A DNA stretch of 48,121 nucleotides from Deltaproteobacteria bacterium RIFCSPHIGHO2_02_FULL_44_16 (GTDB taxonomy: Bacteria > UBA10199 > 2-02-FULL-44-16). Positions within the stretch are counted from its first letter, which is position 1; every line of letters starts with the position of its first letter. Below, piece by piece: positions 1-48,121 of this stretch. The stretch lies in assembly GCA_001798185.1 (NCBI GenBank), contig MGRM01000026.1, positions 1 to 48,121 on the forward strand, given 5' to 3'. Below the pieces are notes generated by a model. The model was not told where the DNA came from. It searched no databases and was given only the letters and a program-made list of their open reading frames with translations. A program made the position numbers and the translations under genes.

Positions 1-46
1 CGTCGACCAAAAAACAAGGGAGTTTGAGACGATAATCTAACAAAAG

Positions 47-83
47 TGTTACCTATGTGCTTTTAAAAATCTGTTACCTATGT
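47..83. repeat. Tandem TGTTACCTATGT repeats at left edge
   Basis: The 12-mer TGTTACCTATGT occurs twice, at 47-58 and 72-83, with a 25-bp period. Short spaced direct repeats like this are found at the ends of some IS21/IS481-type insertion sequences. No transposase is visible in the window, so the rest of such an element would lie to the left or be lost. The assignment to an IS end is an inference with low confidence. Confidence 0.3.
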
Positions 84-96
84 CCTTGGTTGCACA

Positions 97-132
97 TTGT
101 TCAAAATGTGAAAAGTCAAGACTTGACCCCAT
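97..132. repeat. Half copy of the GTCAAGACTTGAC repeat
   Basis: This stretch contains AAAAGTCAAGACTTGACCCC (111-130) preceded by TTGTTCAAAA. It closely matches the right arm of the hairpin element at 1351-1432, so two members of the same repeat family bracket the flavoprotein gene. The core GTCAAGACTTGAC is itself a near palindrome. It is probably a REP/MITE-type sequence. Confidence 0.6.
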
Positions 133-152
133 GAGTGAGACCCCATGATTGA

Positions 153-1334
153 TTAAACATTCTGGCCAGCGGCAAAACCGGACGACCAGGCCCACTGAAA
201 ATTGTAGCCGCCAAGCCAGCCTGTGACATCGACCACTTCCCCAATAAAAGAGAGACCTGGAACTTTTTTTGATTCCATGGTCTTTGAAGAAAGCTCGTTT
301 GTATCCACACCGCCACGCGTTACCTCTGCTTTCGAATAACCAACTGTCGACGTCGGAAAAATTTTCCATGCTTTGAGCTGCTGCGCACAATCATCCAGGG
401 CTCGATTCGAAGCACTGGCTAAAATCGTCATTTTTGGAAAATACTGTTCACAAAAGATTTCGCAAAAATGTTGTGGAAAAAATTCACGGAGAAGACTTTT
501 TATCTCTGCATTTGGTCGTGCCTCCCTTTTTTCATACAACCATTTCTTAGCATCAATCTCTGGCAAGAGATCCATCGTCACTGCATCTCCCGAGTTCCAG
601 TAAAGTGAGCCTTGTAGCGCAGCCGGGCCACTGAGTCCCACATGTGTAAACAGAATATTTTCGCGAAATGATGCGTGATCACAGGAGAGAGAAACATCCA
701 GAGAGATCCCCGCCAACGCAGAAAAAGGCTTCCAGGCTTCTGAAGTAACACGAAAACCATCGAGAGCTGGAGAAAGAGATGTAACACGAAGTCCAAACTG
801 TTTTGCCATGCGATAGCCAAAATCCGTGGCACCGATTTTAGGAATCGACAATCCACCGGTAGCAATCACAACACTTGCCACAGCATAGATTCCTTGACTT
901 GTTTCCATGACGAAGCCGGCATGATCTTTTTTGAGAGATTTTACAAAAGTCCCCAACTGAAACGTGACTCCAGCTTCACAACATTCATTGACAAGCATCG
1001 AGACAATCTGTTTGGCGGAGATGTCACAGAAAAGCTGACCCAGCTTCTTTTCGTGATAGGAAATGCGGTGTTTTTCAACGAGCGCTATAAAATCTTGTGC
1101 TGTAAATTGTGAGAGTGCTGATTTACAAAAATGGGGGTTTTCAGAGACGTAATTTTCAGATGCAGCATTGATATTCGTAAAATTACATCGACCGCCACCT
1201 GAAATGAGAATTTTTGCGCCGATCTCTTGAGCATGATCAAGAAGCAGAACATTTCGTCCACACTTCCCCGCCTCAATCGCACACATGAGACCTGCAGCCC
1301 CTGCTCCAACAATGAGCACATCAATTTTTTTCAT
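153..1334 (-). CDS. HI0933/YhiN-family FAD-dependent oxidoreductase
   Basis: The 393-aa protein starts with a Rossmann dinucleotide-binding motif (VGAGAAGLMCAIEAG, about residues 9-23). Next comes the family hallmark KILISGGGRCNFTN near residue 40, and near the C-terminus TRGGV and GEVVDVTGWLGGYNFQWAWS. These are the signatures of the HI0933-like (YhiN) flavoproteins, which bind FAD and are thought to be NAD(P)/FAD-dependent oxidoreductases. Their physiological substrate is not established. The length is normal for the family. No signal peptide is visible, so it should be cytoplasmic. The ATG has no clear Shine-Dalgarno sequence, and its leader contains a repeat hairpin (1351-1432). It is probably a single-gene unit downstream of the FKBP gene. 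Confidence 0.9.
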   Translation of the reverse strand: MKKIDVLIVGAGAAGLMCAIEAGKCGRNVLLLDHAQEIGAKILISGGGRCNFTNINAASENYVSENPHFCKSALSQFTAQDFIALVEKHRISYHEKKLGQLFCDISAKQIVSMLVNECCEAGVTFQLGTFVKSLKKDHAGFVMETSQGIYAVASVVIATGGLSIPKIGATDFGYRMAKQFGLRVTSLSPALDGFRVTSEAWKPFSALAGISLDVSLSCDHASFRENILFTHVGLSGPAALQGSLYWNSGDAVTMDLLPEIDAKKWLYEKREARPNAEIKSLLREFFPQHFCEIFCEQYFPKMTILASASNRALDDCAQQLKAWKIFPTSTVGYSKAEVTRGGVDTNELSSKTMESKKVPGLSFIGEVVDVTGWLGGYNFQWAWSSGFAAGQNV

Positions 1335-1350
1335 TGGGCGGCCACATCAA

Positions 1351-1432
1351 GGGGTCAAGTCTTGACTTTTTACTTTTCGATTGAGTCGCTCAACAATTTT
1401 GTTCAAAAAGTAAAAAGTCAAGACTTGACCCC
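1351..1432. repeat. Hairpin repeat with 27-bp perfect inverted arms
   Basis: The arms 1351-1377 and 1406-1432 are perfect inverted copies containing GGGGTCAAGTCTTGAC. The 28-nt loop contains a second small hairpin (TTGAG-TCG-CTCAA, 1381-1393). It lies between the FKBP stop and the flavoprotein start on the minus strand. The right arm is repeated at 111-130. It is most likely a non-coding REP/MITE element; no T-run follows, so it is not an obvious terminator. Confidence 0.75.
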
Positions 1433-1455
1433 ATCCACAGGATGACAAAGAGAAA

Positions 1456-1869
1456 TTACTTTACGCTGAGAAGTTCGACATCAAAAATAAGATTCGCATT
1501 CGGAGGAATGGCCCCGCCTGCACCACGTTCACCATAACCAAGCTTTGAAGGAATATAGAGAGTTCGCTTCCCACCGATCATCATCCCCGCAACTCCTTCG
1601 TCCCAACCTTGAATGACTTGACCGACCCCTAAAACGAAATCAAAGGGAGCGCCATGATCTACGGAGCTATCAAACTTCTTCCCCTTCTTGCCATTCTCAT
1701 CCAGCCAACCCGTGTAATGGACGACCACTTTCTTCCCTTTTGCTGCTGCTGTCCCTGTTCCTGCCTTTTGATCCTCGTACTTCAATCCCGTTGCTGTTGT
1801 TACCATTTTTCCTCCTGCAAATGCTAAAAGTGGAATAAAAAGAGCTCCTGCAATAAGAATACGCTTCAT
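1456..1869 (-). CDS. FKBP-type peptidyl-prolyl cis-trans isomerase, secreted
   Basis: The 137-aa protein has an N-terminal signal peptide (MKRILIAGALFIPLLAFAGG, cleavage after about residue 18) followed by a single FKBP domain. Visible FKBP motifs are VVHYTGWL, FDFVLGVGQVIQGWDEGVAGM with its V-I-W core, LGYGERGAGGAIPPNANL and the closing strand FDVELL. These line the proline-binding pocket of active FKBPs. It should catalyse prolyl isomerisation during protein folding in the periplasm. It is a minimal FKBP with no FkpA-type dimerisation domain. The ATG is preceded by a strong AAAGGAGG site. A divergent cold-shock gene lies upstream, and the two promoters appear to share about 70 bp. Confidence 0.93.
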   Translation of the reverse strand: MKRILIAGALFIPLLAFAGGKMVTTATGLKYEDQKAGTGTAAAKGKKVVVHYTGWLDENGKKGKKFDSSVDHGAPFDFVLGVGQVIQGWDEGVAGMMIGGKRTLYIPSKLGYGERGAGGAIPPNANLIFDVELLSVK

Positions 1870-1902
1870 ACCGCCTCCTTTTTGGTGAAAATGACCAAAA
1901 CG

Positions 1903-1931
1903 CTTTTAGCAGGTTGCTCAAGGAAGTTCAA
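1903..1931 (-). promoter_or_regulatory. Putative sigma70 promoter of the FKBP gene
   Basis: Reading the minus strand, TTGAAC (complement of 1926-1931) is separated by 17 bp from TAAAAG (complement of 1903-1908), about 35 bp upstream of the FKBP ATG. Both boxes are near consensus with ideal spacing. This is prediction only. Confidence 0.4.
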
Positions 1932-1941
1932 ATAAAAACAC

Positions 1942-1969
1942 TTGCTTTTTTCAGGGGATAGACTACATA
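1942..1969 (+). promoter_or_regulatory. Putative promoter of the cold-shock gene
   Basis: TTGCTT (1942-1947) is followed after 16 bp by TACATA (1964-1969). Use of this promoter would give a leader of about 100 nt, which is long, as in many cold-shock mRNAs. This is prediction only. Confidence 0.35.
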
Positions 1970-1986
1970 CGCCTCGAATTATTAAC

Positions 1987-2059
1987 GCTTGTAGTTTGTA
2001 TCTGAATTCGAACAGGTGAAGTCATCACAGTAGAAATCGTTACACCAAAGACTACAAGC
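1987..2059 (+). promoter_or_regulatory. Long-range stem in the cold-shock 5' leader
   Basis: GCTTGTAGT (1987-1995) and ACTACAAGC (2051-2059) are perfect 9-bp complements bracketing about 55 nt of leader. The stem ends just upstream of the AAGGAGGA ribosome binding site (about 2066-2073). It could set leader structure in a temperature-dependent way, but this has not been folded. Confidence 0.45.
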
Positions 2060-2077
2060 ACATTTAAGGAGGACAGT

Positions 2078-2287
2078 ATGTCCAAGAAGAAAGGAACCGT
2101 AAAGTGGTTCAACAACAGTAAGGGTTTCGGTTTTATTACCCCAGATGATGGCGAAAAGGATCTTTTCGTCCACCACACCAGCATTTTAGCGGAAGGGTAC
2201 AAATCCTTAGCTGAAGGCCAAAGAGTTGAATTCAACGTTGGCCGCGGTCCTAAAGGCGAAAACGCCACAGATGTTGTGGTTATCTAA
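2078..2287 (+). CDS. CspA-family cold-shock protein
   Basis: This 69-aa protein is a single cold-shock domain. It has the usual opening [15 protein letters not shown], the RNP1 motif KGFGFI and the RNP2-like LFVHH, and it ends in the normal position with no extension. Such proteins are OB-fold RNA/ssDNA chaperones that unwind mRNA structure in the cytoplasm. A strong AAGGAGGA ribosome binding site precedes the ATG. The gene has a long leader with a predicted stem and is followed at once by an intrinsic terminator and then typA. Whether it is cold-inducible or constitutive cannot be told from the protein. Confidence 0.96.
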
Positions 2288-2311
2288 CTTTTGAAACCAG
2301 CATTCTGAAAG

Positions 2312-2345
2312 AAAAACCGTCAGGGCAAAACCCTGGCGGTTTTTT
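2312..2345 (+). terminator. Intrinsic terminator between csp and typA
   Basis: The stem AAAAACCGTCAGGG / CCCTGGCGGTTTTT encloses a CAAAA loop and ends in a T-run. One G-T type mismatch lies in the stem. The T-run stops only 9 nt before the typA ATG, so it either ends the csp transcript or controls read-through into typA. Confidence 0.85.
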
Positions 2346-2354
2346 ATTCCTCTT

Positions 2355-4160
2355 ATGAAAAAAGCTCGAAACGAAAAAATTCGCAATATCGCCATTATTG
2401 CCCATGTCGATCATGGCAAAACGACTCTCGTCGATTTTATGTTGCGACAAAGTGGCACCTTTCGCACAAATCAAACCGTCAATGAACGCGTCATGGACAG
2501 CATGGATTTAGAGCGTGAGCGCGGTATTACCATTGCTTCCAAGAATTGCTCGGTGCAATGGAAAGGCGTAAAAATTAATATTATCGATACTCCGGGCCAT
2601 TCTGATTTTGGAGGTGAAGTCGAACGTGGCCTCAAAATGGTGGATGGAGCAATTCTGCTTGTCGATGCTTCCGAAGGTCCCCTTCCCCAAACACGTTTTG
2701 TCCTTAAAAAAGCTCTGGAAGAGCATCTGAAAATCATTGTGGTCATCAATAAAATTGACCGCAAAGATGCACGTCCACAAGAAGTGCTCGATGAAATTTA
2801 TAGTCTCTTTATTGATCTCGATGCGAATGATCATCAAATCGAGTTTCCGATTCTGTATGCCATCGGGCGCGATGGCATTGCGCAAAAAACGCTCGAGGAT
2901 CGTGGCGAAAATTTAGAACTTCTTTTTGATACGATTGTCAGTGAAATTCCACCACCAAGCTATGATTCCGATGAACCCTTTCAAATGCTCGTCACGAATC
3001 TCTCTTACTCAGACTACCTCGGTCGTTTAGCCATTGGCCGCATCATGAATGGAAGAGTCGTTAAAAACGATCAACTCGCTTGTCTTGGAAGCGATGGAGC
3101 GCCTCGACGATTGAAAGTTTCGAGTCTTCAAACGTATGAAGGGATTCGTGTTCAAGAAGTCGATGCTGTTGAACCAGGCGACATTCTGATTCTTTCAGGT
3201 ATAGAGCAGGTGGAAATTGGAGATACGATTTGCACGATTGAAACACCAAAAACCTTAAAGCGCATTGTGGTTGATGAACCGACCGTCTCCATGAAATTTA
3301 TGATCAACACTTCTCCTCTTGCTGGTCTTGAGGGGAAAATTGTTCAATCCCGAAAAATTCGCGAACGCCTTCTCAAGGAAACACTTCATAATGTTGCGCT
3401 TCGTGTTGAAGATGCGGCAACGAGTGACAGCTTTATCGTTAAAGGTCGCGGCGAGTTTCAAATGGCCATTCTCATTGAAACGATGCGACGAGAAGGATTT
3501 GAACTGAGCGTTGGCCGTCCCGAAGTTATCCTCAAAGAAAAAGATGGCAAACAACTTGAACCCATCGAGCATCTCTTTATCGATATTCAGGAAGAAGATA
3601 CGGGAATTATCACCGAAAAAATTTCTCGTCGCCTTGGGCGTATGCTCAACATGGTGAACCATGGCACCGGACGTGTCAGGCTTGAATTTTCAATTCCTTC
3701 ACGTGGTCTTATTGGATATCGAAATGAATTTTTGACCGACACCAAAGGTACAGGATTGATGAATTCCTATATTGAAGGTTACGAACCGTATCGCGGTGAA
3801 ATCAAGAGTCGTGTTTTGGGATCGCTTGTTTGTGATCGTGCTGGCAAAACCGTTCCTTACGCTCTTTTTCATTTAGAACCACGAGGGATTCTTTTTGTAG
3901 AATCAGGAATGCCTGTTTATGAAGGGATGATTGTAGGAGAGCACAATCGTCAGCAGGACTTGAATGTGAATGCATGCAAAGAGAAAAAGCTGACGAATAT
4001 GCGTGCAGCAGGTCGAGATGAAAATATTCTTTTAAGTCCAGTCACTCCCATCACTCTCGAGCGAGCCATCACGTTTATTCGCGATGATGAACAGGTTGAA
4101 GTCACTCCTCAAAGCATTCGCTTAAGAAAAAATATTCTTTTGCAACAACAGCGTAAATAA
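2355..4160 (+). CDS. typA: TypA/BipA ribosome-associated GTPase
   Basis: The 601-aa protein is a full-length translational GTPase. It has G1 AHVDHGKT (residues 16-23), the effector RGITI, G3 DTPGHSDF and G4 NKID. The EF-G-like domains follow, then the BipA-specific C-terminal region containing [19 protein letters not shown]. Family members bind the 70S ribosome and help 50S assembly and growth at low temperature or under stress. The ATG has no Shine-Dalgarno sequence and lies 9 nt after the T-run of the csp terminator, which is odd for a gene of this kind. No other in-frame Met lies before the G1 motif, so this start is favoured. Neighbouring the cold-shock gene fits a shared cold response, but that is inference. 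Confidence 0.96.
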
Positions 4161-4228
4161 TTTTGATATTTTTTCATCTTTGCACTATGTAAAGAGAGAA
4201 AAAACAACAAGGAGATCAAATTAAAATC

Positions 4229-5284
4229 ATGAAAGACGTCATCACCCAAGAACGCGCTTTCTTTTTTCTTCTTCTTTTCCTGTTCGTCATTGGTATTTTG
4301 ATTATTTCTCCCTTTTTAGAAGCTATTCTTTTAAGCATCGTTTTTGCTGTGCTTTTTTATCCTCTTCATGAAAAATATCTGCAATGGACATCGGGAAGAA
4401 AGAATATTGCCTCCCTTCTTTCCACTGCTTCCTTTCTGATTATACTTATTATCCCCATCTCCATTTTACTGCACTTAACGGCCGTCCAGCTTTCCCATAT
4501 CCTTGTAACTCAAACGCAAACACAGGAACCAAGTTTATCTGAATCCGTTTTTTATTTTCAGAAAAAGATGATCGTCGGCGCAAAAAAAATTGAATCCCTT
4601 TTAGGAATGCAATTTAATTTGGTTCCTCTTATTAAAGAAAGAACACACCAACTTACCCAAGTTTTTGCAAAACACATTCTGGCAATCATATCTGGGATGG
4701 CAAATGTGGCCTTAGATTTTTTTGTGATGATGATGCTTTTATTTTATTTTTTTCGACAAGGACCTGAGTTTTTGAGCAAGGGAATCCATCTCTCTCCTCT
4801 GAAGGATCGATATGGGAAAAAATTAACAGATGAAATCAAAATCACTATTAAAGGAGTTTTTTATGGAAGTTTTTTCGTCGGTTTTCTTCAAGCAACCTTC
4901 GCCAGCATTGGGTATTATTTCGCTCACGTGGAAAATTATTTATTTTGGGGAATTATTACCTTTATTGCTTCCTTTCTTCCCACCATTGGCACTGCCCTTG
5001 TCATTATTCCCTTAAGCTTCGCTCTTCTTTTTCAAGGACATGTCAAACATGCCATTTTTCTCATTGCTTATGGAACGTTGATTGTTGCAACCCTTGATAA
5101 TTTACTCAGACCATTTCTCATTCATAGTCATGTGCATCCGGTTATTCTTTTGCTTGGCATTGTCGGAGGCATTACGCTTTTTGGTCCTCTTGGGTTACTT
5201 TTAGGACCCATAATTATGGCAACTCTTATTGCCGCTCTTCGTATCTACGCTCATGATTTCTCTGGGGTGGTTTCCACATCATGA
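4229..5284 (+). CDS. AI-2E family transporter (first copy)
   Basis: The 351-aa membrane protein belongs to the AI-2E (PerM/YdiK/TqsA) family. About seven or eight hydrophobic segments are visible, two or three at the N-terminus and the rest after residue 150. The family C-terminal signature FGPLGLLLGPI follows LLRPFLI. Members export small molecules or ions; TqsA affects autoinducer-2 export, and others act as Na+/H+ antiporters. The substrate here cannot be deduced. The AAGGAG ribosome binding site is about 13 nt upstream of the ATG. A second copy lies at 41010. Its 3' end overlaps the convergent minus-strand gene by 34-59 bp. Confidence 0.88.
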   Translation: MKDVITQERAFFFLLLFLFVIGILIISPFLEAILLSIVFAVLFYPLHEKYLQWTSGRKNIASLLSTASFLIILIIPISILLHLTAVQLSHILVTQTQTQEPSLSESVFYFQKKMIVGAKKIESLLGMQFNLVPLIKERTHQLTQVFAKHILAIISGMANVALDFFVMMMLLFYFFRQGPEFLSKGIHLSPLKDRYGKKLTDEIKITIKGVFYGSFFVGFLQATFASIGYYFAHVENYLFWGIITFIASFLPTIGTALVIIPLSFALLFQGHVKHAIFLIAYGTLIVATLDNLLRPFLIHSHVHPVILLLGIVGGITLFGPLGLLLGPIIMATLIAALRIYAHDFSGVVSTS

Positions 5285-5564
5285 CCGAAGAAAGAATAAG
5301 ATTGATAAAAGTCTCTAACATCATCAGCTTCAAATAAGGTTTCTTTTTTGAAACTTTCATTTCTTTTTTTTGCCTCGCTCTGCTGGTGATTAAAAACGTG
5401 GACAACGCTGTCCCAACAGTGCTTGTCCATGGATGTTCTTGAACCAAGCCGTTCACATTCAAAGCACTTCGGAAGTATGAAGCCAAAACATGAAAATCTT
5501 GTTTTAGCTGCGCTTTACTGGCCTCACATTGGTGCATCAAAGTTTTTTGATTTGTTTTGTGCAT
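5226..5564 (-). CDS. Small YqjK-position protein with probable frameshift
   Basis: This is the last gene of the DUF883/holin-like cluster. The intact frame gives a protein of about 112 aa whose N-terminal half (HQCEASKAQLKQDF, then EHPWTSTVGTALSTFLI) resembles the short helical and membrane segments of YqjD/YqjK proteins. After a run of eight A residues (complement of 5364-5371) the frame becomes unconvincing. The -1 frame instead encodes a plausible acidic tail (RNESFKKETLFEADDVRDF...TPEKS) ending at 5251. A single-base indel, slippage, or a sequencing error could explain this. An internal ATG at 5537 forms a TGATG overlap with the upstream stop and may be the real start. It overlaps the convergent AI-2E gene. 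Function unknown. Confidence 0.5.
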   Translation of the reverse strand: MHKTNQKTLMHQCEASKAQLKQDFHVLASYFRSALNVNGLVQEHPWTSTVGTALSTFLITSRARQKKEMKVSKKKPYLKLMMLETFINLILSSVMMWKPPQRNHERRYEERQ

Positions 5565-5944
5565 TTTAATTTCCGCGTCCAAAAAAAATACCTAAAAAGA
5601 AAACTACCGAATGTTAACCAAAAAAGACCGGAAAGAAATGAAGCAAGCCAAACCTGAATATTAAAAAATGAAACAAGACCAAAAACGATTCCATATGAAA
5701 GAAACATGACACCCATTAAAAGAGTAACCAGAGAAGAGATAGCAACAAGTACCGAAAGAAGAGATTGAAAAATAAAACTCTTAAAAGAAAACTTTGCGAG
5801 ATCTACACGTGCTCGGAGATAATCTAAAACATGAAGAGCAACCTCGCGTAGCTGTTCTAGAATCTGGGATGCTTCCGCTATATTCTCCTCTGTTTTTCTT
5901 TGATGCGAGGATGACGCAGGAGAAGACGTGTCCTCAGATTTCAT
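5537..5944 (-). CDS. Phage-holin-superfamily (YqjE-like) membrane protein
   Basis: The 135-aa protein has a polar Ser-rich N-terminus (to about residue 40), an amphipathic stretch with LDYLRARVDLAKF, and two hydrophobic segments (about residues 58-85 and 92-118). A Lys-rich C-terminus follows. The order and size fit the phage-holin III / YqjE family found next to DUF883 genes. Such proteins are inner-membrane proteins of stationary or osmotic stress operons, with no established biochemical role. Its ATG overlaps the stop of the DUF883 gene (ATGA, 5941-5944), so translation is probably coupled. The holin label reflects the protein family, not a lytic role. Confidence 0.7.
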   Translation of the reverse strand: MKSEDTSSPASSSHQRKTEENIAEASQILEQLREVALHVLDYLRARVDLAKFSFKSFIFQSLLSVLVAISSLVTLLMGVMFLSYGIVFGLVSFFNIQVWLASFLSGLFWLTFGSFLFRYFFWTRKLKCTKQIKKL

Positions 5945-6273
5945 CTACGTCTCCACAATGCTCCTAAGACGAGACCAATTCCCGCAGCAATAAGGAGTGA
6001 CTTCACCGGGTTTTCTCGGATGTGGCCCTCCATGTTTTTTTCCAATCTTCGCGCACCTTGAATTCCTTCACGATAATATCCTTTTGCATTCTCACCCAAA
6101 AATTCCATGGTTTCACTTGCGAGTTCTTTTGTTATTTTTCCCATCTCCTGCACATTGTGACCAATAGCAGCAGCCTTTTCCCGTAGATCCGTACTGTGTT
6201 GTGAAAAATCTGATCCTCTGAACTGCTGAGCCTTGTCTTGAGTCTTATCTGATGTTTTTTCTTGTTGTCCCAT
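5941..6273 (-). CDS. DUF883 (ElaB/YqjD/YgaM) family protein
   Basis: The protein is 110 aa from the chosen ATG at 6273. A longer reading to 6315 exists, but only 6273 has an AAGGAGG site at good spacing. It has a polar N-terminus with many Gln and Lys, a long predicted amphipathic helix (about residues 25-85), then the hallmark ENPVKSLLIAAGIGLVLGAL and a terminal WRRR. The C-terminal glycine-rich helix anchors the protein in the inner membrane. E. coli relatives YqjD and ElaB bind ribosomes in stationary phase under RpoS control. The gene is the first of a coupled trio and follows a DUF1328 gene. Confidence 0.85.
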   Translation of the reverse strand: MGQQEKTSDKTQDKAQQFRGSDFSQHSTDLREKAAAIGHNVQEMGKITKELASETMEFLGENAKGYYREGIQGARRLEKNMEGHIRENPVKSLLIAAGIGLVLGALWRRR

Positions 6274-6376
6274 AAGAGACCTCCTTGAAAGGAAAAAGTG
6301 AAATTCGTATTTCAATAACTAATCCTGATTTCGATTACAGTCAAGCATTCCACAACATATTATACCCTTCCCTCTT

Positions 6377-6547
6377 TCAAAACAGTGGCTTACGCCATGA
6401 GGGAATAAACAATGAAAGAATAAAAAGTATCAGAAAAATAAAGAAAAGAATTTTTGCGATACCCATGGCACTTGCTGCGATACCGGTAAAACCAAAGACA
6501 GCGGCAATGATCGCAATGACAAAAAAGATAACGGCCCATGATAACAT
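6377..6547 (-). CDS. DUF1328 small membrane protein (YtjA-like)
   Basis: This 56-aa ORF starts [20 protein letters not shown] and continues with [19 protein letters not shown] before ending SWRKPLF. The two hydrophobic segments with the central FTGIA turn are typical of the DUF1328/YtjA family of tiny inner-membrane proteins. These proteins commonly occur with stress-related DUF883 genes. It is preceded by an excellent AAAGGAGGTGATC ribosome binding site. No enzymatic motif is present. It probably heads the envelope-stress cluster running to 5226. Confidence 0.88.
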
Positions 6548-6652
6548 AATGGATCACCTCCTTTGATTGTTACAAACCAAACACTCTATTTTCAGAAAAA
6601 TTACAAGCTGAAAAAATAAAACGTTTTTCAAAAATCAACAATATGAACGACT

Positions 6653-6805
6653 TAGGGCGTGTCCTCATTTTGAGCGTAACTATTTGAAACAAAAGAAATC
6701 TCGACTATTTGTCATCCCCGCATGCTTAAAGCGGGGATCTCCTTCAAACACTGGAGATTCCCGCCTTCGCGGGAATGACATTTTACCAAATGAGGACACG
6801 CCCTA
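6653..6805. mobile_element. MITE-like element with 18-bp perfect terminal inverted repeats
   Basis: TAGGGCGTGTCCTCATTT (6653-6670) and its exact reverse complement (6788-6805) bound a 153-bp element with no coding capacity. Ends of this GGGCGTGTCC type and a TA-containing boundary resemble IS5-group elements, so it is probably a non-autonomous derivative. A REP pair (6711-6779) is nested inside it. It fills most of the 345-bp gap between the DUF1328 and transglycosylase genes. Confidence 0.6.
6711..6779. repeat. REP pair, copy 1
   Basis: GTCATCCCCGC...GCGGGGAT is joined head-to-head to ATTCCCGCCTTCGCGGGAATGAC. Each half is a hairpin and the outer ends are inverted GTCAT. Five more copies occur in the window (12378, 21584, 22798, 28249 and 32898). 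Confidence 0.85.
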
Positions 6806-6892
6806 GAAAATAAAAAAAATAATTTTTTATTTTCGTTCGTTGAGACAAGATATTGAAGTTTTTTACAGAAAAGGGAAGTAGATTGCTGTATT

Positions 6893-7465
6893 TCAATCAA
6901 TTTGAGTCTGTGAGTTGAGTTGCATATAGGTTTCAAGAACTTTCTTTTGATACCCGCCGTAAGGGACACCACGTTTTCCATAATTTTTTGCAACTGATGT
7001 AGGACCGCGATTATACGCCATTAAGGCTTTGCTCAAATCTCCATGAAATCGTGTCAGCAATTCGGTCAGATAATGAACTCCGACATGAATGTTAAAGGAG
7101 ATATTATGTTGAAGCTCTTTTTCTCTGCTGGGATCAATACCGAGTTCATCGGCGATATCTTCCACCACAATCGATTTTACCTGCATAAGCCCCATCGCTC
7201 CACGATGCGAACGAGCAGATGTGCGAAAATGACTTTCCACTTTCATCATCGCCAGGATTAAAACTGGATCAATATCGTAGTCTTGTGAAAGCTGAAAAAC
7301 CGTCTCCGCAATTTCATTGCGCGTCATTTGATCTAAGAAAATAGCTTCTTCGTGGAGAATAGAATCTATTTTCCACTGAAGACTTTGCTTTTGAAGTGCA
7401 ACTCCAAATGCAATGCCAAGGGCGCACAACCAAATAAAGGAGGTATAGGTAAAGAGACGTTTCAT
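6893..7465 (-). CDS. Lytic murein transglycosylase, SLT domain
   Basis: The 190-aa protein has an N-terminal hydrophobic segment (about residues 7-24) that acts as a signal anchor or signal peptide. An SLT/Slt70-type catalytic domain follows. Catalytic Glu77 lies in MKVESHF, and the other family motifs are GAMGLMQVK, NIHVGVHYL and ALMAYNRGP. It cleaves the MurNAc-GlcNAc bond of peptidoglycan with formation of 1,6-anhydroMurNAc. It is short and has no LysM or SPOR domain. The strong AGGAGG ribosome binding site overlaps the last bases before the ATG by normal spacing. It stands alone between the MITE and the DedA gene. Confidence 0.9.
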   Translation of the reverse strand: MKRLFTYTSFIWLCALGIAFGVALQKQSLQWKIDSILHEEAIFLDQMTRNEIAETVFQLSQDYDIDPVLILAMMKVESHFRTSARSHRGAMGLMQVKSIVVEDIADELGIDPSREKELQHNISFNIHVGVHYLTELLTRFHGDLSKALMAYNRGPTSVAKNYGKRGVPYGGYQKKVLETYMQLNSQTQID

Positions 7466-7579
7466 ACCTCCTCACCAAAGCAATTTTCATACCCTTTGTA
7501 GGCACAATATAACCCATTAATATATATAAGTTTTTTTCTACCCAGGCTTTTGTTCTTGGGGAGAGCGTCCCCCAGACAT

Positions 7580-8272
7580 TCAGGCTTTTTGAAGTCGATG
7601 GAGAACAATTCGGAAAATCATGGGGAGCATTGAAATAAAAATAATACCGAGAATAACAAACTCAAAATGTTTTTTCATCACCGGAATATTCCCGAAATAA
7701 AATCCTAAGAGGAGAAAAGAAAGCACCCATACGATTCCGCCCGTAATATTAAAAAGTGCAAAGCGTGGATAATGCATTTTTCCGATCCCCGCTACAAAAG
7801 GAGCAAAGGTGCGGAAGATGGGAAGGAAACGCGCAAAAATAATGGTTTTGCCGCCATGACGATCATAAAACTGTTGCGTGGAGATCAAATGTTTTTTGTT
7901 GAGCCAACGACTTTTTTCACTTCGAAAGATGCGAGGACCAATGCGAGAACCGATCATATAATTGACCGCGTCACCGAAGATGGCAGCGGCAATGAGAACC
8001 ATAAGTAATACGGATAATTTTAAAACGGTTTGATCCGTAGCAGCCAAAGCTCCAAGCGTAAAAAGAAGAGAATCTCCAGGCAAGAAAGGAGTGACGACGA
8101 GTCCTGTTTCGCAGAAAAGAATCAAAAAAAGAATGACATAAATCCAAAGACCAAAAAATGAAATCCAGGTATTGAGATGAACATCGAGATGGAAAAAAAT
8201 CTCGATAACATGCTGAAAGAAATGAAGAATAGTTTCAAACAGATAAGCCTCTTTCTGGGTCAAAAGAACCAC
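7580..8272 (-). CDS. DedA-family membrane protein (VTT domain)
   Basis: The 230-aa polytopic protein shows the DedA signatures: FCETGLVVTPFLPGDSLLF near residue 50, GDAVNYMIGSRIG near residue 105, and F-ARFLPIFRTFAPFVAGIGKM near residue 150. About five hydrophobic segments are visible. DedA proteins are inner-membrane proteins related to undecaprenyl-phosphate or phospholipid flipping and to proton-motive-force homeostasis. The predicted start is GTG, with no good ribosome binding site, so the true start could be a few codons later. It lies upstream of, and in the same direction as, the transglycosylase. Confidence 0.85.
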   Translation of the reverse strand: MVLLTQKEAYLFETILHFFQHVIEIFFHLDVHLNTWISFFGLWIYVILFLILFCETGLVVTPFLPGDSLLFTLGALAATDQTVLKLSVLLMVLIAAAIFGDAVNYMIGSRIGPRIFRSEKSRWLNKKHLISTQQFYDRHGGKTIIFARFLPIFRTFAPFVAGIGKMHYPRFALFNITGGIVWVLSFLLLGFYFGNIPVMKKHFEFVILGIIFISMLPMIFRIVLHRLQKA

Positions 8273-8382
8273 AGTGTTAAAACTTATTTCTCAATAAAAT
8301 TCAATGGGAACAAAAAGTATTTCTTATTTCTTAGATAAGATCATCGTGGAAACTCTTTGAAATAATAAAGCATTTTGACAAT

Positions 8383-8410
8383 TTGGTTTTGAGAAAAAAA
8401 TCTGTAGAAT
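8383..8410 (+). promoter_or_regulatory. Putative promoter of the large lipoprotein
   Basis: TTGGTT (8383-8388), a 16-bp spacer and TAGAAT (8405-8410) lie about 25 bp upstream of the ATG. An exact TTGACA (8375-8380) also lies nearby, but it is too far from this -10 box. Confidence 0.3.
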
Positions 8411-8434
8411 GCTGTTTATAACAAGGGGGAACTT

Positions 8435-10789
8435 ATGAATCGCAGAACTTTTATACATTCTAGTCTTCGTATCTGGTCGTTATGCGCAATGCTTCTTACG
8501 TATGGTTGCGGCAACGAAAATAGTACCAGCACGGGTTCAGGAACCGCGCTTGAACTCGCTGAAAAAGTGAGTGTCGTTGATGCCTCGAGCACTCTTGCTG
8601 GTTCAGGATCGCTCTCCAAAGCGCTTGTGAGGCTTGCAAAAACAAATCCTCCAAATGCCACAGCGACATCGGAATGGTCTACTGACGAGACACAAAAATT
8701 TGTCGCAGAACGATCTGCTGAAGCATTTGATATCGTCAATGAAATTCTTTGTATGATCGCACAAACCGGATATCAGGAAAAGCTCGGCAAAGGAAATTAT
8801 AAAGCTTTCATTGACATCAATCAGTGCGATCAATCCAATGATAGCGCCGCGAGCGCAGGGCAGAATTCAACGAATCAAACTTCAGGTTCAAACAGAACAG
8901 ATTATGAAACATGGCTTGTCCATTCTGCGACTGATGGCGATAACCATGTTCTCAAAATGTGGATTCGTGAAGGAGCGGACGATTATGAACCTGCGAAATT
9001 GATTTGTCTTAAAACTGTGATTTCTGAAAGTGTCAGCGATACCAATCCCTACGGAATTTTCATATCAACCTTTGCCGCTTACCCTGGAGCAAACACCACA
9101 TGCGAAGGAATTCCTATCTTTAAAGGATTTTTAAAATCAGAAAAAGATGAGAATGAAAAAGTTCTTCTGAAATTTATTGTTGATGGTGGATTTGCAGGAT
9201 CGAGTGGTGAATCAACGTTCAGCGAAAAAGCGGTTTTGGATCGAGCTGCTGATGGAAAGAGCATGCAGGGACGAGTCGCAGGAACAAATTCTTTTGGTGG
9301 AAAAGCAGATACGTATGATTTCGGTATCGCCTCAAACGAAGAGGTCTTCATGCGAGAGGATGAAGGCTCGACCGTTTGTTTGAGTAGAACAGACTTTCAT
9401 GAGTCTGCATGGCGTTATGGCGTTTATGATGCCGATGGAAAAAGAGTGACGCGTAATTCCGGATTCCCTATTAAAACATCGGATGGCGCTCATGGCTGGA
9501 TTGGCTACTGGGGACTCTGGATCGACAATGATGCAAACGTCAGCAATGGCGATACTGTTTATAAAGAAGTTTTTTCAGAAGATGGGGGGACCGCCACACC
9601 TTACACGGTCGTCAAAATTGGCGCAAAACTGAAAAAATATACACGACAGACTGCTACCTTGAACTTCATCAAAAATATTCCTCTCGACTGGTTTGATAAT
9701 GCAAGTATGACGAATTATCGCGTGAAATGGAACGGAAGCAAATTTGTAAAATTTGCAACGATGTCGCAGAGCGACTGGTTCTGGAAAAATATTACAGAAT
9801 CAGATCTCGATCTCTCCGAACTTGATTTCGGCGAACTGAACTTCTGGAGTCAGGCTATAGGGGGACAGGTTCGCGTCCCGCTTCCCAATTGCACCTGGGA
9901 TGATGTCGAAATGAAGAGTTCATGTGGATCGCCTGATAACGACACAGAGGTGATTTATTTTACTGAAGATATTGTTTATCCGGACGATACGGTTCCCTCT
10001 TCATTCCGATGCTACGACAATTGCCCAAAATACGATGCCTCATCCGGTGTCGTGAACCATGAAAGTGACTTTAGCCCCGAGGCGACTGGACACACATATA
10101 CTTTTGCCGACATGTTGTTAAAAGATACAGACGATAATTCCTTGCTCATGACAAGTGAAAGTGAATCGATGCAGTGGGGATTTAATAGCGGTCCGTTGTT
10201 TGAACCAACAGCGGAAAATCTGGCCTTGCTCGCATGCGATTGGGATCCAACCGAAACGTGCGGTTGGAAAGGCTGGAGTGTCCTCTCTGAGTATTACACC
10301 TACGAAACTGGTCCAAATCAGTGGAATCAATTCAGTGGACTGAAGGATTCTTCCGGAGTTTTCCTTGCCTTCGAAGCGCCTCTTGCTGTTGAATATACAC
10401 ATTCACAAACCGATACATCCGCAATCGATTATAAGTACCATGGTGTCAAATTTTTCCTCGATTACGGCGGATTCGGCGACCTTCAAGGTATACCTGGAGT
10501 TTGTAGAAGTATGGATACGGGAGAGGTCACAAACTGTTCAGATGGCAGCGACATCCGATGGTCTCCAGAATTTATGGTTCCTGAAGGAGCCACCATGACT
10601 GCTGGTGGAGCTACTTACTATGTAAAACCGCTTGAAGTGGAACAGGTGATGAAAAGCACGACATGTCCTTCAGGCTTAAGCGTTACTGACTTTGATCTCC
10701 CGGAGATCAGTCTCTGGGAAGATCCGGCAATCGGAGCTGAACCAACAGTGGAAGGAGCGCCAGCAGTGATTGGCGGAGTTCTTCAGTAA
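8435..10789 (+). CDS. Large lipoprotein of unknown function
   Basis: The 784-aa protein begins with a twin-Arg-containing signal region and a lipobox LTYGC (lipidated Cys25, followed by Gly). It should therefore be exported and probably placed in the outer membrane. A Ser/Thr-rich linker follows. The body has no domain I recognise. It is rich in Asp, Trp and aromatic residues, with many DG turns and about 15 Cys that could form disulfides (for example in CSDGSDIRW and CGSPDNDTEV). This resembles large beta-rich surface proteins. The ribosome binding site AAGGGGGA is good and a strong terminator follows. It is monocistronic. Function cannot be assigned. Confidence 0.85.
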   Translation: MNRRTFIHSSLRIWSLCAMLLTYGCGNENSTSTGSGTALELAEKVSVVDASSTLAGSGSLSKALVRLAKTNPPNATATSEWSTDETQKFVAERSAEAFDIVNEILCMIAQTGYQEKLGKGNYKAFIDINQCDQSNDSAASAGQNSTNQTSGSNRTDYETWLVHSATDGDNHVLKMWIREGADDYEPAKLICLKTVISESVSDTNPYGIFISTFAAYPGANTTCEGIPIFKGFLKSEKDENEKVLLKFIVDGGFAGSSGESTFSEKAVLDRAADGKSMQGRVAGTNSFGGKADTYDFGIASNEEVFMREDEGSTVCLSRTDFHESAWRYGVYDADGKRVTRNSGFPIKTSDGAHGWIGYWGLWIDNDANVSNGDTVYKEVFSEDGGTATPYTVVKIGAKLKKYTRQTATLNFIKNIPLDWFDNASMTNYRVKWNGSKFVKFATMSQSDWFWKNITESDLDLSELDFGELNFWSQAIGGQVRVPLPNCTWDDVEMKSSCGSPDNDTEVIYFTEDIVYPDDTVPSSFRCYDNCPKYDASSGVVNHESDFSPEATGHTYTFADMLLKDTDDNSLLMTSESESMQWGFNSGPLFEPTAENLALLACDWDPTETCGWKGWSVLSEYYTYETGPNQWNQFSGLKDSSGVFLAFEAPLAVEYTHSQTDTSAIDYKYHGVKFFLDYGGFGDLQGIPGVCRSMDTGEVTNCSDGSDIRWSPEFMVPEGATMTAGGATYYVKPLEVEQVMKSTTCPSGLSVTDFDLPEISLWEDPAIGAEPTVEGAPAVIGGVLQ

Positions 10790-10816
10790 TATTCTTCAAA
10801 AAAGAGTAACCTATGG

Positions 10817-10848
10817 TAGGGGCGCACGGTGTGCGCCCCTATTTTTTT
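10817..10848 (+). terminator. Strong intrinsic terminator
   Basis: The stem TAGGGGCGCAC / GTGCGCCCCTA (11 bp, loop GGT) is followed by seven T residues. It ends the large lipoprotein transcript and separates it from the convergent methyltransferase gene. Similar GGGGCGCAC-GTGCGCCCC hairpins also occur as dispersed repeats in many genomes. Confidence 0.9.
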
Positions 10849-10853
10849 GCGCC

Positions 10854-11591
10854 CTATTCTTCTTTTTTCATGATGAAAAGATAATGAAATCCACGCAGAA
10901 AATAATTCCCTTCAATCGCTGCCGTATGCCAATGACGACGTTTCATGCTTTTGTTATGTCGCGTCACAGAAATAATATCGATCGGTTTGAATTGTTGAGA
11001 AAGCAGCTCAAAAAGTTTAAAGCCAATCGGAATAAACGGTTTCCCTTTTTTAAACGTATCAGAAACATAGAGTCCCATGTAACGACGATTTTTAAGAACG
11101 CGAAATATTTCAGAGAAAACTTTTTCCATGGCTTCAAAATATTCTTCACCATGAGCATCAAGTTTTCCAATACATCGCGGATCGTCTGAATATTCAAGAT
11201 GAGTGGAATAAGGTGGATCGATAAAAACAAAATCTGCACTCTGATCAGGAAGCGGAAGATGACGGGCATCGGCTTGAACAACATCTTCACGCGCAGGAGC
11301 GAGATCAAATCCTCTTCCCACACGTTTTAAGTCTTTGCAGACATCAAGAGTTGTTCCACTTCCGCACATCGGATCCACAATCGTGTCCCCTTCTCTCGTA
11401 TAACGAGAGAGAAGATTCCAGATCACATAAGACGGCGTCGCTCCTTGATAGTTTTTAGAACCTTGTTCACCGACGCCATAATGTTGTGAAGGGTATTCCC
11501 AAAGAGTCGTTGTTTGAAGTGCCAGTTCCGGTTTTTTCAAACGTCGAAATGTTTTTCGTTGAGGTTTCTGCATTCGAGTTGATGAAGGCAT
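10854..11591 (-). CDS. Orphan DNA methyltransferase (N4/N6 amino type)
   Basis: The 245-aa protein has a SAM-binding motif I, DPMCGSGTT (residues 73-81), and a catalytic motif IV, DPPY (125-128). It has an N-terminal motif X-like region with HYGVGEQGSKNYQG before motif I. The order X-I-IV fits amino-methyltransferases that modify adenine N6 or cytosine N4. It is short and lacks an obvious target recognition domain after motif IV, so a TRM11-like or non-DNA target is also possible. No restriction endonuclease gene is adjacent. The start has no clear ribosome binding site. It is probably co-transcribed with the upstream 198-aa gene (30-bp gap). Confidence 0.75.
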   Translation of the reverse strand: MPSSTRMQKPQRKTFRRLKKPELALQTTTLWEYPSQHYGVGEQGSKNYQGATPSYVIWNLLSRYTREGDTIVDPMCGSGTTLDVCKDLKRVGRGFDLAPAREDVVQADARHLPLPDQSADFVFIDPPYSTHLEYSDDPRCIGKLDAHGEEYFEAMEKVFSEIFRVLKNRRYMGLYVSDTFKKGKPFIPIGFKLFELLSQQFKPIDIISVTRHNKSMKRRHWHTAAIEGNYFLRGFHYLFIMKKEE

Positions 11592-11621
11592 GTTGCGAAG
11601 AATTGCAAGCGCTTTTCACTT

Positions 11622-12218
11622 TTACTTTTTTAATTCTGAAGCTCTTACGTCTAAGGCTTTTTTCGCTGCATTGATAAAGGGTAAAAGAACAATCTCGGTT
11701 TTGAAGCGAGAACGATCCACAAATTCCAATTCTGCATAGATGTTGTTTGTTCCTATTTCCTGAAATGTGATCGTGACTGGTGGCCACTCACTAGTATCTT
11801 CATTCCAATCAAGAAAGAGATTTCTTAATACATCCCGAAGAACGCTTTGTGCTACGTGTGCTTTTGGCTGTGCAACAGTAGCAAGCGCTATCAAGTGTTC
11901 CCTTGTCATAAAATCTCGGCTCAAAATTCGTGCACGTGCTCGAGCATAATAAAGTTTAAAAATCGGAGATTGAGTCGCTGACCAAAAATTCATGCGACAT
12001 TTTCCTTCATTTCCTGCTTTTCCCGGATCAGCTTGATAAATGATTTCGAGGACACGTCCAAATTCTGTTGAAAGCGGATCGACTCCATCCGCAGATGCTT
12101 CCATCTGCGAAACACATGTCCTGGCAGTATTGGAACATGTACCAGCGTTTTGACCCATTTCTGCTTTGAGTCCCTTAGTGCAATCTGATGACCTTGCTAC
12201 TTTTCCAGTTCCACTCAT
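11622..12218 (-). CDS. Hypothetical protein, 198 aa
   Basis: I do not recognise a family. The N-terminal 60 residues are polar, with three Cys and many Ser/Ala/Gly. The rest is predicted mixed alpha/beta with an Arg-rich stretch (YYARARARILSRDF) and a C-terminal Ala/Lys-rich helix. There is no signal peptide or membrane segment, so it should be cytoplasmic. The ATG has an AAGGAG site at good spacing. It lies directly upstream of the methyltransferase on the same strand, so the two may form one operon. Confidence 0.75.
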   Translation of the reverse strand: MSGTGKVARSSDCTKGLKAEMGQNAGTCSNTARTCVSQMEASADGVDPLSTEFGRVLEIIYQADPGKAGNEGKCRMNFWSATQSPIFKLYYARARARILSRDFMTREHLIALATVAQPKAHVAQSVLRDVLRNLFLDWNEDTSEWPPVTITFQEIGTNNIYAELEFVDRSRFKTEIVLLPFINAAKKALDVRASELKK

Positions 12219-12377
12219 AATGTTCTCCTTGATACTGCTTTATCGTCACGGGACGTAAAATGTTGCGTTGAAAAACAAAAGATATTATAAAATCATCAAT
12301 TATTTCAATGAGTTAAAGAAAATAAAAGAAGCAGAAACAATTTCTCTGATCTACCGATAATGCTGAGGGGCACAGAT

Positions 12378-12436
12378 GTCATTCCCGCGAAAGCGGGAAT
12401 CTCATGAGATCCCCGATAAAGACATTCGGGGATGAC
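12378..12436. repeat. REP pair, copy 2
   Basis: GTCATTCCCGCGAAAGCGGG is joined through CTCATGAG to a hairpin ending CGGGGATGAC. It ends 3 nt before the start codon of the first giant gene, so its last bases provide the only purine-rich stretch near a ribosome binding site. Confidence 0.85.
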
Positions 12437-12439
12437 AAT

Positions 12440-15400
12440 ATGATCTCAATTAAAACTCCAATTATTTACGGCAACAGCGATGGTCTAGAATCCTATCGAT
12501 ATAAAGACGCGATCGACAAATCTCGTCGGCAGGAAAATGTTGTAGGATTTCTCACAGACATCTATGAGAACGTCTCCGCATGGCTCGAAAAATATTCTGA
12601 TGATCGTGATTTTATGAGATGGAAACAAAACCGCGCTCAGATTCTTCAAGATTGGGAAAAACAGGTCGAAGACTTTAACCACAATGGTTATCTCGACATT
12701 GCCTGGAATGTCATTAAGGGAGCAGTCGCAACGTTTACAGACTTATTACAAACAAAAAAGAGTTCACCAGCAACCGGTCGTCTTCCGAAAGACTATGCCC
12801 CAGAATGGGACGACGATGAGAAGTATCTTGTCTCTTTATATAATATTGTTTCCATTCAAGAAGCTGGCGCTTACGTCTTTAACGGTCGACTGTCTCGTGC
12901 AGAGCTTCATTCCAAATGGACACTTCTAAATACGAGAAAAGAAAAAATCGCAAGACTTCCAAAAATAATTCAAGCGAATCCTTATGATCTTGCAATCGTC
13001 GGGAAGCAACTCGATCATCAATTTAACGACAAACATGCTCTCTCTTTTCGCGATCTCAATACTCTTGCTGCCATGCTTGAAGATTATCTTTCTGTCTATT
13101 TTACAAATAATAATTTAAAAGCTTACGGTTATCAAAATGTCAGCGCTCGCTCTCTTCTCACCGATTTTCAGAGAGATCATCTGGGTCGTGCACACATTAA
13201 TTGTGGAATATTTGCAAAAATCGGTGTTGCACTCTTTCAACATCTCGACCTGACAAAAATTTCCTTGGGTCATATTGATGGCTTTATCGATGGCGAACGT
13301 ATTGGACACTTAGTTGCTTTTGCTCATTACCGTAATCGTCTCACCAACGAAAAAACGATGCTCGTGATTGACAACGCACAAGTGAGCCTCGTGCCACTCG
13401 CGGAAAAAGACGATTTTGAAGAAAAAGCACGTGAATATGCAGAAGCAGTTCCATTTCGTTCGTATGATAAATCTCGTTCTATTTCATTTGAGCTGCAACA
13501 GGTCGAAACGGTGGAGATCGAAGAATATCACGAAATGACAGCTCTCCCCTCTTCCCAGAAAAAAGAATCATTTGAGCTTCCAGCCTCAGCTGCAGGCGTT
13601 AAGCTTCTCATTCCGATTCCGTCGAGCGGAAAACAAATGAGAGATCTTTCCATCAAAGGAAAAGTCTTCCATATCTCTTCAGAACTTCTTGAGGATGGAC
13701 AAGTTTTCTACTCGATTGAAATTCCCCATGAAGGTCGGACAGTTTTTGGGCTTTATGAACCTTGGACAGATCGCGCAAAATATAATCTCTCTGCACGTTT
13801 CCGTCTCAATCATGCTGAAATGCTTGCCCTCGCTTCTGATCTGGACCGCGCCAAGAAAAAACAAATGATGGGCGCAATCTCTCAAGTGACAGAAGTTTTA
13901 CGTGATACTCGCGATACTGAATTACGACTTCAACTTTTGGATATCGTTTTTCACATCATGGAAGAGGTTGGATATTTGCCTGGCTTTGATCGCTATTTTG
14001 AAAATGAAACCGTCTCTCAAGCTGAATATGAAACACAATTGCGCCGCTTGGCAAACATCAATTTGCAAACACGGTTTGAAAATCGATTCTACCAGCTCAC
14101 TCCCTCAACTGACGTCAGTAAAGCGGCATTTCAAAAAGTAGGATATGACCTCAGCGATCCTCAAAGAACATTGAGAGATAATGAATCAGCACTGGCTGCT
14201 CACCTCCTGGCGGAGTCACTGAAAACCCTCAAGGATCACCTTGAAAGCATCGAAGCACAGCATGTTCTGGATCGACTCTTTACGCTCTATCAACGCACGA
14301 GAGATGCTTTTGTTGCACACTCTTTGGATTTTTTATTTCTCCAGGCAATGGGTTGGAGTGAAGAAGCAGAAAAAGAAATAGAAAGACGTTATGAAGCTTT
14401 TTATCAAACTGGAGATGGAATGCTCAGGCAATTGAGAAACAAGCCGTATGAAGAGCTTTCAGTTCATGAAAAATCGCTGATCACGTATCGTTTTGAACTT
14501 GCAACTCGATTTTCGAATGAAAGCGCTGAACGATATGCGGATCAGGTTTTTGCACAATATACTTCGGTGATCGCAGAGGGTTTCACTCGTTATCGCTTTC
14601 CGGCTTCGACTCTTCATGATAGATATCGCTTTGCCGTTGCAACCTATAGCCGGTTAAAAAGAATTTCGAATCCTCTTTCAGAAGAACAAAAAGGAGAACT
14701 CATCGCATCTGTGGCATCTGTCATTGCATACGATCTCTCTTTTCATGATAGGCAACTGATGCGTGACCTCTGGGAAGAGATGCTTCAATATTCCCCGCCC
14801 TCTTCAGTACGACAGACGAAAATTATCGGACTCTTATTTATGCGCACATACGAAGGCGCTCCAATCACGAGTAGGCTCTATAAAGATGCGATTTGGCCAT
14901 CGCTTCGCATGCCACACAATCAACCTGAAACTTTTGCCCGAGTTGCACGTGATCTTGCTTGGACACCGGAAGCAGCTGCACTGCTTATTGCCGATCTTTC
15001 AAAACCTCCGACTGAATGCAATACTCTGGCACCAGCGCTCTTTGAGCTGCTCGCTCTCTTTCTTGAGCGTGGAATCCTTTTTCAAGGAGAGGTGGAAAAA
15101 CTTCTCGCAGAATTTTTGAAGAGGCTCGGATCACAAGCACATGATAAATATTTAGCTCTCGCCATTGGATATCTTGCAAAAAATAATAGAGCATTAGCAG
15201 ATAACATCTACACAAATCTTGTGGTAAAAAAAGAAGAAGAAAAGCGTAAAGGTGAAAGAGATCCAGCAGGCATGGTCACGCATTTTTCACAAGCACATAT
15301 CCCTATGGAAGCTTATGAAAATAATTCTGCGGTTCTTGCCTCTGCTTCCCTTCTTTGCGAAGGAGAGAATGTTCAAGACGAAAGATGTCTTCAGTTCGGA

Positions 15401-16858
15401 CGCAATTTTGGAACACTACTTCGTACAGCGCTCACGGATATCACTTCCGTACAACTTTCGTCAGAAGCAGAGCATGGATTCAAGAGAGTTCGAGAAATTT
15501 TCCGCATTCTTGAAAAGCGCCCGGCCCTGCAACAAGGGATCAAAGATGAACAAATCATTCTTGTTCACGATCTTTTTGAAACACTTCTTGTGCATCCCAA
15601 CCGACGCATTCGTGATACAACCATCTATCTTATAGCGGAATTTTCAGACCTTGCCGCACTGTATAAAATCGATGTCAGCGAGCTTGAACAAAAAGCGCGC
15701 GAACGCCTTGAAAAACAACAGATTCCTCTTGGTCCGGTTATGCGCTACGAAGATATTGTTTCTGCTCTCACTCACAACCCGGACCATTTCTATAGACAAC
15801 AAGCCGCAACTGCAACGACGTACGTTGTCGTGAATGCTCATGCACTCTCTGAGCTTGATGGAAAAACAGAAGTGCCAGAAGAGATTGCACGAAGAATGCA
15901 ACATCTCTATGCGCTGACACAAACTGACACATCTTATCGCGTTGCTGCAGCTGGCGAGCGCTCATTACGACTTGCCACAGGCGCTGTTGAATCTTATCGG
16001 AGTGCACCTGAAGCTTATCCCTGCCCAAATCAAATTGAGGGAGCACAGCTCTGCTATCGACAGGTATTCCGAACGGACCGCGGATTTCACATGGTCCCGG
16101 TCATTCTTGAGGATGATGCTGATATCAACCATGTCACCCAGTTAACAGGATCACTTGAAGCTTATTATAAAACCTATCCCTATCAGCAACATTCCCGTTA
16201 CTTTCATGCGCTTGAAGGAACGAAAAATCAGCAAGCAGATGTCGTTGTCGATGATTTTGATAATATGCAGAACATCCCAAGAAGTCCACGTCTTGCGTTT
16301 GATAGATGGGATCCTGTTCTTCTTGACGTAGACATGGATGAAGTAAGTATGGATGAAACTCGAAAACCTTTAGAAGCAGGTTCGGTTTTTTATACGCTGC
16401 GTGTTGGAAAAACGACGCAACTGAACGATCTTGTATCTCAAAATGCAAAACCCGCGTTTGGTCAGGCTTCAACTGAACTTCGCAGGCGCTTTATGGAACT
16501 TCATCTCCTTTCAAAAGAAAAAGCATCGCATGCAAATGAAATAGCGCAGCTACCTGAAGATGATTTCCATCAACTCTGGAAAGGGTGGCACGACAACAGT
16601 GAAATGCTCTGGACCCAGGCAGTCTCAAAACATGAGGAGGGAAATTCACTTCCCATGGAAAAATTGCTCGTGATGCTTCAGATCCTCACCTCAGAAACAT
16701 CCGATCTCTTTCTCTTCTCATCATCCTCTTCTGTAGGGAAATGGAATATTATCTATGATGGCACGCAAACAGGTCGTATTCAGAGAATTAAAACACAGAG
16801 GAAAGAATTCCAATTTTCTTATGGAGCTGATGGAAGACTTTCGTCGTTACAAGGATAA
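12440..16858 (+). CDS. Giant protein 1: transglutaminase-like domain, helical repeats, YD-like tail
   Basis: The protein is 1472 aa from the ATG at 12440. A start at 12404 would lie inside a REP palindrome and is unlikely. No family is recognised. Features shared with its downstream paralog are: an N-terminal segment with an EF-hand-like loop (D78-x-N80-x-N82-G-Y-L-D86); a candidate transglutaminase/papain-like triad Cys255 (HINCGIFAKIG), His290 (IGHLVAFAHY) and Asp311 (LVIDNAQ); a long alpha-helical middle with HEAT-like segments (LLVHPNRRIRDTTIYLIAEF); and a C-terminal GRIQRIKT...FQFSYGADGRLSSL module like a YD repeat. No signal peptide or membrane segment is visible. The stop is 2 nt from the next ATG. 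The domain call is inference. Confidence 0.85.
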   Translation: MISIKTPIIYGNSDGLESYRYKDAIDKSRRQENVVGFLTDIYENVSAWLEKYSDDRDFMRWKQNRAQILQDWEKQVEDFNHNGYLDIAWNVIKGAVATFTDLLQTKKSSPATGRLPKDYAPEWDDDEKYLVSLYNIVSIQEAGAYVFNGRLSRAELHSKWTLLNTRKEKIARLPKIIQANPYDLAIVGKQLDHQFNDKHALSFRDLNTLAAMLEDYLSVYFTNNNLKAYGYQNVSARSLLTDFQRDHLGRAHINCGIFAKIGVALFQHLDLTKISLGHIDGFIDGERIGHLVAFAHYRNRLTNEKTMLVIDNAQVSLVPLAEKDDFEEKAREYAEAVPFRSYDKSRSISFELQQVETVEIEEYHEMTALPSSQKKESFELPASAAGVKLLIPIPSSGKQMRDLSIKGKVFHISSELLEDGQVFYSIEIPHEGRTVFGLYEPWTDRAKYNLSARFRLNHAEMLALASDLDRAKKKQMMGAISQVTEVLRDTRDTELRLQLLDIVFHIMEEVGYLPGFDRYFENETVSQAEYETQLRRLANINLQTRFENRFYQLTPSTDVSKAAFQKVGYDLSDPQRTLRDNESALAAHLLAESLKTLKDHLESIEAQHVLDRLFTLYQRTRDAFVAHSLDFLFLQAMGWSEEAEKEIERRYEAFYQTGDGMLRQLRNKPYEELSVHEKSLITYRFELATRFSNESAERYADQVFAQYTSVIAEGFTRYRFPASTLHDRYRFAVATYSRLKRISNPLSEEQKGELIASVASVIAYDLSFHDRQLMRDLWEEMLQYSPPSSVRQTKIIGLLFMRTYEGAPITSRLYKDAIWPSLRMPHNQPETFARVARDLAWTPEAAALLIADLSKPPTECNTLAPALFELLALFLERGILFQGEVEKLLAEFLKRLGSQAHDKYLALAIGYLAKNNRALADNIYTNLVVKKEEEKRKGERDPAGMVTHFSQAHIPMEAYENNSAVLASASLLCEGENVQDERCLQFGRNFGTLLRTALTDITSVQLSSEAEHGFKRVREIFRILEKRPALQQGIKDEQIILVHDLFETLLVHPNRRIRDTTIYLIAEFSDLAALYKIDVSELEQKARERLEKQQIPLGPVMRYEDIVSALTHNPDHFYRQQAATATTYVVVNAHALSELDGKTEVPEEIARRMQHLYALTQTDTSYRVAAAGERSLRLATGAVESYRSAPEAYPCPNQIEGAQLCYRQVFRTDRGFHMVPVILEDDADINHVTQLTGSLEAYYKTYPYQQHSRYFHALEGTKNQQADVVVDDFDNMQNIPRSPRLAFDRWDPVLLDVDMDEVSMDETRKPLEAGSVFYTLRVGKTTQLNDLVSQNAKPAFGQASTELRRRFMELHLLSKEKASHANEIAQLPEDDFHQLWKGWHDNSEMLWTQAVSKHEEGNSLPMEKLLVMLQILTSETSDLFLFSSSSSVGKWNIIYDGTQTGRIQRIKTQRKEFQFSYGADGRLSSLQG

Positions 16859-16860
16859 AC

Positions 16861-19800
16861 ATGGCGATACAAAGTAAAAAATTTTCGATTCTTTATTTCT
16901 CTGACGGCATCGAATCCTATCGCCACATGCATGAGATTGATGAAGAACGTCGGGAGAAAGCGGTGAGTGCTTTTCTGAATGATATTTACGATGTCATAAC
17001 GCCAGCGTTCAACTTAAATGCGGCAATATTTCGTGAAACGAATATCAAACAATGGAAGGAAGATCGCGCAAAAATTATTGCTGCATGGCGGCCTTATGTG
17101 GAAGACAAGAACAATAATGGTTACCTTGACATCGCAGGAAACATCATTGAAGGATCGCTTCTTCTTTATGACCCAAATAAAAAAGTGCACGGTTATTTCC
17201 CAGACGCTGGAAGTCTCGTTGCACTTCAGAATGCAGGCGCATTCATCTTAAACGGAAGGCTCCCCGCAGACGTTCTCGATCCGAAATGGCAAATTGCTTC
17301 TGAAACCAGAACAAAGAAAATAAGTCGCCTTCCTGCAAACGTACAAAAAAATCCCTATCAGCTCGCAATTGCAGGGCAAACGCTTTTTCGACGCTTTGGA
17401 GACAAAACCCTCACACGGAAAGATCTTCAGGATATGGCGTCAATCCTCTCTGATTATCTTCCAGCTTATTTTGTAAATGCTGGAGCAAGTGGTCCTATTT
17501 ATGGAATGAACATAACACCCACGAGCGAACTGACCGACTTTAAGCGAGATCGCATGGAGCGTGCTTTAGTGGACTGCGACATTCTGGCAGGTGTCGGCGC
17601 GGCGCTTCTGAGAAATATAAGAGCATTTGAAATTTCATATCGAGAAATTTCCGGAAAAAAAGGGGCAGTCGGTCATGTTATTGCAGTTGCTGAGTATACG
17701 GATCCTTCTGGTGAACGTTCTGCCTTGATCGTCGATAATGAGATTGTCTCCGTTGTTTTGCTTGAAAAGGATGAATCTCTCGAAAAAAAGATCGAAGAAC
17801 ACGTTGCTGCACAATGGTCTCACAATTATGATGCATCTGAGCCCGTAAAGATTACCTTTCATCCCGGTCCTGTATATGATGAGAGTCTCAAAAAGAGTGA
17901 CGAGATTGACGCATCCCTTGCACAGTATACTGTCGCCTTTGACGTTCCTCTTCAACAGTATCATGCAACTTTTCAATTTTCTCTTGAAGCTGGAAAAACT
18001 ATCACAACGACATCTGCTGTTCATGCCGGAATAACGTATCATACAACATTAGAACGCATCAACGATGGATATGTTCTGTATACAGTGAAACCTCAAGGAA
18101 ATGGGCTTTCGGTTTTTGGACTGTATGATCCCTATATGCGCACCGCCAAATATGCCATTCCCACGACGATTCCCCTTAATCGCGCAGAAATGAAAGCTGT
18201 GGTGCTCGACCTCGAAAAATTAAAAACCCACACCTCAAGATTCGATTCTCCCATAAGTCAGATTCTCGGTAATACGCGCGATGAAGTTCTTCGGGTTCAC
18301 CTTTTAGATCTTTTTTTCAACATCATGAATGAAATTGGCTGCGAACTTGATCTCTATTCCTATTTTGAAAATCCGCTTGCTCCTGAAGATGAAATAGCTC
18401 AACAGCTCAGACGTCTTTCAACCATTCCACGACATCCTTTGAATGATTATTTGAATCTGAACGGTCCCATACCCGCAACGATGAGTAAAAATGCGAAAGA
18501 GGCATTTCTTCGCGTGGGAAACGAGCTTGCTCAGAAACCCGGTCGTGAAGCGGAAGTGGGAGCTTTTCTTCTCGGCGAATACTTAACAGAAACAAAAGAT
18601 ACTCTTTCAGATTCGGAAATTGATGGCTTACTTGAAAGCCTCCTTTCTCTGTATCAAAGTTCAGAAAATACTTATCTCTGCATCTATATCGTGAAACTTT
18701 TTTTAAGGCTCGTGGAACCGCGAGACAGATTACAGAAAAAAATAGAAGAGAAATTTTCTGCTGCGCTGAAAAATAAAAACAAACTTTTCCAACATGTCCA
18801 AACAATATCTGATGAAATACTAAAAGAACATGAACGTCGAGCCATTGCATATCTTTATACACTTGCATCTGCATTTGCTTCAGATGCTGCCACAGCGGAA
18901 GCAGATGCGATCTTCAAACAGTATCCTTCCATTTCGCTCATGAGTCTTGAATGGAATGCCAAAAATTCCTTGCGTGGACCAGCCGAAGCAGCGCAGATAC
19001 TTTCCACGTATGAACGAGCCAAACGACTTCGAGGAATACTTTCGGAAGCAGAGTCAAGAGCTTTGACACAACAAGTTGCTCAAGAAGTGCTCAAGGCGGA
19101 TCCAACCAATGCCTCCGCGATTTTCTCAGGAAATACTCTGCTTGATCTCATCTGCGAATTTGAAGAACTTTCTGATCCTTCAGAAACAGAGCAAGCGCTT
19201 CTCAGTCTTTTGCAGATTCCTCTTTATCATCAACGTCCAGTAACTGAAGAATTTTATACCACACATATTCGTCCCATTCTCAAACGCGGTTCAACTGATA
19301 AGCAAAGCAATAAACTCGCTGATGTGTTTATTCGCATGAGCACGAAGCTGACCTTTACTGCGACAGCAGCTACTCTTTTTACGAAAGACATTGTGGATTT
19401 CAAAATCATCGACACGTGTTATACCTATCTCGATATTCTGAAACATTTTCTGAGCGGAAAATTTTTGTCACCGCAACAAACAGTTGCAGCATTTGCACAT
19501 TATCTCGATTCTTTATACAGCTCTGATATACAGCAAGCATGCAAAACACAGGCTATGAGATCGCTGCCAGATGCAGACCGAACCATAGCTGATCTTCTTT
19601 ACCGCGAAATTCTCAACAAACCGCGCAAGACACATCCATCAGGAAAAATGCCAGATGGGATTTTGACCTATGCTCCCGGGACTTATGTTGCTGAACCTGG
19701 CGACTCGACAGCAATCCTTATCGCTTCTGCATCGGCGATGTGTAATGACAACGAAAGCGACCATGAAGAAGAGTGCAAGAAGATGGGTCGTTTGCTTGCC

Positions 19801-21144
19801 GCACGTTTGCTGCTTTCACTGGAAAAAGTGAAAACTGCCAAAGGACCGAACGATGCTGGCGAAGCCAACGCTCAGTTTCCTGAATTTTTACGGCTTCTCA
19901 ATCATCGTGATATCCTTCTTCATGAAATGCGAGATGAGCAGGTGATTCTTGCTTCCGATCTTTTTGAAGAACTTCTCGTTCATCCCAATCGAAGTGTCCG
20001 TGATCAGGTTCTCCGCAATTTCGATTGGTTCCTCCAAATTGCCGAAAAAAAAGGACTGCAGTTTCCAGAGCTTGCCAAACAGGCAATGATTGTTCAAGCA
20101 CGACAAAAGATACCGATTGGTCCCGTGATGACATATCGTGATCTCAAAACAGTTCTTGCAGAAGATCCGAATCATGATCGCCGAAAAGATGCGGCAGGTG
20201 CTATCAAATATCTCGTCATCAATCAGAAAACTCTCCAAGAACTTCATGGGAAAGAAGCTCCACCAGACGATTTGGTGAGAGATGTAAAAAATTTGATTGC
20301 GATCACGCAATCAGACACTTCTTATCCCGTCGTCGAAGCTGGAGAACGCTCTCAACGTCTTATCGAGTCAGTGGTCGAATCGTATCGCACAGAACCTGAA
20401 CTTGTTGCTTGCGAAGATGAAGTAGAAACAAAGTCGTGTTATCGCTCTACCTACAACACAGAGCGAGAGCCAGGAATTGTTCCCGTCTTACTTCGAGAAA
20501 ATGTGGATGAGGCAAAAGCGCAAGAGACAGTGAAAGTAATTGAAGCTTATTATCGAAGATTTCCGTATCAACAACATACCCATTATTTTTATGCGATTGA
20601 ATTTTTAGGGAAACCCTCGGGTAAGGGCGAAAAAGCGGTGAAAGTTATCGTTGATTATCCTGACATTCGTGATCGAAGCTCTGCCAACCTTACTCTCCAG
20701 GTGGCATCAAATGCTGCATATGAAGATATCATTGCTCATATGGCCTATCCTGCTTTTGGACAAGCGCCAGAGCACTTGCGGAATAACTTTATCAACAAAG
20801 GTATATTCGCTACGTGGCAAGCCACGGATGAATTTTATAATCTCTGGAAAGCCTGGCTCTCTGACAGTCAAGGAGTGTGGGAGAAAGTTTACTCGGAATT
20901 TCAGAAGAATACCCCGGATTGGGACAGCCCTCTTGCACAACTTTTGATCATGATCCAGATCATGTCCTCTGAAGCAGAAGAAATTATCACCTTTTCTGCT
21001 TTCGAAAAAAATGGATCGTGGAAAATTGAATATGATCTTGCAAGAAAAGGAAAAATTCGGTCGATCACGATGGGAGAGAAAAAATATCAGTTTTCCTATA
21101 ATAACTCTGGAATGCTCATAAAAGTCATGACTTCCGCTTCATAA
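16861..21144 (+). CDS. Giant protein 2: paralog of the upstream giant
   Basis: The protein is 1427 aa. It aligns with giant protein 1 over its whole length, with many shared blocks (DGIESYRH, NNGYLDIAGNII, DLFEELLVHPNRSVRD, GPVMTYRDL, TQSDTSYPV, FPYQQHTHYF, YQFSYNNSGML). The candidate triad is conserved: Cys239 (LVDCDILAGVG), His272 (VGHVIAVAEY), Asp292 (LIVDNEI). The EF-hand-like loop D82-x-N84-x-N86-G-Y-L-D90 is also conserved. The AAGGA ribosome binding site lies in the end of the upstream gene, so the pair is translated as one operon. The divergence at most positions implies an old duplication maintained by selection. No export signal is visible. Function unknown. Confidence 0.85.
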   Translation: MAIQSKKFSILYFSDGIESYRHMHEIDEERREKAVSAFLNDIYDVITPAFNLNAAIFRETNIKQWKEDRAKIIAAWRPYVEDKNNNGYLDIAGNIIEGSLLLYDPNKKVHGYFPDAGSLVALQNAGAFILNGRLPADVLDPKWQIASETRTKKISRLPANVQKNPYQLAIAGQTLFRRFGDKTLTRKDLQDMASILSDYLPAYFVNAGASGPIYGMNITPTSELTDFKRDRMERALVDCDILAGVGAALLRNIRAFEISYREISGKKGAVGHVIAVAEYTDPSGERSALIVDNEIVSVVLLEKDESLEKKIEEHVAAQWSHNYDASEPVKITFHPGPVYDESLKKSDEIDASLAQYTVAFDVPLQQYHATFQFSLEAGKTITTTSAVHAGITYHTTLERINDGYVLYTVKPQGNGLSVFGLYDPYMRTAKYAIPTTIPLNRAEMKAVVLDLEKLKTHTSRFDSPISQILGNTRDEVLRVHLLDLFFNIMNEIGCELDLYSYFENPLAPEDEIAQQLRRLSTIPRHPLNDYLNLNGPIPATMSKNAKEAFLRVGNELAQKPGREAEVGAFLLGEYLTETKDTLSDSEIDGLLESLLSLYQSSENTYLCIYIVKLFLRLVEPRDRLQKKIEEKFSAALKNKNKLFQHVQTISDEILKEHERRAIAYLYTLASAFASDAATAEADAIFKQYPSISLMSLEWNAKNSLRGPAEAAQILSTYERAKRLRGILSEAESRALTQQVAQEVLKADPTNASAIFSGNTLLDLICEFEELSDPSETEQALLSLLQIPLYHQRPVTEEFYTTHIRPILKRGSTDKQSNKLADVFIRMSTKLTFTATAATLFTKDIVDFKIIDTCYTYLDILKHFLSGKFLSPQQTVAAFAHYLDSLYSSDIQQACKTQAMRSLPDADRTIADLLYREILNKPRKTHPSGKMPDGILTYAPGTYVAEPGDSTAILIASASAMCNDNESDHEEECKKMGRLLAARLLLSLEKVKTAKGPNDAGEANAQFPEFLRLLNHRDILLHEMRDEQVILASDLFEELLVHPNRSVRDQVLRNFDWFLQIAEKKGLQFPELAKQAMIVQARQKIPIGPVMTYRDLKTVLAEDPNHDRRKDAAGAIKYLVINQKTLQELHGKEAPPDDLVRDVKNLIAITQSDTSYPVVEAGERSQRLIESVVESYRTEPELVACEDEVETKSCYRSTYNTEREPGIVPVLLRENVDEAKAQETVKVIEAYYRRFPYQQHTHYFYAIEFLGKPSGKGEKAVKVIVDYPDIRDRSSANLTLQVASNAAYEDIIAHMAYPAFGQAPEHLRNNFINKGIFATWQATDEFYNLWKAWLSDSQGVWEKVYSEFQKNTPDWDSPLAQLLIMIQIMSSEAEEIITFSAFEKNGSWKIEYDLARKGKIRSITMGEKKYQFSYNNSGMLIKVMTSAS

Positions 21145-21159
21145 TTTTGTATTTGTTGT

Positions 21160-21298
21160 CCAAACTTATTTCAAAACATTTTCGCTGATACGGGTCCTGT
21201 CACCTCAGTCGTTCCACCTCCCCGCTGACGCGGGGCGCCCCTTGGATCCGACCTCGGTGCCACCCGAATCATTTGTCAGTTTTGAAATAAGTTTTTGG
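21160..21298. repeat. Long inverted repeat element
   Basis: AAACTTATTTCAAAAC (21162-21177) has a perfect reverse complement at 21279-21294. The outer CCAA/TTGG pairing adds a few more bases with a small bulge. The interior (about 100 bp) has its own hairpin, CCCCGC-TGAC-GCGGGG, and further partial pairing. It separates the giant gene stop from the 91-aa gene and may be a MITE-like insertion or a regulatory hairpin. Confidence 0.6.
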
Positions 21299-21306
21299 AA
21301 TAAAAT

Positions 21307-21582
21307 ATGACCGATATTAATGACATCACTATCACTTACGAAGAAGATGGCGTCGAACTTGTGAAAGAGGTCGATAAAATCATTCTTGCGCGCGGTACCT
21401 GGCCAACGATTCTTTTCAAATATCTCCAATGGGATCCAAAAAAAGAAACGTATAGTGAAGAAAAATATACGCTGCGCCGCTATCGTAAGATCGGGGATGA
21501 ATACCGTCAACAGTCCAAATTCAACATCTCCAATCAAGAACAGGCTCGACAAATTATCGAAGCTTTGAGAAAATGGCTGTGA
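21307..21582 (+). CDS. Small conserved-looking protein, 91 aa
   Basis: The protein is short and acidic at its start, then basic. It has alternating beta-type segments (ITITYEEDG, EVDKIILARGTWPTILFKYLQWD, YTLRRYRKIGDEYRQQSKFNIS) and ends in a helix (NQEQARQIIEALRKWL). The beta-sheet-then-helix layout with conserved FKY, RRY and QQSKFNIS blocks looks like a compact nucleic-acid-binding fold such as PC4/p15, but this is a guess from pattern only. No strong ribosome binding site is seen. It follows the giants on the same strand after a long inverted repeat, so operon membership is uncertain. A REP pair starts 2 nt after its stop. Confidence 0.7.
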   Translation: MTDINDITITYEEDGVELVKEVDKIILARGTWPTILFKYLQWDPKKETYSEEKYTLRRYRKIGDEYRQQSKFNISNQEQARQIIEALRKWL

Positions 21583-21583
21583 C

Positions 21584-21639
21584 GTCATCCTCGCGAAATC
21601 GGGGATCCAGGTCTGGATTCCTGCTTTCGCAGGAATGAC
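21584..21639. repeat. REP pair, copy 3
   Basis: GTCATCCTCGCGAAATCGGGGAT is joined to ATTCCTGCTTTCGCAGGAATGAC. It lies between the 91-aa gene stop and the desaturase start and may act as a transcript-end hairpin. Confidence 0.8.
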
Positions 21640-21658
21640 ACACGGGGAGTAAAATAAA

Positions 21659-22792
21659 ATGAAAATCAAAACTCTTATCAAACGCATTGAGTGGGTCAAT
21701 TTTCTTTTTCTGCTTTTGAGTCCTCTTGTCGGTATCACCGGAACAATCTGGATTTTCATGCACGGCGGCCCGCATCCGGCAACCATTGCTCTTCTTCTTC
21801 TCATGATGGGCCTTACAGGGCTTGGAGTTACTGCAGGCTATCATCGTTGTTTTACGCATTGCAGTTTTAAAGCGCATTGGGCGGTCAAACTCTATTTTCT
21901 TCTTTTTGGGGGAGCTGCCTTCGAAGGCTCAGCGCGCGAGTGGTGCTGTGCTCATCGCAAACATCACTCTGATGTCGATACAGACGGCGATCCATATAAT
22001 ATTCAAAAAGGATTTTGGTATGCACATATCGGTTGGGTGGTATTCAAATCAGATCAATCTGATGAGTCGTGCATTCCCGATCTTCTTCGCGATCGTTTGA
22101 TTACCTGGCAATCTCGTTATTACATTCCTCTCGCGGTCTGTATCGGTTTTGTTCTTCCAACAGCTCTCGCTGCTCTTTGGGGAGATCCCATCGGAGGTTT
22201 TTTTATCGCCGGCGTTCTCCGCGTTGTCATCAACCATCATTTAACATTTCTCATTAACTCCTACTGTCACTTTTTTGGGAAGCAAACGTATTCTGATAAA
22301 GATTCCGCGCGCGATAGTTGGCTCATGGCCTTTTTCACGTACGGCGAAGGCTATCATAATTTTCATCATGCCTTTCAAACAGATTTCCGAAACGGTTTTC
22401 GTCCTCACCATTTTGATCCCACGAAATGGTTCATTCATGCGCTGCATCGTCTCGGACTCGCTTCTGATCTTCATCGTGTGCACCCTGAACGCATTCTCAA
22501 AGCAAAGCTTGCGATGGATGAAAAACGTTTGCGAACCCTTACGCCTTTTCAACAAAGGTTCCACGACGGAGAACAATATATCTCGAAGGTACGTCAGAAT
22601 ATTGAAGATCAATATGCCAGACTTCTGGTCCTCAAGGCGCAATATCGTTCCATGAAAAAGGAAAAAATGATCACGATGCGTGAAAAAATAGAAGAATTAA
22701 AAATAGAGATTCGAACGGTTCAAGAAGAGTTTAATGAATCCATTTTACTTTGGCATTCATTGTTAAAAGGAAACTTAAAACCTATTTCATAA
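21659..22792 (+). CDS. Fatty acid desaturase (acyl-CoA/acyl-lipid delta-9 type)
   Basis: The 377-aa membrane protein has the three histidine boxes of membrane desaturases: HRCFTH (62-67), HRKHH (99-103) and HNFHH (233-237). Hydrophobic segments flank them at about 12-35, 40-58, 75-90 and 155-200. Such di-iron enzymes insert a cis double bond, usually delta-9, into acyl chains at the cytoplasmic face of the membrane. The last 90 residues are unusually long and Lys/Glu-rich, with a predicted coiled coil. The ATG has a GGGGAG site 13 nt upstream. It is alone on its strand and could help adjust membrane fluidity, which fits the nearby cold-related genes only loosely. Confidence 0.9.
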   Translation: MKIKTLIKRIEWVNFLFLLLSPLVGITGTIWIFMHGGPHPATIALLLLMMGLTGLGVTAGYHRCFTHCSFKAHWAVKLYFLLFGGAAFEGSAREWCCAHRKHHSDVDTDGDPYNIQKGFWYAHIGWVVFKSDQSDESCIPDLLRDRLITWQSRYYIPLAVCIGFVLPTALAALWGDPIGGFFIAGVLRVVINHHLTFLINSYCHFFGKQTYSDKDSARDSWLMAFFTYGEGYHNFHHAFQTDFRNGFRPHHFDPTKWFIHALHRLGLASDLHRVHPERILKAKLAMDEKRLRTLTPFQQRFHDGEQYISKVRQNIEDQYARLLVLKAQYRSMKKEKMITMREKIEELKIEIRTVQEEFNESILLWHSLLKGNLKPIS

Positions 22793-22797
22793 TTTTT

Positions 22798-22864
22798 GTC
22801 ATCCCTGCGAAGGCAGGGATCCAGCACTCAATACTTTCTGGATTCCCGCCTTCGCGGGAATGAC
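22798..22864. repeat. REP pair, copy 4
   Basis: GTCATCCCTGCGAAGGCAGGGAT is joined to ATTCCCGCCTTCGCGGGAATGAC. It sits between the convergent desaturase and methyltransferase stops, a position where it could serve as a bidirectional terminator. Confidence 0.85.
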
Positions 22865-22870
22865 AACGAT

Positions 22871-23656
22871 TCAAGGAATACAAACAAGATAAACAATCCA
22901 CGTCGAACAATCTTCCACTTTTTCTTGAGGACGGAAAATGCCATCGCCTCCACCGCGTTTATTGTCTCCTTCCCAATAGACAATTGTTTTGCGAAAACCA
23001 GCTTCTTCCAAAACATCTCGCACTTCCGGAAGAGTCCAATACCGCCAATCATAGGTAAACACACGCTTTCGAAGGCGTTCGCCTTTTTCCTTAAAATGAA
23101 TTGAAAAATATCCCCGATGAGTAATTGGATTAAATCGTTCGCACTCCCAGATGTACTTCATCCCACGCCACTTACTCTCCTCACGAGCGACTTCGACCAC
23201 TTCACTCCCACCCATGGTATCCAGAACATAGAGACTGTCACGTTTCATCGATTTTCGAACTGAACGAAAATAGCGAAGGAGCTCACGTCGTTCCTGAAAA
23301 AACCAAAATGAAAAATTATAAGCGATCACAATATCTGCTTTTATCTTTGCATGCGTCACATCGGCATTGAGATATTTCAGACGCTTTTTTTGACGTTCCG
23401 TTAAACGTTTAACGTGGCGCTCTCGTCCACTTTCAATCGGTTCAAGATCGAGATCAATGCCGACAGCGGTGTGTTTCTCACTCTGTTTGACCCATTCTGA
23501 ACAGAAATAACCCGTGCCACAAAAATCTTCTCTCAGAGAAAGGGGCTGGCGCCCTTTCCTGAGCTTGGAATAAACTTTATTCAGAAATTGAATTTCGAAC
23601 GTCGGTTCTTGGACAAATATTTCGTAAGCAATGTATTTATCAAACGGTTTTTTCAC
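22871..23656 (-). CDS. Class I SAM-dependent methyltransferase
   Basis: The 261-aa protein has the SAM-binding motif LREDFCGTGYFCSEWV (about residues 41-56), an acidic strand AVGIDLDLEPIESG, and a further strand DIVIAYNFSFWFF corresponding to motif IV. LYVLDTMGG follows. This is a known methyltransferase family without a firmly assigned substrate; a small molecule is most likely. The C-terminal half has an aromatic-rich segment (YDWRYWTLPEVRDVLEEAGF) typical of the last strand region of these enzymes. There is no export signal. The gene is monocistronic and convergent with the desaturase. Confidence 0.85.
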   Translation of the reverse strand: MKKPFDKYIAYEIFVQEPTFEIQFLNKVYSKLRKGRQPLSLREDFCGTGYFCSEWVKQSEKHTAVGIDLDLEPIESGRERHVKRLTERQKKRLKYLNADVTHAKIKADIVIAYNFSFWFFQERRELLRYFRSVRKSMKRDSLYVLDTMGGSEVVEVAREESKWRGMKYIWECERFNPITHRGYFSIHFKEKGERLRKRVFTYDWRYWTLPEVRDVLEEAGFRKTIVYWEGDNKRGGGDGIFRPQEKVEDCSTWIVYLVCIP

Positions 23657-23769
23657 GATGTTCTTGTAACTCGAGAATATTTTGAATGAAGATGAAGATC
23701 AGCGTAAAAAGTCATACATCCCCTCTTCATCTATTCATGAAGGAATGAGAAGAGAAAAGCAAGGGAGGA

Positions 23770-25833
23770 TCATTCACTGGAGGGTGAACCAATATACTGC
23801 CATCTCAGATTTCTCCAGATGAAGATAATTTGATGCGCTGCTTTATTGAATTCAGCTTGAGTCCAGTCTTGACCAAGATTTACTTTCCATCGCTGTCCCT
23901 TGATTTCAATCTCATAACCATTCAGAAAATCATGTTTTAGTTTTTCAAAATCCAGTGAGCTTGAGACGACCGAAAGAAAAATTTTTACCTTGTTAGGTGG
24001 CCGCCGCACTCTACTCCGACGTTGACCACGCTGTTCATCCCAGTCGGGCATTTCCATATGAACCTTGTAGGCACATCCAACACCACCAGTACAAGCTGTT
24101 GTCGTTCCTCCGCTTGCACCAAATTGAAGTGAATAGACCTTCTGATCGCGACCATCTAACAAATCGGAACTGATGTAACGAAACGTTTCTAAAAAAGACG
24201 AAGGAACTGGAATCGTAAGATCGAATTTGCTTTCGAGGGCCACATTCACAATACGAAATGTGCGATGGAGAGTAGTAGTCGGATTGGTTGGTTCTCCATA
24301 AACGATCTGAGAAGCCCCTTTTGCTTCAATCCAAATTTCATGCGTAAATTCACCGCATGTATAGAAAATTTCTGAGTGGAATGTCCTGGGAACTGGGCCC
24401 CCGCCAAAGTTATATCGATTCTCGCCAATTTCTTCTACACTCCAGGGTAAATAAGGTAATTGCGCGGCCGCTTGACAATCGGGATTGCTATTGTTGAGAA
24501 ACCTATTTTCTGTGCGTATGGAAAAGGTATGCGGTCCAACCAAATTTTGAACCGAAAAATCTTCTTCATATTTGCTGTAAAGTGGCAGATAAATCAAAAC
24601 ATCATTTCGCCGCTCTCCAAACCCTTGAGCGCTGTTTGTTGGAACTTTTGATACACGCACACGATAGGATTTTTGTCCTATGACATTCCCACCGATATCA
24701 AGCACACGAACTGGAATGGAAAGTTCATTCTCATAATAAGCTTCTTTCACACGAAGATAGAGAATTTTCTTGAATTCGCGATCCGGAAAAAGCGAACTTT
24801 GGAACGATAATTTTTCATGAGTATCAGGTTGAGCGGTTACGAATGACGCTCCACTATAATAAGATATTTCTTCGACTCGTTTTTCCAATGCGCTTCCTAA
24901 TTGGGAAATATCATAATCATATTCGACAGTGTAATCAGAACGGTGACCAATCACTTCTATTTTTAAAATCTGTTTCTCATCAAGCATAAAAAGTTCTTCC
25001 GTTGCGACAATCGGTTTCTCCGATGAACGAAGTGAAGTGCTCGTGAAATCAATAAGGTCTCCATCTGTTGGACCTGACTGCAATAAGGCTCCAATACGTG
25101 ATGTCTGCATGATCGTCACGTTCGGTTGAAATTTATTTTGACGTGGCTCGGAAACACTTTGATGATAATGTGCGTAACCTTTATAAATTTTAATTTCAGC
25201 AGTTTCTGAAACTGTTAGCTCAAAAGTCTTTGAGACTTTGACACCTCGACTGTCTGTCACCATCACATCTACTTTTGAAAACTTTCCAACATTGAGCGCT
25301 TTTCCTTTCAAGAGAACATAACCATCCTGATCACAGGTGAGCTGTCTTGATGGATCCTGCAGACATGAAGCTCTAGTCGACGCTTGATCTTCGAAAAAGA
25401 GTCCCGCTGGCGCATTGAAAAGATCCCATGCATAAGGCGCAACACCACCCACCACACTTAACGTTTGAGGTTGTTCTACATTAAACACTTGTGCTGAAAG
25501 TGGACTTACAGTTCTGATTTCAAGATCTGCGACTGTTGTTCCTCCACCCCCGCCATTTCCTGCACCACCGTTACCACTGCCTCCACCACTACTACCACCA
25601 GATCTACTTCCTCCACCCCCGCCACCACGAGCTATGCGATCGCGAATTTGTTCTTCACTTTCTTCATTTCCATTATTCCCTGTGACGTTTTCATCGCTCT
25701 CAAAAACAGTGACCGTCCCACCTTGAGAAGGATCATCCTTCACACGAACCGCTGCAGGGTCAGATGAATTGCCACATCCCACAAAAAGAAAACTTATAAA
25801 AAAAAGCGCTCTTACTTTCCGATGTATCGCCAC
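23770..25833 (-). CDS. Modular lipoprotein with Gly-rich linker and Ig-like domain
   Basis: The 687-aa protein has a lipobox LFVGC (Cys20, then Gly), so it should be an outer-membrane lipoprotein. The head NSSDPAAVRVKDDPSQGGT is nearly identical to that of its upstream paralog. A glycine/serine linker of about 30 residues (about 69-99) follows. Next is a cadherin-like/He_PIG-type Ig domain (VFNVEQPQTLSVVGGVAPYAW) and then large beta-rich regions with no recognised family. A pair of conserved segments ends at RRPPNKVKIFL. Its first Met overlaps the stop of the upstream gene by 22 nt, so translation is probably coupled. Likely role is surface binding or structure, by inference. Confidence 0.8.
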   Translation of the reverse strand: MAIHRKVRALFFISFLFVGCGNSSDPAAVRVKDDPSQGGTVTVFESDENVTGNNGNEESEEQIRDRIARGGGGGGSRSGGSSGGGSGNGGAGNGGGGGTTVADLEIRTVSPLSAQVFNVEQPQTLSVVGGVAPYAWDLFNAPAGLFFEDQASTRASCLQDPSRQLTCDQDGYVLLKGKALNVGKFSKVDVMVTDSRGVKVSKTFELTVSETAEIKIYKGYAHYHQSVSEPRQNKFQPNVTIMQTSRIGALLQSGPTDGDLIDFTSTSLRSSEKPIVATEELFMLDEKQILKIEVIGHRSDYTVEYDYDISQLGSALEKRVEEISYYSGASFVTAQPDTHEKLSFQSSLFPDREFKKILYLRVKEAYYENELSIPVRVLDIGGNVIGQKSYRVRVSKVPTNSAQGFGERRNDVLIYLPLYSKYEEDFSVQNLVGPHTFSIRTENRFLNNSNPDCQAAAQLPYLPWSVEEIGENRYNFGGGPVPRTFHSEIFYTCGEFTHEIWIEAKGASQIVYGEPTNPTTTLHRTFRIVNVALESKFDLTIPVPSSFLETFRYISSDLLDGRDQKVYSLQFGASGGTTTACTGGVGCAYKVHMEMPDWDEQRGQRRSRVRRPPNKVKIFLSVVSSSLDFEKLKHDFLNGYEIEIKGQRWKVNLGQDWTQAEFNKAAHQIIFIWRNLRWQYIGSPSSE

Positions 25834-27974
25834 TGAATATTCTCCCAGGTAATCTTATAGCCTTCATAGCCTTTGGATCTTGACACTTTTTCAGCCTTGC
25901 TCCAGTTGCGATCTAGAGACACAGCCCATGTTGAACCTTTTATTTCAACAGGAGACCCTGTCAGAAAAAATTTCAATGCGTTTTCTGTCGTTATTCCAGC
26001 TTGAGATGCGAATTCAATTGTTACTTTTGTAGGTGGACGACGAAGTGTTGCTCGTTTTCTATCATATTCCACATCGACATCGGGAATGAGCACAGTAGCC
26101 AGTTCTGCACAAGAATCTTCTACATTTCCTGCCACTTGTGGACAATCATTTGAGAAGGTCATTAAATCACGAGTCCTGGCATAAACTGCCTCACCATATG
26201 AATCCAGTAAATAAACTTTTAAGCCACGATTAACTTCACCTGGAAGAGGTATCGTCGCTATAAAATTTTGTTCTAAGGCGACATTACTGACGTGCACGAG
26301 GCGATTGAAGAGATAAGATGAAAACGCATGATTACTGATGCTCTTTGGTTGTGGACAAGAATCTTTAGCTTCGATCCAAACCGATTCATAAAAATCGCCA
26401 CAGAGGGAAATACGATTCATTGTTTCCGGTGTCGATAAGGAATCTGTTCGGTAATGTGTAGCACCATAGAAGAGATAACTGTCATTTCCGTTGGAAATAA
26501 TGGACCAGCTCCTATTGATCATTTCTTTAGCAAGCGCGGCACAAACCGGATCGTCATTTCTAAATCTAAAATCTTTGTAAGAAATAGAAAATGTATACGG
26601 CTTTATCCCACCTCGAATCATAAGCCCTTCTTCATATCCAGCAAGCAGAGGCAAATGAATATCATTCAATTGAGTAAAAGATTCGACAGAAAAAGGCGGC
26701 GCTGAAACGCAGGGATCGACTCCTCTCACTGTGAATGTGTCTTCTTTGATATTGCCCAAAGAATCACGAACACGTATGGGAATTGTCAGGTTCTTTTCAT
26801 AATGGTGATGCTTCACACGCAAATAGAGAGAACTTGTAGTACTAGAAGAAACTGGAGAAGCATCCCCTACTGAAACTTTGGTACCGTCTGACTTCGCTGT
26901 ATAAACAATAGGAGCTTGTGGTACAGAAATTGCTTGAACTCGCTTTTCATGTGCGTTTCCCCATTGCGAGGAATCATCATCAAACTCCCATACATATCCA
27001 GTTCCATGTCCAACAATTTCAATTTTTAAAATTTCATCCTTTGCAAGAGATATAGTACCTGACGATATGATTGCACTTGGTGCTTCATCATATCGATCAG
27101 GGGTGGATGTGAACGCAATTAAATCTCCTTTTTTGGCTTTCGGTTGCAACAAAGCACTTAAATCTCCTTTTTTGGCTTTCGGTTGCTGCAAGAGAGAAAA
27201 AAGTCCTCTTGAGTTCAGAGTCTTTTGAACAACGGAGCCATTTGAGGGATTGACGTCCTGATCTTCTGAATCTTCTCCTTGATAATGACCATAACCTTTA
27301 TAAATTTTAATTTCAGGAGTTTCTGAAACGATTAATTCAAAAGTTTTTGATACTTTCACTCCTCGACTGTCCGTTACGATCACATCGATCTTCGAAAACT
27401 TTCCGACATTAAGAGGTTTCCCTTTCAAGAGAACATAGCCATCTTGATCACATGCTAATTGTCCTGATGGATCCTGAGAACATGATGGAGCACTTCCTGA
27501 ACGTTGATCTTCCAAAAAAAGCCCTGAAGGTGAGTTGAGCATATCCCACGCATAAGGAGGAACACCACCTGTGACCTTTAATGTTTGAGGTTGTTCAACA
27601 TTATAAGAAAGTCCTGAAAGAGGACTCGATGTTTGGATCTCAAGTGGCGCAACTGGACCACTTCCGATTTCATTTTGACACGCGCTGCTGCAGCCATCAC
27701 CGCTTACTGTACCACCATCATCACACTGTTCTCCAGTTTCAGTGCGCTGATTCCCGCATATCGATCCGCTTCCACCTTGTTCCCTATCACGACCAAGTCG
27801 ATCGCGTAATTCATCTTCACTTTCTCTCTCTCCTGTTACATCTTCATCTGTTTCAAAAACCGTGACCGTTCCACCTTGAGAAGGATCATCCTTCACACGA
27901 ACCGCGGCAGGGTTAGATGAATTGCCACAAGAAACGAACATCATAAGACAAAGAAGAAATAAAAAACGTCGCAT
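25812..27974 (-). CDS. Modular lipoprotein with DUF4215 repeat and Ig-like domain
   Basis: The 720-aa protein has a lipobox FVSC (Cys16, then Gly). A single Myxococcus-type Cys-rich repeat (CGNQRTETGEQCDDGG, residues 73-99) occupies the position that holds a Gly linker in its downstream paralog. An Ig-like domain with the GGVPPYAWDM motif follows. Near residue 270 a 13-residue block, QPKAKKGDL-type, is duplicated in tandem (27120-27186). The C-terminal RRPPTKVTIEF region matches the paralog. The ribosome binding site CAAGGAG is good. It is the first gene of a two-gene operon and is divergent from the 1070-aa protein. Confidence 0.82.
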   Translation of the reverse strand: MRRFLFLLCLMMFVSCGNSSNPAAVRVKDDPSQGGTVTVFETDEDVTGERESEDELRDRLGRDREQGGSGSICGNQRTETGEQCDDGGTVSGDGCSSACQNEIGSGPVAPLEIQTSSPLSGLSYNVEQPQTLKVTGGVPPYAWDMLNSPSGLFLEDQRSGSAPSCSQDPSGQLACDQDGYVLLKGKPLNVGKFSKIDVIVTDSRGVKVSKTFELIVSETPEIKIYKGYGHYQGEDSEDQDVNPSNGSVVQKTLNSRGLFSLLQQPKAKKGDLSALLQPKAKKGDLIAFTSTPDRYDEAPSAIISSGTISLAKDEILKIEIVGHGTGYVWEFDDDSSQWGNAHEKRVQAISVPQAPIVYTAKSDGTKVSVGDASPVSSSTTSSLYLRVKHHHYEKNLTIPIRVRDSLGNIKEDTFTVRGVDPCVSAPPFSVESFTQLNDIHLPLLAGYEEGLMIRGGIKPYTFSISYKDFRFRNDDPVCAALAKEMINRSWSIISNGNDSYLFYGATHYRTDSLSTPETMNRISLCGDFYESVWIEAKDSCPQPKSISNHAFSSYLFNRLVHVSNVALEQNFIATIPLPGEVNRGLKVYLLDSYGEAVYARTRDLMTFSNDCPQVAGNVEDSCAELATVLIPDVDVEYDRKRATLRRPPTKVTIEFASQAGITTENALKFFLTGSPVEIKGSTWAVSLDRNWSKAEKVSRSKGYEGYKITWENIQWRYIGK
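27120..27186. repeat. Tandem 39-bp duplication inside lipoprotein gene
   Basis: A stretch of 28 bp beginning TAAATCTCCTTTTTTGGC is repeated at a 39-bp period (27120-27147 and 27159-27186). It encodes a 13-residue duplication. The DNA copies are nearly identical over 27 bp, so the event is recent. Confidence 0.75.
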
Positions 27975-28210
27975 TGAAACTCCTTGAGATATTTCTTCGC
28001 CCTTTGAGAGTTAAGAAAAGCAACTTTTATGCCATAAAAGATCGTTATAACTCTATGAATTTTATAGTTCTTTTTTGGTGTTGCGGACTGGCCCTGGGGG
28101 ATCAGGTCACCGAAAACACCTTGAAAGGAGAGAAAAGAGACCACAGAGAACGAAGACAAACTTGTCGATCTTTGAGCCAAATTGTTTCATAATGATGAAA
28201 CTTAAAGGCT

Positions 28211-28349
28211 GTCATCGCGAGCCCGAAGGGCGTGGCGATCTCATTTTTGTCATCCCCGAATGTTGTTATCGGGGATCCAGGACTGGATTCCCGCTTTCGC
28301 GGGAATGACTCATTGGGATTGCTTCGTCGTTGATGCTGCTCGCAATGAC
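28211..28349. repeat. Composite repeat: outer GTCAT-GCGAG pair with nested REP
   Basis: The 403-bp gap between the two divergent lipoproteins (27975-28377) is largely repeat. GTCATCGCGAGCCCGAAGGG (28211-28230) and the inverted CTCGCAATGAC (28339-28349) form outer ends. REP copy 5 (28249-28309) sits between them. I saw no other clear feature in the gap; divergent promoters must lie in 27975-28210 or within the repeat. Confidence 0.7.
28249..28309. repeat. REP pair, copy 5
   Basis: GTCATCCCCGAATGTTGTTATCGGGGAT is a hairpin joined to ATTCCCGCTTTCGCGGGAATGAC. It lies inside the composite repeat 28211-28349. Confidence 0.85.
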
Positions 28350-28377
28350 ACATTTTAAAATTTTCCAAGGAGATTTC

Positions 28378-32960
<4,583 letters not shown>

Positions 32961-32961
<1 letters not shown>

Positions 32962-34340
32962 TAAAGAATATAACGACTTAAATCTCGATCGCGAACAATC
33001 TCCGCCAATTGTTTATTGACGTAATCACGATCAATAAAAATATCTTTTTCAGTTCGTTCTGGCGCACTAAATGAAATTTCTTCTAAAAGTTTTTCCATAA
33101 TGGTGTGAAGACGACGTGCACCGATATCTTCTGTCTGAGTATTGACCTCAGCTGCCACTTCACACAAGAGAGAAAGCGCTCCTTCGGCAAATTGAAGGTT
33201 CAACTTTTCTGTTCCCATGAGAGCACAATATTGTTTTGTCAGTGAATTTTCGGGTTCTTTGAGAATGCGTAAAAAATCTTCTTTGGTAAGAGATTTCAGC
33301 TCCACTCGAATGGGAAAACGTCCTTGAAGTTCGGGAATCATGTCGGATGGTTTCGATGCATGAAAAGCGCCTGCTGCAATAAAAAGAATATGGTCGGTAT
33401 TCACCATTCCATATTTTGTCGTCACCGTAGAGCCTTCGACAATCGGAAGAATATCGCGCTGCACTCCTTCGCGAGAAACATCGGGACCGTGACGAGACTC
33501 CCCTTTACCACTTACAATTTTGTCGATCTCATCTAAAAACACGATTCCATTTTGTTCAACACGATCGACGGCATCGGCAATGACATCATCCATATCAATG
33601 AGCCGAGCAGCTTCTTCTTGCGTGAGAAACTCAAGCGCTTCCGAGACTTTTACTTTTCGACGTTTCTTTCCTTGAGGCATCATATTCGAAAACATGTCGC
33701 GTAAATTGGCATTCATCTCTTCAATACTCGTCGCAGCAACGACTTCAATTGACGGCATCGGTCCGCCTTTCGAGGTCGATTCGAGTTCCACCGTTCGTTC
33801 ACCCAATTTTCCGTGACGAAGCATGTCGCGTAATTGTTCTCTGGTTTTGAGATGACTCGTCTCTTGTTCCTTTATTTCTCCTTCTTCGGTAAACGAAAGT
33901 GTCGATTGAGGCAGGAGAAGATCGAGCAGCCGTTCTTCAGCAAGCTCCTGCGCTTTCACCTGAACTCCTTCTTGCGCTTCATCTCGAACCATTTTCACCG
34001 AAATATCGGTCAACTCGCGAATAATAGATTCGACATCTTTTCCGACATAACCGACTTCGGTAAACTTCGAAGCTTCCACTTTAATAAAAGGAGCACGCGC
34101 AAGTTTCGCAAGTCGCCGTGCAATTTCTGTTTTTCCAACGCCTGTAGGTCCGATCATAATAATATTTTTCGGTGCAATTTCATTTCGGAGACTTTCATCG
34201 ACCTGTTGACGTCGCCATCGATTACGAAGCGCAATCGCCACAGCTCGTTTTGCCTCTTTTTGTCCGATAATAAAACGATCCAGCTCCGAAACAATTTCGC
34301 GTGGAGTCATATTGGTATTTTTTGAAGTGATTTCTTTCAT
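32961..34340 (-). CDS. hslU: HslU, ATPase subunit of the HslVU protease
   Basis: The 459-aa AAA+ unfoldase has the Walker A motif GPTGVGKT (residues 64-71), a Walker B FLDEIDK near residue 275 and the pore motif GYVG. The family I-domain lies between the Walker motifs. The C-terminal tail DLSRYIL inserts into HslV. It unfolds substrates for HslV degradation, using ATP. The start overlaps the stop of hslV by 4 bp (ATGA), as expected for a coupled pair. Length is normal for the family. The order xerC-hslV-hslU matches other bacteria. Confidence 0.97.
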
Positions 34341-34867
34341 GAAATTTCCTCAAGAGTAATTTTATCGTTGGTATAAATACAAATATTGGAGGTGATCATC
34401 ATCGCCTCATGCGCAATTTCTCGCGAGCTGAGTTTGGTATGCTGAAGGAGCGCGCGTCCCGCCGCAAGCGCATAAGGCCCGCCAGACCCTACAGCCGTAA
34501 TATCATCATCTGGCTCCAAGACATCCCCATTTCCAGAAATCGTAAATGTTTTATCTCGGTCAGCCACAATCATCATGGCCTCAAGTTTGCGCAAGACTCG
34601 ATCGGTTCTCCAATCCTTCGCAAGTTCAACTGCAGCGCGAGTGAGATTTCCACGATGTTCATCAAGTTTTGCTTCAAAACGTTCAAAGAGCGTAAAAGCA
34701 TCTGCGCTCGAACCTGCGAACCCTGCTAATACTTTTCCCGAAAGCATGGTGCGAACTTTTTTAGCACCGTGCTTAATGACGGTTGATCCGAAACTGACCT
34801 GACCATCGCCTGCCATCGCAACATGATTTTGTCGTCGGACACATACAATTGTGGTCGCGTGAAACAT
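34337..34867 (-). CDS. hslV: HslV, proteasome-like peptidase subunit
   Basis: The 176-aa protein begins [12 protein letters not shown]. The mature N-terminal threonine is probably Thr5, giving TTIVC, after removal of a four-residue propeptide. The [10 protein letters not shown] motif, [16 protein letters not shown] and [15 protein letters not shown] are standard HslV blocks. It forms a double-ring peptidase with HslU. It is coupled to hslU (ATGA overlap). A 92-bp gap with an imperfect inverted repeat separates it from xerC upstream. Confidence 0.97.
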
Positions 34868-34882
34868 TTTTTACCTCGACTA

Positions 34883-34957
34883 TTGACAATGGACCACTGA
34901 CCATTGACCAGGTTGAATAAAAAAGTCCATAGTCCATCGTCAATGGTCCATGGTCAC
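34883..34957. repeat. Imperfect inverted repeat between hslV and xerC
   Basis: A TTGACAATGGACCACTGACC block (34883-34902) and an inverted GTCAATGGTCCATGGTCA block (34939-34956) pair imperfectly. A run of TCCATAGTCCATCGTCAATGG lies in between. The sequence is built from TCCATNGTC units and looks like a dispersed intergenic repeat. Confidence 0.5.
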
Positions 34958-34959
34958 CA

Positions 34960-35862
34960 TTACGCTTTCGGGTGGGACTTATCATATACTTCGATCATCT
35001 GATCAATACCAACATGCGTATATTTTTGTGTGGTGGAGAGACTCGAGTGTCCCAAGAGTTCTTGAATCCCACGCATATCTGCGCCAGCTCCGAGCAAATG
35101 GGTTGCAAAGGTGTGACGCAACACATGAGGCGTCACCGATTTTTGAATTCCACTTCTTTTCAAATATTTGAAAAGCATTCTTTCCACACTTCGAACCGAA
35201 AGTCTTCCTCCTTGTCGATTTAAAAAAACAGCCTTGAAATCACGATCGCTCGTAAATGCAGATCGCTTTTCAAAATAGAGGTGAAGAGCGTCAGCTGCTT
35301 TTTGGCCAACGGGAACAATTCGTTCTTTTTTCCCTTTTCCTAAAACACGAAGACTTCTTTCCGAAAGATCGATATTAGCAATATTTAATCCCACTAATTC
35401 ACTCACGCGAATCCCTGAAGAATAAAAGAGCTCCAGAATCGCACGATCACGAGATCCCATGGGTGTCAGATTGTCAGGGACATCTAACAAAAGCATCATT
35501 TCATCGACAGTTAAAAATTTTGGAATTCTTTTGGGAATGCGTGGCGTGGCTACTTCTTTTGCCGGATTTTCCTGCATCCAACCACGACGTTGGCAATAGC
35601 GAAAAAAAGTTCGAAGAGTCGCGAGTTTTCGCGCCACCGACGACGCTTGTTTCTCTTTTAAAAGATCGGCCAAATACTGACGGACCGTATCGACATGGAT
35701 ATCGGCAATCTTCTCTTTTCCTTGAGTTTTTAAAAAAGCAAAAAATTGCTGCACATCGGCCAGATAGTTTTTATGCGTATGCTCCGAGAGCTGACGTTCA
35801 TCTTTTATATATGAAGAAAAGGCGAGAAGAACTTCGGAAAGAGAGGGAAGCTTTGAACTCAT
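34960..35862 (-). CDS. xerC: Tyrosine recombinase XerC
   Basis: The 300-aa protein has the N-terminal SAM-like/core-binding domain and a catalytic domain. The active-site residues are Arg152, Lys176, His246, Arg249 (HVLRH), His272 (LGHSS) and nucleophile Tyr281 (YTHV). Length matches XerC/XerD, which resolve chromosome dimers at dif. Its place directly before hslV-hslU favours XerC (the position of CodV in Bacillus) and argues against a mobile-element integrase. Upstream is the accessory block. Confidence 0.93.
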   Translation of the reverse strand: MSSKLPSLSEVLLAFSSYIKDERQLSEHTHKNYLADVQQFFAFLKTQGKEKIADIHVDTVRQYLADLLKEKQASSVARKLATLRTFFRYCQRRGWMQENPAKEVATPRIPKRIPKFLTVDEMMLLLDVPDNLTPMGSRDRAILELFYSSGIRVSELVGLNIANIDLSERSLRVLGKGKKERIVPVGQKAADALHLYFEKRSAFTSDRDFKAVFLNRQGGRLSVRSVERMLFKYLKRSGIQKSVTPHVLRHTFATHLLGAGADMRGIQELLGHSSLSTTQKYTHVGIDQMIEVYDKSHPKA

Positions 35863-35902
35863 AAAATGGTGCTAGCCTTTAAAAGAAAGAAGTGCAACGA
35901 GT

Positions 35903-36835
35903 TTATCGTCGCATAATATTGCGAGGCAGGAACATGAGGAAGAGAGCTAAAAGGTATAAAAAATAAGGAGAAATTGACTTTTGAACTCCCTCTGAAAGGC
36001 TGCAAGAAGGTCCGCCCACTCCCTCTCGAACCCAGTTTGGGAGCACGGGAACTTCATCTACGTGTTCGTTATCTGCAGGAGCAAGATTGCCTCCTCCTCC
36101 GCCACCTCCAAAGTTTCCTGCTCCCGTGGTCTTCGTGGAGCATGAGAGAGCTTGAGGATCAAAAACGTCCGGAATGCCATTCTCATTCTGATCATTCTCC
36201 CCCTCTTCTTTGTCAGAGCAACCGTCATGATCAGAATCATCATCGCGTGCATTGGGAATCGTATCACAATCAATATCATCAACTGAGGTAGGCCGCAGAC
36301 AATTTCCACTTCCGACAATTTTTTTGATGTCAAAATCGGGAAATCCATCGCGATCAAAATCACCATTATTTTCGATTCCATCCTCAAGACCATCGGCATC
36401 GCTATCGAGGTGAGAGGGATCCGATTCATCACGAGCGACCCAGCCGTTTCCATCACGATCTTCTTCGCCATCGGATAAACCGTCTCCATCAGAATCAGTA
36501 TTCAGCGGATCCATCTCCTTGGGCCTCGCGTAATTTGTGCCACCCGGAGCAAGACCATGACATCCTGATTCTCCTTTTGGAGAGATGATCTGAAGCTCTA
36601 CTCCATCAGACAGGCCATCTTCATCTGAATCGCATTGCTCAGGAGAGGTTCCCCTGCGGATTTCTTCAGCATCTTCCACGCCATCACCATCTGTATCTTT
36701 TTTCTCTTCGCTCTGCGCTACTTCATCGTCATTGATGGCATCACCTTCTGTGACAGCGTGAGATACACCCTTCGAAAGAAGAATAAAAAAGAAAATAAAA
36801 CCGCATAGCAAACTAAAAGGAATTTTTCGTTTCAT
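35903..36835 (-). CDS. Ca-binding-repeat protein with C-terminal sorting-like tail
   Basis: The protein is 310 aa from ATG 36835; a GTG at 36847 would be too close to the GGGGAGG site. It has a signal peptide (FSLLCGFIFFFILLSKGVSHA) and many DxDxDGxxD loops of thrombospondin type 3 kind (DTDGDGVEDAEE, DSDEDGLSDG, DTDSDGDGLSDGEEDRDGNG). A Gly-rich stretch near residue 245 follows. The C-terminus has a Cys (GGPSCSLS), a hydrophobic helix (YFLYLLALFLMFLP) and a basic end (RNIMRR), similar in plan to MYXO-CTERM. It should be secreted and Ca-stabilised at the surface. Sorting protease unknown. Confidence 0.85.
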   Translation of the reverse strand: MKRKIPFSLLCGFIFFFILLSKGVSHAVTEGDAINDDEVAQSEEKKDTDGDGVEDAEEIRRGTSPEQCDSDEDGLSDGVELQIISPKGESGCHGLAPGGTNYARPKEMDPLNTDSDGDGLSDGEEDRDGNGWVARDESDPSHLDSDADGLEDGIENNGDFDRDGFPDFDIKKIVGSGNCLRPTSVDDIDCDTIPNARDDDSDHDGCSDKEEGENDQNENGIPDVFDPQALSCSTKTTGAGNFGGGGGGGNLAPADNEHVDEVPVLPNWVREGVGGPSCSLSEGVQKSISPYFLYLLALFLMFLPRNIMRR

Positions 36836-36864
36836 ATTTCTTTTCACCTCCCCAACATGAATTT

Positions 36865-36891
36865 ACCAATAACTGACAGTCAGTTATTGGT
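36865..36891. repeat. Perfect 27-bp palindrome
   Basis: ACCAATAACTGAC and GTCAGTTATTGGT are 13-bp inverted arms around a single A. It lies 30 bp upstream of the Ca-binding-repeat gene start. It has no T-run, so it is more like a protein-binding operator or a recombination site than a terminator. Confidence 0.6.
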
Positions 36892-36946
36892 ATCTCCAAA
36901 ATGCTTATAGTTCTCTATCGGCTTCAATCAAAAAAAGTTGTCTTCT

Positions 36947-37063
36947 TTAGGTTTTCTGCAAAAATCGATAAACTTCTTTACGGTGGGCTATAAGGAGGAT
37001 GTCAAGTTTTCGCTTTTTTTGAACGTGAATACAAAAAAGAATTCTATGCATTTGGATTTTTAG
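36947..37063 (-). pseudogene. RelE-like toxin remnant (3' end only)
   Basis: An open frame of 38 codons with no start ends HVQKKRKLDILLIAHRKEV followed by YRFLQKT and a stop. It matches the C-terminus of the intact toxin at 40383, ending VKRNERKIMILLIAHRKEV and YRFL. 36959-37000 is identical over 42 bp to 40401-40442. The rest of the frame resembles other RelE tails but is diverged, so it is a leftover from recombination next to the subtilase gene. Confidence 0.65.
36959..37000. repeat. 42-bp direct repeat, distal copy
   Basis: Identical to 40401-40442 and in the same orientation. Together the two copies bracket the subtilase gene. The copy lies within the RelE-like remnant. Confidence 0.9.
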
Positions 37064-40000
37064 TCAGCAGAAAAGAGAAAATGATAAATATAAATCTTTC
37101 CGGTATTATTGTCAGCGGATGCTCCCGTATAATAATAAGGATCTGAAATAATAATGTCATTAAACCCATCGCCGTTAATATCCCCTTCATTTCGAGAAGC
37201 GGATGCTCCATAGGCGTAAGACTGATCTCCCTCAGGAGGAACAAGTTTGAGATCCGCATACAAAGGAGATTCAAATTTAGACCATTTTCCCGACAATTCA
37301 GACGCGCCTAATATGATGAAGGTTTGATTATATCGTTGAAAATCATATCGATGGTTCGTCGGAGATGCCCCTACCAAGAAATCATTATATCCATCATGAT
37401 TGAGATCTCCAATCGAGGAAAACCACGCTCCAAACATAGGTGTCGTAAGCAAGAGTGGATTATAAATTGTAGATCTAGAATAATCGTTTGCTGGGGTAGC
37501 TGATCCGAAGAAAAACTGTAGAGAAGGGCTAAACGCCCAAACATCTTGGAGTGATGGCGCCCCACCAATAAGAATGTCATCCATCTGGTCTCTATTGACA
37601 TCATTTACAAGAGCGATTCGATGTCCCCCTAGAAAAGAGGTATTCCCAGGAGTAATTATTCCAGTATGCGGTATATTTTTACCCAAAATGAGCCTTACAC
37701 ATTGGTTGTATCCGCCACAGGAAACCAGGAGATCATCCCGGCCATCACCGTCAACGTCCTTCCCTGAAGAAAGGTCACTTCCAAAAAGAGTTGCACCCGC
37801 TACACCCTGTATATGAACGTCGGCCCGAGAGATATTTATGTTGCGTGACCAAGTAGAAGAATTCTTTCCGTAAAAAATGTAGACTTTTCCTCTTTTAGAA
37901 CTCGCAGTAGAGGAATCTCTCCATCCAATTGCTGAGAGAGCAATATCCTCGATGTGGTCAGCATCAAAGTCTCCTACAGCGATGTCGAACCCTAAAAGCC
38001 CGTATTCTTGCTCTCCAATCCATGAGACAAAGCGACGCGGGCCACCAGTCAGTGGTCTTCTGAGCACTTCATTTATGGGCAACGAACTCAAGTCCCTACC
38101 AAACACCAGATAAACCTTTCCTACCACTGGCTCATTAGGTGCACTATAGCCAGGTTCGCTAATGAGAATTTCGTCCAACCCATCTCCATTGAGATCTTTG
38201 ACAGGAAGAACCTTCCACCCGAAATAAGTATCTACATCTTCTGCTACCCAAGAAGCATGTTGAATTTGTGTAATGTTTGTATTCAGGCCATAAGATGCCC
38301 GGTTTCCAGGAATCAAATAGACTTTCCCTTTATCGTGAGTGGGTATTCTATCTCGGGGAGGTAAATCAATGAATCCCTTCGTTCTCAAATCTTTATCTAT
38401 TCCCCTCGGAGCTCCCACTAATATTTCATCAAAACCATCTCTATTAAGATCTTGGATGATAGCGATGGAAGTTCCAAATGCAGTATTATTTTCGCCAACA
38501 ATGGAACTTGCTGGTGTAATATTATTGTGAAAGAAGACTGTCATATCCTCGCCACAAGGTTTTTGATTGGTCAAGGCGTTGTCATAAACACGTAGCCGTA
38601 TGAAGAGTCTCTGTTGAAGAGTACTGGAAAGAGAGTATAAGGCTTGCTGCCTAACGGCAGTATTATTTCTGGTCAAAAGTTGCCAACTTTCGCCGTCCAC
38701 ACTACTTTCGAGGGTGTAGTAAGCGAACCGTTGACCAGATGCCGTACCTCGTATCTCAGTCGGTGAAGATATGAAATTAAGTGAGCCGAAAAAAGGAACT
38801 TCAATCCGAGCTTCACAGCGAGACTGAGATGTTAGTGCCCGATAAGCATTAAGTCTCCCCCAGCCACTTCCCTTGTCCCACCCAACACTCAAGATATCAT
38901 CGGCATTCATTCTGATTTTTTGGCGTACATTCTCTACAGTCAAAGTTGGATCAGCGGCAAGAAGAAGCCCGACAACCCCTGTAACATGTGGTGTTGCCAT
39001 GCTGGTGCCGTCAGATTCAATATAATCATGACGAAAACCAAGGTGTCTATTGGACGCTTTCAGCGAGAGAATTGAGGTACCTGGAGCCACTACATCTAAC
39101 CCCATGCCAATATTCGAAAAATATGTAATTTGATCTTCTGACGTTGATGCCCCTACGGTAATACCCATCTTAAAATGGGCAGGTTCAAACTGGCTTAGTT
39201 CTATTCTACCCGTATTGCCCGCTGCTGTTACAACTATTGTCCCCAACGAATTTGCATAAAGCAAGGCATCTCTCATCATCTGCGACGGTTGTTCACCGAC
39301 AAGGCTTAGGTTGAGAATATCTGCACCGCGATTCACGGCACCTGCGATCCCATTTACAATTGTATCAAGAGGACATTCCATCTCTTCGCCGCATACCTTG
39401 ATTGCCATCAGACGTGCATGCCACAGCACTCCGGCTATCCCGATTTTATTATTGGTGTGTGCCGCAATTGTACCAGCTATATGAGTTCCGTGCCCCAACT
39501 TATTATCATCAAAAGGATCGTTGTCATCATTGAAAAAATCATATCCGACAAGACCAGGCATTGATGGATTTGGATTTTGCCACATGTGTGCCCGTATGTC
39601 TGGATGAGTATAATCAATACCGCTATCGACGACAGCGATTGTGAGAGTGTGCCAATTTCCTTGGGAGATTTGCCATGCATTTTCCACATCGATTTTGCGA
39701 AGGCCCCATAGATTTCCTGATCTATACAAAGGGTCATCTGGAACAACCGTAGTTTGACTTAAATAGAGATAGTGATTTGTGGAAACTGCTTCGATATTCT
39801 TGCTCAATTTAAGTTGTGAGATTAGGTTGGAAAGGGAGATATCTTTATCTCGCAGTGTAATTTTGAAATAACGGTGCAAGTTGGGAATTTCCTGAGTATA
39901 AGCTCGAGAGGCGCGAAGATTATAAGATCGGCGCATTTCTTCGAAATGCTGCACCATTTCCTCTCGCGTAGCTCCGAAGCTATCAAAGACTTTTTCCACT

Positions 40001-40386
40001 TTGGTAAAAGGGTTCTCTTTCATGAAATTTGAAAAAATGGAATCCACTATTTTTTGTGATAAAATTTCTTCTCCTCGATCATGCACAAATTTTATAAGAA
40101 TCTCCCCCGGAACATAGGCATTGTCCACAGCAGGGATACTACGGTAACTGTTGCTCTCCTTAGCTTGTTCTATGTTTGTAGATCTGCCAGGAAAATTGTT
40201 GTTAGTTTTATTGCTCGCGTTGGAACTGCCTCTTGCAGTCGGAACATCTGGTTGAAAAGATTTTCCGGTGAGTTGCGACGTCAATTTTTCTGTAACTGTT
40301 TGAAAGGCTGAATTCCCACTTTGCGCTTCGTCGCAGAAAGTGAAGAAAAAGATGAGAATGACTAACAGTAAACTCAGGTAACTCAT
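37060..40386 (-). CDS. S8 subtilase with C-terminal FG-GAP propeller
   Basis: The 1108-aa protein has a signal peptide (about 24 residues). A propeptide-like region to about residue 220 contains YVPGEILIKFV. The S8 peptidase domain has catalytic Asp254 (VVDSGID), His299 (GHGTHIAG) and Ser462 (GTSMATPHVTG). A beta-rich linker follows. About seven FG-GAP repeats (DLNRDGFDEILVGAP, DLNGDGLDEILISEP, DVDGDGRDDLLVS, DLNHDGYNDFLVG, DINGDGFNDIIIS) form a likely seven-bladed, Ca-binding propeller, as in integrin alpha chains. It should act outside the cell as an active serine protease. Its ATG overlaps the stop of the toxin gene (ATGA) and uses the AAAGGAGG site inside that gene. Confidence 0.92.
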   Translation of the reverse strand: MSYLSLLLVILIFFFTFCDEAQSGNSAFQTVTEKLTSQLTGKSFQPDVPTARGSSNASNKTNNNFPGRSTNIEQAKESNSYRSIPAVDNAYVPGEILIKFVHDRGEEILSQKIVDSIFSNFMKENPFTKVEKVFDSFGATREEMVQHFEEMRRSYNLRASRAYTQEIPNLHRYFKITLRDKDISLSNLISQLKLSKNIEAVSTNHYLYLSQTTVVPDDPLYRSGNLWGLRKIDVENAWQISQGNWHTLTIAVVDSGIDYTHPDIRAHMWQNPNPSMPGLVGYDFFNDDNDPFDDNKLGHGTHIAGTIAAHTNNKIGIAGVLWHARLMAIKVCGEEMECPLDTIVNGIAGAVNRGADILNLSLVGEQPSQMMRDALLYANSLGTIVVTAAGNTGRIELSQFEPAHFKMGITVGASTSEDQITYFSNIGMGLDVVAPGTSILSLKASNRHLGFRHDYIESDGTSMATPHVTGVVGLLLAADPTLTVENVRQKIRMNADDILSVGWDKGSGWGRLNAYRALTSQSRCEARIEVPFFGSLNFISSPTEIRGTASGQRFAYYTLESSVDGESWQLLTRNNTAVRQQALYSLSSTLQQRLFIRLRVYDNALTNQKPCGEDMTVFFHNNITPASSIVGENNTAFGTSIAIIQDLNRDGFDEILVGAPRGIDKDLRTKGFIDLPPRDRIPTHDKGKVYLIPGNRASYGLNTNITQIQHASWVAEDVDTYFGWKVLPVKDLNGDGLDEILISEPGYSAPNEPVVGKVYLVFGRDLSSLPINEVLRRPLTGGPRRFVSWIGEQEYGLLGFDIAVGDFDADHIEDIALSAIGWRDSSTASSKRGKVYIFYGKNSSTWSRNINISRADVHIQGVAGATLFGSDLSSGKDVDGDGRDDLLVSCGGYNQCVRLILGKNIPHTGIITPGNTSFLGGHRIALVNDVNRDQMDDILIGGAPSLQDVWAFSPSLQFFFGSATPANDYSRSTIYNPLLLTTPMFGAWFSSIGDLNHDGYNDFLVGASPTNHRYDFQRYNQTFIILGASELSGKWSKFESPLYADLKLVPPEGDQSYAYGASASRNEGDINGDGFNDIIISDPYYYTGASADNNTGKIYIYHFLFSAD

Positions 40387-40670
40387 AAACCTCCTTTTAT
40401 CAAAAATCGATAAACTTCTTTACGGTGGGCTATAAGGAGGATCATAATTTTTCGTTCATTTCTCTTCACATAATAAACAAGGCGATAATCACCTAAACGA
40501 TAACGATAGAGATCTGTGTACCCCACAAGTCTTTTCGCAGCCACAGCGAAAGGGTCTCGCCGAATATTTTCAAATACCAACGTAAGTCGATCTCGAATCT
40601 CTTTTGGCAACCGCTTCAGATCCTTAAAAAAAGAGGGCTTAAAAAGAAGTTCGTAAGGAAGAGGCGTCAT
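40383..40670 (-). CDS. RelE/ParE-family toxin
   Basis: The 95-aa protein is basic and has the RelE/ParE blocks: FKPSFFKDLKRLPKEIRDRL at the N-terminus, then a central YRYRLGDYRLVYYV and C-terminal HRKEVYRFL. RelE toxins cleave mRNA in the ribosomal A-site, and the ParE relatives poison gyrase; the target here cannot be separated by sequence. The start overlaps the antitoxin stop by 4 bp (40667-40670), the standard order. Unusually its stop overlaps the subtilase start, and its C-terminal codons hold a 42-bp direct repeat (40401-40442). Confidence 0.88.
   Translation of the reverse strand: MTPLPYELLFKPSFFKDLKRLPKEIRDRLTLVFENIRRDPFAVAAKRLVGYTDLYRYRLGDYRLVYYVKRNERKIMILLIAHRKEVYRFLIKGGL
40401..40442. 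repeat. 42-bp direct repeat, proximal copy
   Basis: This lies in the 3' end of the intact toxin gene and is identical to 36959-37000. Confidence 0.9.
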
Positions 40671-40903
40671 GTTTTAAGACGTCCAACCGCTTTTTTATAT
40701 TCAGCAAATGAATGCTCACCTGGCTCTGACAATCGTTTTAGCGCCATCTGCACTAAAGCCTCTTCTTCATTGAATTCATCGATTTTTTCTTTGAGAGCAT
40801 CTTCAACAAGACGACTAATGGTAAGTCCACGCTTTTCACAAAGCTTATCGACTCGATTTTTGAGTGATGTGGAAATTTGAGTTGCCAATGCCGTTTTTCC
40901 CAT
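40667..40903 (-). CDS. Ribbon-helix-helix antitoxin
   Basis: The 78-aa protein begins with a ribbon-helix-helix fold: a beta strand (TALATQISTSLKNRV) then two helices (DKLCEKRGLTISRLVEDALKE). An acidic C-terminus (DEFNEEEAL) would mask the toxin. It should repress its own operon and neutralise the RelE-like protein. It heads the TA-subtilase transcription unit and is divergent from the AI-2E gene. Size and layout are typical. Confidence 0.85.
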   Translation of the reverse strand: MGKTALATQISTSLKNRVDKLCEKRGLTISRLVEDALKEKIDEFNEEEALVQMALKRLSEPGEHSFAEYKKAVGRLKT

Positions 40904-40928
40904 AAATACCTCATTTCTAGTAATTTCA

Positions 40929-40962
40929 AGTAAATACTATTATTTTTAAGGCAAAAGATCAA
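40929..40962 (-). promoter_or_regulatory. Putative TA promoter with operator-like palindrome
   Basis: On the minus strand TTGATC (complement of 40957-40962) and TAGTAT (complement of 40934-40939) are 17 bp apart, about 30 bp from the antitoxin ATG. The -10 box overlaps AGTA-AA-TACT (40929-40938), a short inverted repeat that could be an autoregulatory operator. This is prediction only. Confidence 0.4.
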
Positions 40963-41009
40963 CGAAGAAATATATTGTGACATTTTAAAAAATTCCGTAT
41001 GAAGGAGGG

Positions 41010-42068
41010 ATGTCAACGTCCAAAATGCAGACCGCATTTCTCGTGTTTTTTGCCGCTCTCACTCTTCTTTTTCTGGCTCTTTTATGGCCCTTTGCAAAAC
41101 CGGCTTTTTTGGCATTAACGCTCACCATCGTTTTTGCTCCTTTATACCGTTTTATTCTCCACAAATGTCGATTGCATCGGTATCTGGCGTCGGTTCTGAC
41201 CACTCTCATCATTGCCGCCTGCGTTCTCATTCCATTGATTGTCCTGGGAACTGTTCTTGTGACGCATGTGGGAAGTTTTCTTCAAAACATCTCATATCAA
41301 CTCGCGCAGGGTTCTTTTTCTGATGTTTTTCAACCGATCCTTCAAACCCTTTCTCAATGGATCGAACGTTTAACCGGCACAGCCCCATTTCGGGTCGATT
41401 TAGAACAGGAAATCTTCAAGGTCCTTCAAGGTTTGGGAAAAAGTATTTACAATTTTTCGCCTCGTGTTTTGCTGACAACCTTTTCAATCATCTTTAATTT
41501 TTTTCTGATACTGCTCTTTCTGGTCGTCTTCTTCGCAGAAGGCGTTCAACTTCATAAATGGCTGATGGAAGCATCCCCTCTCTCTTCTCTCCATCTTGAA
41601 AAAATGCTGACGGAGATGCGTCTCACGATTACCACCTCGCTTACTGCTTCTCTTCTCATTGCCGTGGTTCAAGGTTCTCTTTTGGGATTAGGGTTTTGGA
41701 TTGTCGGATTTAATCATCCTTATAGTTGGTGGCCTATCGCCATTATTCTTTCGGTCATCCCCATCATCGGAGCTGTCTCGTGCTATATCACCGCTTCGTT
41801 GATTCTTTTAGCAACCGGTCAAACCGAGTGGTCCATTGCTTTTTTTGTGTATGGCGTCGCGATTGTCTCAAGTGTCGATAACATCATTCGTCCCTTTCTC
41901 GTTCGAGGAACGACCCGTATTCATCCTGTCTTACTCTTTGTCACGTTGATTGGGGCCGCGAAACTTTTTGGACCGATAGGAATTATCGTAGGACCTGTCT
42001 TACTCTCTATTTTTCTTGCTGCTGTTCGTATTTACCGACTCGAATTTGCAGCCGAACGATCTTATTGA
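41010..42068 (+). CDS. AI-2E family transporter (second copy)
   Basis: The 352-aa polytopic protein shares the family plan with the gene at 4229 and ends with SSVDNIIRPFLVRG, IHPVLLFVTLIGAAKLFGPIGIIVGP. It is clearly diverged from the first copy, so the pair is an old duplication or separate acquisition. The AAGGAGGG site is unusually close to the listed ATG (1 nt), and the next Met (residue 6) is 16 nt away, so the start is uncertain. It is transcribed away from the toxin-antitoxin genes. Substrate unknown. Confidence 0.87.
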   Translation: MSTSKMQTAFLVFFAALTLLFLALLWPFAKPAFLALTLTIVFAPLYRFILHKCRLHRYLASVLTTLIIAACVLIPLIVLGTVLVTHVGSFLQNISYQLAQGSFSDVFQPILQTLSQWIERLTGTAPFRVDLEQEIFKVLQGLGKSIYNFSPRVLLTTFSIIFNFFLILLFLVVFFAEGVQLHKWLMEASPLSSLHLEKMLTEMRLTITTSLTASLLIAVVQGSLLGLGFWIVGFNHPYSWWPIAIILSVIPIIGAVSCYITASLILLATGQTEWSIAFFVYGVAIVSSVDNIIRPFLVRGTTRIHPVLLFVTLIGAAKLFGPIGIIVGPVLLSIFLAAVRIYRLEFAAERSY

Positions 42069-42091
42069 TTTACCGTTTTTTACTCCGCACT

Positions 42092-43231
42092 TTATCTTTT
42101 TGCAGATGTTGTAGTACGAACAGTCGCACGTAATCGCACTTGCTCTTCGAGATGATGAAAAACATTATGAAAAGATGCATTCGCTGGAAGGGTTCGAATC
42201 CATTGACCCTCCGGTGTATCAAGCAATTGTTGGTATAAAAGAATATCATCTTCTGTCCATGCTTTTGCAGCATCTCTTCTTCTTGTCTCTTCAATCTGAA
42301 AATCGGAAAGCACCCCATTCGATTCATTAAAATGCGCATAAAATTGATCGTGCGCCTTTTGTTCTGCAGGATCAGAGATTAAGTCAGAAAAAAATCCTTT
42401 TAAAAGTGCTTCGTTTGGTATTGCTAAGAATAATACTTTAATCTCTTTCAGTTTTTCCGCTCTTTTTTGAGTTCTATTGAACGCGATGAGTTTCCCAAAG
42501 TTGGGCACAACATCATCGAATTTATCCACACTATATTCAACGGTTTCAACGAAGTGCTGTGCATCAGCTTGCGATAAACTTTTTGCGCGATCGCGTTTTT
42601 TGAATTCATGAAGAACACACCTCTGTGCTTCATTGAGCCATGCTGATTCTTTCCCAAAATCTTGAAGATAATTCTTAAACCATGAAGGAAGATGACGCCC
42701 TTGCGTATCAGGATGACACTCAAACACTTTTTTTTCGCAGTGATACCAGGTTTTCACATCAACATGATGAGGCATCGAAAGTCCATTCTGTCGCTTTGGC
42801 CAAAGAGTAGCTGCAATCTCGATTAAATCAGAGTTTGATACTCGCTCCATCTGTTCGGGTAGCAATCGAGACGAGTTAAAATTCGCCAACAAAAAAGGGT
42901 CGATTTTTCTTGTTCTCTGGGAAGAAGAAAATCTGGAAATATATTCGAATGCCAATGCAAAGGCTTCTTTTATTTCCATTATGTTTTCATTTTCGAACGC
43001 AGGCAGATCATGTAAACTCGAAATGGTTCCATCTTCAAAAGAATCACGCTTGCGTAAATGTTCACCAAAATAAGATGGATATACGTCTAAAAGAGCCCCT
43101 AATTCTGGTTCTGTAAAATCTTTATTGCCATCGTGAAGATGGCGAAGATTCTGGTTCTTGTACAATTTTCTTAAGCCATTTTCAGCAACAACATTATGAA
43201 CTCTTTTCCCAGCAATTGTAAAATGAGCCAT
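42092..43231 (-). CDS. Hypothetical protein, 379 aa
   Basis: I do not recognise a family. The protein is soluble-looking and mostly alpha-helical, with no signal peptide or membrane segment. It is rich in Lys, Glu, Phe and His. It has a short repeated-sounding segment with aromatic-basic patches (HFVETVEYSVDKFDDVVPNFGKLIAF) and an Arg/Thr-rich C-terminus. No Shine-Dalgarno sequence is seen before the ATG. It is convergent with the AI-2E gene and lies directly downstream of topA on the same strand. Confidence 0.7.
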   Translation of the reverse strand: MAHFTIAGKRVHNVVAENGLRKLYKNQNLRHLHDGNKDFTEPELGALLDVYPSYFGEHLRKRDSFEDGTISSLHDLPAFENENIMEIKEAFALAFEYISRFSSSQRTRKIDPFLLANFNSSRLLPEQMERVSNSDLIEIAATLWPKRQNGLSMPHHVDVKTWYHCEKKVFECHPDTQGRHLPSWFKNYLQDFGKESAWLNEAQRCVLHEFKKRDRAKSLSQADAQHFVETVEYSVDKFDDVVPNFGKLIAFNRTQKRAEKLKEIKVLFLAIPNEALLKGFFSDLISDPAEQKAHDQFYAHFNESNGVLSDFQIEETRRRDAAKAWTEDDILLYQQLLDTPEGQWIRTLPANASFHNVFHHLEEQVRLRATVRTTTSAKR

Positions 43232-43257
43232 AAAAACATCTCCATTGATAGAATATA

Positions 43258-45540
43258 TTATTCATCAGATTGTTCTGCTTTTGTCTTCTTAAACCCACAT
43301 TCTTTTTGAGGACATGCAAGACTGACACTGGAAGTTTTCTTGGAATACTTTTCAATCAGATGGGGATGACCACATTCCGGACATTTTTCTGCAATCGGTT
43401 TATCCCAAATCGCATACGTGCATTTCGGATATTGATTACAACTATAGAAAATTTTTCCCCGTTTTGAACGACGTTGCACAAGCTCTCCACCATCATTATT
43501 GGGACACGGTACTCCTGTCCCAATGGAACGTGTGGTTTTACATTCCGGATATTTCGAACACGCTAGAAATTCTCCGAAGCGTCCACGCTTAAGCACCATG
43601 GGACTTCCACATTTATCGCAGATCGCATCGGTCTTCTCTTGCTCACGAATTTCAACTTTTCCTTCATCCGTTCGCTTAAACTCCTTCGTCGTTCGACATT
43701 CAGGATAGCCAGAACACGCGAGGAACTGCCCATGTCGACCCCACTTGATGACCATCGGCTTTCCACATTTTTCACACGTATGTTCAGTTGGAATTGATTC
43801 GCGTTTCACGTCTCTCATGTTTGCCTTTGCTGTTTTTAACTTCGTTTCAAACGTTCCATAAAATTGTTTTAAAGTTGTAACCCAATTTCGTTTTCCTTCT
43901 TCAACTTCATCGAGTTCTTCTTCCATTTGCGCTGTAAATCCGACATCAAAAATACGAGGAAAACTCGCGACCAAAAGTTCTGTAATCAGCTTTCCCAGTT
44001 CTGTAGGCGAAAATTTATTTTGATCTTTCAGGACATATTCTTTTTCCTGAATCACACTCATAATGCTGGCATAAGTCGATGGACGTCCAATTCCGAGCTC
44101 TTCCAAAGCCTTTACAAGTGAGGCTTCCGTATAACGAGGAGGCGGCTGTGTGAAATGTTGATTCGGTTCGATCTCCATCAGCTTTAATGTTTCTCCTTCT
44201 TTAAGATCTGGAAGTGAAGTATTCTCCTCTTCATCTTTTTCTTTGCCGTCATCTTCCCCTTCCATATACACTGAAATAAATCCCGGAATACGAAGGACTT
44301 GGCCTGATGCGCGAAGAAGAAAACGTTTTCCAGCTTGAATATCAAACGACGTTTGATCAAAAACAGCAGGAATCATCTGGGACGCCACAAATCGTTTCCA
44401 AATGAGATCATAGAGACGAAGCATATCTTTTTCTAAAAAGGCTTCGACCTGTTCTGGGGTATATTTCATCGATGTCGGACGAACAGCTTCGTGCGCATCT
44501 TGCGCCCCCTTTTTGCTCTTATAAACATTCGGCTCTTCCGGAAGAGAATCTTTTCCATAACGCTCCACAATAAAATCGCGAACGTCGGCAAGTGCAGAAT
44601 CCGCAACTCGTATGGAGTCAGTACGCATATAGGTAATCAGACCGACAAGACCTTCATCGCCGAGTTCAACACCTTCATAGAGACGTTGTGCGAGCATCAT
44701 CGTCTTTTTTGCTGAAAAGCCGAGTTTGCGCGCCGCTTCTTGCTGAAGTTTACTCGTAATAAACGGAGGTGTCGGATGACGTTTGCGTTCTTTTTTGGTA
44801 ATTGTTTGTAGGAGAAATGTTTCGCGTTTTAAGGACTCAACAATTTTGGTGGAGTCTTCAGCAGTAGAAAGATCGATCTCTTTCCCATCGATTTTAAAAA
44901 GTTTCGCTTCAAATGCAGGTTCTTTGCTTCCCAAAAATTTTGCAATGATGGACCAGTATTCTTTTGAAACAAAAGCTGCGATCTCAGCTTCACGTTCACA
45001 CACAATGCGCACCGCCACTGATTGAACGCGGCCAGCTGAAAGACCACGTCGTACTTTATCCCACAAAATCGGACTGATCTGATAACCGACAAGACGATCG
45101 AGAATACGACGCGCTTGTTGCGCTTCAAAGAGATGTTGATTTAAATCACCAGGGCTTTTGATCGCATCTTTAATCGCGTGGGAGGTAATTTCGTTAAAAC
45201 GAGCGCGATAAATTTTGGGGCCTTTTTTCTTCCCCAATTTTTTATGGATCTCTTCCGCAATATGCCAGGCAATGGCTTCGCCTTCTCGATCAGGGTCAGG
45301 AGCAAGATAGACATGCGAAACTTTTTCTGCTGCGTCCGTAATTTCTTTTAAAACCTTATTTTTCCCGCGAATAGGGGTATAGGTCGGCGCAAAGTCATTC
45401 TCGATATCGACACCGAGTTCTTTTTGCGGAAGATCCATAATATGACCAACCGAGGCCAAAACTTTATAGCCTGCACCTAAATATTTCTTAATGGTTTTAG
45501 CCTTTGCCGGCGACTCAACAATGACAAGTGCGTTTGCCAT
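43258..45540 (-). CDS. topA: DNA topoisomerase I
   Basis: The 760-aa type IA enzyme begins with a Toprim domain: Glu9 in VIVESPAKAKTI and the acidic triad PDPDREGEAIAW (Asp82, Asp84). The catalytic tyrosine is Tyr304 in GLITYMRTDSI. DAHEAVRPT follows. The C-terminal region carries four zinc-ribbon-type units (for example CEKCGKPMV, CDKCGSPMV, CPNNDGG, CPECGHPH). It relaxes negative supercoils. It is downstream of dprA on the same strand with an 86-bp gap containing a repeat. Confidence 0.97.
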   Translation of the reverse strand: MANALVIVESPAKAKTIKKYLGAGYKVLASVGHIMDLPQKELGVDIENDFAPTYTPIRGKNKVLKEITDAAEKVSHVYLAPDPDREGEAIAWHIAEEIHKKLGKKKGPKIYRARFNEITSHAIKDAIKSPGDLNQHLFEAQQARRILDRLVGYQISPILWDKVRRGLSAGRVQSVAVRIVCEREAEIAAFVSKEYWSIIAKFLGSKEPAFEAKLFKIDGKEIDLSTAEDSTKIVESLKRETFLLQTITKKERKRHPTPPFITSKLQQEAARKLGFSAKKTMMLAQRLYEGVELGDEGLVGLITYMRTDSIRVADSALADVRDFIVERYGKDSLPEEPNVYKSKKGAQDAHEAVRPTSMKYTPEQVEAFLEKDMLRLYDLIWKRFVASQMIPAVFDQTSFDIQAGKRFLLRASGQVLRIPGFISVYMEGEDDGKEKDEEENTSLPDLKEGETLKLMEIEPNQHFTQPPPRYTEASLVKALEELGIGRPSTYASIMSVIQEKEYVLKDQNKFSPTELGKLITELLVASFPRIFDVGFTAQMEEELDEVEEGKRNWVTTLKQFYGTFETKLKTAKANMRDVKRESIPTEHTCEKCGKPMVIKWGRHGQFLACSGYPECRTTKEFKRTDEGKVEIREQEKTDAICDKCGSPMVLKRGRFGEFLACSKYPECKTTRSIGTGVPCPNNDGGELVQRRSKRGKIFYSCNQYPKCTYAIWDKPIAEKCPECGHPHLIEKYSKKTSSVSLACPQKECGFKKTKAEQSDE

Positions 45541-45569
45541 ACGATTCCTTTCTCATACGAAAGTGCGGT

Positions 45570-45636
45570 GTCATTCTGAACGTTAGCGAAGAATCTCGAG
45601 TGATCACAGGAGATCCTTCGTTTCACTCAGGATGAC
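45570..45636. repeat. Palindromic GTCATTCTGA repeat
   Basis: GTCATTCTGAACGTTAGCGAAG is the left arm and CTTCGTTTCACTCAGGATGAC the right, with imperfect pairing around CGAGTGATCACAGGAG. It is another common dispersed palindrome family. The right end encodes the last codons and stop of dprA (45627-45629). Confidence 0.75.
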
Positions 45637-46712
45637 ACCACCTCAAATCTCTTTCCAGGAAGTTCTCGAATCTTTCCATTCAAAATCATTTCACTTAAAT
45701 ATTCTCCTGCTTGCGATGGAGAAAGTTGATGTTGTGTCACATAATCCTCTAACGAAAAGCTCTTTGCCTTAACAGGGAGCTTTAAAGAATGTCCAGCCTT
45801 TTTCGTTTCACTCGTATGCTGAGGTGTCAGTTGTGTCGTCACATGTTCAAGAATATCGTCAGCAGTTTCTGCAAAAAGAGCTCCCTCTTTGAGGAGTCGA
45901 TTATTTCCTGACGTGAAAACATTTCGTGGAGTTCCGGGAAGAGCAAAGACAAGTCTCCCTTGATCGAGTGCATATTGTGCCGTAATCAAACTTCCACTTT
46001 TTGCAGCGGCCTCTACAATAATCGTTGCCACACAAAGACCGCTGATAATTCGATTGCGCTGTGGAAAATGATGCGCTTTTGCGCTCGTGCTCCGAGGAAA
46101 TTCGGTGAGCAGAAGTCCCGCCGCAGCAATTTCATGTGCCAGCGTTGAGTGTTCGACAGGATAAGGTCGATCAATTCCTGTCCCCCAGACTGCAATTGTT
46201 TTTCCTTTTGCAGAAAGCGCGCCTCGATGAACCACAGCATCGATACCGTAGGCCATACCACTCACAATCACAAAACCGAGAGATGCAAGATCCACAGCAA
46301 GTTCGTACGCAACGCGTAAACCATGAGCTGATGCTTTTCGCGAACCGACAAGAGCAATGGCCGGTTGCTGAAGCAATGAGAGTTCGCCTTGAGCAAAAAG
46401 CAAAAGAGGAGGATCGAAAATTTCTTTCACGAGTGAGGGATACAGATCGTTCTCTTGCGTGAGAACATGTACTCCTTGTTGGGCATACCACTTCTCTTCT
46501 TCTTCGCATTGCTCCCACTTCTGAAAAGTTGAAAATTCTTTCCAGAGTTGTTCTTTTTCTCCAAAGAGTGGGCGCATAATCTCATGCGAAGTCTCAAAGC
46601 AAACATGAGCAGAACCGAAGTATCGTATGAGATCGGCTGCAAATTTTGGTGTCGTTCCAAAGAGATGTTGAAATGCCAGACGCGCAAGACGTTCGCGCTT
46701 GGAGAGATGCAT
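45627..46712 (-). CDS. dprA: DNA processing protein DprA
   Basis: The protein is 361 aa from ATG 46712, which has an AAAGGAG site; an extension to 46739 has none. The Rossmann-like DprA core is visible as ALVGSRKASAHG, VIVSGMAYGIDAVVH, AVWGTGIDRPYP and FPQRNRIISGL. A C-terminal winged-helix-like region (SLEDYVTQHQLSPSQAGEYL) follows. DprA loads RecA on incoming ssDNA in natural transformation; in non-competent species its role is less clear. The last codons and stop are supplied by a dispersed repeat. Its place before topA is the usual order. Confidence 0.95.
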   Translation of the reverse strand: MHLSKRERLARLAFQHLFGTTPKFAADLIRYFGSAHVCFETSHEIMRPLFGEKEQLWKEFSTFQKWEQCEEEEKWYAQQGVHVLTQENDLYPSLVKEIFDPPLLLFAQGELSLLQQPAIALVGSRKASAHGLRVAYELAVDLASLGFVIVSGMAYGIDAVVHRGALSAKGKTIAVWGTGIDRPYPVEHSTLAHEIAAAGLLLTEFPRSTSAKAHHFPQRNRIISGLCVATIIVEAAAKSGSLITAQYALDQGRLVFALPGTPRNVFTSGNNRLLKEGALFAETADDILEHVTTQLTPQHTSETKKAGHSLKLPVKAKSFSLEDYVTQHQLSPSQAGEYLSEMILNGKIRELPGKRFEVVSS

Positions 46713-46744
46713 ACAAAACTCCTTTTTCTGGCGCAGCATGAAGG

Positions 46745-47035
46745 TTAAGGTTGAGTTGAATCTTTATCGACTCGCTCTTTTAATTCCTTTCCAACTTTAA
46801 AGAAAGGGAGTCGTTTCGGTTTGACTTCAATCGACGCTCCTGTTCGAGGATTTCTCCCCTTATAGGAGGCATAATTTTTTACCATGAAACTCCCGAGGCC
46901 ACGTATTTCGATACGCCCACCTTTGACAAGGGTATCGGTCATAAAGTCAAAAATGAGGTTCACCACATCCTCAGCCTGCTTCTTGGGAAGCTTTGCTTTT
47001 TCTGAAATCTTTTCGATGAGTTCTGATTTATTCAT
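46745..47035 (-). CDS. HU/IHF-family DNA-binding protein
   Basis: The 96-aa protein is a single HU/IHF fold with MNKSELIEKISEKA, IEIRGLGSFMV and the arm NPRTGASIEVKPKRLPFFKVG containing the conserved Pro for DNA intercalation. Either HU or an IHF-beta-like subunit is possible. It bends DNA and compacts the nucleoid. The ATG has a GGAGGTGATG ribosome binding site and a near-perfect sigma70 promoter upstream. It is just upstream of dprA. Confidence 0.93.
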   Translation of the reverse strand: MNKSELIEKISEKAKLPKKQAEDVVNLIFDFMTDTLVKGGRIEIRGLGSFMVKNYASYKGRNPRTGASIEVKPKRLPFFKVGKELKERVDKDSTQP

Positions 47036-47069
47036 ACATCACCTCCGTAATTATCTGATATTGTTCGCA

Positions 47070-47099
47070 ATTTTAGCACCTTCGGGAAGAACCTGTCAA
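47070..47099 (-). promoter_or_regulatory. Promoter of the HU/IHF gene
   Basis: On the minus strand TTGACA (complement of 47094-47099) and TAAAAT (complement of 47070-47075) are 18 bp apart, about 35 bp from the ATG. Both boxes are close to the sigma70 consensus. Confidence 0.65.
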
Positions 47100-47188
47100 T
47101 TTTGTTCTTTTTGCTTTTAAAATCAATCTGTTAGAGAAATGGGCTCAAAAAGGGAGGAAAAAGACCTAAGTAATTAAAAATAAAGGGA

Positions 47189-47824
47189 TTATCGTTGATC
47201 TTTATAAATTGCCATAAGAACGCGATCATTCTTTTCAGGGTAGGACCATGCCCGATTAAAATCCTTTTTACTGGCACGATGGTAAGGCTTTCCAGGAAGA
47301 CCTGGATCGTGAAGGATCACCTCCTCCTCAGTCACGTCACAGATCACTATATAATGTCCCGTGTATCCTTGATGACCGTATAAACTTGCAGGGTTAATAT
47401 GGCAAATCACGACGAAGCCATCCTTTAAAAGATGTTCAATATCACTGAGGGAAGGAGCCCGGACTTCGAGGGGAGCAATGTCAGCAAACGCTTTTGCATA
47501 TTTGATTTCAGCTTTCACATCACTTTTTTCAATCTGCGCTCTCCCCACTTCTTCGCCGAGTCTGCGAAGAAGATAGGCTTCGCCTTCGTTTGCAAATGCA
47601 TGATAATCAAATTTTCCAATGAGCTTCAGTGTGTACCCTTGTTTCAGTAACCAAAGAAATCCTGCCGTTGGCCAGGTCCACTTTCCCGGTTGTTGATCCG
47701 TGATCTTATCGAGCTCCGCATAGGAATATTCACGTGAAGGTTCAAACACCGCAAGCGCCATTTTTAATGCCGCTTGCCAGCAATGAATACCATCTTCGGT
47801 GTTTGGGTAGAAAGGGATGTTCAT
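47189..47824 (-). CDS. C39-like cysteine peptidase domain protein
   Basis: The protein is 211 aa from ATG 47824; a TTG two codons earlier also reads as a start. It has the papain-like C39 plan: catalytic Cys15 in DGIHCWQAALKMAL, His157 in TGHYIVICDV and Asp173 in LHDPG. There is no transporter domain or signal peptide, so it could be a cytosolic peptidase-like protein rather than a bacteriocin-leader protease. No clear ribosome binding site is seen. It lies alone near the right edge. Confidence 0.75.
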   Translation of the reverse strand: MNIPFYPNTEDGIHCWQAALKMALAVFEPSREYSYAELDKITDQQPGKWTWPTAGFLWLLKQGYTLKLIGKFDYHAFANEGEAYLLRRLGEEVGRAQIEKSDVKAEIKYAKAFADIAPLEVRAPSLSDIEHLLKDGFVVICHINPASLYGHQGYTGHYIVICDVTEEEVILHDPGLPGKPYHRASKKDFNRAWSYPEKNDRVLMAIYKDQR

Positions 47825-47833
47825 TTTCAATTT

Positions 47834-48100
47834 TCAATTTTTAATTTTAAGAATCGCTGCCCATGCAGCCAATGCACTAATAACAGAAGCAACAGTAGAA
47901 ATAACAGCAATTAGCCACAATGATGATTCTCGCTTTGATCTAGCTGCTTCATGAACTCGACGCACTAATTCTTCTTCTGGAGCATCATTTTTATATGTCC
48001 CACTTAAAGCAAGACTGCATCCTAACTTTTTTGCACCTAACTCTCTGACAGGTAAGCCACTGGTTTGACCAGTGAGACTTTCAAGGTTTGACAGTTGGAT
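47834..48100 (-). pseudogene. Degraded or non-ATG ORF with one membrane segment
   Basis: An 88-codon open frame lies between an in-frame TGA at 48101-48103 and the stop at 47834. It has no ATG; only distal GTG or TTG codons could start it. It reads GLPVRELGAKKLGCSLALSG, then a charged helix (EEELVRRVHEAARSKRES) and a hydrophobic C-terminus (LWLIAVISTVASVISALAAW). It is probably a 5'-truncated gene for a small membrane protein, or a frame that is not used. Confidence 0.4.
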
Positions 48101-48121
48101 TCAGTATGACAGAGCCTCCGA

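Follow-up and report, generated by a model that had tools for sequence, protein, structure and literature searches.

What are the two giant proteins, here denoted P1 and P2, that are encoded side by side in the genome of Deltaproteobacteria bacterium RIFCSPHIGHO2_02_FULL_44_16, and is either of them likely to be an enzyme? The pair was analyzed in its contig (MGRM01000026.1, contig C26; the whole stretch of 48,121 nucleotides is referred to below as the window), which belongs to a 1.98 Mb MAG that is 97.5% complete. A preliminary description of the locus had reported a shared Cys-His-Asp triad in an architecture belonging to no known family. That architecture is indeed missing from Pfam and NCBIfam, where neither the two proteins nor their sub-regions gave a match above the cut-off, and a PDB sequence search with both proteins found no relative, but partial relatives do exist, namely, two shorter proteins (P3 and P4) and giant proteins of Omnitrophota. 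What is new is that a tandem pair of giant proteins combines a divergent transglutaminase-like (TG) core with a pseudo-gluzincin module.

Table 1. Features of the P1-P2 locus and partial relatives (window positions unless another contig is named)
Feature	Position	Strand	Remarks
P1	12440..16858	+	1472 aa, 169 kDa, without signal peptide
P1 EF-hand/dockerin-like loop	12671..12706	+	D78-x-N-x-N-G-Y-L-D, motif only
P1 TG-like core	13148..13378	+	about residues 237-313; MAFFT and hhalign
P1 triad codons	Cys255 13202-13204, His290 13307-13309, Asp311 13370-13372	+	
P1 degenerate gluzincin-like domain	16412..16723	+	HExxH position reads SQNAK (16436-16450), EDFA position reads DDFH
P1 C-terminal "YD-like" tail	16724..16855	+	common to Omnitrophota gluzincin modules
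P2	16861..21144	+	1427 aa, tandem paralog of P1
P2 EF-hand/dockerin-like loop	17104..17139	+	D82-x-N-x-N-G-Y-L-D, motif only
P2 TG-like core	17515..17742	+	about residues 219-294; MAFFT and hhalign
P2 triad codons	Cys239 17575-17577, His272 17674-17676, Asp292 17734-17736	+	
P2 degenerate gluzincin-like domain	20713..21015	+	HExxH position reads AHMAY (20734-20748), deletion before EDFA position
P2 C-terminal tail	21016..21141	+	same module as P1 tail
REP-like palindromic element	12378..12401	+	adjoins alternative P1 start 12404; outside the protein system
REP-like palindrome copies	6756-6779, 12378-12401, 21616-21639, 22841-22864, 28286-28309		
P3, distant paralog	contig C27 of the same genome, L005:7535-11038	-	1167 aa
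P4, homolog	JADGCS010000043 (L017)		1195 aa; Deltaproteobacteria MAG of the same class

A native tandem pair of paralogs

Both ORFs are present as originally reported and align over their whole length (BLASTP, 660 bits, 32% identity), and this full-length paralogy supports the proposed descent of P1 and P2 from one ancestral gene through an old tandem duplication. The shared triad was likewise recovered, MAFFT pairing C255/H290/D311 of P1 with C239/H272/D292 of P2. All 6 Cys of P1 are kept in P2, and Cys255 is the only one before residue 860 of P1. The codon-position GC of the two genes resembles that of the housekeeping genes hslU and topA, which marks them as native. The ATG of P2 lies 2 nt past the P1 stop and, because the sequence AGGA stands just upstream of P2, translation of the two genes is likely to be coupled. 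The longest P1 ORF extends from 12404 to 16858 (+), with an alternative ATG at 12404 upstream of the start adopted in the preliminary description; given that this ATG lies in or beside a REP-like palindrome, the start at 12440 is more likely to be the true one. The palindrome itself (GTCATTCCCGCGAAAGCGGGAATC) occurs in 5 copies in the window, with 0 expected by chance.

No signal peptide-like stretch was seen in P1-P4, in agreement with the earlier statement on P1 and P2, nor was there a clear transmembrane segment. The genes in the neighborhood either have housekeeping functions or are unrelated (BipA, AI-2E transporters, a desaturase, HslUV-XerC and TopA-DprA), and no secretion link was found. 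Elsewhere in the window, positions 23770-31590 encode DUF4215/myxo-type cysteine-rich acidic repeat proteins and neighboring large ORFs, which are probably surface proteins.

A transglutaminase-like core around the triad

The claim that the triad belongs to a transglutaminase- or papain-like core was examined with profile-profile comparisons. The reference was an alignment of 28 TG-core domains taken from PF01841 matches in the same class, against which a two-sequence profile of P1 and P2 was scanned in windows along the protein using hhalign. The score peaked solely over the triad segment (29.8-31.9, P = 1.9e-4 to 8.4e-5) and did not exceed 22.2 in partly overlapping windows, 16.0 in all remaining windows, 13.6 in 60 column shuffles, and 14.9 in 29 control windows of the P3/P4 pair, which lacks a TG domain. 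Five alternative choices of reference sequences gave P values of 1.9e-5 to 7.1e-5; overall, the segment scored 31-34 at P values of about 1e-4 to 2e-5. The Cys, His and Asp of the pair are placed in register with those of the TG domains. When P1 or P2 alone was compared with the TG set, the result was suggestive only (P = 0.004-0.005), and a direct comparison restricted to four TGs of the DCD type gave a weak signal (P = 0.014). Three giant TG proteins, aligned over their full length and compared with the full pair, again had the TG core as their top local match (P = 0.058). A HMMER profile of the TG set gave no significant match to P1 or P2, so that the profile-profile method alone detects the core. 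PF01841 itself stays below threshold in P1, P2 and throughout this genome, whereas 24 of the 46 genomes of the class are positive, often in giant ORFs.

Like PF01841 (Transglut_core), the pair shows the order Cys-helix-strand-His-strand-Asp, with spacings of 33-35 and 20-21 residues, and aligns with it in register; unlike that family, P1 and P2 fall under the detection limit, the core is fused to a degenerate gluzincin module, and the residues usual around the Cys (G-x-C) and the His (H-x-W) are altered. Giant TG proteins from other genomes of the class (L081, L083, L087 and L092) are similarly large (about 1150-1900 aa) and possess a TG core, which reads ADCD...LLR...GW/HGW where P2 reads VDCD...LLR...GH, but no homology to P1 and P2 was detected beyond this core, and no gluzincin-like C-terminus was found. 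Three of these proteins (L083, L087 and L092) are mutual homologs with 26-30% identity over most of their length.

AlphaFold models of P1 residues 1-477 (pLDDT 45.8) and P2 residues 116-340 (pLDDT 53.4), each computed from an input of two sequences, are too poor for a judgment of the fold or the geometry of the triad, the check that the preliminary description had proposed; the order of elements after the Cys (helix, strand, strand with the His, strand ending at the Asp, strand) is compatible with TG. Foldseek searches with these low-pLDDT models returned no significant match, a TG-like protein-glutaminase appearing at the weak ranks 13 and 17 (E = 0.24-0.27). Because of these poor models and the lack of a significant Foldseek match, the core is named TG-like by sequence, not by structure. 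On that footing, the assignment of the N-terminal segment to a TG-like core is supported: the order and spacing of the triad are present and remote homology stands above the controls, with the curated PF01841 cut-off missed.

A degenerate gluzincin module at the C-terminus

A C-terminal profile built from three sequences (P3, P4 and L024, an Omnitrophota protein in VGKF01000009), with P1 left out, finds P1 at E = 1.2e-8 and giant Omnitrophota ORFs at E values down to 6e-16, with matches in nine Omnitrophota genomes, the starting genome counted. Several of the matched ORFs are 1950-6388 aa long, and several contain an intact HExxH and a downstream EDFA-like motif. In windowed hhalign comparisons of P1 and P2 with the intact Omnitrophota modules, the peak is at the C-terminus (P = 7.6e-6). 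L024, to which a profile of the C-terminus common to P3 and P4 had led, combines HEAT repeats with an intact HELGH...EDFAT, and its module matches the ATLF/gluzincin families PF07737 and PF15890 weakly (E = 0.012 and 0.038), below the curated cut-offs, so that no membership in these families is claimed.

By these comparisons, the C-terminus of P1 and P2 descends from a gluzincin-type zinc metallopeptidase and has lost its metal ligands and catalytic Glu. Domain homology is present, but the HExxH and the downstream Glu ligand (replaced by Asp), both found in the Omnitrophota member related to the ATLF/gluzincin peptidases, are absent; with SQNAK and AHMAY in place of the motif, the whole zinc site of P1 and P2 is gone. 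P3 and P4, which share the C-terminal third with P1 and P2, retain HAxxH and the downstream Glu, and the catalytic Glu has been lost from them because HExxH reads HAxxH. L024 and the giant Omnitrophota ORFs resemble P1 and P2 in possessing the homologous module, tail included, and differ in that HExxH...EDFA is intact in several and in that no TG-like N-terminus was found; L024 differs further in that its N-terminus resembles a signal peptide and its HEAT repeats are clear.

The final segment, originally described as a YD-like tail, turned out to be the end of this module: the same tail is found in the Omnitrophota module L042 (NRITRIRYEQKVYSFTY) and is thus part of a peptidase-derived module rather than a YD repeat. 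Membership among the YD-repeat (RHS-like) proteins was rejected, given a single YD-like tail, no tandem repeats and no Pfam RHS/YD match. The L042 protein (G146:C11, ORF 121-5970, minus strand; 1950 aa) contains two tandem gluzincin-like modules, each with this C-terminal tail. Within the class of the host genome, an 886-aa ORF (L044; G036:C62, 1934-4591, plus strand) with an intact HEIGH...EDFAEFF is a candidate for a relative of this module that is still active.

Distribution of the two halves and the mid-region

Neither the full pair nor its N-terminal half had a match in the 45 other genomes of the class (46 in all), genome_contigs or viral_contigs, and 285 Omnitrophota genomes produced just three weak matches (E = 0.0017-0.04), which were taken as noise. 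Plasmids searched with P1 and phages searched with P2 gave no match. In P3 and P4, the N-terminal enzyme domain is missing entirely. With no homolog of the N-terminal half outside this genome, its conservation rests on two sequences.

The helical repeats seen in the preliminary description were not confirmed. The mid-region of P1 and P2 has no Pfam HEAT match, windowed hhalign against the HEAT repeats of L024 performed no better than shuffles, and membership among HEAT-repeat proteins was rejected on both counts; the repeats are an unproven impression from the sequence. A beta-rich segment (about residues 370-450) showed no significant homology to the N-termini of P3 and P4.

What the pair may do

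Our best explanation, to which we assign a probability of roughly 60%, is that P1 and P2 are scaffolds in which one probably live TG-like Cys enzyme is joined to a dead peptidase domain that serves for binding. The pair homology, the TG-core similarity and the C-terminal homology behind this reading were computed, whereas we infer fold, catalysis, substrate and location. Each protein would consist of an N-terminal segment bearing an EF-hand-like loop, a divergent TG-superfamily domain of the papain-like Cys-His-Asp type (about residues 220-315), a long mid-region and an ex-gluzincin C-terminal module. Cys255 (Cys239 in P2) would attack an amide to form a thioester, with the His and Asp assisting, a chemistry like that of TG-like proteases, deamidases and acyl-transferases, so the enzyme may be a hydrolase, a deamidase or an acyl-transferase. 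Scaffolding by the mid-region and by the dead peptidase domain may serve to recruit a partner protein or to hold it in position.

That the N-terminal TG fold is catalytically dead too, both proteins being pure scaffolds in which old enzyme folds were kept for binding, seems to us rather unlikely. The clearly dead C-terminal enzyme fold of the same proteins and the high divergence of the TG core, under Pfam thresholds, are in line with this view, but Cys, His and Asp are all retained in two copies that are 32% identical, even though just 6 of 42 His are conserved between P1 and P2 across the whole protein and, of the 11 in residues 1-400 of P1, H290 alone.

Another proposal concerns role and fits either enzymatic reading: P1 and P2 may belong to an Omnitrophota-type "giant ORF" toolkit for contact or predation, acting on partner cells as surface or delivered factors. 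Giant Omnitrophota ORFs with few recognizable domains have been tied to attachment or contact and predation (PMC10066038), which, along with the occurrence of the peptidase-like module in very large Omnitrophota ORFs (3000-6400 aa) and the EF-hand-like loop of P1 and P2, speaks for such a role; we nevertheless consider it doubtful, as P1-P4 have neither a signal peptide nor a clear transmembrane segment, the neighbors are housekeeping or unrelated genes, and no secretion link was found. A coincidental Cys/His/Asp match in another alpha/beta fold unrelated to TG would agree with the lack of significant Pfam and PDB matches and with the low-confidence models but is improbable in view of the sharp, in-register hhalign peak, which is specific to this segment and did not recur in some 40 other windows, in 60 shuffles or in 29 control windows.

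Within the preferred reading of a live TG-like enzyme joined to a dead peptidase domain, a more specific picture can be drawn, to which we give clearly less than even odds: P1 and P2 would be lineage-specific giants in which a zinc peptidase was turned into a pseudoenzyme binding a substrate or partner, possibly forming a heteromeric pair that deamidates or cross-links proteins.

Implications

If this interpretation is correct, the pair would illustrate the construction of poorly annotated giant proteins in uncultured bacteria, with known enzyme folds lying below Pfam detection, one of them seemingly kept alive and the other made into a pseudoenzyme. A single C-terminal module ties the giants of Omnitrophota to those found in a lineage of deltaproteobacterial type, and, being marked as a zinc peptidase by its intact relatives, this module offers a handle for annotating many giant ORFs in which no domain is recognized.
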